Notes under the pieces: generated by a model
Told to the model about the DNA's origin: nothing
Seen by the model: only the letters and a program-made list of their open reading frames with translations
Databases searched by the model: none
Assembly (NCBI GenBank): GCA_025765615.1
Contig: JAIVFJ010000039.1
Location: 1-64,000 of the forward strand
DNA length: 64,000 nt
DNA from: Zopfochytrium polystomum
Lineage: Eukaryota; Chytridiomycota; Chytridiomycetes; Chytridiales; Chytridiaceae
Direction of reading: 5' to 3'
Program-made: the position numbers and the translations under genes
Shown here: positions 1 through 64,000 of the stretch, one piece after another
Position numbering within the stretch: the stretch's first letter is position 1
Layout of the letters: each line of letters starts with the position of its first letter

Positions 1-885
1 CGGCCGCTGTCTGGGAGCGCGTCGCACTGAATTGTCTTGCTGCAGACTGGCTGCGCCACCAGCAGCGCGCCGATCGGCACTCTGTGGCACAGCGACGTGG
101 GCGCCATCGGTGCGTGGCACTTGGCGCTGGTTGGCGTCGCGCGGTGCAGGGCGCGGGGCTACTTGGCGATTGACTTGCCCAGTGCGGGGCCTGGAGGCGT
201 CGGTCATGACTACGTCCCGTCCGAAGCCAGCGCACCTCGTCATCAAGGTTGAGCATGCTCTGGTCTCCATCCTCGTCGTGGGCCAAGTCGTGGAAGTCAA
301 TCGACTCAGCGGATTGCTCCGAGGCAGCATGAATTGGGGACGGACGCGGTCGTACGCGAGTGGAGGCGGCCAGGGCCGCGGGGACTGGCCCAGCATCTTG
401 TTGGTACCGAGCATAGCTCCACGTCGAGCCGGGTGGCCGGCTGATGGTGATCCGAAACCCACGGGTATGGATACGGCGTCGCTGGCGGCGGAGGGGGTAG
501 ATCAGCACGATCCAGGCGCCTGGCATGATGAGGTTAACGATGATCATCGAGTGGCGAGATGTACAGACCAAGTGGGCGCTTCAGCGCCACGTCCTGATTT
601 GCGCACGCGTCCTTGTCCTCCGCGTCCACCACAGCGGCGGGCGAGGGGTCTGGGGGTCGATGGGGCGATCGGCAGGATCGATGGGGTCGGCCGACGCAGT
701 CGCTTCCTCACGCCGGATCGGGATGCGATACGTCAGGCGCTCTGGCAGCGGGACCGAAGTAGAGCGCTGCTGTTGCATGAGGGGGGTACATGCTGCTGTT
801 GCTGAGTAGGGACAGCAGCTTCAGCAGCGGCAGCGGCGGCGGCGGCGAGGGAGCCGACAGGGGCAGAGGCGTCGTGCGAGGCCAT
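1..885 (-). pseudogene. Degenerate coding remnant, unrecognised (possibly retroelement gag)
   Basis: Reading the minus strand from an ATG at 885, the start MASHDASAPVGSL is followed by an Ala run and Gln run, then the frame breaks near 770. A second stretch (beginning near 778) and a third (from about 545 to the window edge, rich in Arg/Pro/Ser with an acidic segment DLAHDEDGDQSMLNLDDE) continue in other frames. The composition (low-complexity N-terminus, basic C-terminal part) is compatible with a retrotransposon gag-like protein, but no zinc knuckle or other family motif is visible. The plus-strand ORFs over the same bases look like shadows. The function is not assigned, and the sequence runs off the left edge of the window. 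Confidence 0.25.
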
Positions 886-961
886 GTTGTGCAAAGAATG
901 AAAGCTTTTGCAATCAATTTTGCAAATAGCGCCACAATTTATATGGCGTGCAAATTAAGAA

Positions 962-1037
962 TATGAGCGGGACGGGATTCGAACCCAGCACGTTCAGCTA
1001 ATTAAGACGTGCATTATCCAAATGCACTAAGTTTCCA
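962..1037 (-). repeat. tRNA-like sequence (degenerate tRNA or SINE head)
   Basis: The minus strand carries a box A-like TAGTGCATTTGG and a perfect box B GGTTCGAATCCC at tRNA spacing, with a D-stem GTGC/GCAC. The acceptor ends do not pair and the anticodon arm is irregular, so a working tRNA is unlikely. It is more likely a tRNA-derived SINE or a pseudo-tRNA. Confidence 0.45.
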
Positions 1038-1039
1038 CA

Positions 1040-3120
1040 ATGTTTCCAAGTTGGGAAGATGGAGGTTCGGAGTTCAAAACTTCATTGAGCTTGTGAAAAA
1101 CACAAGTCCTTTCTCTGTCTGTTCACAAAGGGAATTGAACCAAGGATGTCTCTCTTGCTCAAAGTTTCAAAGCCACCAGGACACAAAGGCTTTGAAAGGA
1201 TGCCACAAAACACAAAGTTGTGGCTCCTTGTTCTTATACAAAGGAAATTAAGGCCACCCACTTTAATGAGCCTACTCAATAAAGTTAGGAAGCCCCCCCC
1301 TGTGAGACTGTGCTCTCTAAATCTCCTCACCCTGGGCTGGAGGTGGAAATAGAGCAATGGCCTAAATACCAATCCTATCTAATGAAAAGGGGCAAAAGAA
1401 GGTGTCTAGGGGTCACCAGACAGGAAAATGTATTTGGAGTCTACTAAAGCCCATCATCAAACACAAAAGAAACTCTTTAAACACAAAAAGAGCAGTTATC
1501 ACACATCTAAAAGGGAAACATAAGAAAAGTGTGACAAAGGTGGCACAATCACAAAAGAAAGTGCAAAGTGCCTCTGGTCCAAGACACAGAGAAACCCCAA
1601 TGGCAAAGCCAAAGGGACCGAATCACTCGGTAAGGAATGAGACTTAGGGCAACAAAGGGGGCGCCTAAGGCAGCACCAACCAATCTGCGCCAGCTCCTTC
1701 CCAAGGCAGAAGCCAAGGGGGAAGGCAAGAGAGTGGGGAGGAAAGTGGCCAGGTCCCAACCTGTTGGAGCCACCACCTTGGAGCACCAGCTCCCTCTCTG
1801 CCAAAGACAAGCCCTAGGTTGGAGGGGGTTGGACACAAAGGGCAAACACAAGGAACAGTTAGTGTGCAGAGATGCCTGTTGGATCAAACCAGAACTGTTT
1901 TCCACTTAACAGAACCAGGCACATCTTGTCTAACTCCCAAGAGAGGTTCCAACTCAATCCAAGGAGTGGGCACACAGGGTGGGAGACAGTGGGACTCTTC
2001 TTGCTGCATCCTACTAGGACACAGACATCTGCCTCACCAGGCCAGAGGAATCCCCTATCTTAGAAGCAAGGAAGGTTAAAACCCACTCCCACACACAAGT
2101 GTGACACCAAGACATCACAGGCATTAATCTGAGAGAAAGAGGGTCTGAACCCAGTGAAGACCAGGCCCACCAGAGGCCACAGGAGCCAACAACCAGGGAG
2201 ATGGGGGCATACCTGAGAGACCATTTCTGCAGCAGTACCTGACCAGCCAGCTCATTCATATCACCTTGAGAGACCTGGATTTGACTAGATGTATTGACAG
2301 GAACCTAGAGGCACCACCACAGATTTACCCTCTATCCTTCCATCACCAAGTGGCTCCTACCCAGTCCAACCCAAACAGTATGCAGAATGGTGAGGTGCAC
2401 TGGGGCTTGAACCCAGCACACTGCCATCATGGCCAAGAGGACTTCAACCTCCTGTCACACACCAGGGGACTGCCACCCCCAGCTCATACACACAGTCAGG
2501 AAGAAAAGGGCAGGCAAGGGACTTCAGGTACAGTTCTCACAGTCAACAAGAAAGGGGGGCAGCAGTTTAAATAGGAGAGGGTTGGAATCACAGGGAGGAG
2601 AGGAAAAAGGAGGGAAAACACATACAAAACAACAAAACAATAAATAAAACAGTAAAAACAGAATGGATGGGTGATTCACCAAATGGGGCTGAGCCATCAA
2701 CAAGAGAGACAGCTCAGAGAATCATGGGGCCATTTCTTGGCAGACAGCCAACAAGAGCAGAGTGGAGGGGGGGGGTGGAGGAACTGGCAAGAAATGATTG
2801 GTGCAGACAAGAAGACACTCACCACAGCCACAGAAAGAAAGGAAGACACACAAAGAGAGACAGTAAACAAACAACTAAATAAAAGATAAAACAAGAAAAA
2901 GAGCCAAAACAAAGGAAAATACTAATTGGAAAAATAAGTAAAAATCATCAACAGAAAGAGAAAGAAAAGCCCTGTCTTCTCATACCACTCATATGAGGCA
3001 TTACATCATGGTAGCTGGGCATCTGGACTTTGCACTTCTCCCACAGAAGTGGTTCAGTCCTTAGTCATTCCAAAGTGAGGGGTTATTAGCTGGACATGAT
3101 GGACTTTGCAGCCCAACAGT
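1040..3120. other. Non-coding stretch, no gene seen
   Basis: A/C-rich on the plus strand, with many degenerate short repeats (variants of acacaaaagaaa and aagccaccagg). Several box B-like words are present (for example a reverse-strand GGTTCAATTCC near 1131), suggesting old tRNA-derived SINE debris. No ORF here has protein-like composition. Confidence 0.4.
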
Positions 3121-3187
3121 CTGCATGTCTCGAACTTGGCACCTTCCCAATTGAAGGGAGCGCTCTAACCACTGAGCAAGGAAGCCC
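3121..3187 (-). repeat. tRNA-like sequence (SINE or pseudo-tRNA)
   Basis: On the minus strand a tRNA-like D-arm is perfect (GCTC-loop-GAGC within TTGCTCAGTGGTTAGAGCG). A 4-bp anticodon stem closes a 7-nt loop (TTCAATT, formal anticodon CAA). A GTTCGA word marks a T-loop, but the T-stem and acceptor stem do not pair, so a functional tRNA is unlikely. Confidence 0.45.
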
Positions 3188-3424
3188 TATGCCAGCAGTT
3201 GAGCAGACACTGAGTCACTCGGTCTGCAGCCATTGTACAGAATAATAATAATAATAATGGCACAAATAATAATAGTGACAGGTGACGCAGGCGCGACAAC
3301 AAGTGTCAGTCGGTGGCTTATGTGGACAACCAATAATAATAAAATAATAATATATACAGCAGAGTCCAAGCCGAATGCGTGTATAACGCGCTTCGAGACA
3401 GGTGGATAATCCTCACAATTATCA

Positions 3425-4216
3425 GTGAAAAAGTGGGTATACACTCTTTTATTTGAGGTCACAGGCTTGACGGCCTGTCGGCCTCACAAGTCGGTAGCAT
3501 TCAGTCCTGATGGGCAGTTTGTTGTGTCTGGAAGTTGGGACAAGACAGTCAGGATTTGGAATGCTTCCACTGGACAGGAGCTGCATGCGCTGAAGGGACA
3601 CAGTTGGATAGTCTTTTCTGCAGCATTCAGTCCTGATGGGCAGTTTGTTGTGTCTGGAAGTTGGGACAAGACAGTTAGGATTTGGAATGCTTCCACTGGC
3701 CAGGAGCTGCATAAGGTGGAGGGACACAGTTGGATAGTCTCTTCTGCAGCATTCAGTCCTGATGGGCAGTTTGTTGTGTCTGGAAGTTGGGACAAGACAG
3801 TTAGGATTTGGAATGCTTCCACTGGCCAGCAGCTGCATAAGCTGGAGGGACACACTGATCATGTCACCTCTGCAGCATTTAGTCCTGATGGGCAATCTGT
3901 TGTGTCTAGAAGTTGGGACAAGACAGTCAGGATTTGGCATGCTTCAACTGGCCAGAAGTTGCATGAGCTGGAGGGTTTTTCTGCATTCAGTGGTGATGTC
4001 GCTGCTGCAAGTCTGTCACACAATTGTAGTGCATGGATGTGGACAGAAGAACCGCTGCAGAGTAAATCTGTGATAAAAAATGGTGTTTGGTGCATCTTTG
4101 ATGTCGCAAAAGTCAGCTGCTGGCTTCCTCCTGAGTTTCGTGGCGACTTTCAGCTCTTCTCAAGGCAAACTGCTTTTATTCTTGGTGAAGGCTTTTGTTC
4201 TGTTATAAAAGTTTGA
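3425..4216 (+). CDS. WD40-repeat protein fragment (HET-E/NLR-type near-identical repeats)
   Basis: The 263-residue frame holds four WD40 repeats of exactly 42 residues (126 bp), beginning near 3500, 3626, 3752 and 3878. Each has the pattern FSPDGQFVVSGSWDK then TVRIWNASTGQ and a GH dipeptide. The first three are almost identical at the DNA level, the pattern of recently amplified or concerted WD40 repeats in fungal HET-E/HET-D-like NLR proteins. A fifth repeat is decayed (ends WMWTEE). The tail CWLPPEFRG resembles the LPPEYR segment that often closes such fungal WD40 arrays. No NACHT or kinase domain lies upstream, and about 25 residues before repeat 1 look non-homologous. This is therefore a 5'-truncated piece or a short gene whose true start exon is unseen. 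WD40 identity is sure; function is inference. Confidence 0.7.
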   Translation: MKKWVYTLLFEVTGLTACRPHKSVAFSPDGQFVVSGSWDKTVRIWNASTGQELHALKGHSWIVFSAAFSPDGQFVVSGSWDKTVRIWNASTGQELHKVEGHSWIVSSAAFSPDGQFVVSGSWDKTVRIWNASTGQQLHKLEGHTDHVTSAAFSPDGQSVVSRSWDKTVRIWHASTGQKLHELEGFSAFSGDVAAASLSHNCSAWMWTEEPLQSKSVIKNGVWCIFDVAKVSCWLPPEFRGDFQLFSRQTAFILGEGFCSVIKV

Positions 4217-4780
4217 TCAGAAAATGGCTCTGGCTTTTTGATGTTCTGTGTCCCTGTATTTGTTTCTGTGGGCAAAACTTGTTTTATCAAAGACGGTGTG
4301 TTTGAAGAAAATAAAGAGGAATGGTTGCTCTGGTCAAGGAGAGATTGTCCAAATTGGCGTATCAAATAGTATATAAATATGCATCTTCCAGTCCATATTC
4401 TTTTTTTTTTGTGAATATGTAAAATTAGTATCCCACCACGAATCTTTGAGCTTGCCATGGATGCGCCAGGGGTAAAGAAAAGGAAAAAAAGGGGGTGGGT
4501 ATGGTTTCAACTATCAAACTTACTTCAGAGATTGCTTTGATCTTTAATACTATACGCTGCCTTGCATCTAAGCAGATCGTGCAAACAATGTGGGAGATAT
4601 CAAGCATATCAGCGACAACAACAACATCAGCAACAACAGCGCCAACAGAACAAAAGCAAAAAACAAAAAAAAAGGAAATGTTTCTGACGATTACAAGTGC
4701 ACCGAGTGAGACTGAAAAGTACAAAAAGAAAATCAACACACTAAAGAAAACAAGGCTTCCAGGTAAACCTGTTTCCTAAT
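4217..4780. other. Intergenic stretch, no gene seen
   Basis: AT-rich sequence with homopolymer runs. Short ORFs on both strands are low complexity. Nothing recognisable. Confidence 0.4.
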
Positions 4781-4943
4781 TGCAATTAGAAAACCTCTCT
4801 AATTTTTTGTCTTTGGTGCCCAATCAAACTTGGCGGAAAAAATCTGAAAAGGAAGGAAGTCAATGCTCTGTCTCTCATTATTGTTCTGTGTATCTCTTTC
4901 TGTCTCTCTTTCTCCTCTCTCTCCCCTCTCTCTTTCCTCTCTC

Positions 4944-4976
<33 letters not shown>

Positions 4977-6000
4977 GTCACCTTCTGAAAATTCCAAAAG
5001 GAAGGAGTCAATGTTGTCTCTCATTATCACCTTTCTCTCGCTCCCTCTCTGTCTCTCTCTCTCTCCCTCTCTTCCGCCGACTGACAGTCAAAGGGCTGTC
5101 TGTCTCTTTGTCTGTCTGTCTGTCTGTCTGTGTCCATCTCTCTCTCACTCCTCTCTCTCTGTCTCTCTCCTCTCACTCCGAAAACCAGTTTCTAATTGTA
5201 ATAGTGGAGTGGCAAGGTGGGCAGGGGGGTTTCCTTCTTTTTTCTTTGGCGCCCAATTGAAACGCAGTGGCGAAATTCAAAAAGATAGTCAACAGGCTGT
5301 CTGTCTATCTGAGTGGAAGTCAACAGGTTGTCTGTCTACCTCCCCGTCTCTGAGTCTGGGAGTGGCAGTCAACAGGCAGTCAACAGGTTGTCTGTCTCGC
5401 TCTCTGTCTCTGACTCTGTTTGTTGGCCGTTGATGGAAAGGGATAATATTGTCTGCAATCTCTCACTCTCCTTATGTCTCTTTCAAGCAGGGAGGTTGAG
5501 GGTGGGCAGCAGCTCCCCCCACTGGGGAGCTCAGGGGGTGGGAGCCCCCTGACTTAAAAAAACAACCCAGCCTCTCTCTGTATCTCTCTGACTCTACTAT
5601 GTAAACCCGTTTTTAAATTGCAATAGTGGAGTAAGGGGGATGGTGTGGGTTTAATGTTTTTTCTTCAGTGCCCAATCGAAACGCAGTGGCAAAATTCAAA
5701 AGGAAGCCAACAGGCTGTCTGTTTATCTGAGTGGAAGTGAACGGGTTGTCTGTCTACCTGCCTCCCTGTCTCTGAGTCTGAGACTGGCAGTCAATGGGCA
5801 GTCAACAGGTTGTCTGTCTTGCTCTCTGTCTCTGACTCTGCAGACAATTTTGTTCCTTTTCCATCAACAGCCAACATACAATCTCTCACTCTATCTCTGT
5901 CTCTTTCAAGCTGGGTGGGTTGAAGAGGGGAAGCAGCCCTCACTGGGGGGCTCCGGGGGCGGGAGCCCCTGACTCGATAAAAAGTTTTCTTCTCCCTCTC
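4760..6000. repeat. ~415-bp tandem repeat, about three copies, CT-rich
   Basis: Three units begin near 4775, 5190 and 5607 with variants of gtttctaattgcaatagtgga. Each continues with a conserved gcccaatcgaaacgcagtgg/aattcaaaaggaag block, a gtcaacaggttgtctgtct block and CT-rich filler. Units 2 and 3 end in a hairpin-like G/C block (ggggagctcagggggtgggagcccc at 5521-5548; a similar block near 5943-5970). A partial fourth copy lies at 9930-10240. The ORFs across this stretch (Ser/Leu runs) are products of the CT repeats. The family is not recognised; it may be the 3' UTR of a retroelement. Confidence 0.65.
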
Positions 6001-6133
6001 TCCTCTCTGCTTCTCCAGCTCTTGGCTGTCTGATTCACTGTCTGCTCTATCTTTCTGTCTCTCTGTCTGTCTGTTGCTCTGTTGTCTTTCAGTTCTATAT
6101 GACTGTCTCACTGCCAGGGGGAGGTTGACACAC

Positions 6134-6150
6134 ACATACACACACACACA

Positions 6151-6198
<48 letters not shown>
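6134..6198 (+). repeat. (CA)n then (CT)n microsatellite
   Basis: A short CACACA tract runs directly into about 24 CT dinucleotides. Low complexity, no coding role seen. Confidence 0.9.
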
Positions 6199-6201
<3 letters not shown>

Positions 6202-6328
6202 TTTGCGTTACAAAACTGCTTGTGTTCCACTCAAGTGGACCACAGTGGGCATCAGTGTCCCAAACACAGTGTGAATTTTGCCACCATCCCATACAGAGAA
6301 ACGGGGGGCTGAACTATTTCTGCTTATG

Positions 6329-7265
6329 TAACCCTAACCCTAACTTTTCAACGGGATTTATTCGCTCCAACCCGAGGGTGAGGAATCTGCAGCTTGAAAG
6401 TTAAAAAAGTACATGCGTGTGAAGGAGAAGACAGAAAGTCCAAGAGGTCAGAGGGGGCACATGTGAGAGAGAGAAAAAGCCAACGATGAAGAAAAACAAA
6501 GAGGCCAAGGTGAAGAGAAGACAGCAGAAAGAACAGTAGAAACAAACTTAAACCAGACAACAGCTTGAAAATAGAAAGACAACACAACAAAAAACAAATG
6601 GAAAACAAATGATGAGGCAAGAGAAACAGACACTCATCCACCTCCCAATGAAGCACCACTCTCTGTGTCAGAGTCAACCCATCCGGATCCGTCCGGCTTC
6701 CCCCGTCACTCCCTGAGTCTCCTTATTCAGCCACCTGTTCCTCGATTCCCTAAACCCCTTGTTGCGCACTGGATCCCAGTGCGCACGCAGGGCTTCCCTA
6801 GCTTGCCTCCGCACCTGCGCCATCTGCATGCGAGTCCTCAGATCCGCCCTCCTATCATCCACTGTCCCTGCTTCCATCAAATAATCTGCCTCCTGTTCTG
6901 CTGTGGTCTCTGAAGCATCCACAAAGTCCCTCATTCCAGCGCATTCCACTCGAATCTTTGCAATCAGCCGAGCAAGCTTCATCCCCAGTTTCTTTGAAGC
7001 AACCCTCGTCTCCTGAGGGATCTTATCTGCATCATTGGCTGTGTAGGGCGCCCAGAAAGTCAGAGTCTGCAGCAGCAGATCCAGCACTGTGATGTTCCTC
7101 CTCGCCTGCTCCACGCTTGGGACGCACTCAGGGTGGTCCGCCTCCAGGAGGCGGCGCACACCTGAACACTCCAAGGCATGGTTCCTGTCCAGCTCAGCAT
7201 CACACTTCGTGCACTTCTGGTGATAGGCAACACGGCCACCCATCCAAGCCACAAGGCATCTCAAC
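6329..7265 (-). mobile_element. 5'-truncated non-LTR retrotransposon tail abutting telomere repeats (copy 1)
   Basis: Minus-strand element with the ORF 3' end at 6674, a ~330-bp 3' UTR, an AATAAA signal near 6362, and a 3' terminus GTTGAAAAG that directly meets TTAGGGTTAGGGTTA (6329-6344 on the plus strand as taaccctaaccctaac). Copy 2 has the same 3' UTR terminus at 7279 and again abuts two telomere-like repeats. The coding part is cut off at 7264, where copy 2's telomere tract begins. The geometry is that of elements that insert into telomeric repeats or use them as target (TRAS/SART- or MoTeR-like behaviour). The family assignment beyond LINE is inference. Confidence 0.7.
6674..7264 (-). 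CDS. LINE ORF2 C-terminal fragment with CCHC-type knuckle
   Basis: 196 residues. Near the N-terminus is CTKCDAELDRNHALEC, a C-x2-C-x8-H-x4-C cluster like the zinc knuckle found after the RT domain of many LINE ORF2 proteins. It is followed by helical, charged sequence (KLGMKLARLIAKIRVEC, ASETTAEQEADYLMEAG). The downstream neighbour fragment (7560-7907) is a clear paralogue over MKLAR-I-RVEC, DASETTA and DPVRNK. The RT and endonuclease parts are missing because the element is 5'-truncated. The apparent ATG is not a biological start. Confidence 0.6.
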   Translation of the reverse strand: MRCLVAWMGGRVAYHQKCTKCDAELDRNHALECSGVRRLLEADHPECVPSVEQARRNITVLDLLLQTLTFWAPYTANDADKIPQETRVASKKLGMKLARLIAKIRVECAGMRDFVDASETTAEQEADYLMEAGTVDDRRADLRTRMQMAQVRRQAREALRAHWDPVRNKGFRESRNRWLNKETQGVTGEAGRIRMG

Positions 7266-7980
7266 CCCTAACCCTAACTTTTCAACGGGATTTATTCGCT
7301 CCAACCCGAGGGTGAGGAATCTGCAGCTTTGAAAGTTAAAAAGTGCATACATATGAAATAGGAGAAACATGTCCAGAGGCAAGAAAGAGGGGCCAAGTAG
7401 AGGATCAAAAGGCAGAAGAGAGAAAAACAAAGAACAGCAACTAGGTCAAAAAGAAAAAGAGGAAAGGATCCACAGAGGTGAGGTGACTTTTAACAACAAG
7501 AAAACAAATAGAGAACAAATGAGGTTCGAAGGACTGCACCTGAAACACTGCACAAACTGTCACCCAGTTCCAGCCTCCTCCTCTGAATCAGAGTCCACAT
7601 GCCCATTGCCATCCACTGTCCCCTCAACACCCTCAGTTTCCTTCCTCTTCCACTTCTCCCTTGACTCCCGCCACTGTTTGTTCCGTACTGGATCATAGGT
7701 GGTGATGATGACCGACCTTGCAAGCTTGCGCACCCTGGCTGCTGCCATCCGTTCCTGAATGCTCATATCCTGTCGGTCCACACGACCTGCCTCCACCACA
7801 ACCTCTGCCTCCTCTGCCGCTGTTGTCTCTGAAGCATCAGTGAAATTCGCAAGCCCTCCACACTCAACGCGCATCTGCATGATCATTCTGGCCAGCTTCA
7901 TTCCCATCTTCTTTGAGGCAATGCGAGTCTCCTTGGATATCTTGTCCTCAGCTTTGGCACTGTAGGGGGCCCAAAAGACC
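7266..7980 (-). mobile_element. Second truncated LINE tail abutting telomere repeats (copy 2)
   Basis: Same organisation as copy 1. Telomere motif ccctaaccctaac at 7266-7278, then the shared 3' end (AATAAA inside GCGAATAAATCCC on the minus strand), the shared 3' UTR start, and an ORF fragment at 7560-7907. The protein fragment (115 residues: GMKLARMIMQMRVECGG, FTDASETTA, TYDPVRNKQWRESREKW) is homologous to but diverged from copy 1. The two are therefore different members of one family in tandem, not a recent duplication. The 5' truncation lies near 7980. Confidence 0.65.
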
Positions 7981-7987
7981 AGCCGTA

Positions 7988-8045
7988 CCTAGGAGGGAGT
8001 TGAACCCTCAGGCCCCCCAACTGGGGCTCAACTTTATTCACTAGG
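7988..8045 (-). repeat. Short tRNA-like hairpin unit
   Basis: Minus strand: terminal CCTAG/CTAGG pairing, a perfect T-arm GAGGG-TTCAACT-CCCTC, and a G/C-rich middle stem. The D-arm is not convincing. Probably tRNA-derived SINE material or a structured organellar-type element; it lies next to another tRNA-like unit. Confidence 0.35.
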
Positions 8046-8316
8046 CACCGTGAAACCTTGAGCATGCTTAGCACACCGGTAGCCGCTCTCATCAGTCGCG
8101 CCGGTCAGTATAGTCTCCTTAGCTGTCCTTATGGGGAGCTGTCATTGGAGGACATCACTCAACTTAACCGCGACGGCCCAGTACCTGGGTAGCGTGCCAG
8201 GTACCTTCCCGTTATTTGAGCTACCTCGCACGGCTTTCACCGTACTAACCACCAGGGGCTACCAGAGGAGGGTCGGGGTGTCCTTATCGGATGGTTTTTA
8301 GACGCTCTTCCCCTCT

Positions 8317-8390
8317 GACCTTTGCCGGGATCGAACCGGCGCCCCTCACCGGCAAACTCAGAGGTGTTAACCAACTGAGCTACTGGGCTC
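8317..8390 (-). repeat. tRNA-like sequence with intact A and B boxes
   Basis: The minus strand has TAGCTCAGTTGG (box A) and GCCGG-TTCGATC-CCGGC (perfect T-stem and loop, box B). The anticodon arm has an over-long loop and the acceptor ends do not pair. It could still drive Pol III transcription, as SINE heads do. It sits directly against the telomere-like tract at 8393. Confidence 0.5.
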
Positions 8391-8392
8391 CT

Positions 8393-8500
8393 CCCTAACC
8401 CTAACTCCTCAAGAAATTTATTATCTACTACAACTGTTTTGGTGATCGAATCCACCCTCACCGGCCCAATGATGAAGTGGAAACAACAGTTAGAGACCTG
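8393..8500 (-). mobile_element. Telomere-junction 3' end of a second element family
   Basis: ccctaaccctaac (8393-8405) is followed by sequence unrelated to the copies at 6.3 and 7.3 kb. It has the same architecture on the minus strand: an AATAAA (in gataataaatttcttgagg) within about 20 nt of the TTAGGG tract. This suggests a second retroelement family with the same target preference. No coding region could be tied to it. Confidence 0.4.
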
Positions 8501-8609
8501 CATCTAGGCCCGAATACGCCGAGTGCGGGCGTGAGGGAAAAAAGGGCGAACCTTGAAAAAACCCACACTAACACCCAACGAGGAACAACCAGCAACGGAA
8601 ACTATGAGG

Positions 8610-9250
8610 CCCAACCCCCCCCCAATTGGGGGGGGGTGGGAATGCGTAGGGCCCCCCTGCGCGGCGGGGGGGCCAAATCGAAGAGGCAAAAGCGTAAAGC
8701 GAAGAATAAGCACAATACGAAGAGAAAGCGGAGATCGAGAAATAAAGCAAGGTTCGAAGAAGAGGCGAAAATCGAAGAGAGAGCAAATGCAGAAATCGGA
8801 AAATGGAAAAACAGAACTGAGGAAAGCGATAATCAAAGAAGAACAGATGGGCAGCGCCTTACAGCGCTACCGAAACCAAAGCGCAAGGGGCGTCCCCACC
8901 CCAACCGAAGAGGGTGACGCTACAAGGCGCCGCCCCAACCAAAGTGGGTGACGCCGGGAGGGGGGACCGAACCCCCTCTCGGGTTACCCGCGGCAGCGGC
9001 GGCACCACGAGACGCCGTCCGACCGATAATAGCGAGGGGCGGCGCCGAGGGCGCCGCCCACAACCAAGAAACTGCGTGGCGGTGCCGCTGGGCACCGCCG
9101 TGCCGAAGAAAGGAGAGCGGCGCCGCTCGGCGCCGCCACAACCGAAGCAAATAGAGCGGCGCCGCAGGGCGCCGCAACCGAAGCGAGGAGGGCGGCGTCG
9201 CAAGGCGCCGTCGCAACCAAAGCGCGATGGGCGGCGCCTTGCGGCGCCGC
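8610..9250. repeat. Cluster of GC-rich hairpin elements
   Basis: At least eight compact inverted repeats occur in ~640 bp. Examples are a 22-nt C9-AATT-G9 palindrome at 8615-8636, a ggcccccc/ggggggcc pair just after, GGCGGCGCC-GAG-GGCGCCGCC near 9038, and GGCGGCGCC-TTGC-GGCGCCGCC near 9230. The pair GGCGGTGCC/GGCACCGCC near 9078 carries a compensated base change. They are spaced about 35-50 bp apart by A/G-rich linkers (aaccgaagcg variants). ORFs here on either strand are composition artefacts. The pattern recalls double-hairpin elements known from chytrid mitochondrial DNA (Allomyces, Monoblepharella), so a mitochondrial origin (NUMT) is possible. Confidence 0.6.
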
Positions 9251-9873
9251 CCGATTCGAAGAGTTCGTGACCGTGACAAGGGAGGGGAGAGGATCGCGGG
9301 ATAGGTTGCCCTACCCGACCTCCTCATCCTGCTTGCTTGCGATCGAGCGGGGGGCAGCGGGGTCAGCCGCCGCCCCGAGCGTGGTGATGGCGAATATAGC
9401 GAGGAAAAGAGCGCTGAAGTGCGCGGGGCGACGGGAGAGGGGGAACGTCGCAATACACCCAAACTTTGCAACGAGCGACGGCCAAACACGTACCACCGCA
9501 TCCCGGTACTGCTATTTCCCGGATCTCGCCTGGAGAGAATCGCTTCCCATGCGGATGGACTCGTGCCGGCCACGAGCGAGAGGGGGAGCGCGCCGGCTCA
9601 ACCCCAACCACTCAATCGCACAGGGGGATCGCGATTGCGAGCATCCAACTGCATCCTGCTACTGCTATTTTCACAGGCCTGCCAGGGGGATCGCATCCCA
9701 CGCAGTGGACTACTTGCGCTCGACGCTGCAAGCAGCGCTGCAACGGCCGCTGCACGCCGGCAGCAACCGTCGCACCACCCGCCGCCGCCGTCGAAGGCGG
9801 CAGCGTCGGCGGCGGCGGCAGCCTTGCGGCCGCCCCCGCCGCCACCCCCAAAAATTGCAAAGTTTTTTCCCCC
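9251..9873. other. GC-rich stretch, no gene recognised
   Basis: Overlapping ORFs exist in several frames on both strands, with Arg/Ala/Pro-rich composition expected of GC-rich DNA. A GCC-repeat tract ends the stretch. No motif was recognised. Confidence 0.35.
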
Positions 9874-9923
9874 CCCTAACCCTAACTTTTCAACGGGATT
9901 TATTCGCTCCCCTAACCCTAACC
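9874..9923 (-). mobile_element. Minimal (24-bp) element tail between two telomere-like tracts
   Basis: ccctaaccctaac (9874-9886) is followed by exactly the 24-bp terminal sequence of the 6.3/7.3-kb LINE 3' ends (ttttcaacgggatttattcgctcc, 9887-9910). Sequence then returns to ccctaaccctaaccc (to 9923). This looks like an extremely truncated insertion into a telomere repeat tract. Confidence 0.7.
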
Positions 9924-9929
9924 CAACTG

Positions 9930-10240
9930 GGCTGTTGTTTCTATCATCTGAAAGTGGCAGTGAAATTCAAAAAGGAAGGAAGTCAACAAGCTGTCTGTCT
10001 TTCTGAGTGGAAGTCAACAGGTTGTCTATCTACCTCCCTCCCTGTCTCTGAGTCTGGGAGTGGCAGTCAACAGGCAGTCAATGGGTTGTCTGTCATCCTC
10101 TGTGTCTCTGACTCTGTCTATTGGGCTGTTGGTGGACAAGTTATCAAATCGTCTGCAACCTCTCTCTTTTGAGTGGGGGGTTGAGGGGCATCAACCCCCC
10201 CACAAGGGCTCAGGGTGCTCCTGCCCCCGACTTGAAAACA
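9930..10240 (+). repeat. Partial copy of the ~415-bp repeat
   Basis: Shares the aattcaaaaaggaag, gtcaacaggttgtct and gagtctgggagtggcagtc blocks with 5270-5400, and ends with a related G/C hairpin block near 10190-10235. Confidence 0.6.
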
Positions 10241-10425
10241 ATTTCCCCCTATCCCCTCTACATGGCCTGCCACTGCATTCATTGTGGACTACCACACTTT
10301 TCAGTATCTTCTTTTTTTCTACTCTTTTTTTTGGGAAGGATTGCTTATAAGTTAACAGGCATCCCCTAGTAATAATATAAAAAATCAAGAACAAAAAAAG
10401 GGTGGGGCAACAAAGTCTCATCAGT

Positions 10426-10440
10426 TTAGGGTTAGGGTTA
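10426..10440 (+). repeat. Interstitial telomere-like tract, TTAGGG orientation
   Basis: Two and a half TTAGGG units on the plus strand, opposite in orientation to the tracts at 6.3-9.9 kb. It separates the repeat-rich left region from the ligase remnant. Confidence 0.8.
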
Positions 10441-10524
10441 CAGCCTGGAGATTTTAAAACACGCACCAAACAAAAGAAATATAAAAAAAAACAAAACAAA
10501 CCACAGACAACCACAAACTGTTTT

Positions 10525-11530
10525 TCACTCGTCTCCATCTTCATCGTCGTCGTCGTCGTCGGCGACGGCAAACAGCTTGTCCTTTGCAATATCCGACTTT
10601 GTCCTGACGATGGGCCTGATGACGGCGTCGGACGGCTTGGACGCGTCGATGCGGACGCCGACAAACGTCGGGAAGCGCAGGTGTCCGCGCTGCGACAGCT
10701 CCTGAAACTTGTATGTGATGATGGCCCTTTTTCGGCGGCTTGCGTCGCTCCGCGTCCGTGAACCCGGAGCCGACCTTGAACGTCGTGCCGTTGGCCATGC
10801 GGCAAATCAGCGCGCCCATCACCCCCCGCGTTCTTGCCCTTGCCTTGCTCGTGCCCGATCACCACATTTGACTTTTAGGAGCGTGCGAGACCGACGGTGC
10901 TCGTACAGAGAACGCGGCTTGCGCAGCATCAGGCCCTCGCCGCCCTTTTTCTCCACCGCCTTGAGCTCGCTCGTCAGGTGCGCCTCGCCCTTGCACTTGA
11001 CGTGGCGCACAATCTCGACGTGCTAGACACGGCGTTTTTTGGTGGCCGGCTCGTCGTCGTCGCCGTCGCCGTCGACGCCGGCCTCGTCGTCCTCAAAGTA
11101 GTCTTGCAGGGCAGCGAGCCGCGCCTCAAGCCCTATGCCCTCCATGCTCGGGCTGTCAAACACCTTGTACCTGATTCTGTTCCAGTGCGGGCTCTTGTGG
11201 CTCTTGACGACCGACACGGTCTCGGAGAACCGGCCGCGGCCGATAAGCAGCTCGCCGTCCAGCGACATGTCCTTTGGGAACGGCTTGACGAACCACGCGA
11301 GCGCGTAGAACCGGTTCCCCTCGCGCGACGACAGCGTGCGCGCCACAGGGTCAAAGTACGCGCGAATCCCGTCCGAGCTTTTCAGACATCCACCACCCCG
11401 TTGGGTCCACCGTGGGATCCCACTTTTCCGCGAGCATCACCTTGATCGGGCCCCGCGATACCTTGGGCAGCGCCAACTTGCCCGCGTTGGTGCGTCGCGG
11501 CCGCTTGCCCGACGCGGTGGCGTCGGCAGT

Positions 11531-11561
<31 letters not shown>

Positions 11562-11895
11562 GCGGTGGCTGCCGCACCGCCCGCGGCCGAGACACGCGCG
11601 CGCTTCCGCGGAGACGGAGTGCCGCCATCGCTGCCGCCGGCGCGACGGCCGGCCACGAGGGCGGCGGCCGCGGCCGGCATCTTCTTCTTTTTCTTTCTCG
11701 TGCCGATCTCGTCGTCGTCGGTGGCAACGTCCATGCCGTCGTCGTCGTCTTTGTAGTCGCCGTCTTTGCCGTCGACCTCGGTGTCCTCCGTGTCCGTGTA
11801 CTCGAGTTCTTTCTTCGTATTCGTCGTCTTCTTCTTCTTCTTCTTCTTGTCCACCCCGTCCTCGTCGTCGGTCCCCTCTTCGTCCTCGTCGTCGC

Positions 11896-11929
<34 letters not shown>

Positions 11930-12181
11930 GCCGTCGTCGCTGTCGTCGTCGTCGTCGTCGTAGTCGTTCTTCTTGCTCTTGTTGTTGCTCTTGTTCTTGT
12001 TGCTGCGCACGAGCGATGCGGCGGCGGCGGCGGCGGCGGCGGCGTAGTCCGGGTCCGCGGGGTGCGCGTACTGGTCCTTGTGCTGCTGGTTCTTGCGGAA
12101 GCAGTCTGTGCCAAACATGCAGGGCAGCCGCTGGCGGGTGGGCTTTTTAGGTGGCGCGGCGGGAACGGCGGCGGCGCTCAT
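10525..12181 (-). pseudogene. PBZ-finger ATP-dependent DNA ligase, multiply frameshifted
   Basis: Residues ~19-46 match a PBZ (poly-ADP-ribose-binding C2H2) finger: LPCMFGTDC, FRKNQQHKDQYAHPADPDY. An Asp/Lys-rich linker follows (about 200 residues). The ligase core comes next: MLAEKWDP and GWWMSEKL just before motif I, then LDGELLIGRGRF (motif III), GGEGLMLRKP (motif IV) and LLKVK (motif V). The frame breaks at the catalytic site near 11378, where one extra G turns the expected K-L-D-G into K-L-G-R. Further lesions are an in-frame TAG near 11024, a short deletion after LLKVK near 10865, an extra G near 10830, and a 2-base loss near 10720. The C-terminus (FPTFVGVRIDASKPSDAV) is still readable. 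Such nuclear ligases act in DNA repair; the PBZ finger suggests recruitment to ADP-ribosylated sites. Either a decayed gene or a locus with several indel errors. Confidence 0.75.
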
Positions 12182-12640
12182 GGTGTTTCTTGTCGAGTCA
12201 AAGATGTTTAATTGGGGCGAGTGACGTGTGTGTGGGCAAAGTGTGCACGGTGTTGAAATTCGGTCTCGACGGCGTCGAGAGTGATCGCGATTGCGGATTA
12301 TGGAGGGCGAGACAATTCAAATTTTTTTCTTAAATTGATTCTTAACTTTTCTCACAAGGGCATATTCCAACACAAGCGCCTCAAAAGCAAAACTACTTCA
12401 GAGAGAGATGCTGAGTGAGAGAATTTAAAACGCCACTGCCCCAGTGAAAAACCCAAACCAATTTACTGATCTGGGAAAACTGTAGCAGGGTAAGGAAAAG
12501 AAATGTATCAGGGAAGGCACTGCTGAGGAGAGTACTGCAAAATGGTTGGGAAAACAAAAGGGTGCCAAAATTGGCGAAATGAAAGAAGGAAAATCTAACT
12601 GGTGTCCCATCCTGGGGCCTAACCCACTACTTTACCCTTA
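12182..12640. other. Intergenic, no gene seen
   Basis: AT-rich sequence upstream of the ligase remnant. No TATA box or ORF stands out. Confidence 0.4.
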
Positions 12641-14050
12641 CGCACCATGTGTGCCCTCCATGCAGCGCCATGCCCTGCATTCTTCTCCTTGTCCTTGGTT
12701 CCATTTCTGAAGAAAGTGATCTTCGCGGGGTTTCATCCTAATTGCTTGTACATGCTCAATCAACTTAATATGTTCAGCTGGTCCCTTGCTTGAGTCAGCA
12801 AGTCCAAGTAGCATTTGGCCTTCCAAAACCATGTCAGGTCCATGTGGCTTGGTGAGGAGGTTGGCGAGCTGATCGAAGGAGGGGACGTGATCAACCTGCA
12901 CAAGTCCTTCATCAACAAGCGACCAGATGTGATGGTAGCAAAGTCAAATGTGCTTGTAGCAGTCTGTATGAAGATTGTTCACTGTCATGTGGATTGTTGG
13001 TGTGTTGTCCTCATAAGCAGTGAGTGGTAGCTTAAGGGGCATCTGGACTGACAGGTGAAGGTTGTTGATAGCTTCAAGCTTCTGCCAAGGGCAATATACT
13101 CTGCTGCTGTTGATGAGCGCGTCAACTTCCACTCAATTGCTCCCCCTGCTAGCAGCACAAGGTATGCTATCTGAGAGTGAGAGTCATGGCAGGAGTTGAA
13201 CGATGCGTTTGCGTATCCCTGACATTGAGCGCAAGGTCTGGTCTGGTTGATGTCGCTGAGAAGTTGAGGCTGCCAATCACACGGAGATACTCAGTGCTGT
13301 CAACACTCTCTTCGTCAGGGTCAATGGAGTCTGGCACGCAAGGGGTGAGCTTGGAGGTGGTCATGAGTGGTGTGCCTTGAGGCCTCACAGTGGCGCGTTC
13401 AGCTTCAAAGTGAGATAGGAAGTTTCAGATGACGTTAGCTTGGTGAATGATTGTGGAGTTCAAATCATGGATAACTTCGATTGAGAGAACCTAGGTGAGC
13501 TTCCCAAGCTCCCGAAGCTTGAACTCCCCCTTGAGGTCAGCACTTGCGTCCTTGATGGCAGTGGTGTGACCAAACAAGGGAAGGTCATCAAAAAGAGCGT
13601 CGAAATACAGTTTCCCACACTCACTTTTCAAGCCAAATATATCTCAAAGTACTTCAAGTGTTTTTTTACCAACTCCTTTGGGCTTATCCATGGGTGCAGT
13701 CAGTCTGTACAGCCTCTTGGAGATGTAGACATCAGTTGGTATGAGAGGAGCAACGCCTGCTAGAAACTCTGTTGATGCCTTGAAAGTTTGTTATGCACAG
13801 AGAGTGACAAATGAAATCAACGCACATTTTCAGGGTTCAGAAGACTGTAAGAGTCAGACTTGGATGTCTCTTCTTGAAGCCTTGCCTTTCCTTTTGACTT
13901 CCAACCTGGTTTCTGTGAAGCTGCATACTCAGTATCCATCATCTGTGCATTTAGCAACACTCACTTTTCCAGTTTCTTTGCCAACCACACCCTTTGACCC
14001 TGCAAGTTCTTGCTGCAACACAGCCTTGCCTTAGCTTACCATGAGCACAG
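12640..14050 (-). mobile_element. Degenerate Ty1/copia retrotransposon (RT and RNase H remnants)
   Basis: Minus strand, broken into frames. FDDLPLFG (near 13600) stands where the YVDD box should be and is followed by LKGEFKLRELGKLT (RT end). EYLRVIGSLNFSATSTRPDLA (near 13270) matches the Copia YRSLVGSL-TRPDI motif. VDALINSSRVYCPWQKLEAI continues into RNase H, and VDHVPSFDQLANLLTKPHGPD (near 12870) matches the Copia VDHIPSEDQLADxLTKP end. Multiple stops and frame changes make it dead. No LTR pair was identified. Confidence 0.7.
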
Positions 14051-14153
14051 GCACCAGTGACTTGCCTCAGATTATTCATCAACATCCATATCCTTGTCCA
14101 CAGTTGGAGATTCATCGAGCTGGAGCTGAGACTGGAGCCATCAGTGTCAAAGG

Positions 14154-16194
14154 TCAAGGATGGGTGGGTATGAGCAAGGTCAGCTGGGAGGAGGGGCACG
14201 TCCATTGGTTGAAAGCAGGGATTCGTGAAGGGAGCTGGATTGAAAGTGGAGTGGCGGGAGGTGAGGAGTGGGAAAGGTGTGGGTGTGAAAACGGTGGTTG
14301 TGGAAGGTGAGTTAACAAAGTAGATGGGCTGGGAGGGTCGAGTTGCAGTAGCAGTTGTGCGGCTGCTGATGGGGACTGTGTAGGTGGAGTGTGCAAGGGA
14401 AGTTGGATTGTAGGGAGAGATGTGCTTGCTGCAGGGGTAAGAGAATGGGGGGGAGCCAATGGGGCAGCCAAGGCATTGGACCAAGTGGAAATTGTGGGAG
14501 GAAAGGTGAAGGCATTCAGGGAGCCTGGAGTAGTGATGAGAAAGGAGTTGGGGGTTTGGGAGAGTGTGAGTCCAGTTAACAATGCAGAAGAATTCCACTT
14601 GTGGTGGGGTCATCAGACAGGAAAAAACTGCCACAAGCAAGGGGGGGAATGGTGAAGGGGATCCAAAGAAGAAGGGTAAAAGGGATTGTGAAGAGGACCA
14701 TCAGGAGGGCTGTGGTAAAAGACTGGAGAGCCAAAGGTGGGAGCAGCAAAAATAAAGGTCTTAATGATGTGGTACACTTCACAGAGTTTGTCAGGGAGAG
14801 AGCTGTCTTTGTAGGAAGGACTGGTGAGGCAGGAGGTCAAAAAGTTGTTCAAAAAAGAAGACTGAGTGTGAACGGAGAGTGGGAAGCACTTTGAGAAAAA
14901 TATGCCAAGGAACTAATGAGTTGATGGAGTGAGCGTGAACAGAAAATAGGGGTGGACCAGAGTATTGGAAGGATGTTTGTTGGTTAAAAAGGAGGGGAAT
15001 GAGAGATTTGGTGAAGTGTTTTTTTGGCTGGGACAAGGGTAAGGGATGTGAGAAAACTGGAGCTCCAGAGGCCAGGTCAAGTTGGAGGAGGTGCATCATG
15101 ATACGGCTTATGTGGCCAATGAGAGAGGGTGAGTTCAAGCGAGAGTTGAGGTCAACAATCATGTCAGAGCAGTATTCATTGTAAAAGTCAGGGAAGTTAT
15201 GGGTCATGGGGTGATGGAGGAGGGCATTGGGAAAAGAGGTGCAGTAGCCAACCAGGCATTTGAAGGTTTTGCGACAGAGTGTGGTGAGGTTGTTGAGGAA
15301 AGTACGGGGGAGAATGGCAGTTTTCCGCAGAAAGCGGACACATGGGAGGAGAGACGTTATGGATGAGGTAAGAAGCAATTTTGTCACCCATCTTTTTGTG
15401 TTTGATAATGTCAAGGAAATTGGTGGTGGAAAGGATTTTGCTGCTGTGGCTGCTGAGCTCGTACCGTCTCCTGTGAAGTAGTTGCCTAGGTGTCGAAAGG
15501 TAGTGTTTGGGGGGTGGATGGGAAGGACTGTGGTGCCCCAGTTGATGGTGGTAGGTGCTGATCGCGGGGTGTTGACGGCGGAGATGAAGATTTTCTTGGT
15601 GTTAGACTCGATGTCGTTTTGTGACTGGTACTCAAAGAGGAGTTTGGCCTGAAGCTGCAGATCCTCCAAGGTGCTGGAGAGGGTGTTGGTGTCGTCGACA
15701 AGGGCAAAGCCAGTAACAGAGACAGGGGGTGGGGGGTTGAAGAATTGGACAGGGAAGTTACAAGGGGTGGGAACTGAGAAAATGAAACTGGTGGTACAAC
15801 GATCAAGAACGCAAAGAACAGGGTCCCAAAAGATACGCCAATCAAGGGGTCCCTCAAGGGAGCCTTGCTGAATCATAGTGCCAATGGGGAAGGAAGGGGA
15901 TGGGCCAAAAGCTGTGATGACAGAGGAACGAAAACGACATTGGGAATTGACACGCATGCGAACATAAGAAGAGGGGAGGTGAATACGTTCCCAGGAGGCA
16001 ATGAGGCCAGCAACAGGGGCGCAGTCAAAAGCTTTCTTAATGTCGTTGAGGAGAAAGTATAAGGGCTGTTTAGTGGATTGGGCAAGGTCAAGGGCGTAGC
16101 GTACAAGGTGGAGAGGCGGGTCAGGAGAAGAGCCAGGTAGGGCAGAGAAGTTGCGACCACCACCACCCCCCACCACCTTGCCACTGCCCTCCAC
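14154..16194 (-). mobile_element. 3' half of a non-LTR retrotransposon, RT blocks to C-terminus
   Basis: A 467-residue open frame (14791-16194) begins in the middle of an RT domain. It has NFSALPGSSPDPPLHL, then DIKKAFD (catalytic block A), IQQGSLEGPL (block B), and ALVDDTNTL (the FADD box as LVDD, block C), followed by thumb-like and C-terminal sequence. Further open sequence continues to about 14154 in another frame. The missing upstream RT blocks are found on the opposite strand at 18.9-19.2 kb. The style (N-x3-NF-ALPGSS) resembles LINE-like RTs common in Mucoromycota and other early fungi. The coding frame is unusually well kept for a truncated copy. Confidence 0.75.
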
Positions 16195-16204
16195 CGCCTT
16201 CCCA

Positions 16205-16640
16205 CTGCCAGATCAACGTCAGATCAACGTCAGATTGTTGTCAGATCGTCAGATCATCATCAGATCGACTGCAGATTGACTCCAGAACCCTCCACCACCA
16301 CCCCCCACTGCCTTGCCACCGCCAGATTGACATCAGATCTTCATCAGATCGTCAGACCATCGTCAGGTCAACGTCAGATTGACTCCAGATCATCAGATTG
16401 ACATCAGATCTTCATCAGATTGACTCCAGATCATCAGATTGACGTCAGATCTTCGTCAGATTGTCACATCATCATCAGGTCAACAGTCAGGTTTTTCGTC
16501 AGATTGTCTCCAGATCATCATATCATCGTCAGATTGTCGCCAGATTGACTCCAGATTGTTACCAGAACGCCCAATTGTTGTCAGATTGCCAGATCATCAT
16601 CCAATTGTCGTCAGATCATCAGTCAGATTGACTCCAGATT
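16205..16640. repeat. Degenerate minisatellite of CAGATTGAC/CATCAGATC-type words
   Basis: About 435 bp of imperfect 9-10-bp words (cagattgactc, catcagatc, gtcagatcttc) are interrupted once, near 16291-16325, by a copy of the ccaccaccccccactgccttgccacc block that also lies at 16160-16205. It sits exactly between the two opposed LINE halves. Confidence 0.75.
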
Positions 16641-16649
16641 GCTGCCAGA

Positions 16650-19240
16650 TTGCCTCCAGAAATCACTTTCCTCGCCCCCAAACCAGACTGCATCACCCCC
16701 TTCACCACCACAACCACATTGCAACCACATCACAACCTTTGTGCTGAATTGGGATTGGCACCCCCCTATTTCATGAGCAGCCCACCTCCCTCCATGTTCT
16801 TCGGCACCCATGCTGATCAACACATATTGACAATCACCACTCAGCCAGACCCCACTATTGCCCCACTCACTGAACTTGACATCCTACGCTTCACCTCCAC
16901 TTGCAACCTCACCATCCGACAGCGGCCCTTGCTCTCAAAGGACCAGACTTCTTACTCGCTCCGCCTTCTGCGTCCTTTGTCGGACGAACAGGCTGCCTGT
17001 CTTCAGAACACATCCCCACACATTAAATTTTCTTACACCTGTTGACTACCAGCCGCCGCCACAGAATTCACCAACGAACCTGCCAACCAACTCGTCCTCC
17101 AACACCTGGCTCCTGGAACTACTGGAAAAAACTTTGATGAGCAAAAGGACTCCCTGCGTCATGCAATCACCTCTGCTTTATCCTCCTGTGGCTCCATAAT
17201 GGCTATTCATTTTGCACACCACCAGCTTTCCGCCTCCGCATCTGCCACAGTTCTTTTTGACGGCCCTCCTCACAATCCCCCTCAGTTCATAACTATTCTG
17301 GGTGCAGGTGTCACAATTCGACCACTGGAACCTTCTGCAGAAATCCAGCAGCAAATCAGTGATGAAAAGCAACGCACAGCTGTCCTTTATAACATTTGTC
17401 GCTCCACAAGTATCTATGACCTTGAGGCCATCCAATATGAGTTTGGGTGCACGTCAGTTCGCATTCCAGGTTTCTTCAACTCAGCAAAGGGCACCGCTGG
17501 CCTTTCGTTGTCTGCCCATTTTGTTTTTACAACCCAGGGCATTGATGTTGCAAAAAACTAACCAATCAGTTGTCTTCAATGGCCGTGCCCTCCCATTTCA
17601 CCCACTCCAAAAGGAAGATTTCACTCCCTTCCCCTGCTGTCGCTGTTGTGGAAACTCCAACCATACCTCAATCTTGCAAAACTGGCCGCCCCTCTGGCTC
17701 ACTCCTTAACCAAGCCACTTCAGCAGATTCCAGAGACAACAGCCAGACAGCTCAGGCCCCTCCTGACACCACAACTCCCCCACCTGTCCCGCCTGCCCCC
17801 CCTTCTGTCCCTCCTCCAGAGCTGCAGTCAATCTTGAAGGTCCTTGAAAACATCCAGCAACAGCTTCACGCACAACAGACCTCCTTGCGCACAGAGCTGA
17901 AAGAGCATCAGCCTCAGTACGCACTGACATCCAAAAACTCACCACTCAGCTTACCCAACTTGAGCCAATCCCTGCAGCACTGGAACACGGCTTAGCAAAG
18001 GTGGACCACGACATTCAGAGACTTGCAGCTGCTGCAGCCAATGTGGATACTTCACTCAAAAACCATGCTGGCGCCATCCACAACCTAAATCAGCAAGTCA
18101 CCACACTGGAGCCACTCACTGCACAATTGGACAGCTGCCTCACCACAGTGGACACAACCACCCAGCTCCTCAGCTCTCGCCTCCGGACGATTGAAGAATA
18201 GTTGAAATACAATGACCCGATTGATGAGGACCTTGACGACTGTTCCTCCGCTGAACCTTCTTCTACTACTACCGTCCCAGCTCAATCAGCTGTCACCACA
18301 CACTCAAGCTCCAGTTCCTCTTCAACTCCTCCCAACAGAACTGCCCCCAAACCTGCCCCAAACCTGCCCTGAACCTGCTGCCAAACCTGCCCCAAAAACT
18401 GCCTCAAAAACCAGGAACACTGCCTCAACTTGACCAATATTCTTATTCATTCTTTTGTGAAAGCCCCTTTGCTATTGATATCACTCTTATTTCTTCAAAA
18501 AAAAAAAAAAAAAAAAAAAACAGAGACATTATTAGCAGGACTTCATGCACCCTTAGTCAACTATGTCAACTAGCCCCGTGATGTTTTACTCCCCGCCCTC
18601 AACCGCCATCGCCAGGCCATCTACTGTGCCCAATGCCAGGCAACATCCTCAACCGCACACGCAGCAACTCTAGCATCGACCACATTCACTATACTACTGC
18701 CGAAGGTCCCTCAATCACCCACAATCCTGACCTTGTCCCTGGTATCTGCCAACAACAGGTTGAACACTGGTTTCGCCCTCGTACCCTCACTCCCTTCCCA
18801 CCATCCTCTCCATTTCACTCTGAGATGCAACCCCGTCCCCACATCCCCCCAGATCTTTTCTCCAAGATTATGCTGCCCCCTTCTGCCAACGACGTCAAAA
18901 ACGCTCTCACATCTCTTGCCTCAAACAAAGCCCCAGGCCCCTCCCAAATCTCCACAGAGCTTCTCCTCACAGCTGGTCCTGATGCTCTTGCATTCTTCTC
19001 CTCCCTCATCATTCGCTCTTTTCTCTTCCTTGACATCCTGGACTTTTGGGCATCTTCCTCCATTTTCCCCATACCCAAGAAAGCTGCGTGGGGTGGTGAC
19101 ATCACTAATCTCTGTCCAATCAGCCTCTGCGAACTTGCTGCCAAAGTTGTTCAATCCATCCGTCTTTCTTGTATCTCTTCCATCCTCTCTCCTCACAATG
19201 TACTCCTTGGTGGAGGGTGCAGTCTTGAGTGTCTCTTGAC
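16650..19240 (+). mobile_element. 5' part of a non-LTR retrotransposon, ORF1 and first RT blocks
   Basis: ORF1-like sequence runs at about 16650-18201 in several frames. A CCRCCGNSNHT motif (near 17630; C-x2-C-x4-H, last Cys missing) looks like a gag knuckle. A Pro-rich linker and a coiled coil follow (17830-18201: QSILKVLENIQQQLHAQQ, HAGAIHNLNQQVTTLE). A 24-nt A-run at 18497-18520 separates this from 18633-19240. That stretch has the first RT blocks: VKNALTSLASNKAPGPSQIS, SSSIFPIPKK, CPISL and SPHNVLLGG. The frame then stops where the opposite-strand half (16194) would take over. No endonuclease domain was found between, so an internal deletion is likely. Confidence 0.65.
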
Positions 19241-19244
19241 AAGG

Positions 19245-20200
19245 TTTTTTTCCTTTTTTGCTTGCAAGAGAAATTCTTGTTTGCAAATTAGGTTCACAAA
19301 AGTTTACAAATGGAAATTTATCAACTCACATGAGAAGTTTTCAGAGTTTTGACCACTCTTGTATCTTTAGATGATTCTTTGCCAGCTGATCGACTATTTG
19401 GTTTGGCAGAAACACATGACTGAGGGTGATATAAGTGGGTTGAAAAGAAAAAGTTGTCACAAACCTCTGAATCATTTCCATTTGTACTGTTTTGAGAAGA
19501 ATGAGGATCTTTGGAGTCAACAGCTGTGGCTTTCGACTGACAGAAGGTCAGAAGATTCTTGTTGCAGATTCTCATACCTTGCGATGCACAAGGAGATATT
19601 CAGAAATTGAACTTGTCATAGCGAAAATCTCAGACTTGGACTGTGGAAGCTTGCCCTATGCGCTTGCACTCCGCAAGGAAGGTTTGAAAGGAGAGTTTTG
19701 TTGGGGGACATGTTGAGCAATGGTTTCTTTTCTTTGAAAGAAAGCGACTGTTAGAAAATCCAAGTGGTCCATTTTGTGTGTGAGGGTGTCTGTGTGTTTG
19801 AGTGGGCTGAATGGATGGAAACAGACAGAGGACGCTGAGAGAGTCTTAAAGAGGAAGAGTTTTTGCGTGTGTTGAGAGGGTTTTTCTTTTTGTGTGTGTT
19901 GAGGGGGTGTGTGTTTGAGTGGGCTTTTGCAAGGAAACAGAAGAGAGCAAAAGTGAGCGCATGCACTCAGGCGTTTCATCGGTTTTGAGATTGTTTTCTG
20001 CAATCGCTACTGCGATACCTCAAGTGATCGCTCCTGTGAGATCACTTCTGCGATCACTCCTGCGATCGCAACTTGCAATCGCTTTTGCAGCCGCCATTGT
20101 GATCACAGAAGCGACCTTTTTTTTGGGGGAAGCTGAAAATTTTGATTCATCCAATAATTGATATTTCATTGCTGTGTGGCTTGCTGTTGAGGAGGTGCTC
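19245..20200. other. No gene recognised
   Basis: AT-rich, with G/T-rich stretches (gtgtgtttgagtggg). ORFs are short and lack recognisable motifs. Confidence 0.35.
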
Positions 20201-20220
20201 CAATTTATGGGGGTCAAACC

Positions 20221-21760
20221 ATGAAGCTAGGAGTGAACAGTCAGCTCTCTCATCGCACTGCTGCAGAGGAACCTACATACCACACTGGAACATTCCTCAA
20301 GTTTACGAGTGCAGCTCTGCATCGCCTGGATGAAATGAATGACGCTATGGAGCTCATTGTTTTACCTCTCTTGTGCTGGAAATGAAGGTTTCTGAAGACT
20401 TCAAGTTATTGCATCTCATTGATTGCCAAACAGACTACCTTCACCATCCACGTATGAAACATTTAATACAAACAAAAAGAAAGCTGTGGCATGGACACAA
20501 GAGTTTATGGAAACCAGTGGATCCAAACTCTATTTGGAGAGCAAAGGAGATACGTTCTCTTGGAAATATAGGCAATCAGCTTTCAGGGCGTGTGAGACTA
20601 TACTCACTCCTTTGACCCTTGGATCTGGGCCCAAGAGTGAGGGAAAGTAATAATAGGCTTAAACTTACTTCTTTTCACAGAGTTTTTGTGCACTGATTTG
20701 GAATGCAGGAGTCTAATGTCTTTCATAACACATTCCTCATGGTTGATAGATTCTGTTCTGTCGCAAAAGTCAATTGGCGATTTTCCTGGCCAACTGCTGC
20801 TTTCTGCTATTCTGACATCTTTTGGGGGCAAAATTGAAAGATGGTCATCTGATCAGAATACTGTCTAAAGAAGGAAACAATCGGTCCCTTCTCCAACTTA
20901 TTTCAAATGTGGAAGGGACTGATGACAATTGGGCACCTGCTGCTGCAGCACCTTTGCTGGGTGAGTGGTTGTTAGTACTGAAGAAACTCAAAGATACTAA
21001 TGTAGTTGTTGGAAGACTCTGCTGGTCCCACCAAGGCTGATTAGGAAGGCTGATGATAGCACTGCTGCCTCATCTGCTGATTCTGCACTGGCTGGCTCAT
21101 CAATGGCAAACGCACCTTCTCAAATTGCCAGTTCCACAGGCGGCTCAACTGGTGGTGCTTCTAGTTCACTGGACTCTGGACCCTCAACTCCAACTGCTTC
21201 ATTGGATGTAACTGCTGAGGCTTGGCCTAAACGAGCTGCTGCGACAACAGCAGAAGCTGCCTGGAATGTGGCACATTCAACCTTCCTCCGCCTGTGTATT
21301 GTCAGCGGACTGCTGCAACAAAAAGCTCTGGAGCGCTGTAAGCCACACCAGCAGCAGCAGTTCCAAATCAGCCCAGCCATCCTCCAATTGACATGAACAA
21401 TGCCGGCGCTTCCAAGCAAGCTGCAGAAAAAAAGTCCCAAAACAATCCAGCAATCAGCCTATTGCCAAGAAAGACAACGCTTCAGAGTCAGTTGCAGAAA
21501 ATCAAGTTGTAAATCAACAACTCCCTGCCAAAAGGCATAGGTGTGCCCAGCACTTTGATTTCCTCAAGGAATCATATGATGATGGATTTGACGACTGTGA
21601 ATTCGCAGCTTTGGCTTCAGTCAGGGAGGATTTGGAATTCACAAGCAGTAGCACAACATGTGCAGCAAGACCAAAGTGCAGTTGCCAGAGTAGATCAGAA
21701 GCAGATGGCTGCATTGTTGGAGTTTGCGCACATTACCTGCACCTTTTAAGATCCTCTGAC
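20221..21760 (+). pseudogene. Decayed coding region, unrecognised
   Basis: A run of plus-strand pieces in different frames has protein-like composition. They are MKLGVNSQLSHRTAAEEP (20221), KAVAWTQEFMETSGSKLYLE then SWKYRQSAFRACETILTPL (20470-20615), SFITHSSWLIDSVLSQKSI (20715), an Ala/Ser/Thr-rich stretch (21103-21396) and FDFLKESYDDGFDDCEFAAL (21558). Together they look like one frameshifted protein of about 450 residues, perhaps an old DNA transposon or a host gene. No catalytic motif was recognised. Confidence 0.3.
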
Positions 21761-22029
21761 CTGACTTCAAGAGTAAAGATGAGTTAAAATGGCAAAAGGG
21801 CTGGTCCCAGTGTTATCTACACTTTTCCAAATCTCTGACACTGTACAAGTGCTTAGAGGTGGTTTCAATCCCCAGTCTGGGTAGACCACATCAGTGTGCT
21901 TCACTCTAGCAATTTGATGGGAATGATTACAGGAGCTTGACAGGGAAACTGACTTTTGCACACATAACTCCATGGAAGTTCTGGCCAAATCAGCGTGATG
22001 CAAAATGATGTCATGACTGCCTCCTGACT

Positions 22030-22560
22030 CCTCAAAGTCTAAATTCTATCTCTCAGAGCTAAAAGGCTATCACCAAAGTCTGGTTCCTGAGTCCACCTGA
22101 GTATAAAAGGGGGAGCCCCAGCAGCTCCAGAGAAGCATCATCCCAGATTCTGATCACATCTGCCTGCTCTCTCTCTCTACCCTCAAATACAACAAACAAA
22201 AACCATTATTCTTATCTGAGTCACCATACCCTCTACCTTGACCTGCAAAGCTCTTCAAGTTCTACCTCGGGTCGATACCTCGTTTGTATAGGGCTTTGCT
22301 CTTACAAGAAAAGGGTGTGCTCTGCACTCAAAACAAGACCAATCTGTCTGAGAGCATTGGCTCTCCATCTACTTTGGCAACAAAGGGCGCTTCACTCTTA
22401 ACAAGAAGAGGGCTCACTCTCTAAACAAGATTTATCACTCCACACTGACTCAAGTCTGTTGGTGCACTTCTGACATGCCAGGTGCAATCACCAACATGCA
22501 TGTCCATGGGCAGATGGCCAAGTCAGCCTAAGGCACCAGATTACAGCTCTGGTCTCCCCA
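22030..22560 (+). promoter_or_regulatory. TATA-containing promoter-like block, possibly part of an LTR
   Basis: GTATAAAAGGGGGAGC at 22100-22115 is a strong TATA context, followed by a CT-rich leader and no credible downstream ORF. The arrangement suits an orphan LTR or RNA start. No matching second copy was found in the window. Confidence 0.3.
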
Positions 22561-23063
22561 GAGGAACCTCTGACTGTTGGATTTTGCTGTAAACCCCTCT
22601 GCCAGACACTTAGCTAGATTTGATTCAAGCATATCATGCACTGATGCACCCTTCCCATGGTTCCCAGTCTATGCCATCATCTCAAAACCAGGATAATTAG
22701 AGAACTGCTGCCAAGGCGGGAAGCGTGACACAGAACCTTGCTGGTAAGTTGGCAAATTTGGAAAGGTGTTGGTCTCTGACCCTTTCTGCACGGGCTGGGT
22801 TCTATATGAAACAAGAACAGAGACTCCTTCCATCATAGCAGAGGGGCAGAGGGAGCATCAGCCCCAGGTTTCATTCCCCGTCACCAGGCAGTGCATCCCA
22901 AGAGATAATCTTCTACCACTTGTACTGATTCGTGATGCCTTGGAAAAAAGACAGTGAGTGTTACAGCAGGTAGAAGCGGCCAGTTGGCGCAGCAGCCCAG
23001 CACCCTGATGGACTCTTAAACAGTTTTCTTTGGTTTGAGCTTACAGTCAACCATGGACATAAA

Positions 23064-23135
23064 GGGGGTATATATCAGTGGTAGATAGCTCCCTTTGCAT
23101 GCGAGATGCTGTGGGTTCGTGCCCCACTACCTCCA
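23064..23135 (+). tRNA. tRNA-Ala(TGC)-like gene, probably a pseudogene
   Basis: 72 nt. A perfect 7-bp acceptor stem (GGGGGTA/TACCTCC, one G-T), D-stem TATC/GATA, an anticodon loop TTTGCAT (TGC), and a perfect T-arm GTGGG-TTCGTGC-CCCAC. The anticodon stem has one C-C mismatch. The D-stem differs from the usual Ala form yet still pairs, but the change disrupts box A (TAT instead of TAG), so transcription is doubtful. There is no encoded CCA and no intron. It may be an old tRNA copy or a SINE head. Confidence 0.6.
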
Positions 23136-23348
23136 TTGTTGGAGTAGGGTGTCAGTATGTCTCCCAGCAACGCCACCTGAAAGAATTCTCTGGGGTGGAT
23201 TGTCTATGGGTTGTGCTGCTGTGGAGATGGAGGTAGTGCACTACTGAAGGTGGTGGTGATGGGAGGTTGAGCGTGGCTCCTGTCGGTCTTGTTTTTGTCT
23301 TTATACAATACTGTAACAAGGACCAGCATTGCAAAATGCTGCAAGCAC

Positions 23349-23619
23349 ACTATAATAGCTGCTAGGCAAGCGTGACTGGCACAGGGTAAAAACCTCTCCT
23401 ATATGCTCTGCTTGAGCAGAGGAGGAGGAAAACTGTTTGCACCAGGTTTCCGTTCCACTTAATACCTGGAGTATTCGTCAACAGTGCAAGCCAGCACCCA
23501 GGTCTGCATTGACAGTGGCTCGCTCTCCCATGGCCATTGTGAGAACAATAACTGACAGTCACAATAGGTTCAGGTCCGTCTTGTGCCTCTTGCTGCTAAC
23601 CAGTCAGTTCCGCCTAACA
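23349..23619 (-). repeat. Partial solo LTR of the copia family
   Basis: Matches the 3' two-thirds (plus orientation) of the LTRs at 51.9 and 54.8 kb, from tgctaggcaagcgtgactgg to the terminal gttccgcctaaca. It is diverged upstream of about 23349. Orientation is by analogy with the full element, whose coding strand is minus. Confidence 0.65.
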
Positions 23620-24289
23620 CTTGAGTCATCCACCCTCTGCAGCACAAAACGCTTTTGCACAGGGTTAGGCACTCCAGAAGCGTACTCCAATATCTGTCGG
23701 TTGTGGTCCTGACTGTGCGCGTTCATTGGAAGCATGCTGGAGCCAAGTGGCGTTCTTTCTTCTCTAAGAGGAATTATGGCCACCAGCTGGGCTAATAAAG
23801 GGGTGGTGTGAAGGGTGATGTAATGGGCAATGTAACAAAACTCTATAGAAAAATTTTACACCACATCGCTTGCTCCCCACCCTCCCCACTAGTCGGTGCA
23901 TCTATTCCTCGTCCTTTCTGCCTTCTTTTTTGGACATCCCCAAGTCGAATCAAACATGAGCCAGCAGGAGCAGATGGAAAATGAGCTTTGTCAAGGATAC
24001 ACCACATTTTGGCCCACAGGACATGCCGTGCCACATTTGGATGAATCTGACCTGACTTAACAACCTGGACTTAACAACCTGGTGGCACACAATCCAGTGG
24101 AAATTTTTGTTTTAGCCCAGCTGGTGGCCACTAGCCATGCTCCAAGAAAGAATTCCTGTGCCAGAACCTTCTGCTATGGCTACCTTCATGATTGAATTGG
24201 GACGATTGCTGCGTGAAACGCAGTTGTATGCCTTGTAGGTCCACTTGGACAAAAGCTTCTGTCTAAATTGACCATGGAGATCTCACACA

Positions 24290-24491
24290 ACCAGAGGAGG
24301 AGGAAACTGTTAACACCAGGTTTCTGTTCCACTTAATACTTGGAGTATTTGTCAACAGCGCAAGCCAGCCCAGGTCTGCATTGGCAGTGGCTCACTCTCC
24401 CATGGGCATCGTGAGAACGATAACTGACAGTCACAATAGGTTCAGGTCCGTCTTGTGCCTCTTGCTGCAAACCAGTCAGTTCCGCCAAACA
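24290..24491 (-). repeat. Second partial LTR of the same family
   Basis: Shares agaggaggaggaaactgtt, gttccacttaatact-ggagtatt, and gataactgacagtcacaata with the other LTR copies, and ends at gttccgccaaaca. The 5' part is missing. Confidence 0.65.
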
Positions 24492-25139
24492 ATAAACAGC
24501 AAACCAAAGCCAATGGAGACTAAAGTACAAGGGTGTGTGAACAGCACTCTCATGCATAGGACACAGGACCTTGAGCCTTTCTGATTTGCCATGGCACATA
24601 ACCAACATATAAATGGTAGCAAATTATTTGCTTGGAGGAGGAAACCTCCTTTTCCTGCCACTTTCCCACCACACAACTCCACTGTCGCAAAGTCAAGGGA
24701 TTGGTCAATTTACCAAATCGGCTATGAAGAAAGAGCAAGTGGCAACATTCCTAATTCCAGCTTTGGCGATTGGGGCTTGATTCCCGCGCCTGGGAGGTAA
24801 TTGCAGTGGTGTATAATACAAGGATTGTAGGTACTGAAGCTGCCAGCGGCTAAGCCGCCTTCCCACCGGATGTCAATTCCCAGAGCAGGAAAGTGGCTGA
24901 CTGTTACATAATCATGTGGTCTAAACCCTTGAGGTGGGCCACAGTAGTTCCTTGCTTCAACTGCCTGGTCCTGACCTATTCGGACATGTCCAGAGGCAAG
25001 GTGCATAACCCAGGATCTGGTATGGACAGAACAGATGTTTTCAGCTCAATACAATTTGCTTGAGCGAGCTTTTGAGGTGCAAATGGCCACTGTCCAGTAG
25101 TCACTGGAGTCTTGTTCATTTAACCTCAACCTGGGCAAT

Positions 25140-25141
<2 letters not shown>

Positions 25142-25173
<32 letters not shown>
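25142..25173 (-). repeat. T32 run (possible poly-A tail of a minus-strand retrocopy)
   Basis: Thirty-two uninterrupted T residues on the plus strand. This could be the A-tail of an insertion on the minus strand, but no matching body was recognised. Confidence 0.5.
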
Positions 25174-25361
25174 CCTTGGAGCAAACTGCACCAAGTCAAC
25201 TGAAAGTCCAAGATTTCTACCAACTGCCCCCGCTTTTCACGGTAATATTTTATTGGTAAGCGCTCGTTGCGAGTCCCAGCGCCGATCCCACCGAAAAATC
25301 GCCGAAGTCAGCCTACTCACGCCACAACAACACTAAACACACACTCTCTCACTTTTCGCTC

Positions 25362-26093
25362 TCAGCAGTCCGCCGCCGTCGCCGCACCCAAGCGCAGGGG
25401 CGGCGCGTCGCTCAAGCGCGCGACGAGCTTGGCGGCTGCGGCGGGCCAGTCGTCGTCGACCATGGCGAGCCACACCGAGTGCCTCCAGTGTCCCTTCATG
25501 TACATGTGCTTCCTAAACGTGCCCTCGTACACCAACCCGACGCTCTCTGCGGCGCTCCTGCTGGCCTTGTTCTCGTGGTGGCATTTCCACTCGACCCTCG
25601 CGAACCCGAGCGTGTCAAACGCGTAGGCGAGCAGCAGGTACGTGGCCTCTGAGGCGACGCGCAGGCCGTGGGCCTGTTTCGCGACCCAAATCGCGCCGAT
25701 CTCGACGGCGCGGGCGAGGTCGCCGTGGCGCGGGTCGAGGTAGGCGATGTGGCCGATGTATTGGCCCGAGGCGCGGTCGCGGATGAGGAAGCCCTGGCGG
25801 GTGGGGTTGGTGCCGGCGTAGATGTGGAAGTAGGCGGCGAGGGCGGGTGGGTCGGGGAAGGGGCCGAAGGGCATGTGCTCGTAGGCGTCGTAGTCGACGC
25901 TGGAGAGCTGGAAGAGGCGTGCGGCCAGCGGGGTTGTTGTTGGTGTTGCGGAGGAGTCGCCGTCTTGGAAGAGGTGGGCGAGGGTCAGCGGCTCGAGTGT
26001 GATGCGCGGGCCCTCGAGGATCGCGCGCGGGACGGCGGGATGGGGGTTCAGGTCGTCCCGGCGCGGCTCGCCGACGTGCAGGAGGGTTGTCAT
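25362..26093 (-). CDS. GNAT-family N-acetyltransferase (RimJ/RimL type)
   Basis: A single-exon gene of 243 residues when started at the ATG at 26093. The upstream ATG at 26150 adds 19 residues that overlap a TATATGTA promoter-like word and is less likely. The fold signature is visible: ITLEPLTLAHL near the N-terminus, GFLIRDRASGQYIGHIAYLD (strand pair), EIGAIWVAKQAHGLRVASEA (the acetyl-CoA loop, Q-x-x-G-x-A form), and CHHENKASRSAAESVGLVYEG-FRKHM near the C-terminus. This is the fungal RimJ/RimL-like Acetyltransf_3 group. It acetylates a small molecule or protein N-terminus using acetyl-CoA; the substrate cannot be told. Intact, and divergently unrelated to the repeats to its right on the map (upstream of 25.2 kb). 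Confidence 0.85.
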   Translation of the reverse strand: MTTLLHVGEPRRDDLNPHPAVPRAILEGPRITLEPLTLAHLFQDGDSSATPTTTPLAARLFQLSSVDYDAYEHMPFGPFPDPPALAAYFHIYAGTNPTRQGFLIRDRASGQYIGHIAYLDPRHGDLARAVEIGAIWVAKQAHGLRVASEATYLLLAYAFDTLGFARVEWKCHHENKASRSAAESVGLVYEGTFRKHMYMKGHWRHSVWLAMVDDDWPAAAAKLVARLSDAPPLRLGAATAADC

Positions 26094-26136
26094 CGTGATG
26101 AGCGGGACAAAAGGAAAAGAGCGAGGGTGAAACCCG

Positions 26137-26157
26137 GCTACATATACCAATGCGGAC
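26137..26157 (-). promoter_or_regulatory. Candidate TATA element of the GNAT gene
   Basis: TATATGTA on the minus strand about 50 bp upstream of the chosen ATG at 26093. Confidence 0.35.
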
Positions 26158-26492
26158 TTGGTTTGACAAGGGCGGCGGCGAATCCTGGACGATTCAGCTT
26201 TCGGGGATTCACAGGCGGAGAGAGAGGAAGGGGAAAGAGAGAGAGAGAGAGTGTGTGTGTGTGTGCTAGGGGCAGTAGTGTTTACAAATTTACAAATCTT
26301 CTCAAGAGATGATCAGCGGGGAGGAGGAAAAACTGATTTTGCCGAGCAAATCTTCTTATCGGTTTGTGTCGAACGAAAAGAACAGCAAGAGCCACAGAGA
26401 CCAAACTTGTTTCATCCAATGCCACATATATATATGCATAAACCCCAGAAGCACCCCCCTCTACCCTGCGTCCCTCACCCGCCGCATCCTCC

Positions 26493-27259
26493 TCACTTTG
26501 CGCCGTACACAACGACCCTCGGCTCGATCGGCTTAAACTTCTTGTCGACGCCGCCGCGGGGCGGGCCGAGCTTCTCGCCAAAGACGAGCTGCGCGCGGAG
26601 CTTCCACTCGGCGGGGACGTTCCAGGCGGCGGCGACGGCGGCGTCGGCGGTCGGGTTGATGTGCTGGAGGTTGCAGCCGAGGCCCTCGGCGCAGAGTGCG
26701 GTCCAGAGAACGTACTGCGCCATGGCGTTTCCGTGCTCGGCCCCTGTGGGAAGGGAAAGAGAAATGGTCGTGGTGAGTGGAGGTGATTCGCGGGGGGTGA
26801 GGAAAGGTCAAACGGAAGCTTACATTCGGGGTGGCTCTTGACGACGGGTTGAAGCATGGCTGGGAGTGCGTCCGCGGCCGAGGTGTCTTCAAAGAAGAGG
26901 ACCTGGATCGAGTGGTTTTAGGACAAAGCGAGATCCAACGCACAACCATCGCACAAGAAACTCACAGTTCCGTGCGCGTTGCGGTGAGCGGCCAGCTTGG
27001 GCGCCTGCGCCTGGATGACCTGATCGGGCAGGCCGGCGTCCTTCATGGCCTGGAGGGCTATGTCCCACAGCTTTTCGTGCTCGTCGCCGAGGAGGACGAT
27101 GGTGCGGCAGGACTCGAGCGAGAAGGACGATGGCGCGTGGGTGACGGCTTCGCGCACGAGCTCCAGGACGCGGGCGTCCGAGACCGAGGTGGACTTGCCG
27201 AGGGCCACCGTCGAGCGGCGGATCTTGACGGCGTCGAGGAAGGGGGTGGTGGAGGCCAT
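26493..27259 (-). CDS. Nitroreductase-family oxidoreductase (HBN1/FRM2-like)
   Basis: Three exons on the minus strand: 26966-27259, 26824-26902 and 26493-26743, with GT-AG introns of 63 and 80 bp. They sum to 624 nt, 207 residues. Exon 1 carries KIRRSTVALGKSTSVSDARV, THAPSSFSLESCR and VLLGDEHEKLWDIA. These are the FMN-contact and family motifs of the fungal HBN1/FRM2 nitroreductases (KRRS, HAPSSFN, LLGxEHxKLW). Exon 2 carries VLFFEDTSA, and exon 3 has EHGNAMAQYVLWTALCAEGL and the family-typical PxPxRP-like C-terminal region (KKFKPIEPRVVVYGAK). The family uses FMN and NAD(P)H and is linked to oxidative stress and lipid signalling in yeast. A Trp codon is split across intron 2. All splice sites are canonical and the frame is intact. 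Confidence 0.88.
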
Positions 27260-27334
27260 TGCGAAGGTTGGATAGAGTGTGATCGCGTGTCGATGACTTG
27301 GGTGCAAGGAATGTAGCCGGGAAGCAGAGTCGTT

Positions 27335-27341
27335 TTATAGT
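27335..27341 (-). promoter_or_regulatory. TATAAAA box of the nitroreductase gene
   Basis: TATAAAA on the minus strand about 80 bp upstream of the ATG at 27259. Confidence 0.55.
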
Positions 27342-27509
27342 AGACGAGGCCGTGATCGGAGCTTCTTGTTCGGAATGATTTGAAAATGAAGTAGGTTTGT
27401 GTTGGTGTGTTGGCGAGGGAGGCACTGGCGCAGAGACAGAGGCCGGAACCCCGGATCCGTACCTCGGAGCGCCGACAGAGAGGAGAGACAGGAGGGACGG
27501 GAGGGACGG

Positions 27510-27552
27510 GAGAGAGAGAGAGAGAGGCAGATAGACAGACAGAGAGAGAGAC

Positions 27553-27612
<60 letters not shown>
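27510..27612. repeat. (AG)n microsatellite
   Basis: Mostly uninterrupted AG dinucleotides, longest block about 27555-27612. The Ser/Leu ORFs over it are artefacts. Confidence 0.9.
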
Positions 27613-27617
<5 letters not shown>

Positions 27618-28154
27618 GCCAAGACGGAGAACAGATACAGCTTTTGATTACAAATGGCTGACCGTAGACAAAGTCCGTCTCCGAACATGAACGGATTCCC
27701 AGTGCCGCAATTGAGCGGCGTTTAAGTTGACCGCAAACTGGGCGCCTCCGCAACCCACAGGTATTTTGCTACACTACCTCGGCGCCCTCCAGAAGATCAA
27801 TCCTGTCTCCGCCTTGAGCGATGAAAGGGGGAGAAGGGAAAAAGGAAGACGAGGCACCAGCCGTTCCAACGCAACCGCACTCCACTAATACTTCGTCTCT
27901 GTCTCTGTCTTATTTTTCCCTGCGTTCCAAGTGAAGGGCATTTGAAGGAAACAAGCAAAAACGGCATGCATTCACGTCGCCAAAAGTCAGCGAGTGCAAG
28001 GCATTTTCGGACTACAGCGGTTTGCAAAGCTAGAAGAGGTGTTGAGGAAATACAATGAGAGCGCGGAAGGAAAAGCAAAAAAAGGTAGGACATTACCGGA
28101 GACTGTGTGCGTATTTCCGTGGGGTATGAGCGTGACACGAACATCCACAGCGCG

Positions 28155-28846
28155 TCATCGAGCAGGAAGGGAGCCTATGAGACTGGCAGCCGCGCCGACC
28201 AGCGCGAGCAGGACCCCTGACCTGGGCTTTCGCGGTGCCCCGCTCGTGCTGGTCAGCGTCGAAGTTGTGGTACGAGCGACCGACTTGGCTCCCGTGAACC
28301 CAGGATCCTTGGGGGACGGGGAGCGGCGATCCGCCGCGGAGGTGATGACGAAGCTTTTCCCCCAGCGGCGTGCTCGAGTCCATCGAGCCGTATGCGGCGC
28401 CGGCGCACACTGGATTCTCGTACACATTCACCGTGTCGACGTTCCCCGTGATGGTTCGCCACGCACCCGGCGTCGATCTCCCAGTGGCTGGTGGTGTCAG
28501 CGCGGACGTAAACGGCGCGGATAAAAACTAAGTAGGGTTAGCTGGAAGAGGCGAAGCGCTGGGCGGCGAAGGAGTCGAAGTTGTCGTCGTCGATGCAGTC
28601 GGCGCGGAGGTAAGTGCCGTTGGACTGGGGTGTACAGGCGAAGGGTTGGATGTGTAAGATGAGTCGAGGGAAGATTCGGCGCAGCTTGCGTTGGGGAGGC
28701 GTAGGTGTTGAGGGTCTTGCCCGACGGGGCCGAACTGAGCTTGCGGGCGAGACGATCGACCGCATCTCTCCTAACGCTGGTAAAATAGAAGAAAGCACTG
28801 AAACGTTCAAAGCAAATGGTCGTTTTGGTTGGTTCCAAAGAAGCAT
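28155..28846 (-). pseudogene. Decayed tandem paralogue of the 29.1-kb surface protein
   Basis: Three minus-strand pieces in different frames match the intact neighbour. They are CTPQSNGTYLRADCIDDDNF/DSFAAQRFASSS (near 28560-28625; the neighbour has DSIAAQRFGSSS), VYENPVCAGAAYGSMDSSTPLG (near 28370; neighbour SIDSTTPL), and a C-terminal SGVLLALVGAAASLIGSLP tail (near 28190; neighbour VLIVLVGAAAGLIASL). The first Cys-rich part and the segment between are lost or frameshifted. The downstream 3' flank (27.90-28.09 kb) also matches the neighbour's 3' flank (28.86-29.05 kb), so this is a tandem segmental duplicate. Confidence 0.7.
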
Positions 28847-29116
28847 ATAATAGTTGTTTTCGTCTTATTTTTCTTTCCTTCGTTCAAAGTAAAAGGTCTT
28901 TGGGAGAATCAAGGGAAAGCTAGAATGCTTTCGCCGAGCAAAATTCAGAGAGGTACGAGGCAATTTTGGATTAGAGAGTTTAGCAAGCTGGAAGAGGCAT
29001 AAAGGAAACACACAAAGAGAGAGAGAGGGAGAGAAAGAAAACAACGGAGAACGGGAAATTTCTTATAGACTGTGTGGGGTAGCTGTGAACTCAATGTGAT
29101 CATCTTCAACGCGTGA

Positions 29117-29788
29117 TTAAGCAGCAAGGGAGGCGATCAGACCGGCAGCCGCGCCGACCAGCACAATCAGGACCGCCGACTTCGCCTTTGGCGACGCCCC
29201 GCTCTTGGTCGTCGTGGACGAAGGGGAGGCGCTGGAGCCCGTGCCCGTGGGAGCAGCAGCCGATCCGGTGGGGAGCGGAGATCCATTATTCGACGCGGCG
29301 GAGATGACGAGGCCGGCGCCCTTGCAGTCGAGTGGGGTGGTGGAGTCGATCGAGACCTTTGGGTCCCCGGAGCACGTCGGGTTCGTGTACGCCTTGACGG
29401 TTGCGAGGTTCCCGTTGATGGTGGCGACGAGCCCCGAGTCGGTGCTCTTGCTGCCGGTGGTGTAGCAGCCGCCGTCGGCGCGGACGTAGAAGGAGCCCGC
29501 GAGGGTGCAGGAGGTGTCGTAGCCGGCGAGGGCGACGTAGCTGGAGGAGCCGAAGCGCTGGGCCGCGATGGAGTCGAAGTTGCCGTCGGCGCAGTCGGTG
29601 GAGACGTATGGGCCGTAGTTCTGGCGCGTGCAGGGGAAGTTACTGCAGGTGGGTTGGCCGACAAAGTGCGCGAGGAGGTCGAGGGAGGAGTCGGTGCAGG
29701 AGGAGCTGGAGTAGGCGTAGAAGTTGAGGGTCGCGCCGGAGGCGGCGGAGCGGAAGTGGCGGGTGAGGTCGGTGAAGGTCGCGTTCAT
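29117..29788 (-). CDS. Cys-rich Ser/Thr-rich protein with hydrophobic C-terminal tail (GPI-anchor-like)
   Basis: 223 residues from the ATG at 29788, which has a strong CAAAAATGA context and lies 95 bp downstream of a TATAAA box. The body has paired Cys and short Gly/Ser-rich repeats: SSSSCTDSSLDLLAHFVGQ, PTCSNFPC, STDCADGNFDSIAAQRFGSS, YDTSCTLAGSFYVRADGG and AYTNPTCSGDPKVSIDSTTP. A Ser/Thr/Pro stalk (SAAAPTGTGSSASPSSTTT) and a terminal hydrophobic segment (VLIVLVGAAAGLIASLAA) follow, as in GPI-anchored wall proteins. There is no clear N-terminal signal peptide (MNATFTDLTRHFRS), which is odd; a missed 5' exon or unconventional export is possible. Family not named; role inferred as a cell-surface protein. 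Confidence 0.65.
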   Translation of the reverse strand: MNATFTDLTRHFRSAASGATLNFYAYSSSSCTDSSLDLLAHFVGQPTCSNFPCTRQNYGPYVSTDCADGNFDSIAAQRFGSSSYVALAGYDTSCTLAGSFYVRADGGCYTTGSKSTDSGLVATINGNLATVKAYTNPTCSGDPKVSIDSTTPLDCKGAGLVISAASNNGSPLPTGSAAAPTGTGSSASPSSTTTKSGASPKAKSAVLIVLVGAAAGLIASLAA

Positions 29789-29882
29789 TTTTGCGAGTAT
29801 TGGAGTGTTTGAGGAAGGTGAAGGAGAAGAGCCGGTGAATGTGTTTGGGAGTGGTTGATTTTCATTGACTGGACTGGGCTGA

Positions 29883-29888
29883 TTTATA
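29883..29888 (-). promoter_or_regulatory. TATAAA box of the surface-protein gene
   Basis: TATAAA on the minus strand 95 bp upstream of the ATG at 29788. Confidence 0.55.
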
Positions 29889-30459
29889 CGTGCGGGAAAG
29901 TGTCTGTCCTCATCAGACATCTTCCATTTGTGGCTGGCGATGTCTCTCCAAGTGTCTCTCCAACATAGCATGGCTGCGCTCACTCTCCAAAGAAAGAAGG
30001 AAGAAAAAAAAAATTTTTCGCCAAACCCAGCTTGGCTCGGGAAAGACCACGGCTTGACCGAATTTTTCACTTTGTTTCTTATTTTCACAGGATATCAAAA
30101 AAGAGCTCCTGTGTGTGGTTGGCTGGGAATCGGGATGGGTTCGGGGATCGTAAACTGGAGAAAAATGAAGTGGAGAAACCAGCTCTACGCTGGTCCGAGT
30201 AGGAAGGGAAAAGAAAAGTCAGCCTGTATCGTCTTTTTTTTTTCTTCGTTTTTATGGGGCTGTATAGGGGAGCGGTGTCAGTCTGGAGGGCCAGACGAAC
30301 ACCTTTCCTTTCTCTGTGTATACTCGAGCATTTGAGGGGGTTGAAGAGGTTACGAAACAAGTACTCAGGTTGGGGGCCAGAAAAAGAACAAGTCGGGGAA
30401 ATTCGTGGATGTCAACGCAACAACAACAACGGGACGGCGCCTTGCCCTCGCAAAACGGC

Positions 30460-31683
30460 TCAGTTCGCGACCCACTTCAGCGGGGTCTGGAAAATGCACG
30501 AGCTGGTGCCGGCCTTTCCGTCAGTGTGAGCGGGGAACTGCTCGCAGATGAAGGTGAGGTTGAGCGTGTTTGCGACCTGGACGTTGTTGAAGATGGCGGT
30601 GTCGCCCTTTTCGCTGTTGACGCCGGCGATGGCCTCGCCGCCGATGCCGTGGATGCGGACGTTGTCCATGACGACGTGGCGGTCGGGGTAGCCGCAGCCG
30701 CCGCATGAGCGGTAGAGCTTGCCCTTCATCTGCTCGGTGTAGAAGGCGTCGATGTCGGTGAGGTAGACGGTGCCGCCGCCGTTGTGCTGGACGCCCTTGT
30801 CCTTGAAGCCCCAGATGGCGCCCTTTGTCCACGTCATTTTGCAGTCTTTGCAGGTGGTGTCGTCCTTGAGAGACCATGAGTCTTCGCAGGTGCGCTCGAA
30901 CCAGACGTTCTTGAGGGTGCAGCTGCCGAGGCAGTGGACCGAGTCGAAGACTTCTTCGCCGATGAGAACGTTCTGGAGGGTGGCGTTGTTTTCGCTGGTG
31001 ATGGATCGAATCGGGTGGAAGAGAAGGGTCAGGCTTTAGCGGGGAGCGCACTTCAAGTATATGAAAGCTGAAATCGGTACTTACAGCTAAATGAATGAAG
31101 AAGCACGTGCAGGGATGGGACAGGGTTCAAGCAGGATAGCAATGATTCGTCAGGCCAAGTCAAAAAAAAAAAAAAAAAAGTATAAACTCACGATGAAGAT
31201 GGTATCCTTGGTGTCCGCCTCCACCGTCAAACAGTTGTTGGCCGGGCGGTATCCCTTCCCCCTGTCGTAGCGGAGCATACCACCATCGAAAATGGTATTC
31301 TCGTAGATCTTGACTGACGCGCTGCACGACCTTCCGCCGGTCGCCTTTGGGAAGATGGCGGGCAGCCCGACGGGCGGGCCGTTCGTGGACGAGACGCAAG
31401 TCGTCGGGGTCGGGGCGGGGGATCCCGGTGCGGCGGGGCACGGCCTCTTTGTGTTGCAGTTGGCGATGCAGGAGGTCTTTGCGTCGCCGGTTTTCGCGTC
31501 GCATTTTTTCAGGCACTCTTCCTGGCACTCTGCGGCGCGGCGGTAGAGCGGGACGGTCGGGGTGCCGCGGGCGTACATTTCGAGGCGGCCGTCGATGAAG
31601 CCGTCGGTGTCGGCGGGGGCGGCCTCGGCGAGGACCGCGGGGGCCGCAAAGAGGGCGAGGAGGGCGAGGACTCGGAGAAGCAT
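30460..31683 (-). CDS. Secreted pectate lyase, polysaccharide lyase family 3
   Basis: Exon 1 is 31192-31683. It has a signal peptide (LLRVLALLALFAAPAVLAEA), a Cys-rich/Pro linker (CQEECLKKCDAK, NCNTKRPCPAAPGSPAP), and the PL3 start FPKATGGRSCSASVKIYENT, FDGGMLRYDRG. Exon 3 is 30460-30994. It has ENNATLQNVLIGEEVFDSVH, LGSCTLKNVWFERTCEDS, GVQHNGGGTVYLTDI, GKLYRSCGGCGYPDRHVVMD, IAGVNSEKGDTA and the final FICEQFP. These are standard PL3 beta-helix motifs that cleave pectate by beta-elimination outside the cell. Joining exon 1 to exon 3 directly breaks the frame by two bases. A 2-nt exon CT at 31085-31086, flanked by TTTAG and GTAAGT, restores it and gives the expected FILENN sequence (342 residues total). 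Other acceptors either hit stops or give the wrong phase. Confidence 0.88.
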
Positions 31684-31810
31684 CGTGTTGGTAGTGTCTA
31701 GCTTGAGGTCGATTCTTCTTCTTTCTTATCTCACTGGACCTTATGTGTAAGAGATCTTCTATAGTCTGTTGAGGGTGGAAGAAAGAGGCATTGTGTCGGT
31801 CATCGCCGGG

Positions 31811-31817
31811 TTTTATA
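31811..31817 (-). promoter_or_regulatory. TATAAAA box of the pectate lyase gene
   Basis: TATAAAA on the minus strand about 128 bp upstream of the ATG at 31683. Confidence 0.55.
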
Positions 31818-31819
31818 CG

Positions 31820-33530
31820 TCCAGCGCAGTTGCCGTTTCTTGTTTCTCTTGCTTTCCACACCGCGAAACCCGGCTGGCCGTCGCCTCCACAAACAGAGAA
31901 GGACGATCGGAGCTTTCTATCCGTGAAACGTGGAGCGAATCGAGTCGAGCACCGCCCACCGCGGCTGCAGGCAGGCAGTGCGAGGGCAGGCTGTCTGCAT
32001 TGCCCCCCTGCTTTGGTTTCCTTTTCGGACGGAAATCTTTTCTGCATCTTTTCAATATCTTTCTCACTTTCGTTCCCCAGCTTGTTTCACTCCACGAAGA
32101 CCACGCGAGCGGTTCAACCGCCGATGAATGCAGGGTTATATGCATGATTTTTTGGCCCTTGTTTAGGCTGCTTGGACGGTCAGCCCACATTCAGTACGAA
32201 CAGCAAGCAGCGGGTCACGCGCGCTCGAGCACCGCGTTTGTAACAAACATACGACCTAAAAACAGTTGAAGATGTCGCGCGACATCTCGTCGGGCGAAGT
32301 CCGGCTCACTGGACGAAGCGACCGCCGGCGGAAGAACGAATTTCAGTGGAGGGTTTCAGGGAGGGTGCAGTGTGGCGCGTGTCGCGTGGACTGCTAGCCG
32401 CCGGTCATGTGACACTGCGGCCATGCGCGGGCGTGCCACCGGCCATTTCCTTAATTGGCAGTTGCCTGCAAAGCAAGGCTCCATCCTCTCGGCGGTTTCT
32501 TTCCCTGTATGTTAATATATGTCCACACATTTGCGTTACGCAGATAAAGTGCGAGCTTGGACTCGATCAATCGTTATTTCGTGCCGGGCCGATGTCTGAG
32601 CCGAAAACGGAGGGCACGCACAAGTAGCAATCACTGCAAACAAAGGCTATCATTATCAAGCTGAAGGGAAAAGCCGATTACGCGGTCGTCAATGGATGGT
32701 CGGTCGTATACCACACGGCGCTTTGAGCCGACGACGCGGCGATCAGTGCGTGATTGGCAAGAGGCCCAAGGCTGTCGGGATCGGGTCGATTCGAAAAGTC
32801 GAGGCTGTCGAGGGACGCTGCCGATTTTCTCCGTCTGGCGAGGCGGGCGTCGCGGGCGTTCCGGCCCTCGGGCGAGCCGCCTGGTGCTAAAGCTGAGCTG
32901 GAAGGGGGTGAGGCGCGATCGTACTTGGGCGACGATCGCGGGTGATAGTTGATGTGCGGCACGGTGCTGGAGTGCAGCAGTGCTCTGGCAGGGCACATCC
33001 GCCGGGCGGCGGAAGCAAACTGGCGGAGCGTGGGGGTGGTGGGAGCGAGATGGTTTGCGCGGCCCGTGTTGCTAGTGGTGGTGGTGGATGGAGTTGGTTT
33101 GCATCGGCTGCTGCTGCCGAAGAGGAAGGGGAAGTGCCGCGGGCTGCTGCACTCCGCGCCCACCACGCCGCCAGGGACCCACTAAGAGATGACATGCGCA
33201 CCTAGTTGTGCGCCACCTACACCGAGGACGAGATGGACCACCAGAAATGCTCAAAGACCTCCAATCCCTATGCATGTATGAACAAGTGCCAAAAATGAGT
33301 AATAATTTACGCAGGCGTGGGATACGGCCTGTCATGCACCCCATCATCCCTCGGTAATCGAGCAGTCGCCATACAAATCCGCAGCGGCCGAGGTGGCTCA
33401 CCCATGACCTTGACCGATCGCTGAAGTGTCTCTCCGCTTTCCATAAAAAGAAAACCCGAATGAAGCAAAAAAAGTGACAGTGTCTTTCCTTTCACCCAAC
33501 GCCTCTTCAGAAAATTGAACAACCGGCACC
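31820..33530. other. Stretch without a supported gene
   Basis: Overlapping ORFs occur on both strands at 31.8-33.2 kb, none with recognisable motifs. A minus-strand frame at 32678-33166 (Ser/Pro/Arg-rich, 162 residues) has no homology that could be seen. It may hold a poorly conserved gene. Confidence 0.35.
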
Positions 33531-33538
33531 CAAAAACG

Positions 33539-33882
33539 ATGCCCTCTGCCGCCTCGATCGCCACCCTTCCCCGCTACGAAACCCGCAGACAACCACCATC
33601 ACCACCAGAAGCAGCACCAGCAGGATCCCCATCGGCGCCGCCAACCGCACCTCCTCCATCGTCCCCAGCAGCAGCAGCAGCAGCAGCATCGCGCGCAGCC
33701 TCATTCCCGCCGAGCTACCACACGGCGACATCTGCGCCTTCAGCTCGATCCGGCAGTAGCAGAAGCCCCGCCGCGCCCGCGTCGCCAGCCGGCGCCCAAC
33801 GCCACGGGCATGCATCTCCGCACGTTCCCATCGCCCCCGCCGCCCCGCACTTCCCCGTTCCCCCCCATCGCCGCCAGCGCCA

Positions 33883-33913
<31 letters not shown>

Positions 33914-34350
33914 AGGTAGCCGTGGCCCGTCACCGGCCGCGTTCTCGTCGATATCGTCCCGCGGCCCGTCCCCGGCCGCGTTCGCCTCGACGTCGTCTGC
34001 AGCGGGCTCGTCAGCGCGAGGGCTCGTCCCTTCCCCTTCAACGAGGGGCGGGGTGAGGGTGGCAGGGCCTGGGGATGTGGAGCGGGGAAGGTCGTGCACG
34101 GTAGCATGTGAGTTGCATTTGCATTTTGTGACGTCGTATTGGGTGTTTTTGTTTTTTTCTTTTTGGTGACCTAGCCGTTGGTCTTCCCTTAACACATCGC
34201 AAAAAAAAAACAAAAAAAAAAACATTAACAAAAAAAAAAGTCCCCTCGCTGACCTGCGCAATCGCGACCATGGTCGCGACCGTGATCCTCGTCGCCGGGG
34301 CGGTGGCGGTCGTCGCGATTGTGGTGAACGGGGGCAGAATGGGCGGGTAG
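33539..34350 (+). CDS. Putative single-pass membrane protein with PY motifs
   Basis: Exon 1 runs from ATG 33539 to 34107 (donor GTGAGT). Exon 2 is 34241-34350 (acceptor after an A-run). The phase across the intron is consistent. The N-terminal part has LPRYE and FPPSYHTA, PY-like motifs that bind WW-domain or arrestin-type ubiquitin-ligase adaptors, in an Ala/Pro/Ser-rich region. The C-terminal part is SLTCAIATMVATVILVAGAV, AVVAIVVNGG: one transmembrane helix with a 9-residue tail, ending at TAG 34350. One frame change is needed within exon 1, near the CAG/GGC runs (33.66-33.90 kb), so the middle is uncertain (indel error, or a hidden intron). Homology not recognised. Confidence 0.45.
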
Positions 34351-35495
34351 CTTGTTTGTTGTGTGCTGGTGGTGTTGGAGACTGGCTGCAGGGGTAACAG
34401 CGACACGACCAACCTTTTTGTATCATTTAACGTCTGCTCATGTTTGGAGTGTTGAGGTAGCGCGCGGTCTTCTTCATTTGTTGAATTGTTTGAATATTCC
34501 AGGGAGGGTCGAATAGAAATAAGCTGGTGGGATGTTCTCCATTAACGTAACATCGATAGTAATGGATGAATGGCAGTGTGGAAACAAGTCGTAACGCATT
34601 GCACGATTTGAGGGATTCTGTGGGATGCACAAGGCTGTTTTTGAATAGAGATTCTCACCATATGCCTCGAGCTTTCGGAACCGAAAAAAAAAAAGGAAAA
34701 AAAGGGTTACTTCGTTCGTCATGATGGTGTATTTATCAATGATAAGGCGCGCTGGAGGATGGTGGAAAAAACCAATTCACGAAAGTTTCGCAACGCCTTG
34801 AGTTTTCGCATCTGCCTATGCTCCGTGGGTGGTCGTTGTTCCTGACACGTCAAACACGTCAAATCAAATCAAATCAAAAAAAGAAAAAGTGAAAACAAGG
34901 CCCACAATCACAGCGACCACCACTTTTGGCGACCACTTGCACAAACAACCACGCCCTCCCGCTGCCCGGTCCCAGCCCACAACGAGATGCTGCTCATCAA
35001 GGTCGGCGTCTGCTACGGGTGAGCCGGTTGTTTTCTTTTTTATTTTTTTTTAAGGAAGGACAGAAACTGAAACGCGGCGTGCTCTGACCCATCGCTTTCT
35101 CTCCACCCCAACCCAGCGACGTCCACGCAACCCACCACCAACACCCCCCACCACAAAGTGATAACCCCGCTCGCGCATCGGTGTCAGCTGCGCGACGCCT
35201 GCCGCCAGGACGGTGCTAGTCCGACCCACTGCTCATCGACAGCATGACCCGTCCCGGCGGGTACGCTGAGCACATACAATATGCTCGCGCGGTACGAGTG
35301 CCGTCATGTTCACGACGGCAAGCTGCGGAGTGGGCGCCCGTTGCAATGTGTGCAGGTGAGTTTGTTTATGCGTGCGTGTTCGATCTCGAGCGCGCAGAAG
35401 CGGGCTGAAGGATATTGGGGATGGAGCGTCGAGTCATGCGCGCGTTAACGACCCTCACCTCAACCCCACCCCCCTTGTTCTTTCCCGCGCCACAG

Positions 35496-36700
35496 GTTCT
35501 CTGCCTTCGCGACGCAAGAAAAGCAGCTCGCGCTCGAGCTCGCGGCGTTCCGGGAGCGCGTGTCCGTCTGGAATCACTGCGAAGGAGTTGGCGGCGGTGG
35601 AGCCGACGACGACGACGCGGCGGCCGTGAGAGCAACGCCACACTGGTAGCGGGAAAACGACGACGACGCACGCGGCGGCGGCGGCGGCGGCGGCAAGTGC
35701 GGGGTCCATGGTGCCGCTGGAGGTTGTTGCGTTTCAGGTTTGTGTGTGTTTGTGTGCATGCTTGTTTGTGTGTGCGTGTCTGTGTTTAGCATCCTAAGTC
35801 ACTGTGAACCCTCCTTCTAACCAATAAAAAAAAAAAAAAAAAAAAAAGGACTACGTCGCGACGCACCGCGGCCACTACGGCGGCTGGGACGACCTCAGCC
35901 ATGCCGCGTTCCTGCGGCTGCGCGCAAAGTACGGTGGTGCGTGCGTGTGTTCTGTGTGTCTGTCCCACTTGCCGAGAAAACACTGACAACAAAACCAAAA
36001 AAAAAAAAAAGGACAACCCCGACAAGCTCGGCCGCGCGTGCGTCGCGTCGATCCTGGACGTCGGCGCCGATGCGGCAGCCGTTCACGCGGCGTGGTACGA
36101 CCGGTTCGCGGCGGGAAGACGGAGGTTGTGCGGCGGTGGCGGGAGACGCGCGAGGTGAGTGAGTCTGTTTGGGGTTTTTGATTCGTTCTTCTTTCCTCTT
36201 CTTGTTCTTTCTTCTTTCTCCTTCTCCCTCTTCTTCTTCTTCTTTGTTTTTCTTATTCATTGTTTTTCTGCTCGAGATGCTTGTGTTTGTAACTTTTTTC
36301 GTGTTTCTACTGTGCACAGGCGGCGGTGGTGGCGGCGAGCTGGACAGGCAGCAGCAGCAGCAGCAGCAGCAGCACACGGCGACGCGATGGAGGGAGAAGG
36401 AAAGGAAAAGGAAAAGGCGAAGGAAACAACAACAACAACAACAAGGAAAAGCAGCAAAGGCAGCAGCACCCTGCGCGGCCGCGCCGCCGCCGTCCGCGCC
36501 GCCCAAGTGCCTACGCCCTCCGCCGCGCAGAGCGCGAGGCCGCCGAACGCGCCGAACGCGCGCGGCGCACCGCTGCGGCCGTCGGCGCCTATCCTCGTCG
36601 TCGGTTTACAAGCCTTCCTTGTCGTCGGCTTACAAACCAATTCCGACTCCGTCCTCGTCGTACATGCCGGCCTCATCTTCCTCCGCGATGCCCCCGGCGT
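35496..36700 (+). pseudogene. CCDC112-like gene fragment, copy A
   Basis: Plus strand exons near 35496-35736 (FSAFATQEKQ, LALELAAFRERVSVW; end VPLEVVAFQ), 35850-35933 (DYVATHRGHYGGWDDLSHAA, FLRLRAKYG), 36012-36154 (DNPDKLGRACVASI, HAAWYDRFA, KTEVVRRWRETRE) and 36320 onward (polyQ then RWREKERKRKRRRKQ). The GHYGGWDD-H-FLRLRAKY and AWY-RF-RRWRE signatures match CCDC112-type coiled-coil proteins (centriolar satellite/ciliary family). Exon 3 has a ~10-nt deletion relative to copy C (DRFAELLARKT expected), and the first exon ends in the wrong frame. It is therefore broken or partly mis-sequenced. The last exon runs without a stop into the SYKP-repeat sequence. An upstream exon (ends near 35355 with a GTGAGT donor) probably belongs to it. 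Confidence 0.6.
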
Positions 36701-37490
36701 CGTCGTCGTAGAAGCCCACCTCCACGCCGCCCACATCTTCGTACAAGCCCTCGTCGACGACTGGCAAGCCGTCGTCTTCTTCTTCGTACAAGCCTGTCTC
36801 CACCCCGGTGCCTTCGTCGTACAAGCCCACCTCCGCTCCGGTGTCGTCTTCGTACAAGTCAGGCACGCCGACCCCGTCGACTTACAAGCCGTCGTCGGTC
36901 CCTCGTCCAAGCCTACTTCGCTTCCCACCATCTCGTCCTACAAACCATCTACAAGCTCCAGCTACGAGCCCACCACTGCGTCAAGTTCGCATGTGCCGAC
37001 GCCCACAAGCGTTCCCACCTGTTCCAGGCCTCTTGCGGGAGCTTCAGTCTTTGACATTGCTGGCGAGTACGAGATCACGTCGCTTTCTGGTTCCAAGTGC
37101 ATCCCAAACTCGGTCTACCACTTGACGCCGATTTCATCCACCTCGTTCATCATTGACCGTTCCGTTAATGATGACAAGTTTTTCAACCTTGGCGCTACAT
37201 TTGTGTAAGTGTGCTTTGAAATCGATTAGTGTGGCAAAACCCTAACATTTGAAACTTTTAGGTACAACATTTCTTCCACTTCTTTCGTGCCAAGCGGCTA
37301 CATGTCACGCAGTACACCCCTGGCTGGCACATCGGTGTCAGCTCCACCACCCCGCCGCTCATCAATTACATGACCCGCCCTGGCGGGGATGCTGAGTACA
37401 TATGCTCGTGCAGTGCGAGCGCCGTCACTTTCATACCGGACGACGGCGACTGCCGCAGGAGATGGCGCCGTTGAATGTGTGCAGGTGAGT
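36590..37490 (+). pseudogene. Wall-protein fragment with SYKP repeats, copy 1
   Basis: Frames give SSVYKP, SSAYKP, SSYMP, SSYKP repeats, then a domain CSRPLAGASVFDIAGEYEIT, SLSGSKCIPNSVYHLTPI and DDKFFNLGATFV. An intron (37206-37260, GTAAGT to TTTTAG) leads to YNISSTSFVPSGYM, after which the sequence stops resembling copy 2. It starts inside the CCDC112-like exon, so it looks like a fusion or duplication junction. Probably a secreted or wall-associated protein by analogy with the longer copy at 47.8-50.3 kb. No catalytic motif. Confidence 0.5.
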
Positions 37491-37970
37491 TTGTTTTGGG
37501 CACGGCTATGTGTGCAGGTGTGCACGATAGGCTATTTGGGACGGCGTCCTGAGTCATGAACGCGATCCCAGCATGTGCCTCATCCCCCAAGTTGCTGGTG
37601 GCCGTGCGAGGGATCTGCTGTCGGTTTGGGTTCTGCACTGTCGCAACGACGGCATCCCTGTCCAAGTGGTGCTGGGCAGCGTGCAACCTGATTGTCGCCA
37701 CCGCGCGTCCCAGCGAAGCCATTGAGCTGTTCGTCAACGGGCTCACCTTCTCGTGTGCCAGCGCTTCTCTACCGTTGGCTGTTTGTGTTTGGACTCTGGA
37801 GTGCGGCCTTGCTTCCCCCATGCGTGATTTATCCGCAGCAAAAACGCCAGCCTGCCTTACCAAGAAGGCAGTAAGGAACAAGAACACTTCGAAGAAGTCG
37901 AATGAGCAGAAAAGGGTCACTCAAGACACAGAAGAAGCTGGAAGCAAACAGATTTCCAGATGACAATTCT

Positions 37971-40900
37971 TCATTCAAACAGAACTGTCAAGTGTGGGGG
38001 AAACCCACTTCTCTCTGCTTTAGAGGTGAAGGCATTCCCTGAAATGAAGAGAATGTTATGTTAGTAAAACATTCAACAGCATGGACTTCACAAGACCTTT
38101 AAGATTCAATAAAGACAAGAAGGAGCAGTCTTGCAAGCCACGCTTCAAGGATTCATGTTCCCTATACAAACGGTGGTCTGGCCAATGCAGTTAGTGTCAA
38201 ACACCTAAAGGAAAAACACCCGAGGAAGAATACATAGAAACAAAGCAAACTCACTTTCCAAGTCAAGCGACTTCACCCTTTTGTTCACCTTGAGGGCAGC
38301 CAACAGCGTCTTGACGCTTTGCTCTGATCCATAAAGGCCCATTTCTGCAAACAAATTGTCAATGCAAAAATGATGCGGAGTTTGGGGTGGGGAAACAAAC
38401 TGAAATAATTTGACAATTACCAACTGCAAGTGGGTTCAATTCAGAATGATCAAGCCAGACCATTTGAGAGAGTCGCACAGTGAACAAAAGCGAAAAAAAA
38501 AAACATCGAGAAGAAAAAAAATTGGGTCAGAAATTGGTGAGCAGGCCAACTCAAACACAAAACACCCCAACGCAACCCATAATTTTGAACGGGGTTTCTG
38601 CAGAATCAACCATGTCTTGGAAAAACAAAGTGATGCACTCACCCCCTGCAGGTTGTTCCAGTTCAGAATGTTCCGACAAAGCCAGGCCATTTGAGAGAGT
38701 TACGCAGTGAACACAAGTCGAAAAAAAAAGAAGACATCAAGAAGAAAACAAGATGGGTCAGAAATTGTGAGCAAGCCAACTCAAACTGAAAAACCCCAAT
38801 GCAACCAACAGTTTTGAATGGGGTTTCAGCACAATCAATCATGTCTTGGAAAAAGAAACTGATGCACTCACCAACTGCAGATTGTTCCAGACCACAATTG
38901 TTGCGTCAAGTCAGGCCGTTGAAAGTTGCGCAGAGAACACAAACCGAAAAAAAAAGACATCAAGAAGTAAAAAGATGGGTGGGAAATTGGTGAGGAAGCC
39001 AACTCAAAAACAAAACCCCCCCAATGCGACACATAATTTTGAATGGGGTTTCTGCAGAATCAATCATGTCTTGGAAAAACAAAGTGATGAACTCACCGTC
39101 TGCAGGTTGTTCCAGTTGTACAGTGAAACAAGTCGGAAAAATAAAGACATCACGAAGAAATCAAGATGGGTCAGAAATTGGTGAGCAAGACAACTCAAAC
39201 ACAAAACCCCCCATTGCAACCCATAATTTTGAATGGGGTTCTTTGAAAAACAAGAGATGTACTCACTCCCTGCAGGTTGTTCCAGGTTAGAATGTTCCGA
39301 CAAAGCAGAGAGTTGCACAGAGAACACATGTCGAAAAACAAGATAAGAAAAAAGATGGGTCAGAAATTGGTGAGGGAGTCAACTCAGACACAAAACCCCC
39401 CCAATGGGGTTTCTGCAGAATCAACCATGTCTTGGAAAAACAAAGTGATGAACTCACAGTCTTCAGGTTGTTCCAGTTCAGAATGTCCCAACAAAGCCGG
39501 GCCGTTTGAGAGAGTTCCACAGAGAACACAAGTCGAGAAAAAAAGAAGACACCAAGAAGAAAACAAGACAGATCAGAAATTGGTGAGCAAGCCAAATCAA
39601 ACACAAAACCCCCCAATTCGACCCATAAATTTAAAGGGTTTTTGCAGGATGAACCATATCTCGGAAAACTAATAATAATGAACTCACCAACTGCAGGTTG
39701 TTCCAGTTGAGAATGTTCCAAAAAGCCAGGCCATTTGAGAGAGTTGCACAGAGAACACAAGTCGAAAAACAAGAAGGCATCAAGAAGAAAAAATGATGGG
39801 TCAGAAATTGGTGAGGAAGCCAACTCAAACACAAAACCCCCCCATTGAACTGATAATTTTGAATGGGGTTTCTGCAGAATCATTCATATCTTGGAAAAAC
39901 AAAGTTATGCACTCACCCTCTGCAGGTTGTTCCAGTTCAGAATGTTCCGTCAAAGCCAGGCCGTTTGGAGAGTTGCCCAGAGAACACAAGTTGAAAAAAA
40001 AGGAGACGTCGAGAAGAAAAAAAGATGCGTCAGAATTGGTCACTGAGTCAACTCAAACAGAAAACCCCCCCAATGCCACCCATAATTTTGAATGGGGTTT
40101 CTGCAGAATCAACATTGTCTTGGAAAAAGAAAATGATGTACTCACTCCCTGCAGGTTGTTCCGGTTCAGAATGTTCCGACAAAGCAGAGTGTGGTGCAGA
40201 GAAGACAAGTCGAAATAAAAAGAAGACATCAAGCAGAAAAAGAGATCAGTCAGAAATTGGTAAAGTAGCCAACTCAAACAGAAAACCACCCCAATGCAAC
40301 CCATAATTTTGAATGGGGTTTCAGCAGTATCAACCATGTCTTGGAAAAACAAAGTAGCGCACTCACCAACTGCAGGTTGTTCCGGTTCAGAATGTTCCAA
40401 CAAAGCCAGGCCGTTTGAGAGAGTTTTTTTTTTTTTGTTTGCACAGAAAACACAGGTCGAAAAAAAGAAGACATCAAGAGGAAAAAAAAGATGGGTCAGA
40501 ATTGGTGAGCAAGCCAACTCAAACAGAAACCCCTCCTAATACAACTTTTGAATGGGGTTTCTGCAGAATCAAACATTTCTTGGAAAGAAAATAATGGACT
40601 CACAGCCTGCAGGTTGTTCCAGTTCAGAATGTTCCAAGAAAGCCAGGCAGTTTGAGAGAGTTGCGCGGAGAACACAAGTCGAAAAAAAAGAAGACATCAA
40701 GAAGAGAACAAGATGGGTCAGAAATTGGTGAGCAAGCGAACTCAAACAAAACCCCCCCAATGCGACCCACAATTTTGAATGGGGTTCTGCAGAATCAACG
40801 ATGTCTTGGAAAAACAAAATGATGCACTCACCAACTGCAGGTTGTTCCAGTTCAGAGTGTTCCGACAAAGCCAGGCCATTTGAGAGAGTTGTGTAGAGAG

Positions 40901-43383
40901 CAGAAGTGAAAATAAAGATGACATCAACAAATGGCATCAAGAATAAGTGAGAACACCGATCAGATCGCAACTACTTGCAAAGTCAACATACATGCTGATT
41001 GAGGGGGTGGGGATTCGATTTGGTTTTTCATGCATCCAAATGGAGAATTGAGTGAAGGTTTGTGTCTGCATCATCTGCTGGAAGAATGTTTTGGCATTCA
41101 TACCTGGTATTGCTATGAATGGTGAAGTTAGGAGTGTGTTTTTTGAGGTGAGTCATTGCAAAATATTTCTCACGTGCTGGCATTTTGGTCATTTAGAACA
41201 CGGACGAGAAAAAACACGCCTGGCTTACAAAGAATTTTCAAATGTTGCACTGTTGTGTTCGTTGCCAAAGCCTCGTGCATTTGCACTTTTTCACCCTCTG
41301 TCAGTTCCTTGAACATGCAGCTGGCTTGGTCCCATCCTCCTGCAACAATCCTGTGCTTCACTTTATCCTCTAGACTCTGTTGCTGGCTTTGTTTCTCTTT
41401 TTTGTAAGTTAATACACATGCCTGACATGAATCTTCTTCATTCTCACTGGCAATCCGGCCTTTTTCTTTGATGTGCCGAAGTTCTTCCTCAGTGGAACCA
41501 ACAGCAAATCGAAACACGTCTGCCAAAGTGCTTCCAGGAGGAGTACGCTTCACAAACACAGAAAAAGCAGACAGAGGACAGGCAGTCTTAAATGCTTTTC
41601 CACATTTTTCCTGCAGCAGATCTTCCTTCACTTCCTTGAATGAGTCTCCATGCAGAATGGTGGCTTCCAGCGCAAACGCCAGTTCAGACCAAGGTATCTG
41701 GAATGCTGTCTTGCCAGTGGCAGCGTCCACTCCCCAGTGCCGCCAAAACTTGACAACGTCTGGGTGGGTTTTAGCGAGGTCTGTGAGGATTTCATCCGCT
41801 GGCCCAAGTTGGGGGGATGGTTTCACTGGCTGATGGGCACCGTCGCCAGGTGGTTGCAAAGACAACTTTTCCATGTTGGAAGTGATGGGTAATTGGGAAG
41901 CAGATTGGCGTGAATGAATCAGAAAACAGAACGAGTGTCACACAAGTCAATATTTTCTTACCTGGCCTGACCGTCCAGCGTTATTGGAGATGAATGTTTG
42001 GGCCATGTAGCCCTCTGAATAGTACCCAAGAGTGCCCTCGTGCTGGGCGGCAGGTTTGCCGACAGGTTTTGGCATTGTGGGACTTGCCGCTGCAGCGGCG
42101 GCAAGATGAATCACTGGTGTGGCCACTCTTGAAGCAACTGCTTGGGCGTCATTGAATCCATCAAGCAAAAGTTCAAGAGTGCCTACAATCTGCGGAAAGA
42201 GTGGACGGGCTGCAGGATCAACTTGCCAGCACTGCTGAAATAAATCTCGAATATTGCGTCCCTGCTTTATGGCAGAGAATATGTTTTCATCCAGATGGGA
42301 CAAGGCTTCTCTGCGAAAGTTGTCATCCTTGGAGGCCAATGGAAACTGGGATGGGTCCATCTCGTGGAGGGGAACACCATACACTCCAACCCAGCTGACA
42401 ACCTCCGTGAGGAGAACAGCAAAAGAGAACACATCGTTTGCTTTCGTGATCTGAGTGATTGAGATTCATTCCAATATTAGCGGGGAAGTGCACAGGAGCC
42501 TTAATCAAGGGAGAAAACTCACTTTCTTCTTGAATCCGGTCAGCTCTGGGGCCATCCAGTATGTGGATCCCCCCACATGGGACACAGTGCTGCGAGACCG
42601 AATCTCATTCTTCATTTTGCTCAAGCCAAAGTCCGCAATTTTCGCCACCAGGGGCGCATTTGGGCCAGACTGCGTCAAGAGCACGTTCATGCTCTTCAGA
42701 TCATTGTGGAGAATGTCCAATCTGTGCAGAAAACTCATCCCGACAGACACTTGGTGCAGGAGAGAAATGCGATGATTGACTGGCACCAACGAGACATCAG
42801 TCTTGCGATAGTAATCAAAGAGAGAGCCAACAGAGGCAAGCTGGGTTGTGTGCAAACAAAGATGAGAATGGGTAACAGTATGGGATTGTTAGCTCAGCAG
42901 AAAGCCTGCAAGTAATTGCTTATGTGCCAACTCACCTCCATGACCAACGAGAACTTTGCGCCGTTCTCTTCAACCAGTAGTCCATAGAAACCAATAACAA
43001 ACGGCGAAGGGACCCTGCTGGTGCGACATTCTATGATGGTTCTTGCCTCGTCAAGCAACTCCCTATGCGTCTCAGGATGCATCCCAGTCGCCTCTATTTG
43101 GAGTTGCTTGATGGCAACTGGGATGTGGCGTTGATAGGTGCCACGGAACACTTGGCCGAAACTGCCAGCACCAATCAGAGCTGTTTCGCGCGCAATATCG
43201 TGAGGAGAAATCGTGAGGTTCACAAGCTGAAAGGAGAAAATAAAGAATTAACGAATGTTTCGAGTGTCGCATGGTTTTGTGCGGGTTGGGGTGGATAAAA
43301 AATTCTATACTGAATCAAGTCGACAAGAGGAAGCGTGTGCCTTACTTCGGCGCTGTCCATGGTCGAGTCGATTGATTTCACAG
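37971..43383 (-). CDS. Kinase-LRR protein, copy 1 (TKL-like, non-RD), with microexon array
   Basis: Exons on the minus strand: 43346-43383 (ATG at 43360, a donor-adjacent MDSAE; an acceptor just upstream implies a further 5' exon), 42936-43226, 42523-42840, 41962-42450, 41229-~41865, then 3-nt exons (38421-40834), 38255-38344, 38097-38177 and 37971-38038. The kinase has GAGSFGQV, VAIK, HNDLKSMNVLL (HND instead of HRD, so non-RD), IADFGLSK and YWMAPEL. It is followed by an unrecognised domain (DEILTDLAKTHPDVVKFWRH, EDLLQEKCGKAFKTACP) and then LRRs beginning VQHLKIL. The LRR introns all fall at one position, phase 1. All indels between the two copies are multiples of 3, about 674 residues if spliced fully. 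The exon 5 acceptor of copy 2 (CAG) is lost here, so the start of exon 5 is uncertain. Likely a signalling or immune-type receptor kinase; inference. Confidence 0.8.
38402..40960 (-). repeat. Tandem array of 12 splice-site/3-nt modules, copy 1
   Basis: Modules of 170-237 bp lie between kinase-LRR exons 41229 and 38344. On the minus strand each has a pyrimidine-rich stretch, usually a CTGAAC branch-like word, CTGCAG (or CTGAAG/TTGCAG), a variable triplet, then GTGAGT (GTAATT in the last). Triplet positions and minus-strand sequences: 40832 TTG; 40604 GCT; 40367 TTG; 40146 GGA; 39917 AGG; 39688 TTG; 39458 ACT; 39267 GGA; 39097 ACG; 38872 TTG; 38643 GGG; 38421 TTG. The bodies are diverged, yet the splice motifs stay. 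As 3-nt exons they preserve phase 1, and with all included the frame stays open. As a single undivided intron, the flanking exons would join as T|AA, a stop. Confidence 0.8.
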
Positions 43384-43399
43384 CTGGGAAAGAAACAAA

Positions 43400-44290
43400 A
43401 ACAGTGGAGTGATTGTTAGGACAGAAACAACAGATTGGGGACAGAAGCGGCTGGAAGCTACCTCCGATTGGCTAAAAAAAAGGTGTCTTCTTGGAATTTG
43501 ACAAACGCGCGAACGGTTGACGCGAGTCTATTCGACCGAGGACACGAGAGCCAAGCAATAAGAATCCAAGAAAACAACAGCTTTCCAAACCTTTAAGAGA
43601 ACGAAGCTTTACCACAGCAGCAGCAGTTGATTCATGTGACGAGCAAACGGATGGGTGTTTGGAGGGGTTGGATGGGTGGCGGATGCAAGCATGTGAGACG
43701 GATCGAATCCGTGCATGGGAGTGTGGGGGATTGCGAGGGGCGGGAGACGGATCAAGGAATCGGGGAGGGTCGGGGGCACGGGGGGGTTCGAGCGGGGACC
43801 AATTTGGGTGGATCACGAAACGATACGGTACGAGGCAGCGACTCGACAGTCTGTCACGAGGTGGGAAGTCGACCACGGATATGTTTCAGTTATTTGTTGC
43901 CATGAGACCAACCCCGAGACAGTGCGAATGGAATGGGCGAGGGTAGTGGTGGTGGGGCGGGATGGCAAAGTACATGAGATGGATCCAGCAGCGATCGGGA
44001 GTTCGAGGTGAGGCAAAGTAGAGGAGGACGGCGGGTCGGTGACGATGCGAAGACGAGAGAGACAGACAGCCTGAGACAGAAAGGAAACGCTGACCCCTCC
44101 CGTAAATTTAATTCCATTTTTAGAAACCGAAGCGTCTCTCTCTCTCGCGCCCTCTCTCGTTCTGCCTTTTCTTGTCTTTGTCGTTTCCTCACTTTCTTTC
44201 AGGTCTTCTTTTGGTCGTTTTGGTTGTGGATGTTCCCTCGTTGCTGCGAAGACGCAGTTACTTATTCAAACCACCCGTTGTGGTAGCGTG
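43400..44290 (-). promoter_or_regulatory. Kinase 5' flank, copy 1 (shared with 62.1-63.05 kb)
   Basis: Sequence upstream of the kinase, including a donor-like GGAG|GTAGCT near 43461. It is shared in direct orientation with 62.15-63.05 kb and in inverted orientation with 47.0-47.75 kb. It contains the left arm of the inverted repeat and CT-rich tracts near 44.1 kb. An upstream exon is likely but no translation start is established. Confidence 0.4.
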
Positions 44291-44454
44291 GTTTGCTACG
44301 GCGTGAGGGAGACGCAAAAGGAAAAGTGCGTTGCTTGCGTGCGAGTTTCCTTTCTTTTTTGGCTTCTTTTTTCGAGTTTTAAGTAACGAGTAACGAGTAA
44401 CGACCCTCACCCCCCAACCCCACCCCGCCCCTCTTGTTCTTTTCCGCGCTACAG

Positions 44455-45015
44455 GTTCTCGACTCTCGCAATCCAAGAAATGCAGCTCACGCTCGAGCTC
44501 GCGGCGTTCCAGGAGCGCGTGACCTTCTGGGAGCTTGGTGGAGTCGATGGTGGAGTCGGTGACGACGACGCAGCGGTGATAGCGATGCACGTGGGTGGTG
44601 GCGGGAAAACGACGTCGACGACGCGCGGCGGCAAGTGCGGGAGCCGGGGTGCCGCTGGAGGTTGTTGCCGGCTCCCGCTGGAGGTTGTTGCATTTCAGGT
44701 GTGTGTGATTTGTGTGTGTGGGGTGTGCTGTGAGTGTTGTGTGTTTGTGTGTGTATATGTGTCGTGCGTTTGTATGTGCGCGTGTATGTTCGCGTGGGTG
44801 TGTCTGTGTGACTGTGTGTGTGTGTGTGTGTGTGTGTGTGCATATAGCACCTCAACGATTCATCATTTTCGTTCATCCTTTTCACCCACAAATTCCTCTC
44901 TCCCCCCCTTTACATTGCACACTTAAAGAACTACGTCACGACGCACGGCGGCCACTTCGGCGGCAGGGACGACCTCAGCCACGCCGCGTTCCTACGGCTG
45001 CGCGCAAAGTACGAG
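44455..45015 (+). pseudogene. CCDC112-like fragment, copy B
   Basis: Exon 44455-44698 (LALELAAF pattern changed to LTLELAAFQERVTFWE; end LEVVAFQ) contains a ~17-nt internal duplication (gctggaggttgttgc twice). Exon 44929-45015 encodes NYVTTHGGHFGGRDDLSHAA, FLRLRAKYE, with a GTCTGT donor. The next exon is absent, because an inversion boundary lies at ~45.07 kb. A (TG)n tract lies between the exons. Confidence 0.55.
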
Positions 45016-45049
45016 GTCTGTGTGCTGTGTTGCGTGAGATCCATTTTTG

Positions 45050-45705
45050 ATCCGAGAAATCACTGACAGGCTTGTATCAAGGAGAAGACCAGGGTTTGCC
45101 AGGCGTCGACGAGGGCGGAGGAAGATGAGGCTGGCTTGTACGACGAGGACGGAGTCGGAATCGGTTTGCACTCCGACGACGACGACGACGAGGATCGGCG
45201 CCGACGACACGGCCGCGCGCGTTCGGCGGCCTCGCGCTCGGCGTGGAGGAGGGCGTAGGCTACGACTTGGACGGCGCGCCGGCGACTCCTTTTTCCTTTT
45301 TTTGTTTGTCTGTTTGTTTGTTTGCTTGTTTGCTTGTTAGTTCGTTTTGCAGGGGCGTGAGAACAACAGAATAACTGAAGAAAAGCAGAACATCAGAACA
45401 GCAGAACAACAACAACAGCAACACACACACACACACACACGCAAACACTCGCACACACAAACACACACACAAACACGCAAACACAAAAACAGGCACGCTG
45501 CAAGCGGCTCACAAACACACACAATCGCACAATATCGCACAGTAAACAACAAAGCGAAAGCAAAAGCGAAACCGACCGCGAAACGAAAACGAAACGAAAC
45601 AACCCGTCCACCGCTCAATCTCCTCCTCGCGAATCGCGCGGCGCCGCTCCTTCTTTCCTTTTCCTTTTCCTTTTCCTTTCCTTCTCCCTCCGTCGCGTCG
45701 CCGTG

Positions 45706-45745
<40 letters not shown>

Positions 45746-46790
45746 CGTCCAGCTCGTAGCCACCACCGCCCTCGACCGACGCCGCCGCCACCTGGCACAG
45801 TAGAAGAACGAAAAAAAGTTACAAACACAAGCATCCCGAGCAGAAAAAACAAATGAAGAAGAATAACAAAAGAAGAAGAAGAAGAAGAAGAAGTGGGAGA
45901 AGGAGAAAGAAGAAAGAACAAGAAGAGGAAAGAAGAAAGCATCAAAACCCCTCAAACAAACTCACTCACACCACCGCCGCACCGCCTCCTTCGTCTTCCT
46001 CGCCAGCAGCTCCGCGAACCGGTCGTACCACGCCGCGTGCGCCACCGCCGCGTCCGCGCTCTCGACAGCCGGGATCGACTCGACGCACGTGCGGACAAGT
46101 TTGTCCTGGTTGTCCTTTTTTTGTTGTTTTGTGTGTGTGTGTGTGTGTGTGTGTCAGTGATTTCTCGGATCAAAAATGGATCTCACGCAACACAGCACAC
46201 AGACATCGTACTTTGTGGCTGAGGTCGTCCCTTCCGCCGTAGTGGCCGCCGTGCGTCGCGACGTAGTTCTTCATGTGTGGAGTGGAAAGAGAGGAATTGT
46301 GGGTGAAAAGGGTGAACAAAAATGATGAATCGTTGAGGTGCTTTTGCACACACACACAGAGTCACACAGTCACACCCACGCGAACATACACGCGCACATA
46401 CAAACGCACAACACACACACACACACACACTCTCTCTCTCTCTCCCTCTCTCTCTCTGACACACACTCACAGCACACCCCCACACACAAATCACACACAC
46501 CTGAATCGCAACAACCTCCAGCGGCAACCCGCCCTCGCACTTGCCGCCGCCGCATGCGTCGTCGTCGTCGATTCCCGCCACCACCCGCGTGCATCGCTAT
46601 TACCGCTGCGTCGTCGTCACCGACTCCACCATCGACTCCACAATGATCCCAGATGGCCACGCGATCCTGGAACGCCGCGAGCTCGAGCGCGAGCTCCTTT
46701 TTTCTTGCGTCGCGAGGGCCGAGAACCTGTGGAGCGGGAGAGAACAAGGGGTGGGGTGGGGTTGGGAGGTGAGGGTCGTTACTCAAAACT
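45050..46790 (-). pseudogene. CCDC112-like fragment with SYKP tail, copy C
   Basis: Minus strand pieces: 46740-46503 (KELALELAAFQDRVAIW; end EGGLPLEVVAIQ), 46271-46185 (NYVATHGGHYGGRDDLSH, then KV: ~24 nt that encode AAFLRLRA are deleted), 46114-45974 (DNQDKLVRTCVESI, HAAWYDRFAELLARKTKEAV, RRW) and a last exon (45.80-45.3 kb) with Q13 and TRRREKERKRKRKRKGKK. It then joins YALLHAEREAAERA and SSSYKPASSS near 45.25-45.10 kb, as copy A does. Exon 3 is the best-preserved example of the family here. Because its 3' end abuts copy B's at ~45.05 kb, B and C are convergent (tail to tail). Confidence 0.6.
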
Positions 46791-47774
46791 CAACACTCAA
46801 AAAAAAAAAAAAAAAAGAAAGCAAAATAAAGGAAACTCGCACGCAAGCAACGCACTTTTCCTTTGAGTCTCCCTCAACAGCAACAAGTCGCTTCGATGCG
46901 CTGCATGGCGCGCTTGAGTCCGTCGAGGCTTATTGCTGTTGTTGTTGTTGTTGTTGTTGCTGTTTTTGTTTGTTTTTGGTAAGGACAAACCTCGATATAA
47001 CAGTAACACAGCGTCAAGGGGTTGTGTGAGTGTGGAAATTGTCTGAGACAGGTCTCTGCTTTTCTTTGTGATCGAAAATGCACTGTCCTGCTGTTGACAA
47101 GGCTGATCTGGGTCCTTTGTCTCTCTGCTTGTCTGTCTGTCTCTCTGCTCTTCGCATCCTCACCGTCCAAGGTTGGACTCAACCGAGACTGTCGACTGCT
47201 CGTTCGGCAATCACTGTCATCCTCCACCGTGCCTCAATCCAAAACCCCACCTCTCCCCCGATTGCTGCTGGATCCGTCTCATGTCTCATGTACTTTGCAT
47301 CCCGCCCCACCACCACTACCCACGCCCATTCCCTCGGAGTTGGTCTCATCGCAACAACTAACTGAAACGTGTCGGTGGTCGACCTCCCTCCCTCACCCCC
47401 ACCCCGTGACAGACTGCCTGGTACCGTATCGTTCGTGATCCACCCAAATTTGTGCCTGATTGCTGTATTCGTCTCACGTGCTTGCATCTCCTTGGGATCG
47501 TCGTGCCTTCCCCGCCTTTCATTCTCGAAACTTCCATGAATTCGCCCATCAACGCATCGATTGGCTCCTACTGCTTCACCGCTGCGGAAACTGTGTTTTT
47601 TGTTTGAATTCTGATTGCTCGGCCCTCGCCTCTTCGGTCTCCCCACCGACGCACAGGCTCGCACCCACTGTTCGTCGTCCACTAGTCGAACCTCCAAGAA
47701 GGCACAGTTCTTTTTAAAAAATTGGGGGTAAGCCACACGGTCCCCATGGAGACTGTGCGTCACCTACCTCTCCA

Positions 47775-50300
47775 CCCCGGTGCCTTTTTTGTACAAGTCA
47801 GGTTCGCCGAGCCCGTCGACTGACAAGCCAACGTCCACAACGTTCATACCAGGGCTCTCGTCGGTCTCGTCGTACAAGCCGTCGTCAGTACCCTCGTCGT
47901 CCTCCAAGCCTACTTCGCTTTCCACCATCTCGTCCTACAAGCCGTCTACAAGCTCCAGCTACAAGCCCACCACTGCGTCAACTTCGTATGTGCCGACGCC
48001 CACAAGCGTTCCCACCTGTTCCAGGCCTCTTGCAGGAGCTTCCGTCTTTGACATTGCTGGCGAGTACGAGATCACGTCGCTTTCTGGTTGCAAGTGCATC
48101 CCAAACTCGGTCCACCACTTGACGCCGATTTCATCCACCTCGTTCCTCGTTCATCATTGAACGTTCCGTTGATGATGACAAGTTTTTCAACCTTGGCGCT
48201 ACTTTTGTGTAAGTGTGTTTTGAAATCGATTATTGTTGCAAACCCTAACATTTGAAATTTTTAGGTTCTTCCACTTCTTTCGTGCCAAGCGGCTACAACT
48301 CTGATATCTACGGCCAGTTTGCAGCCGCCTCCGACGGCACGCTTACTGCCTCCTTTTTCAGCAGCGCTTGCACTACAAAGTGGAGTGCGTGGCCGGACCG
48401 TGTGCCTCGATCGACTTTATCAAATCGTCTGGCACCCAGGAGCAGCTCGTGCACCGCCAGCCGGCTCGCGGGATCGAAGGTCTTTTCGTAACGTTCCTGA
48501 ACAAAGTGCACAGGGCTACCGCCGCGACAACTACTTCCAGCTACAAGTCTCCAACTCCAACTCCCACGGCTACGGACAAGCCCTGCGCGACCCCGACGGT
48601 GAGCACAACCAAGGTTCTCACCAAAGACGTTCCTATCGACTACATGGCCGGCATTACACCGTCAACACTGCTGGGCCGTACTCGTGCCCCATTGCCGCTC
48701 GCGGCAAGGTTGCCCTCATTCAGCTCGGAGAGGGAACCGCGTTCTACTTCGACTTATCCATCGCTGCCACGGCCGACGCGTACCGCGGCAACCAAACCGG
48801 AGCCTGGTTCCAATACGGACCGATCTTTGCGTACCCCTACAGCCCATCGGTCACTTTCACTGTTATCAACTCGGCCGTCGCCATCAAGTTCTACCAGTAC
48901 TCGACTACGTGCTACATCAACGCTACTTGCACTTTCGGGGCGTGCTCTAAATTCTCTTGGTCGCTCCCTGGCTCAACTTCCACGAGTGCTTATAAGCCGA
49001 CGTCGACAAGCACCTCCGTCTACAAGCCGACGACACCAATCTACATCCCTCCTTCTTCCACCAGTTACGTTTCTTCTGTCGTGCTGACTACCACTGGTGC
49101 CCCTCCGCCGCCTCCACCACACACTTCTGGCCTCCCTCCACCCCCACCCGGCACCACCGGCAACCCACCGCCCTCACCACCGGAGACGGCTGGGAACGTT
49201 CCTCCCCACCACCGCCAACCCACCTCCACCCCCGCCACGGGCGACAACTGGAAATGTGCCTCTTGCACCCCCAGGCACTACTGGCAACCACCTTCCTCCC
49301 CCTCCGCCGGAGACGACTGGGAACGTGACCTCCCCCGCCCCAGGCACCACTGGCAACCCACCGCCGCCCCCGCCCCCAACGACCACTGGAAACGTCCCAC
49401 CGCCGTCCCCCGGCATCACCGGCAACCCGCCCCGGCCACCCCCCGGAACAACCGGAAACGTGGCGCCCCCGCCACCGCCCGGTACCACTACCAACAACGG
49501 GTCCAACCCCGCGACCACCGGCAACGTTTCACCGCCGCCGCCGCCGGGCACCACCACGGGCAACCCGCCGCCGCCGCCCCCGCCCGGCACGACCGGCGGC
49601 CCCGTCGCGGCGGCAACCACCGGCAACGCGCCGCCGCCCCCGCCAGGATCAAACTTCCGCCGTCCCCGACGTCGCAACCACGTCCGGCGCCGCCTCCGCC
49701 CCGCCTCCCACTACGACGGGTTCCGCGTCCACACCCATCGTCGCTACCACCGGTTCTTCCGCTGCCCCGGCCTCCGCCGCGGCGTCCACCTCGGCCGCCG
49801 GCACCGCCCCCGCGTCGACGTGGGCGGTTGCCACGACTTCGGCTGCGAACACGGCCTCGACTGGGACCACCACCGCCGCCGCTGCCGCCGCGTCGACCTC
49901 CTCGGAGGCGGCCCCGGTCGTCACAACCAACCACCACAACGGCAGCCGCCGCCGGAACTACCACCGCTGCTGGAACCATGCCGCGGCCGCGGTATCGACC
50001 TCTGCGGCGGCCCCGGTCGTCGCAACCACCACCGGCGCCGCCTCAGCCTCGGCCTCGGCCTCCGCCGTAGCCTCCACCGGCTCGGCGTCCCTTGCCGCAT
50101 CCACCTCGGCCGCCGCCGCCGTCGCGTCGACCACCACCGCCCCCGCCCCCGCCGCCGGCTCCACCTGGGCCGCCGCCTCGGCCACCGACTCGGCGTCCCA
50201 ACCGGCGTCGACCACCGCCGCGCCCGTCGTCGCAACAACCACCACCGCAGCCGCCGCATCCGCCTCAGCGTCCGCCGCGGGCCACGACCTCGTCGGCGTA
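47775..50300 (+). pseudogene. Large wall protein with SYKP, Pro-rich PPPGTTGN and Ala/Ser/Thr repeats, frameshifted
   Basis: Starts without its 5' end at a duplication junction (~47.75 kb). SSYKP repeats lead to CSRPLAGASVFDIAGEYEIT, then an intron (48209-48264). Its acceptor side lacks 8 nt relative to copy 1, shifting the frame. Next come VPSGYNSDIYGQFAAASDGT, AGPCASIDFIKSSGTQEQ, NTAGPYSCPIAARGKVALIQ, LGEGTAFYFDLSIAATADAY, FTVINSAVAIKFYQYSTTCY and a SAYKP/SVYKP linker. About fifteen PPPPGTTGN-type units follow, then a stalk (TTSGAASAPPPTTTG, AAASTSAAGTAPAS) to about 50.3 kb. The most natural reading changes frame at least four times. The features suggest a secreted, glycosylated surface protein (adhesin/extensin-like). 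Whether it is a pseudogene or mis-sequenced cannot be decided. Confidence 0.55.
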
Positions 50301-51560
50301 AAAATAGGGTGTCGGGCGGTGTACTCCCCGGCCTCCTCGCGCGCGAATTATGCTCGGACGCTATCAAAACCCGGCTTTCGTTTCTATACTTTTTTCCTTT
50401 CTTTTTTTTGGTCATATTCTCGACGAAAAAAACCAAAGAAAAACAAAAAAAAAAAAACCGCCCCTCGATTACCTTTTTCTTGCCTGTACGCACTCTCCGC
50501 TCTTCCGCAACCTCGACTATTTTCGTCCAGGGCTGTCTTTCTTTGTGCGGGTTGCAACGACTGCGACCTTTTATTTGTCTTCCACACTTTGACTGGAGAG
50601 GGAAGTGCAATGCCACCCCCCCCCAACTACGCCCAAAACTTTGTAATCCCCATTTTCACCCTTCACACCAGCCACTACCTACAGGCGAGAAACGGCGCTT
50701 TGTAGATGCTCTTCTTTACCCCACTTCAAGCCCCCTTCATCGCCCACTTTCTGTTTCCTTTTTTTTTTTTTTTTTCTTTTTTTTCCTCTCTTTTCTTTTC
50801 TTTTCTTTTTGCACGGACTATGATTCATTGTTGATTCTGTTGTGGTGCAACGCCATTTTTACTTCTTCGTTCTTCGATTGGGTGGGTTTTATGCTCTCCC
50901 TTTTCTCATCCTGCACACGGCTCGTAGAAGAATAAAAAAAAATTGGCTCAGGAAAAAGGCTCCCCTCCCTCTTCCCCCTTCCCCGCGATCATCAATGAAA
51001 GGTTCTGGTCAAGACCGTACCGTGTATTTTTAATGCCATGGTTGGCCCCCCGCACACCTACACACAACCGGGTACTAGCTGCTGTGTATCTGCTTTTTAA
51101 CCCACCTACGCTCTCCGCCCTCGGACCATCCACCAAACCGTTTTACCCAGCATCCCAGTTGATTTACCGCGAATCATACTCGAGAAAACCGCCGCATGGG
51201 GCTAAGTCCAGGAAAATCTTCTGCATGCCAAGGTTGTAAACGGCGAACAGTTTGCAATGAGCTTGACTCTGCCATTCTTATATAGCTGTCGCATGACAAG
51301 GTTCCTCTGTTCGGTTTTGTTGGTCCAATCAATGCTGTAATGATGAGCTCGCCGAATTCTCAATAAAACTATCTCTTTGTCTTCGAAAGGGTCAAAATGA
51401 CCTTACCAATTCTACCTTTCTTCTCCTCCTTGTCTTGTGCAAACGGCCTCCTCAATCAGTCACCTAACTGCCTATCGTCACTCTCTCCAAACTGGGCGCA
51501 GCTACTATCAGCTCTGAGTGGTCATGGGGACTCCTTTCTTGGAAAACGAATATCCACGAA
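50301..51560. other. Intergenic, no gene seen
   Basis: C/T-rich with long T runs. No supported ORF. Confidence 0.4.
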
Positions 51561-51568
51561 TCCACTGT

Positions 51569-51737
51569 TTAAGTCGTAGGTTCAAATTCAACGTATTGTA
51601 CGATGAGTGATGCGAAAGGAACAGCGGCGAAGGCTGCAAAGGCGGCGGGGATGTTGGCGTTAATGGCATAGTAAGCAGTTCCATAAGCCATCCCACCAAA
51701 GATGAAGACCATTAAAGCTGTACCATAAAGGGCAACT
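51569..51737 (-). CDS. Possible small membrane-protein exon (two hydrophobic segments)
   Basis: Minus strand, acceptor TTGTCAG at 51738 and stop TAA at 51569. The frame reads VALYGTALMVFIFGGMAYGT, AYYAINANIPAAFAAFAAVP, FASLIVQYVEFEPTT: two hydrophobic segments separated by a short polar turn. Composition is gene-like, unlike its flanks, but the upstream exon was not found. Family not recognised. Confidence 0.35.
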
Positions 51738-51940
51738 CTGACAATCACTTAATTTGTTTGACAGAAGGCCCGACGCTTTAGCGGAAGTGTATCTCCAGTC
51801 CAGCAAGGAGCACTCGTCCTCCCGTGAGTCAATTCAATGTTTGTAATGAAGAACCCCTTTCAGGGTGGGAAAAGTGGAGCTATAAACTGTCTGTGCAGTG
51901 AAATGCCCGCTCACACAGCTGGCCTTGCTGCCATTACCGC

Positions 51941-54900
51941 TGTAAACAGTCAACTCTGAGTGAGTGAGTGAGGGAGTGAATGTAGTGGAGATGTGTGATT
52001 GTGGGTAGTCCTTCTCTCCACTTTGGAGAGAAAGAGAAAAAACTGTTATGAATAATTGATACATAATGATGATATGCATGCTGTAATAGTTGCTAGGCAA
52101 GCGTGACTGGCACAGGGAAAACCCCTCTCCTATATTATCTGCTTTAGCAGAGGAGGAGGAAAACTGTTAACACTGGGTTTCTGTTCCACTTAATACTCGG
52201 AGTATTTGTCAACAGCACAAGCCAGCGCCCAGGTCTGCATTGGCACTGGCTCACTCTCCCATGGGCATTGTGAGAACGATAACTGACAGTCACAATAGGT
52301 TCAGGTCCGTCTTGTGCCTCTTGCTGCTAACCAGTCAGTTCTGCCTAACACCCCTGCGCACAATGATCATGGGTGTAGCACCCATTATGCAAAGTGTGCG
52401 TAAGCGTCTGAGGCTTCAACTGAAAGGGTGTTCGAAAGGTCGGAGCAGGGTCAGAGGCCAAGTAGTGAGGTAAGTTGCTTGTGCTGAGATGTCGAGAGTG
52501 GTTTTGTGAGAATGTCTGTGATCTGGTTGCTGGTTGGTATGTAGCGTACAGTGATCTCTCCAGTGGCTACGCCTTGTCAGAGGAAATCAGCACGTATGTC
52601 AATGTATTTTGTGCGAGGATGTGTTAGAGGGTTGAGCACTAGTGCAATTGCAGATTGATTGTCCTCAAGGATTGGAAGTGGCTGCTGCAGGGATTTGCAA
52701 CTCTGATAATACGGCGAGGAGCCATTGTGCTTCTTGGAATGCTTCAGAAAGTGAGTAGTACTCTGATTCTGTGGAGGATAGCGATACGCAATGTTTGCGT
52801 GAGACCCAAGAGACGGCGGCGTCCCGCTATGTGGTCTGCCATTGGAGCTAGGCTCTCTTCAGGTTTATCTTTGTCTTCGCCAAGGACAATAGCAAACGTG
52901 TCAGGGTTGCAACCACAGTTGTCATTGTTGTCTTCCATATCTTGGGGAAGAGTTGGGGGTTGATCTGAGGTGTTTGTCGATGATGATGGTGGCTGTCCCC
53001 CCTGGAAGCCTGGCGCAGTTGCTGGCAGGTACGAGAGGAGGAAGCACCATCAGGAGGGGAGTTGGATAATTGATGGTAAGAGTCAACTGGTGGCTCGACA
53101 GGATTGAAAGAACGAGAGTTGTCAGTATCAGGAAAATCTGAAAAATCATCAGAAAGAAGTTAAGAAATCAGAATTAAGAGGTTGAAGCTTAGTGTCACTG
53201 CGGACAAGGCCAGGAAAGACATGCTCATGCAAGTTGTAGTGGTGTGTCTGAAGAATTGTCAGGAACAGGGCAGGACAGGACAAGGCAGACAAGGAACTGA
53301 GAGGAGTGATGATTGTATTGGAAACAATAATTCACTTGAGGGATGGGACAGGTCCCCCCATCCCCCTTTTATACCTTTTGAGATTCTTCCTTGTCAAGAC
53401 TCAAAGAAAGTTCCAGAAAGAGCAATTAGTAATACAATGATACCAATGATACCAATGACAACAAGACAAGTCAGGAAAGCAAAGAAGGTTCCAGAAGGTT
53501 CCACAAGGTTCCATGAAGGAATGTTCTAGAAGGTTCCAGAAGGTTCCAGAGGTTTCCAGAGGGTGATTCATAACAAGAATGGTCTGTCCATCCAAGTCGT
53601 AACTGAGGGCAATGGACTTGCTGTCTGTGTCAAAACCCAAGAAGGGACCAAGTGAGGCCTGAGGAGAGAACTTGGTCTTGCATGAGTTTGCAGGTTCTGT
53701 GTACTCATTGTTGAGTGTGACAATGAGGCAGCCAAAAATTCCGAGATGACGTAGGCTGGGTTTTTGGCCTTGGGAATATTCGAATGGAATTCAACCAGTG
53801 TGAGTGTGTTGCACGTGATTGCGCAGGAATGAAGCATGGCGTATTGTGTAGGACCAGAAGAACTGTGGAAGCTGAGCTTCAATCAAGAGACAGGAAGCAA
53901 TGCAGGTGATGACCTTGATGGCATTTTCTGCGACACCATCACCCTCCTTGACATAAGGAACAGAAGGCCGAAAGCCGATGGGAGGTTGCTGGTTGATGGG
54001 AGTTGCTCGACAGTGCAGTGGTGACAAATAGTGACTTTAGGAGTTGTTTGATGCTGTGCTTGATGGAAAAAGGGTGTCCAGGATAGAAGATGTGTGTTGC
54101 ACACAATGCTTGTTGCAAGCTGATTGATAGCGGAAAAATTCTGAAAATTGGAATACCAGGTTGGCACTGTTGAAGAGCAACTGTGCCAAATTTCAGGCTG
54201 AGAATCAAAGTTTTGGTGGTGCTGTCCCTTGGGGAGTGTTGGAGAACGAAATGGAGGGAACTTAGAGCAAATTGATGTGTGCAGCTGGGGTGACTTGTCA
54301 CACAAGAAAGGACAAAATGATGGTTGGAGGTAGTGGAAGTGGTAGTTTGACTTTTGGGCCTCCTTAGCAAAATTGCTTCTAGCTCCTGCTGTAGGGCTTG
54401 TGGCCGAGCGCATTAGGTATCAATGGAAAGAGCAGAAGCACGTAAATATAGCTGTGTAAGGGTGTCCCTTGGTCGCCTCCCATTTTTGAGAAGATGTCTT
54501 GCAAAGTTGAGGAAGAGTTTATTGACTTTGAAGGCCAATCAAATTCCGAAGAGACAACATAGAGAGCTGCGTAATAGCTTGTTGAAAAGAGGAGAATCAT
54601 AGCTTTCAAATGCACTATTGCAAGCCCGGTTTGAATGACGGAGTCGGCTGGGAGAGGGCTTTGAAAAATTTTGGCCTCCCAAACGAAAGGGTCTTTAAAG
54701 TTGAGCTAGGCTGATTCTGTTTGTTGGAGGTGGTAGAGATTCTTGTTCTGAGCTAGAATCTGTGGTTGATGCAGCCAGATAGCTGGCACGCTGTTGTGTA
54801 AACAGTCTACTCTGAGTGAGTGAGTGGAAGGAGTTAATGAAGTGGAGATGTGAGCTTGTGGGTGGTCCTTCTCCCCAACTTGGAGAGAAAGAGAAAAAAC

Positions 54901-55209
54901 TCTGTTATGAATAATTGATACATAATGATTATATGCACGCTGTAATAGTTGCTAGGCAAGTGTGGCTGGCACAGGGTAAAAACCTCTGCTATATAAACTG
55001 CTTGAGCAGAGGAGAAGGAAAACTGTTGACACCAGGTTTCTGTTCCACTTAATACTCAGAGTATTTGTCAACAGGGCAAGCCAGCGCCCAGGTGTGCATT
55101 AGCGGTGGCTCACTGTCCCATGGGTATCGTGAGAACGATAACTGACAGTCACAATAGGTTCAGGTCCGTCTTGTGCCTCTTGCTGCTAACCAGTCAGTTC
55201 CGCCTAACC
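51941..55209 (-). mobile_element. Degenerate Ty1/copia retrotransposon with LTRs
   Basis: Direct repeats 51941-52350 and 54797-55209 (~410 bp; each begins TGTAAACAG and ends GCCTAACA or GCCTAAC on the plus strand, i.e. TG...CA on the minus strand) flank a 2.45-kb internal part. On the minus strand this has integrase (YVKEGDGVAENAIKVI, EAQLPQFFWSYTIRHA near 53800-54000) and GCLIVTLNNEYTEPANS, LGPFLGFDTDSKS (near 53680). RNase H pieces occur near 52550-52760 (ESEYYSLSEAFQEAQWLLAV, NQSAIALVLNPLTHPRTKYI, SNQITDILTKPL). Much of gag-pol is missing, with stops. No target-site duplication was visible, so the two LTRs may have diverged or belong to a recombinant. Confidence 0.8.
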
Positions 55210-55890
55210 TCACCTGGGCAGGTCCACTTTTCCGATCTTGTAAATGATATATCTCTGGAAGAATGTGGGAGGCAGCATTGTGGTGACGGGATCCGGATGC
55301 AAGTGCCACAAGGGCACACTAAAGGATCTCCTCACTTAAAATCGGAGAGTGTGCACACTGCCGCATGCGCTGAGGAACGTAGAATAGGTGGGGGGGAGTG
55401 GCAACCAGTCTCTCTCTCTGACGGGGACTCTGCCAATGCAGGGAGGGTGGGAGGGAGGAGGAATGCAAGGTATGGTTGAGGGGGGACGCAGGAAAAGAGG
55501 AAAAATTGGAAAAGAGAAGACAAAGACACATTGCCAACCAATAATGTCTCGCAATGTTTTCGAAATACAAATATCGTAAATACCACTGCTGTTTGCGTTC
55601 ATTTTCATCATGCTTTGATGTGTGCGAATGTCTCCAGAAAATTGCGCCATCAAAAACTAAATTCTTCACAAGATGAGATTCATTTTCCCCCATCAGAGAA
55701 CCCAAACCCCCAGGTGAAATGCGATGGGTCGGCTCCTGAAGAAAACACACAGCCAAGAGGGAGACGGAAAGGACCAAGGAGGGAGCGAGGAACAACAACA
55801 CTTCTGAAAAAGTCGAAACAGCAAAAAAGAGTCACTCAAGACACGGTGGAAAGCAGGAAGCAAACAGTTTTCCAGATGACAATTCTTCAC

Positions 55891-58800
55891 TCAAAACAGA
55901 ACTGACAGGCGTGAAGGAAACCCACTTCTCTGCTTTTCAGTTGTGAAGCCATTCCCTGAAATGAAGAGAATGATGCGTTAATACAAAGTCCAACAACAAG
56001 GATTTTTCAAGACCTCTAATATTCAAAGAAGACAAAAAGGAGCAGTCTTGCAAGCCACTCTTCAAGAATTCCCGTTTCCACACCATACGGTGGTCTGGCC
56101 AGTGCAGTGAGAAGGACAAAGTCCAAAGGAAAAAGACAAAGAAACAGAGCCAACTCACTTTCCAAGTCAAGCGACTTCACCACTTTGTTCATCTTGAGGG
56201 CGACCAACAACGTCTTGACACTTAACTCCGATCCATAAAGACCCTTTTCTGCAATCAGGTTGTCAAGGGTTAGGGTTAAGGCGGTTTGTGTCCACAGAAC
56301 ATAAGTTGAAAAAAAAAGAGGTTTTCAAGAAGAAAAAAAGATGGGTCAGAAAATGGGGAGCAAGCCAACTCAGACACAAAACCCCCCCAATTGCAACCCA
56401 TAATTTTCAATGGGGTTTCTGCAGAATCAACCATGTCGTGGAAAAACAAAGTGATGCACTCACGGTCTGCAGGTTGTTCCAGTTCAGAATGTTTCGACAA
56501 AACCAGGCCGTTTGAGAGAGTTGTGCAGAGAACACAAGTGGAAAAAAAAGGAAACATCAAGAAGAAAACAAGATAAGTCAGAAATTGGTGAGCACGCCAA
56601 CTGAAACACAAGACTCCCCCAATGCAACCCATAATTTTGAATGGGGTTTGTCCAGAATCAACCATGTCGTGGAAAAACAAAGTGATGCACTCACAGGCTG
56701 CAGGTTGTTCCAGTTCAGAATGTTCCGACAAAGCCAGGCCGTTTGAGAGAGTTGTGCAGAGAACACAAGTGGAAAAAAAAGGAAACATCAAGAAGAAAAC
56801 AAGATGAGTCAGAAATTGGTGAGCACGCCAACTGAAACACAAGACTCCCCCAATGGAACCCATAATTTTGAATAGAGTTTCTCCAGAATCAACCATGTCG
56901 TGGAAAAACAAAGTGATGCACTGACCGACTGCAGGTTGTTCCAGTTCAGAATGTTCCGACAAAGCCAGGCAGTTTGAGAGAGTTGTGCAGAGAACACAAG
57001 TGGGAAAAAAAGGAAACATCAAGAAGAAAACAAGATGAGTCAGAAATTGGTGAGCACGCCAACTGAAACACAAAACCCCCCCAATGCAACCCATAATTTT
57101 GAATGGGGTTTGTCCAGAATCAACCATGTCGTGGAAAAACAAAGTGATGCACTCACGGTCTGCAGGTTGTTCCAGTTCAGAATGTTCCGACAAAGCCAGG
57201 CCGTTTGAGAGAGTTGTGCAGAGAACACAAGTGGGAAAAAAAGGAAACATCAAGAACAAGACAAGTTGAGTCAGAAACTGGTGAGCACGCCAACTGAAAC
57301 ACAAAACCTCCCCAATGCAACCCATAACTTTGAATGGGTTTCTGTAGAATCAACCATGTCTTGGAAAAACAAAGTGATGCACTCACAGGCTGCAGGTTGT
57401 TCCAGTTCAGAATGTTCCGACAAAGCCAGGCAGTTTGAGAGAGTTGTGCAGAGAACACAAGTGGAAAAAAAAGGAAACATCAAGAAGAAAACAAGATGAG
57501 TCAGAAATTGGGTGAGCACGCCAACTGAAACACAAAACCCCCCCAATGCAACCCATAATTTTGAATGGGGTTTGTCCAGAATCAACCATGTCGTGGAAAA
57601 ACAAAGTGATGCACTCACAGGCTGCAGGTTGTTCCAGTTCAGAATGTTCCGACAAAGCCAGGCCGTTTGAGAGAGTTGTGCAGAGAACACAAGTGGAAAA
57701 AAAAGGAAACATCAAGAAGAAAACAAGATGAGTCAGAAATTGGTGAGCACGCCAACGGAAACACAAAACCCCCCCAATGGAACCCATAATTTTGAATAGA
57801 GTTTCTCCAGAATCAACCATGTCGTGGAAAAACAAAGTGATGCACTGACCGACTGCAGGTTGTTCCAGTTCAGAATGTTCCGACAAAGCCAGGCCGTTTG
57901 AGAGAGTTGTGCAGAGAACACAAGTGGGAAAAAAAGGAAACATCAAGAAGAAAACAAGATGAGTCAGAAATTGGTGAGCACGCCAACTGAAACACAAAAC
58001 CCCCCCAATGCAACCCATAATTTTGAATGGGGTTTCTGCAGAATCAACCATGTCTTGGAAAAACAAAGTGATGCACTCACGCCCTGCAGGTTGTTCCAGT
58101 TCAGAATGTTCCGACAAAGCCAGGCAGTTTGAGAGAGTTGTGCAGAGAACACAAGTGGAAAAAAAAGGAAACATCAAGAAGAAAACAAGATGAGTCAGAA
58201 ATTGGTGAGCACGCCAACTGAAACACAAAACCCCCCCAATGCAACCCATAATTTTGAATGGGGTTTCTGCAGAATCAACCATGTCTTGGAAAAACAAAGT
58301 GATGCACTCACGCCCTGCAGGTTGTTCCAGTTCAGAATGTTCCGACAAAGCCAGGCAGTTTGAGAGAGTTGTGCAGAGAACACAAGTGGAAAAAAAAGGA
58401 AACATCAAGAAGAAAACAAGATGAGTCAGAAATTGGTGAGCACGCCAACTGAAACACAAAACCCCCCCAATGCAACCCATAATTTTGAATGGGGTTTGTC
58501 CAGAATCAACCATGTCGTGGAAAAACAAAGTGATGCACTCACAGGCTGCAGGTTGTTCCAGTTCAGAATGTTCCAACAAAGCCAGGCCGTTTGAGAGAGT
58601 TGTGCAGAGAACACAAGTGGAAAAAAAAAGGAAACATCAAGAAGAAAACAAGATGAGTCAGAAATTGGTGAGCACGCCAACTGAAACACAAAACCCCCCC
58701 AATGCAACCCATAATTTTGAATGGGGTTTCTGCAGAATCAACCATGTCTTGGAAAAACAAAGTGATGCACTCACGCCCTGCAGGTTGTTCCAGTTCAGAA

Positions 58801-61800
58801 TGTTCCGACAAAGCCAGGCAGTTTGAGAGAGTTGTGCAGAGAACACAAGTGGAAAAAAAAGGAAACATCAAGAAGAAAACAAGATGAGTCAGAAATTGGT
58901 GAGCACGCCAACTGAAACACAAAACCCCCCCAATGCAACCCATAATTTTGAATGGGGTTTGTCCAGAATCAACCATGTCGTGGAAAAACAAAGTGATGCA
59001 CTGACCAACTGCAGGTTGTTCCAGTTCAGAATGTTCCGACAAAGCCAGGCAGTTTGAGAGAGTTGTGCAGAGAACACAAGTGGAAAAAAAAGGAAACATC
59101 AAGAAGAAAACAAGATGAGTCAGAAATTGGTGAGCACGCCAACTGAAACACAAAACCCCCCCAATGGAACCCATAATTTTAAATGGGGTTTGTCCAGAAT
59201 CAACCATGTCGTGGAAAAACAAAGTGATGCACTGACCAACTGCAGGTTGTTCCAGTTCAGAATGTTCCGACAAAGCCAGGCAGTTTGAGAGAGTTGTGCA
59301 GAGAACACAAGTGGAAAAAAAAGGAAACATCAAGAAGAAAACAAGATGAGTCAGAAATTGGTGAGCACGCCAACTGAAACACAAAACCCCCCCAATGCAA
59401 CCCATAATTTTTAATGGGGTTTCTGCAGAATCAACCATGGCTTGGAAAAACAAAGTGATGCACTCACGGTCTGCAGGTTGTTCCAGTTGAGAATGTTCCG
59501 ACAATGCCAGGCCGTTTGAAAGAGTTGTCCAGAGAACACAAGTGGAAAAAAAAGGAAGACATCAAGAAATGGCATCAAGAATAAGGTGAGAAGGATGATC
59601 AGATCCCTGTTTCTTTGAAAGTGAACTTACATGCTGACGGAAGGTGTGGGGAATTTAATTTGGTTTTTTATGTTTTTCAGTGGAGAATTTAGTGAAGGTT
59701 TGCGTCTGCTGGAAGAATTTATTTTGGACTTAATACCTGGTATTGCTGTGAAAGGTGAAGTTAGGAGAATTTTTTTTGAGGTATGTCATTGGAAAAAAAT
59801 ATTTCTCACGTGCTGGTAGTGGGGTTATTTAGAAGATGGACGAGAAAAAAACACGCCTGGCTTACAAAGAATTTTCAAATGTTGCACTGTTGTGTTTGTC
59901 GCCAAAGCCTCGTGCATTTGCACTTTTTCATCCTCCGTCAGTTCCTTGAACGTGCAGTTTGCTTGGTCCCATCCTCCCGCAACAATCCTGTGCTTCACCT
60001 TATCCTCTAGACGGCTCTGTTTCTCTTTTTCGAAAGTTAATGTATGTGCCTCACTTAAATTTCCTTCGTTCTCACTGGCAGTCTGACCTTTTTCTTTGAT
60101 TTGTGGAAGTTCCTGCTTGGTTGGACCAACAGCAAATCCAAACACATCAGCCACAGTGCTCCCAGGAGGAGCACGCTTCACAAACCCAGAAAAAGCAGAC
60201 AGAGGACAGGCAGTCTTGAATGCTTTGCCACATTTTTCCTGCAGCAGATCTTCCTTCACTTTCTTGGTCGGGTCTCCATCCAGAATGGTGGCTTCCAGCG
60301 CAAAAGCCAGTTCAGACCAAGGCATCTGGAGGGCCGTCTTGCCTGTGGTAGGGTCTACTGCCCAGTGCCGCCAAAATTTGACAATGTCTGGGTGAGTCAG
60401 AGCGAGGTTGGTGAGGATTTCGTCAACTGGTCCAGGCGGTGAGGATGGTTTGAATGGCTGATGGTCACCGTCGCCAGGTGTATGCCGAGTCGCTCCCAGA
60501 GTTTGAGGCAGCGGAGGCAGACGCCGAGTCCCTTGCGGAAGCTGAGGCGGCGGAGGCGGACCCTGCAAAGACATCTTTTCCACGTTCGCAGTGATGGGCA
60601 ATTGGGCCTGATGGGAATCAGCGTGAAAGAATCAGAAAACAGAACCAGTGTCACAACAAGTCAATATTTTCTTACCTGGCCTGATCCTCCGGCATAATTG
60701 GAGCTGGGGGTCAACGTTTGGGCTATGTAGCCTGCAGAATAGTACCCAAGACTGCCCTCACCCTGGGCGCCAGGTTCAATGGTGGGTTTTGGCATTGTGG
60801 GATTTCCCACTGCAGCTGGCACAGGATGAAACACTGGTGTGGCCACGCTCGAAGCAACGGCTTTGGCACCATCAAATCCATCCAGCAACAGTTCAAGAGT
60901 GCTTGCAATCTGTGGAAAGAGTGGACGGGCTGCAGGATCAACTTGCCAGCATTGCTGAAATAAATCTCGAATATCACGCCCACGCTTTATGGCAGAGAAC
61001 ACATTTTCATCCAGGTCGGCCAAGGCTTCTCTGCGATAGTTGTCATCCTTGGAGGCCAATGGAAACTGGGATGGGTCCATCTCATGGAGGGGAACACCAT
61101 ACACTCCAACCCAGCTGACAACCTCCGTGAGGAGAACAGCAAAAGAGAACACATCGTTTGCTTTTGTGATCTGAGTGATTGAGTGATTGAAATTCATTCC
61201 ACTATTAGCGGGGAAGTGCACACAAGCTTTAATCAAGCGTGAAAACTCACTTTCTTCTTGAATCCAGTCAGCTCTGGGGCCATCCAGAATGCGGATCCTC
61301 CCACACGGGACACCGTGCTGCGAGACCGAATCTCATTCTTCATTTTGCTCAAGCCAAAGTCCGCGATCTTCGCCACCAGGGGCGCATTTGGGCCAGACTG
61401 CGTCAAGAGCACGTTCATGCTCTTCAAATCGTTGTGAAGGATGTCCAAACCATGCAGGAAACTCATGCCAACAGACACTTGGTGCAGGAGAGAAATGCGA
61501 TGATCGACTGGCACCAAGGAGATGTCAGTCTTGCGATAGTAATCAAAGAGAGAGCCAACAGAGGCAAGCTGGGTTGTGCGCAAACAAAGATGAGAATGGG
61601 TATTAGTATGGGATTGTTAGTTCAGCAGAAAGCCTGTAAGTGATTGCTTAGGTGCCAACTCACCTCCATGACCAACGAGAACTTTGCACCATCCTCTTCA
61701 ACCAGTAGTCCATAGAAACCAATGACAAATGGCGAAGGCACCCCGCTCATGCGACATTCTTTGATGATTCTTGCCTCGGCAAGCAACTCCCTGCGCGTCT

Positions 61801-62110
61801 CGGGATGGATCCCAGTCGCCTCTATTTGGAGTTGCTTGATCGCAACAGGGATGTGGCGTTGATAGGTGCCACGGAACACTTGGCCGAAACCACCAGCACC
61901 AATCGGAGCTGGTTCGCGCGCAATATCGCGAGGAGAAATCGTGAGATTTACAAGCTGAAAAGGAGGAAATAAAAAAAATTTAATGAATGCTTCGAGTGAA
62001 TGCTTTTCGTGTGGGTTGGGGTGGGCAAAAGTTTGATACTGAATCAAGTACAAGAGGAAGCGTGTGCCTTACTTCGGCGCTGTCCATGCTTGAATCGAGT
62101 GGTTTCACAG
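55891..62110 (-). CDS. Kinase-LRR protein, copy 2 (TKL-like, non-RD), with microexon array
   Basis: Exons on the minus strand: 62073-62110 (ATG 62087; upstream acceptor as in copy 1), 61664-61954, 61251-61568, 60676-61170, 59866-60607, then 3-nt exons (56464-59470), 56159-56248, 56014-56094 and 55891-55955. The kinase keeps GAGGFGQV, VAIK, HNDLKSMNVLL (non-RD), IADFGLSK and FWMAPEL. The middle region has an extra Pro-rich insert (QGPPPPPQLPQGTRRLPPLP). LRR exons are 90 and 81 nt, as in copy 1, ending LVALKMNKVVKSLDLE, LKSGLQDCSFLSSLNIRG and NGFTTEKQRSGFPS. 712 residues if all 14 microexons are included. Intact throughout; presumably the functional copy or an expressed sister. Confidence 0.82.
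56267..56278 (+). repeat. Two telomere-like units inside the last intron of array 2
   Basis: gggttagggtta lies between the last module and the LRR exon acceptor at 56249. It is absent from the equivalent intron of copy 1. Confidence 0.7.
56464..59470 (-). repeat. Tandem array of 14 splice-site/3-nt modules, copy 2 (231-bp units)
   Basis: Units of 230-232 bp, mostly near-identical, lie between kinase-LRR exons 59866 and 56248. On the minus strand each has CTGAACTGGAACAACCTGCAG, a triplet, then GTGAGT or GTCAGT. Triplets by position (minus sequence): 59468 ACC; 59237 TTG; 59006 TTG; 58775 GGC; 58543 CCT; 58312 GGC; 58081 GGC; 57850 TCG; 57619 CCT; 57387 CCT; 57157 ACC; 56926 TCG; 56695 CCT; 56464 ACC. 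Five triplets occur. All three triplet positions vary, the most variable stretch in an otherwise uniform unit. The other polymorphic sites are mostly two-state (GTGAGT/GTCAGT; CTGCAG/GTCCAG on the plus strand). Because 231 is 77 codons, long minus-strand ORFs over the array are an arithmetic product. Confidence 0.85.
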
Positions 62111-63060
62111 CTGGAAAGAAACAAAAACAAGAAATTGACTGTTAGGACAGAAGCAATTGATTGGGACGGAAGTGGCTTACCTTCAATTTTTTAAAAAAAA
62201 GAATGGTGCCTTCTTGGAGGTTCGACTAGTGGACGACGAACGGTGGGTGCGAGTCTGTGCGTCAGTGGGGAGACCGAAGAGGCGAGGGTCGAGCAATCAG
62301 AATTCAAACAAAAAACACAGTTTCCGCAGCGGTGAAGCAGAAGGAGCCAGATGGGCGAATTGATGGAAGTTTCGAGAATGAAAGGCAGGGAAGGCACGAT
62401 GATCCCAAGGAGATGCAAGCACGTGAGACGAAGACAGCAATCAGGCACAAATTTGGGTGGATCACGAATGATACGGTACTTGGCAGCGAGTCAACAGTCT
62501 GTCACGAGGTGGGGGTGAGGGAGGGATGTCGACCACCGACACGTTTCAGTTAGTTGTTGCAATGAGACCAACCCCGAGACAGTGCAAAGGGAATGGGCGT
62601 GGGTAGTGGTGGGGCGGGATGCAAAGTACATGAGACGGATCCTGCAGCGATCGGGGAAAGGGGGGGTTTTGGATTGAGGCAAGGTGGAGGACGGCGACTG
62701 CCGAGAGAGCAGTCGACATCGACCTCGGATACCAACCTTGGATGGTGAGGATGCGAATTGGAGAGAGACAAGGAGGCCGAGACAGAAAGAAAACGCTGAC
62801 CTGCCCGCAATTTTAATTCCATTTTTAGAAACCGTCCACTCTGTCTCACTCTCTCTCCCTATCTCTCTCTCTCTCCCTCTCCATATCTCTCCCTGTCTCG
62901 CTTCATCTTTCCTCTCTGTCTCTCTCTCATTCTGTCTTTCCTTGTCTTTGTTTTTTCCTCACTTTCGTTGAGGATGTTCCCCATTGTTGCAACGATGCAC
63001 ACCTGCTCATTCAAACCACCCGTTGGTTGTGGTAGTGTGGTTTGCTACGTCGCACTTTTG
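62111..63060 (-). promoter_or_regulatory. Kinase 5' flank, copy 2
   Basis: Donor-like GAAG|GTAAGC near 62180 and an acceptor at 62110 imply a 5' exon. The minus strand has a conserved open stretch WLLLLHRCGNCVFCLNSDC, followed by LAPTVRRPLVEPPRR. It is also present on the plus strand at ~47.6-47.7 kb (in the inverted copy), where only a few residues differ. It could be a signal-peptide exon, but no consistent ATG or frame to the kinase is established. CT-rich microsatellite at 62.83-62.95 kb. Confidence 0.4.
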
Positions 63061-63200
63061 TGCCCCCCGCACTGCCCCCCCTATCCAGCACGCGGACGAT
63101 GCTGGGTGCACTCACGCCCATTGCGATACTGTATTTGGACCCGGTACACACCACCCACAAAAAAAAAAAAAAAACCTTGGCCCCACATCCTTCCCCCCAT

Positions 63201-63967
63201 TCAAAGCTTCCACCCCGAATGCACCGCCGCGACCCCAAACGTCAAGTCCTCCCAGCCTTTCCCGCGCAGCCGGAACCCCGCGTCCCGAATCATCCTCGCA
63301 AACGCCGGCTGCGGCGGAAACCGCCGGATGCTCTCAACCAGGTACTGGTACGAGTCGCGGTCGTTGGCGATGAGCCCGCCCAGCGTCGGGATCACTTGGA
63401 AGGAGTAGGTGTCGTAGATACTGTGGTTTTTTGTTGTTTTTTTTGTGTGTGTGTTGGGGGTTAGTCGGGCTCACCCGAAAAAGAAAAAGGAAAGAAAAAA
63501 AACAAACCTTCGTATAATCGGGTTCTCGACGCTGCCAAACTCGAGGCACATGAACCGCCCGCCCGTCTTCAGCACGCGGTACGCCTCGCGCACGACCGCG
63601 TCGACGTGCGTGCAGTTGCGGATGCCGAGCGCGATCGTGAAGGCATCGACCGAGGCGTCGGGGATGGACGAGAGGTGCTCGGCGTTGCCTTCTTGGAAGG
63701 TGATGCGGCCGGCTGCGATGTGGGTGGGTAGGTGCGGGAGGAGAGGGGAAGGTGTCAGTTTGGTACGGGGTACGACGGGGCGGGGGTTATTTGATGCTGG
63801 AAAATTGCGGTTTCTTCTTACTAAAATCCGCATGTGCCCGAACTTCTCGGCCCTCTGCATGCCGACCTTGAGCATGTCAGGGTTAATGTCGACGACCGTG
63901 ACGTTTGCAGCGTGGTTCGCGCCGCACGCGGCTTTCACGTGGTCCAAGAACCGAAACGCGATGTCGC
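63201..63967 (-). CDS. COQ5: 2-methoxy-6-polyprenyl-1,4-benzoquinol methylase, COQ5 (3' part)
   Basis: Minus strand exons 63822-63967 ([34 protein letters not shown]), 63508-63712 ([56 protein letters not shown]) and 63201-63420 ([51 protein letters not shown]). These are the COQ5/UbiE SAM-methyltransferase signatures. It performs the C-methylation step of ubiquinone synthesis on the mitochondrial inner membrane, within the CoQ synthome. The 5' exons lie beyond the window. The donor after exon 1 (TTTTA|GTAAGA) gives phase 0, but exon 2 needs one base, so the intron 63713-63821 has a one-base phase conflict. An indel or an unseen tiny exon is possible. Confidence 0.88.
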
Positions 63968-64000
63968 CTATTTTTGTTGGACGGATTAAAAAAATAGGAA

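Follow-up and report, generated by a model that had tools for sequence, protein, structure and literature searches.

Predicted strings of codon-sized exons in a kinase and leucine-rich-repeat-like gene family of the chytrid Zopfochytrium polystomum

The genome of Zopfochytrium polystomum (Chytridiomycota) contains a family of kinase genes with arrays of paired splice-site motifs that enclose three bases each. Judging from sequence, it is very likely (with a probability of about 0.83) that each array is a string of codon-sized exons that together specify a hypervariable loop next to leucine-rich repeats (LRRs). Two arrays lie on the minus strand of the window, the whole 64,000-nt stretch of contig JAIVFJ010000039.1 that was analysed. 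In the first, copy 1, fourteen 3-nt exons and one 9-nt exon would be joined in order and in phase 1 between 41229 and 38344, giving a predicted hypervariable loop of ~18 residues, with a kinase-linked domain on one side and an LRR-like tail on the other. This interpretation as 3-nt exons, proposed in an earlier sequence-only reading of the window, is supported by paralogues whose introns are unrelated but whose exon length is the same and, further, by a complete lack of stops among 271 junction codons, the preservation of the loop ends and a peak of diversity between the AG and the GT.

Results

The sequence-only reading had described twelve AG-NNN-GT modules on the minus strand of copy 1, all of which we recovered between 41229 and 38344. 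We also agree that both flanking exons are in phase 1 (T/GTAAGC at 41229 and TTGCAG/AA ATG GGC at 38344, slashes marking splice junctions) and that inclusion of all triplets leaves the frame of copy 1 open. The count of twelve proved too low, as the string comprises 14 triplets and a 9-nt exon candidate (Table 1). All 16 of the resulting introns run from GT to AG, with lengths of 52–234 nt, and the spacing of modules ranges from 170 to 237 nt. As every triplet is flanked by a 3' and a 5' splice site, each would contribute the bases of one codon, and the number of modules is neutral with respect to frame. Joining 41229 straight to 38344 would instead create a TAA stop (T/AA).

Table 1. Features of the two arrays and of the gene carrying copy 1, in window coordinates
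Feature	Position	Strand	Basis or detail
Copy 1, exon 1 (ATG)	43346..43360	-	splice consensus; translation matches NCBI model P0001
Copy 1, exon 2, kinase N-lobe	42936..43226	-	
Copy 1, exon 3, kinase	42523..42840	-	
Copy 1, exon 4, kinase C-lobe and linker	41962..42450	-	
Copy 1, exon 5, ending ...CAT TTG AAA ATT CTT T/, phase 1	41229..41865	-	
3-nt exon candidate CAC, array start	41174..41176	-	AG/CAC/GTGAGA in 13/13 close family members
9-nt exon candidate CAATACCAG	41104..41112	-	AG/9 nt/GTAT in 13/13 close family members
3-nt exon candidate CAT	40992..40994	-	AG/CAT/GT in 13/13 close family members
Predicted 3-nt exon TTG, first ~229-bp module	40832..40834	-	
Predicted 3-nt exon GCT	40604..40606	-	
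Predicted 3-nt exon TTG	40367..40369	-	
Predicted 3-nt exon GGA	40146..40148	-	
Predicted 3-nt exon AGG	39917..39919	-	
Predicted 3-nt exon TTG	39688..39690	-	
Predicted 3-nt exon ACT	39458..39460	-	
Predicted 3-nt exon GGA	39267..39269	-	
Predicted 3-nt exon ACG	39097..39099	-	
Predicted 3-nt exon TTG	38872..38874	-	
Predicted 3-nt exon GGG	38643..38645	-	
Predicted 3-nt exon TTG, array end	38421..38423	-	donor GTAATT
Downstream exon /AA ATG GGC CTT TAT..., LRR-like	38255..38344	-	
Second LRR-like exon after the array	38097..38177	-	read by eye
Last coding exon, stop TGA at 37971	37971..38038	-	read by eye
Copy 2, second array in the window	56159..59866	-	upstream exon end 59866; downstream exon 56248-56159
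Copy 2, array start	CAC 59812, 9-nt exon candidate 59745-59737, CAT 59633	-	
Copy 2, triplets	ACC 59470, TTG 59239, TTG 59008, GGC 58777, CCT 58545, GGC 58314, GGC 58083	-	
Copy 2, triplets, continued	TCG 57852, CCT 57621, CCT 57389, ACC 57159, TCG 56928, CCT 56697, ACC 56466	-	

The downstream exon of copy 1 has 15 other matches in the genome, one at each family locus fetched. The arrays analysed number 15: 13 close family members, copies 1 and 2 included, which have one layout in common, and two deep paralogues, L021 and L022. Arrays are 1.8–5.2 kb long. Predicted 3-nt exons number 12 to 25 in each of 14 arrays and 11 in L018; for L021 and L022, six sites with weak donors were included by judgement. 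Over the last 45 codons of exon 5, the ratio of mean pN to mean pS is 0.17 (55 pairs from 11 family members, L009 and L017 being omitted because of stops there). Disabling changes are present in the upstream exons of L009, L017 and L019 and in the downstream exon of L014. Four modules are irregular, one of 2 nt in L017 and, in L018, two of 4 nt and one that has lost its AG; these lie in two damaged copies and were omitted from frame counts.

The modules of copies 1 and 2 are tandem repeats, with a unit of ~229 bp in copy 1, and the recurrence of AG-NNN-GT in copy 1 is therefore no independent evidence of splicing; antisense motifs recur there likewise (clusters at a spacing of k = 6). L021 and L022 are a different matter. 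Tandem Repeats Finder detected nothing inside either array, and blastn (plus strand, E ≤ 1) gave matches of only 14–23 nt between the two or with the other arrays, but AG-N3-GT[ACG][AG]G sites number 17 in L021 and 22 in L022. At other spacings from 0 to 15, L021 has zero sites, and spacings other than 3 yield 0 to 3 sites in L022. Dinucleotide shuffles (300 per array) averaged 0.21 and 0.36 sites in L021 and L022, with maxima of 2 and 3. The two paralogues are thus independent evidence, at the level of sequence, for a series of predicted 3-nt exons.

Across 102,925 control bases, searched on both strands at spacings of 0–12, we found no cluster of at least four sites with gaps of ≤150 nt. Lone sites at k = 3 (n = 80) were somewhat commoner there than those at other spacings (39–72), and raising the gap limit to 300 nt let through a single control cluster, of 4 sites (L021 minus strand, 8404-8059). 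In L021 and L022, the median distance from the acceptor to the nearest upstream AG is 48 nt, against ~26 expected. The introns of these deep paralogues measure 45–120 nt and, at such lengths and those of copy 1 (52–234 nt), are likely to be recognised by intron definition. Branch-like motifs, counted with a broad motif set and without a control, occur in 42 of the 47 deep introns. A strict gapped pattern had 0 matches genome-wide; it also missed the known series in L021 and L022 and is thus uninformative about other arrays.

With the irregular modules omitted, full inclusion leaves the frame open in all 15 arrays, whereas direct joining of the flanking exons produces a stop at 12 of the 15 loci. 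The 271 junction codons contain no stop, when ~7.1 would be expected from shuffling the order of triplets within arrays; stop-free outcomes arose in 0 of 20000 shuffles and, in a second run, in 1 of 20000. Avoidance is weaker if the first two and the last triplets are held fixed (3.3 stops expected; 249 of 20000 shuffles stop-free), and L021 and L022 alone give no signal of it (9012 of 20000 stop-free, and 20000 of 20000 with the ends fixed). The triplets are likewise stop-free when read in phase 0. Used alone, 69 of the 256 triplets would create a stop with the flanks, a result that favours consecutive inclusion over the choice of a single triplet, while skipping any one creates a stop in 6 of 256 cases and random inclusion at 50% puts a stop into 18% of isoforms. 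Pairs of triplets that would form a stop if adjacent are absent at distance 1 (3.3 expected) and number 2, 5, 2 and 5 at distances 2–5. The order of the triplets thus appears tuned for consecutive inclusion, albeit on small numbers.

The predicted loop begins with SP in all 15 arrays, and an ending of the form ...xGL is common across them. Between the ends of L021 (...TAFAEKGLYG) and L022 (...SAFADNGLYG), the differences are synonymous or conservative, although the introns between their codons are unalignable, and SPLP, spelled by separate triplets in L022, is encoded by CAC plus the 9-nt exon in L011, L012 and L019. In 183 modules from close members, the exon columns rank as the top three of 229 in diversity, with pi of 0.745, 0.679 and 0.705 against a body median of 0.204. 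As the modules in this set were chosen by their AG and GT, those bases show zero diversity by construction. With an anchor that contains neither, 169 of the 174 modules have AG-N3-GT in register, and an indel in the anchor accounts for two of the five exceptions. Among 29 pairs of modules whose bodies differ by less than 1%, the triplet is the same in 14 and differs at 1, 2 and 3 bases in 4, 3 and 8, a pattern unlike that of single point changes; recombination with balancing selection can also give it. Tyrosine, phenylalanine and tryptophan make up 27% of 226 loop core residues. We dropped the idea of an aromatic enrichment, as the order of triplets predicts 12.9 TGG codons and 14 are seen.

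Pfam PF07714 identifies copy 1 (139 bits) and P0008 (149.7 bits; cut-off 23.1) as protein kinases (Pkinase/PK_Tyr_Ser-Thr), and among the Pfam matches listed for copy 1 and L021/P0008 there is neither NACHT nor ankyrin. Pfam LRR models stay below cut-off for the L021 tail (LRR_6, 17.1 bits versus 23.4) and give no match for the tail of copy 1. The part following the loop does show profile similarity to solved LRR proteins, led by DRC5 (E = 9.6e-6) and followed by weaker matches to NLRs, LRRC34, tropomodulin and RNase inhibitor; some of its 30 matches at E ≤ 10 are to non-LRR chains, two of them at E = 0.004 and 0.014. An AlphaFold model of P0008 (7 sequences) has a mean pLDDT of 41. Database searches of limited sensitivity (7 proteins at E ≤ 0.001; 1 at E ≤ 1) returned no homologues outside Zopfochytrium.

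The string of 3-nt exons is absent from all eight database models seen. Some predicted acceptors are nonetheless used by NCBI models, in support of the reading: that of CAC by P0003 and P0004, which stop after it, and AG/CCT by P0008, which has both flanks in one gene and reads through one intron. P0001 reads through the donor.

Discussion

Several other accounts of the arrays have to be weighed against a string of exons. The motifs might be unused passengers of an intronic minisatellite within one long intron from 41229 to 38344, as the tandem modules of copies 1 and 2 and the recurring antisense motifs would allow. Homology among repeats does not suffice, however, for the series that persists in L021 and L022 without any repeats, and this account is further opposed by the stop that direct joining creates at most loci, by splice-site bases that are held around the most variable part of the module and by loop ends that are conserved despite unalignable introns; we judge it improbable. 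A minisatellite that is itself coding, suggested by long open frames across the 231-bp units of copy 2, was rejected on the uneven spacing in copy 1 and the lack of units in the deep paralogues. The juxtaposition of 3' and 5' splice sites in every module would also suit recursive splicing, in which a long intron is removed stepwise from ratchet points and the triplets are left out of the mRNA. Yet a zero-length AG/GT would suffice for this, whereas the modules hold 3 nt with coding signatures; removing all triplets gives a stop in 12 of 15 cases; and introns of 1.8–5.2 kb, the span of these arrays, are small to need such a process, which makes it very improbable here.

If, instead, exactly one triplet were chosen per transcript, the modules would have to be interchangeable in phase, as indeed they are, but a lone triplet often meets a stop at the flanks and the conserved SP and AFA(E/D) ends require several ordered triplets, so that we find this choice scarcely credible. 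A variant of the exon-string reading deserves more weight, although we think it the less probable form: the triplets may be cassette codons, spliced in as variable subsets so that one gene yields many isoforms of the loop. The frame survives whichever subset is included, few single skips and a minority of randomly assembled isoforms meet a stop, and papers describe alternative splicing for the truffle nank genes. The absence of stop-making neighbours at distance 1, and their presence at distances 2–5, point the other way, on small numbers.

On the exon-string reading, the introns would be removed successively by intron definition to yield a loop that varies in its middle and is conserved at its ends (SP... 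and ...xGL). Among close members, loop length would change through duplication or loss of a ~230-bp, one-codon module, as the arrays themselves suggest. The loop probably serves a receptor-like kinase-LRR protein as a diversified surface for recognition, and may possibly act in non-self recognition. More speculatively, and with considerable doubt, the family could diversify a receptor loop codon by codon: duplication of a module would add a codon, and a triplet would be swapped as a unit while the intron stays identical, either because a diversifying process targets the triplets or because selection acts very strongly on a pool of recombining modules, giving an antibody-loop-like repertoire assembled by splicing, possibly in combinations.

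The truffle Tuber melanosporum is an ascomycete, and Zopfochytrium belongs to a different phylum, Chytridiomycota. The sequence-only reading knew of no comparable run of 3-nt exons, but the Tuber nank (NACHT-ankyrin) genes supply a precedent, being described as having 'tens of codon-sized microexons' or '3-bp long microexons' (Iotti et al. 2012, Fungal Biol 116:261-275, as cited in PMC3689799, PMC4986451 and PMC10197012), for which diversification of a recognition domain was proposed. As far as those accounts extend, both are expanded paralogous families of fungi with serial 3-bp exons (12 to 25 predicted in most of our arrays). The Zopfochytrium protein differs in combining a kinase with an LRR-like tail and in having no NACHT or ankyrin match, and its arrays in being tandem 230-bp modules with measured triplet diversity; splicing is reported in truffle nank and only predicted in Zopfochytrium.

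The micro-exons of Schistosoma micro-exon genes (MEGs) are symmetrical. MEG exons are given as 3–81 bp, and each gene has 10 to 20 that are very short (PMC10526429). As described there, MEGs resemble our arrays in having many very short consecutive exons that add protein variation, but MEG exons are of varying length and code for secreted proteins, whereas those of Zopfochytrium are fixed at 3 nt (with one of 9 nt) and lie at a single point in a kinase gene. Most MEG coding sequence lies in very short exons, while large kinase exons precede the Zopfochytrium array. Plant microexons of 1–15 nt, such as the 1-nt exons of APC11 and VPS55, have GTRAGT donors and are likewise ultra-short and missed by annotation, but in that account they are single or two adjacent and conserved, unlike a long hypervariable series of codons (PMC8831610).

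Within an open-licence collection of papers, where the truffle precedent did come up, we found no report of codon-sized exon arrays in a chytrid. A codon-sized exon string is already on record in an immune-type gene family of the truffle, and Zopfochytrium adds another phylum and another protein family. If the reading is right, an early-diverging phylum of fungi also gained or kept such a string, in a receptor-like family unrelated to that of the truffle; a gene class that annotation truncates would be brought to light; and the spliceosome would face a hard test, with up to ~25 consecutive 3-nt exons. The introns between the codons provide an internal yardstick against which exonic diversification at three bases is directly measurable.

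A family of kinase genes with predicted 3-nt exons

The window covers the first 64 kb of a contig 398.6 kb long, from the 80.2-Mb genome of the chytrid fungus Zopfochytrium polystomum (Chytridiales). The minus-strand gene with the first array, copy 1 (W1), encodes in order a protein kinase (PF07714, 139 bits in Pfam), a linker, a domain with no Pfam match above cut-off, the predicted array and a short tail. This tail is LRR-like: a profile built from three tails had DRC5 as its best PDB match (E 9.6e-6), with non-LRR proteins among the weaker matches; the tails scored under cut-off against Pfam LRR, and predicted structure gave no information.

The sequence-only reading had proposed that twelve modules, each with a 3' splice site, a candidate 3-nt exon and a 5' splice site, occupy one intron in constant phase. 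All twelve positions and phases were confirmed, and full inclusion gave the open frame it had claimed, also with a 9-nt exon added. Upstream of the twelve triplets we found the extra triplets CAC and CAT and one 9-nt exon candidate; the ordered reading, exon 5 (ending at 41229) + CAC + CAATACCAG + CAT + twelve triplets + downstream exon (from 38344), is predicted to encode ...HLKIL SPIPAFGFGKVDWNVGVEMGLYGSEQ..., and joining the flanking exons without the array would create a TAA codon. Most modules end in CTG AAC TGG AAC AAC CTG CAG, LRR-like if translated (LNWNNLQ; window 38300-41260 and 56270-59560), and this string makes the module look as if it derived from an old LRR exon.

An anchor, GGAACAACCTGCAG-NNN-GTGAGT, occurs 145 times in the genome with at most one mismatch, and its reversed control not once. 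Using anchor positions and two protein searches, we identified thirteen close members with both flanks (W1; W2, or copy 2; L009-L012; L014-L020) together with two deep paralogues from contig C172 (L021, L022), whose upstream domains match that of copy 1 at 44% and, in two pieces, at 34% and 54%, respectively. Arrays start with AG-CAC, AG-9 nt-GTAT and AG-CAT in 13 of 13 close members. Four loci match the upstream domain only in part, and the three of these that were inspected (L023-L025) had no array at the threshold applied. L013 (C109:118500-128400) is a decayed family remnant: four modules survive in vestigial form, and its downstream exon is damaged. Stops or shifts affect the upstream exons of L009, L017 and L019 and a stop or shift the downstream exon of L014, the downstream-exon match of L010 ends early, and L017 and L018 contain irregular modules; damaged copies were kept in the counts and their irregular modules left out.

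L018 is near-identical to copy 2 (99.6% over 1603 nt), and their last seven modules share a common order (one being 4-nt in L018), with a different earlier part. Module number and array heads differ between the two, which are possibly alleles or a recent duplicate. A telomere-like TTAACCCTAACCC lies just upstream of the copy 2 downstream exon (window 56270-56310), and similar sequence occupies the matching place in L015, L016, L017 and L018; where it sits, the usual diverged terminal module (TTG or CTG, GTA donor) is not seen.

None of eight NCBI protein models examined contains a string of 3-nt exons. P0001 agrees with the predicted copy 1 protein as far as the array and then runs past the donor to a stop, P0003 and P0004 end soon after splicing to the CAC acceptor, and P0008 holds both flanks in one model, reading through one intron and using the AG-CCT acceptor.

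Spacing in the deep paralogues

Since the modules of copies 1 and 2 are tandem repeats, any motif recurs there, as antisense clusters with six bases between AG and GT (k=6) illustrate. L021 and L022 remove this problem: Tandem Repeats Finder found no repeat inside either array, and plus-strand blastn, run to an E value of 1, returned just 14-23-nt matches to each other or to other arrays. AG-N3-GT[ACG][AG]G sites number 17 in L021 and 22 in L022, against 0 and 0-3 at other spacings (0-2, 4-15), means of 0.21 and 0.36 in shuffled sequence, and 0 and 1 on the antisense strand. In 102,925 control bases there was no cluster of at least four sites at gaps of up to 150 nt, at any spacing from 0 to 12; single k=3 sites numbered 80, versus 39-72 at other spacings. 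Gaps of up to 300 nt gave one control cluster of four, a loose group on the L021 minus strand (8059-8404), outside the array in AG- and GTGAG-rich sequence, which is probably due to chance.

Six weak-donor sites added by spacing (three per array) bring the totals to 20 and 25; one in L022 has an overlapping alternative, and because all six are 3 nt long the reading frame is the same with or without them. Intron lengths range from 45 to 120 nt. The median distance from the acceptor back to the nearest preceding AG is 48 nt (about 26 expected), and 42 of the 47 introns contain branch-like motifs, a figure without a control.

Coding signatures and mode of inclusion

Across 15 arrays with 256 triplets, none of the 271 junction codons is a stop. 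Shuffling triplet order within arrays gave an expectation of about 7.1 stops, with 0 of 20,000 shuffles stop-free (1 of 20,000 in a repeat run); with the first two and last triplets fixed, 3.3 stops were expected and 249 of 20,000 were stop-free. Leaving out L009, L010, L014, L017, L018 and L019, which have defects or irregular modules, yielded 16 of 20,000 (238 with ends fixed), and L021 and L022 alone gave no signal (9012 of 20,000). These tests used triplets without the 9-nt exon, whose inclusion leaves 13 of 13 readings open. Phase 0 is likewise stop-free, which counts against phase specificity, and phase 2 has 9 stops. Skipping the whole array produces a stop in 12 of 15.

The predicted loop peptides start with SP in 15 of 15 and finish with [E/D/Q/N]xGL, followed by Y in 14 (M in L017). 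L021 ends ...T-A-F-A-E-K-GLYG and L022 ...S-A-F-A-D-N-GLYG; the last residues are spelled by CTG-CCT-TTG-CTG-AG and CTG-CCT-TCG-CCG-AT, and the codons differ mainly in third positions, despite the unrelated introns between the triplets. Because S-P-L-P comes from separate triplets in L022 and from CAC plus the 9-nt exon in L011, L012 and L019, the comparison suggests that the 9-nt exon represents fused codon exons.

Subsets of triplets may be included by alternative splicing, which would keep the frame largely open, as single-triplet skips create a stop in 6 of 256 cases. Using a lone triplet, however, would create one in 69 of 256, and stop-making pairs, seen 2, 5, 2 and 5 times at distances 2, 3, 4 and 5, are absent among immediate neighbours (0 of 241; 3.3 expected). 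Small as these numbers are, they favour consecutive, mostly constitutive inclusion.

Hypervariability of the triplets

In 183 aligned close-member modules, the triplet columns rank 1, 3 and 2 for diversity among 229 (pi 0.745, 0.679 and 0.705; body median 0.204, 95th percentile 0.504, maximum 0.632). Modules were chosen via AG and GT, so zero diversity there is by construction. With an anchor excluding both, AG-N3-GT lay in register in 169 of 174 modules; of the five exceptions, two keep the motif but are displaced by an indel in the anchor, and the remaining three, which all belong to L018, are irregular. With an opposite-side anchor the count was 160 of 170; its misses include hits of the anchor at other body positions as well as the four irregular L017/L018 modules.

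After removal of ten misaligned rows of the 183, triplets differed in 15 of 29 module pairs less than 1% apart in the body and in 81 of 101 pairs 1-2% apart; in copy 2, modules identical at every compared body column bear GGC and CCT. The adjacent upstream coding exon is conserved (mean pN / mean pS 0.17, 55 pairs). The triplet diversity would reflect either strong diversifying selection on a recombining module pool or targeted triplet replacement. Domain layout and diversity suggest a possible role as a recognition receptor.

Other features of the window

Passages of PMC4986451 describe WD40 repeats as a type diversified via repeat exchange in fungal NLR families.

Positions of further features in the window
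Feature	Position	Remark
WD40 repeats, near-identical 126-bp units	3496-3975	92% match
Reverse-transcriptase-like open frame	14794-16212	PF00078, barely above cut-off
Degenerate CAGATC/CAGATT tandem repeats, several nested periods	16345-16660	
Pectate lyase gene, two open frames	30463-31725	PF03211; second match under cut-off
Retroelement piece, SH3_retrovirus	53404-53790	barely above cut-off

Relation to known microexon systems

The sequence-only reading knew of no comparable run of 3-nt exons, a claim that gives way to a precedent in truffles: as cited in PMC3689799, PMC4986451 and PMC10197012, Iotti et al. (2012) described a NACHT-ankyrin family with tens of codon-sized 3-bp microexons, diversified by alternative splicing. 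On these accounts the chytrid case would be the same device in another phylum and another protein family. Schistosome MEGs (PMC10526429) and plant microexons (PMC8831610), as presented in those sources, are more distant likenesses than the truffle genes. The predicted Zopfochytrium arrays show both stages, young tandem modules and an old, fully diverged series.
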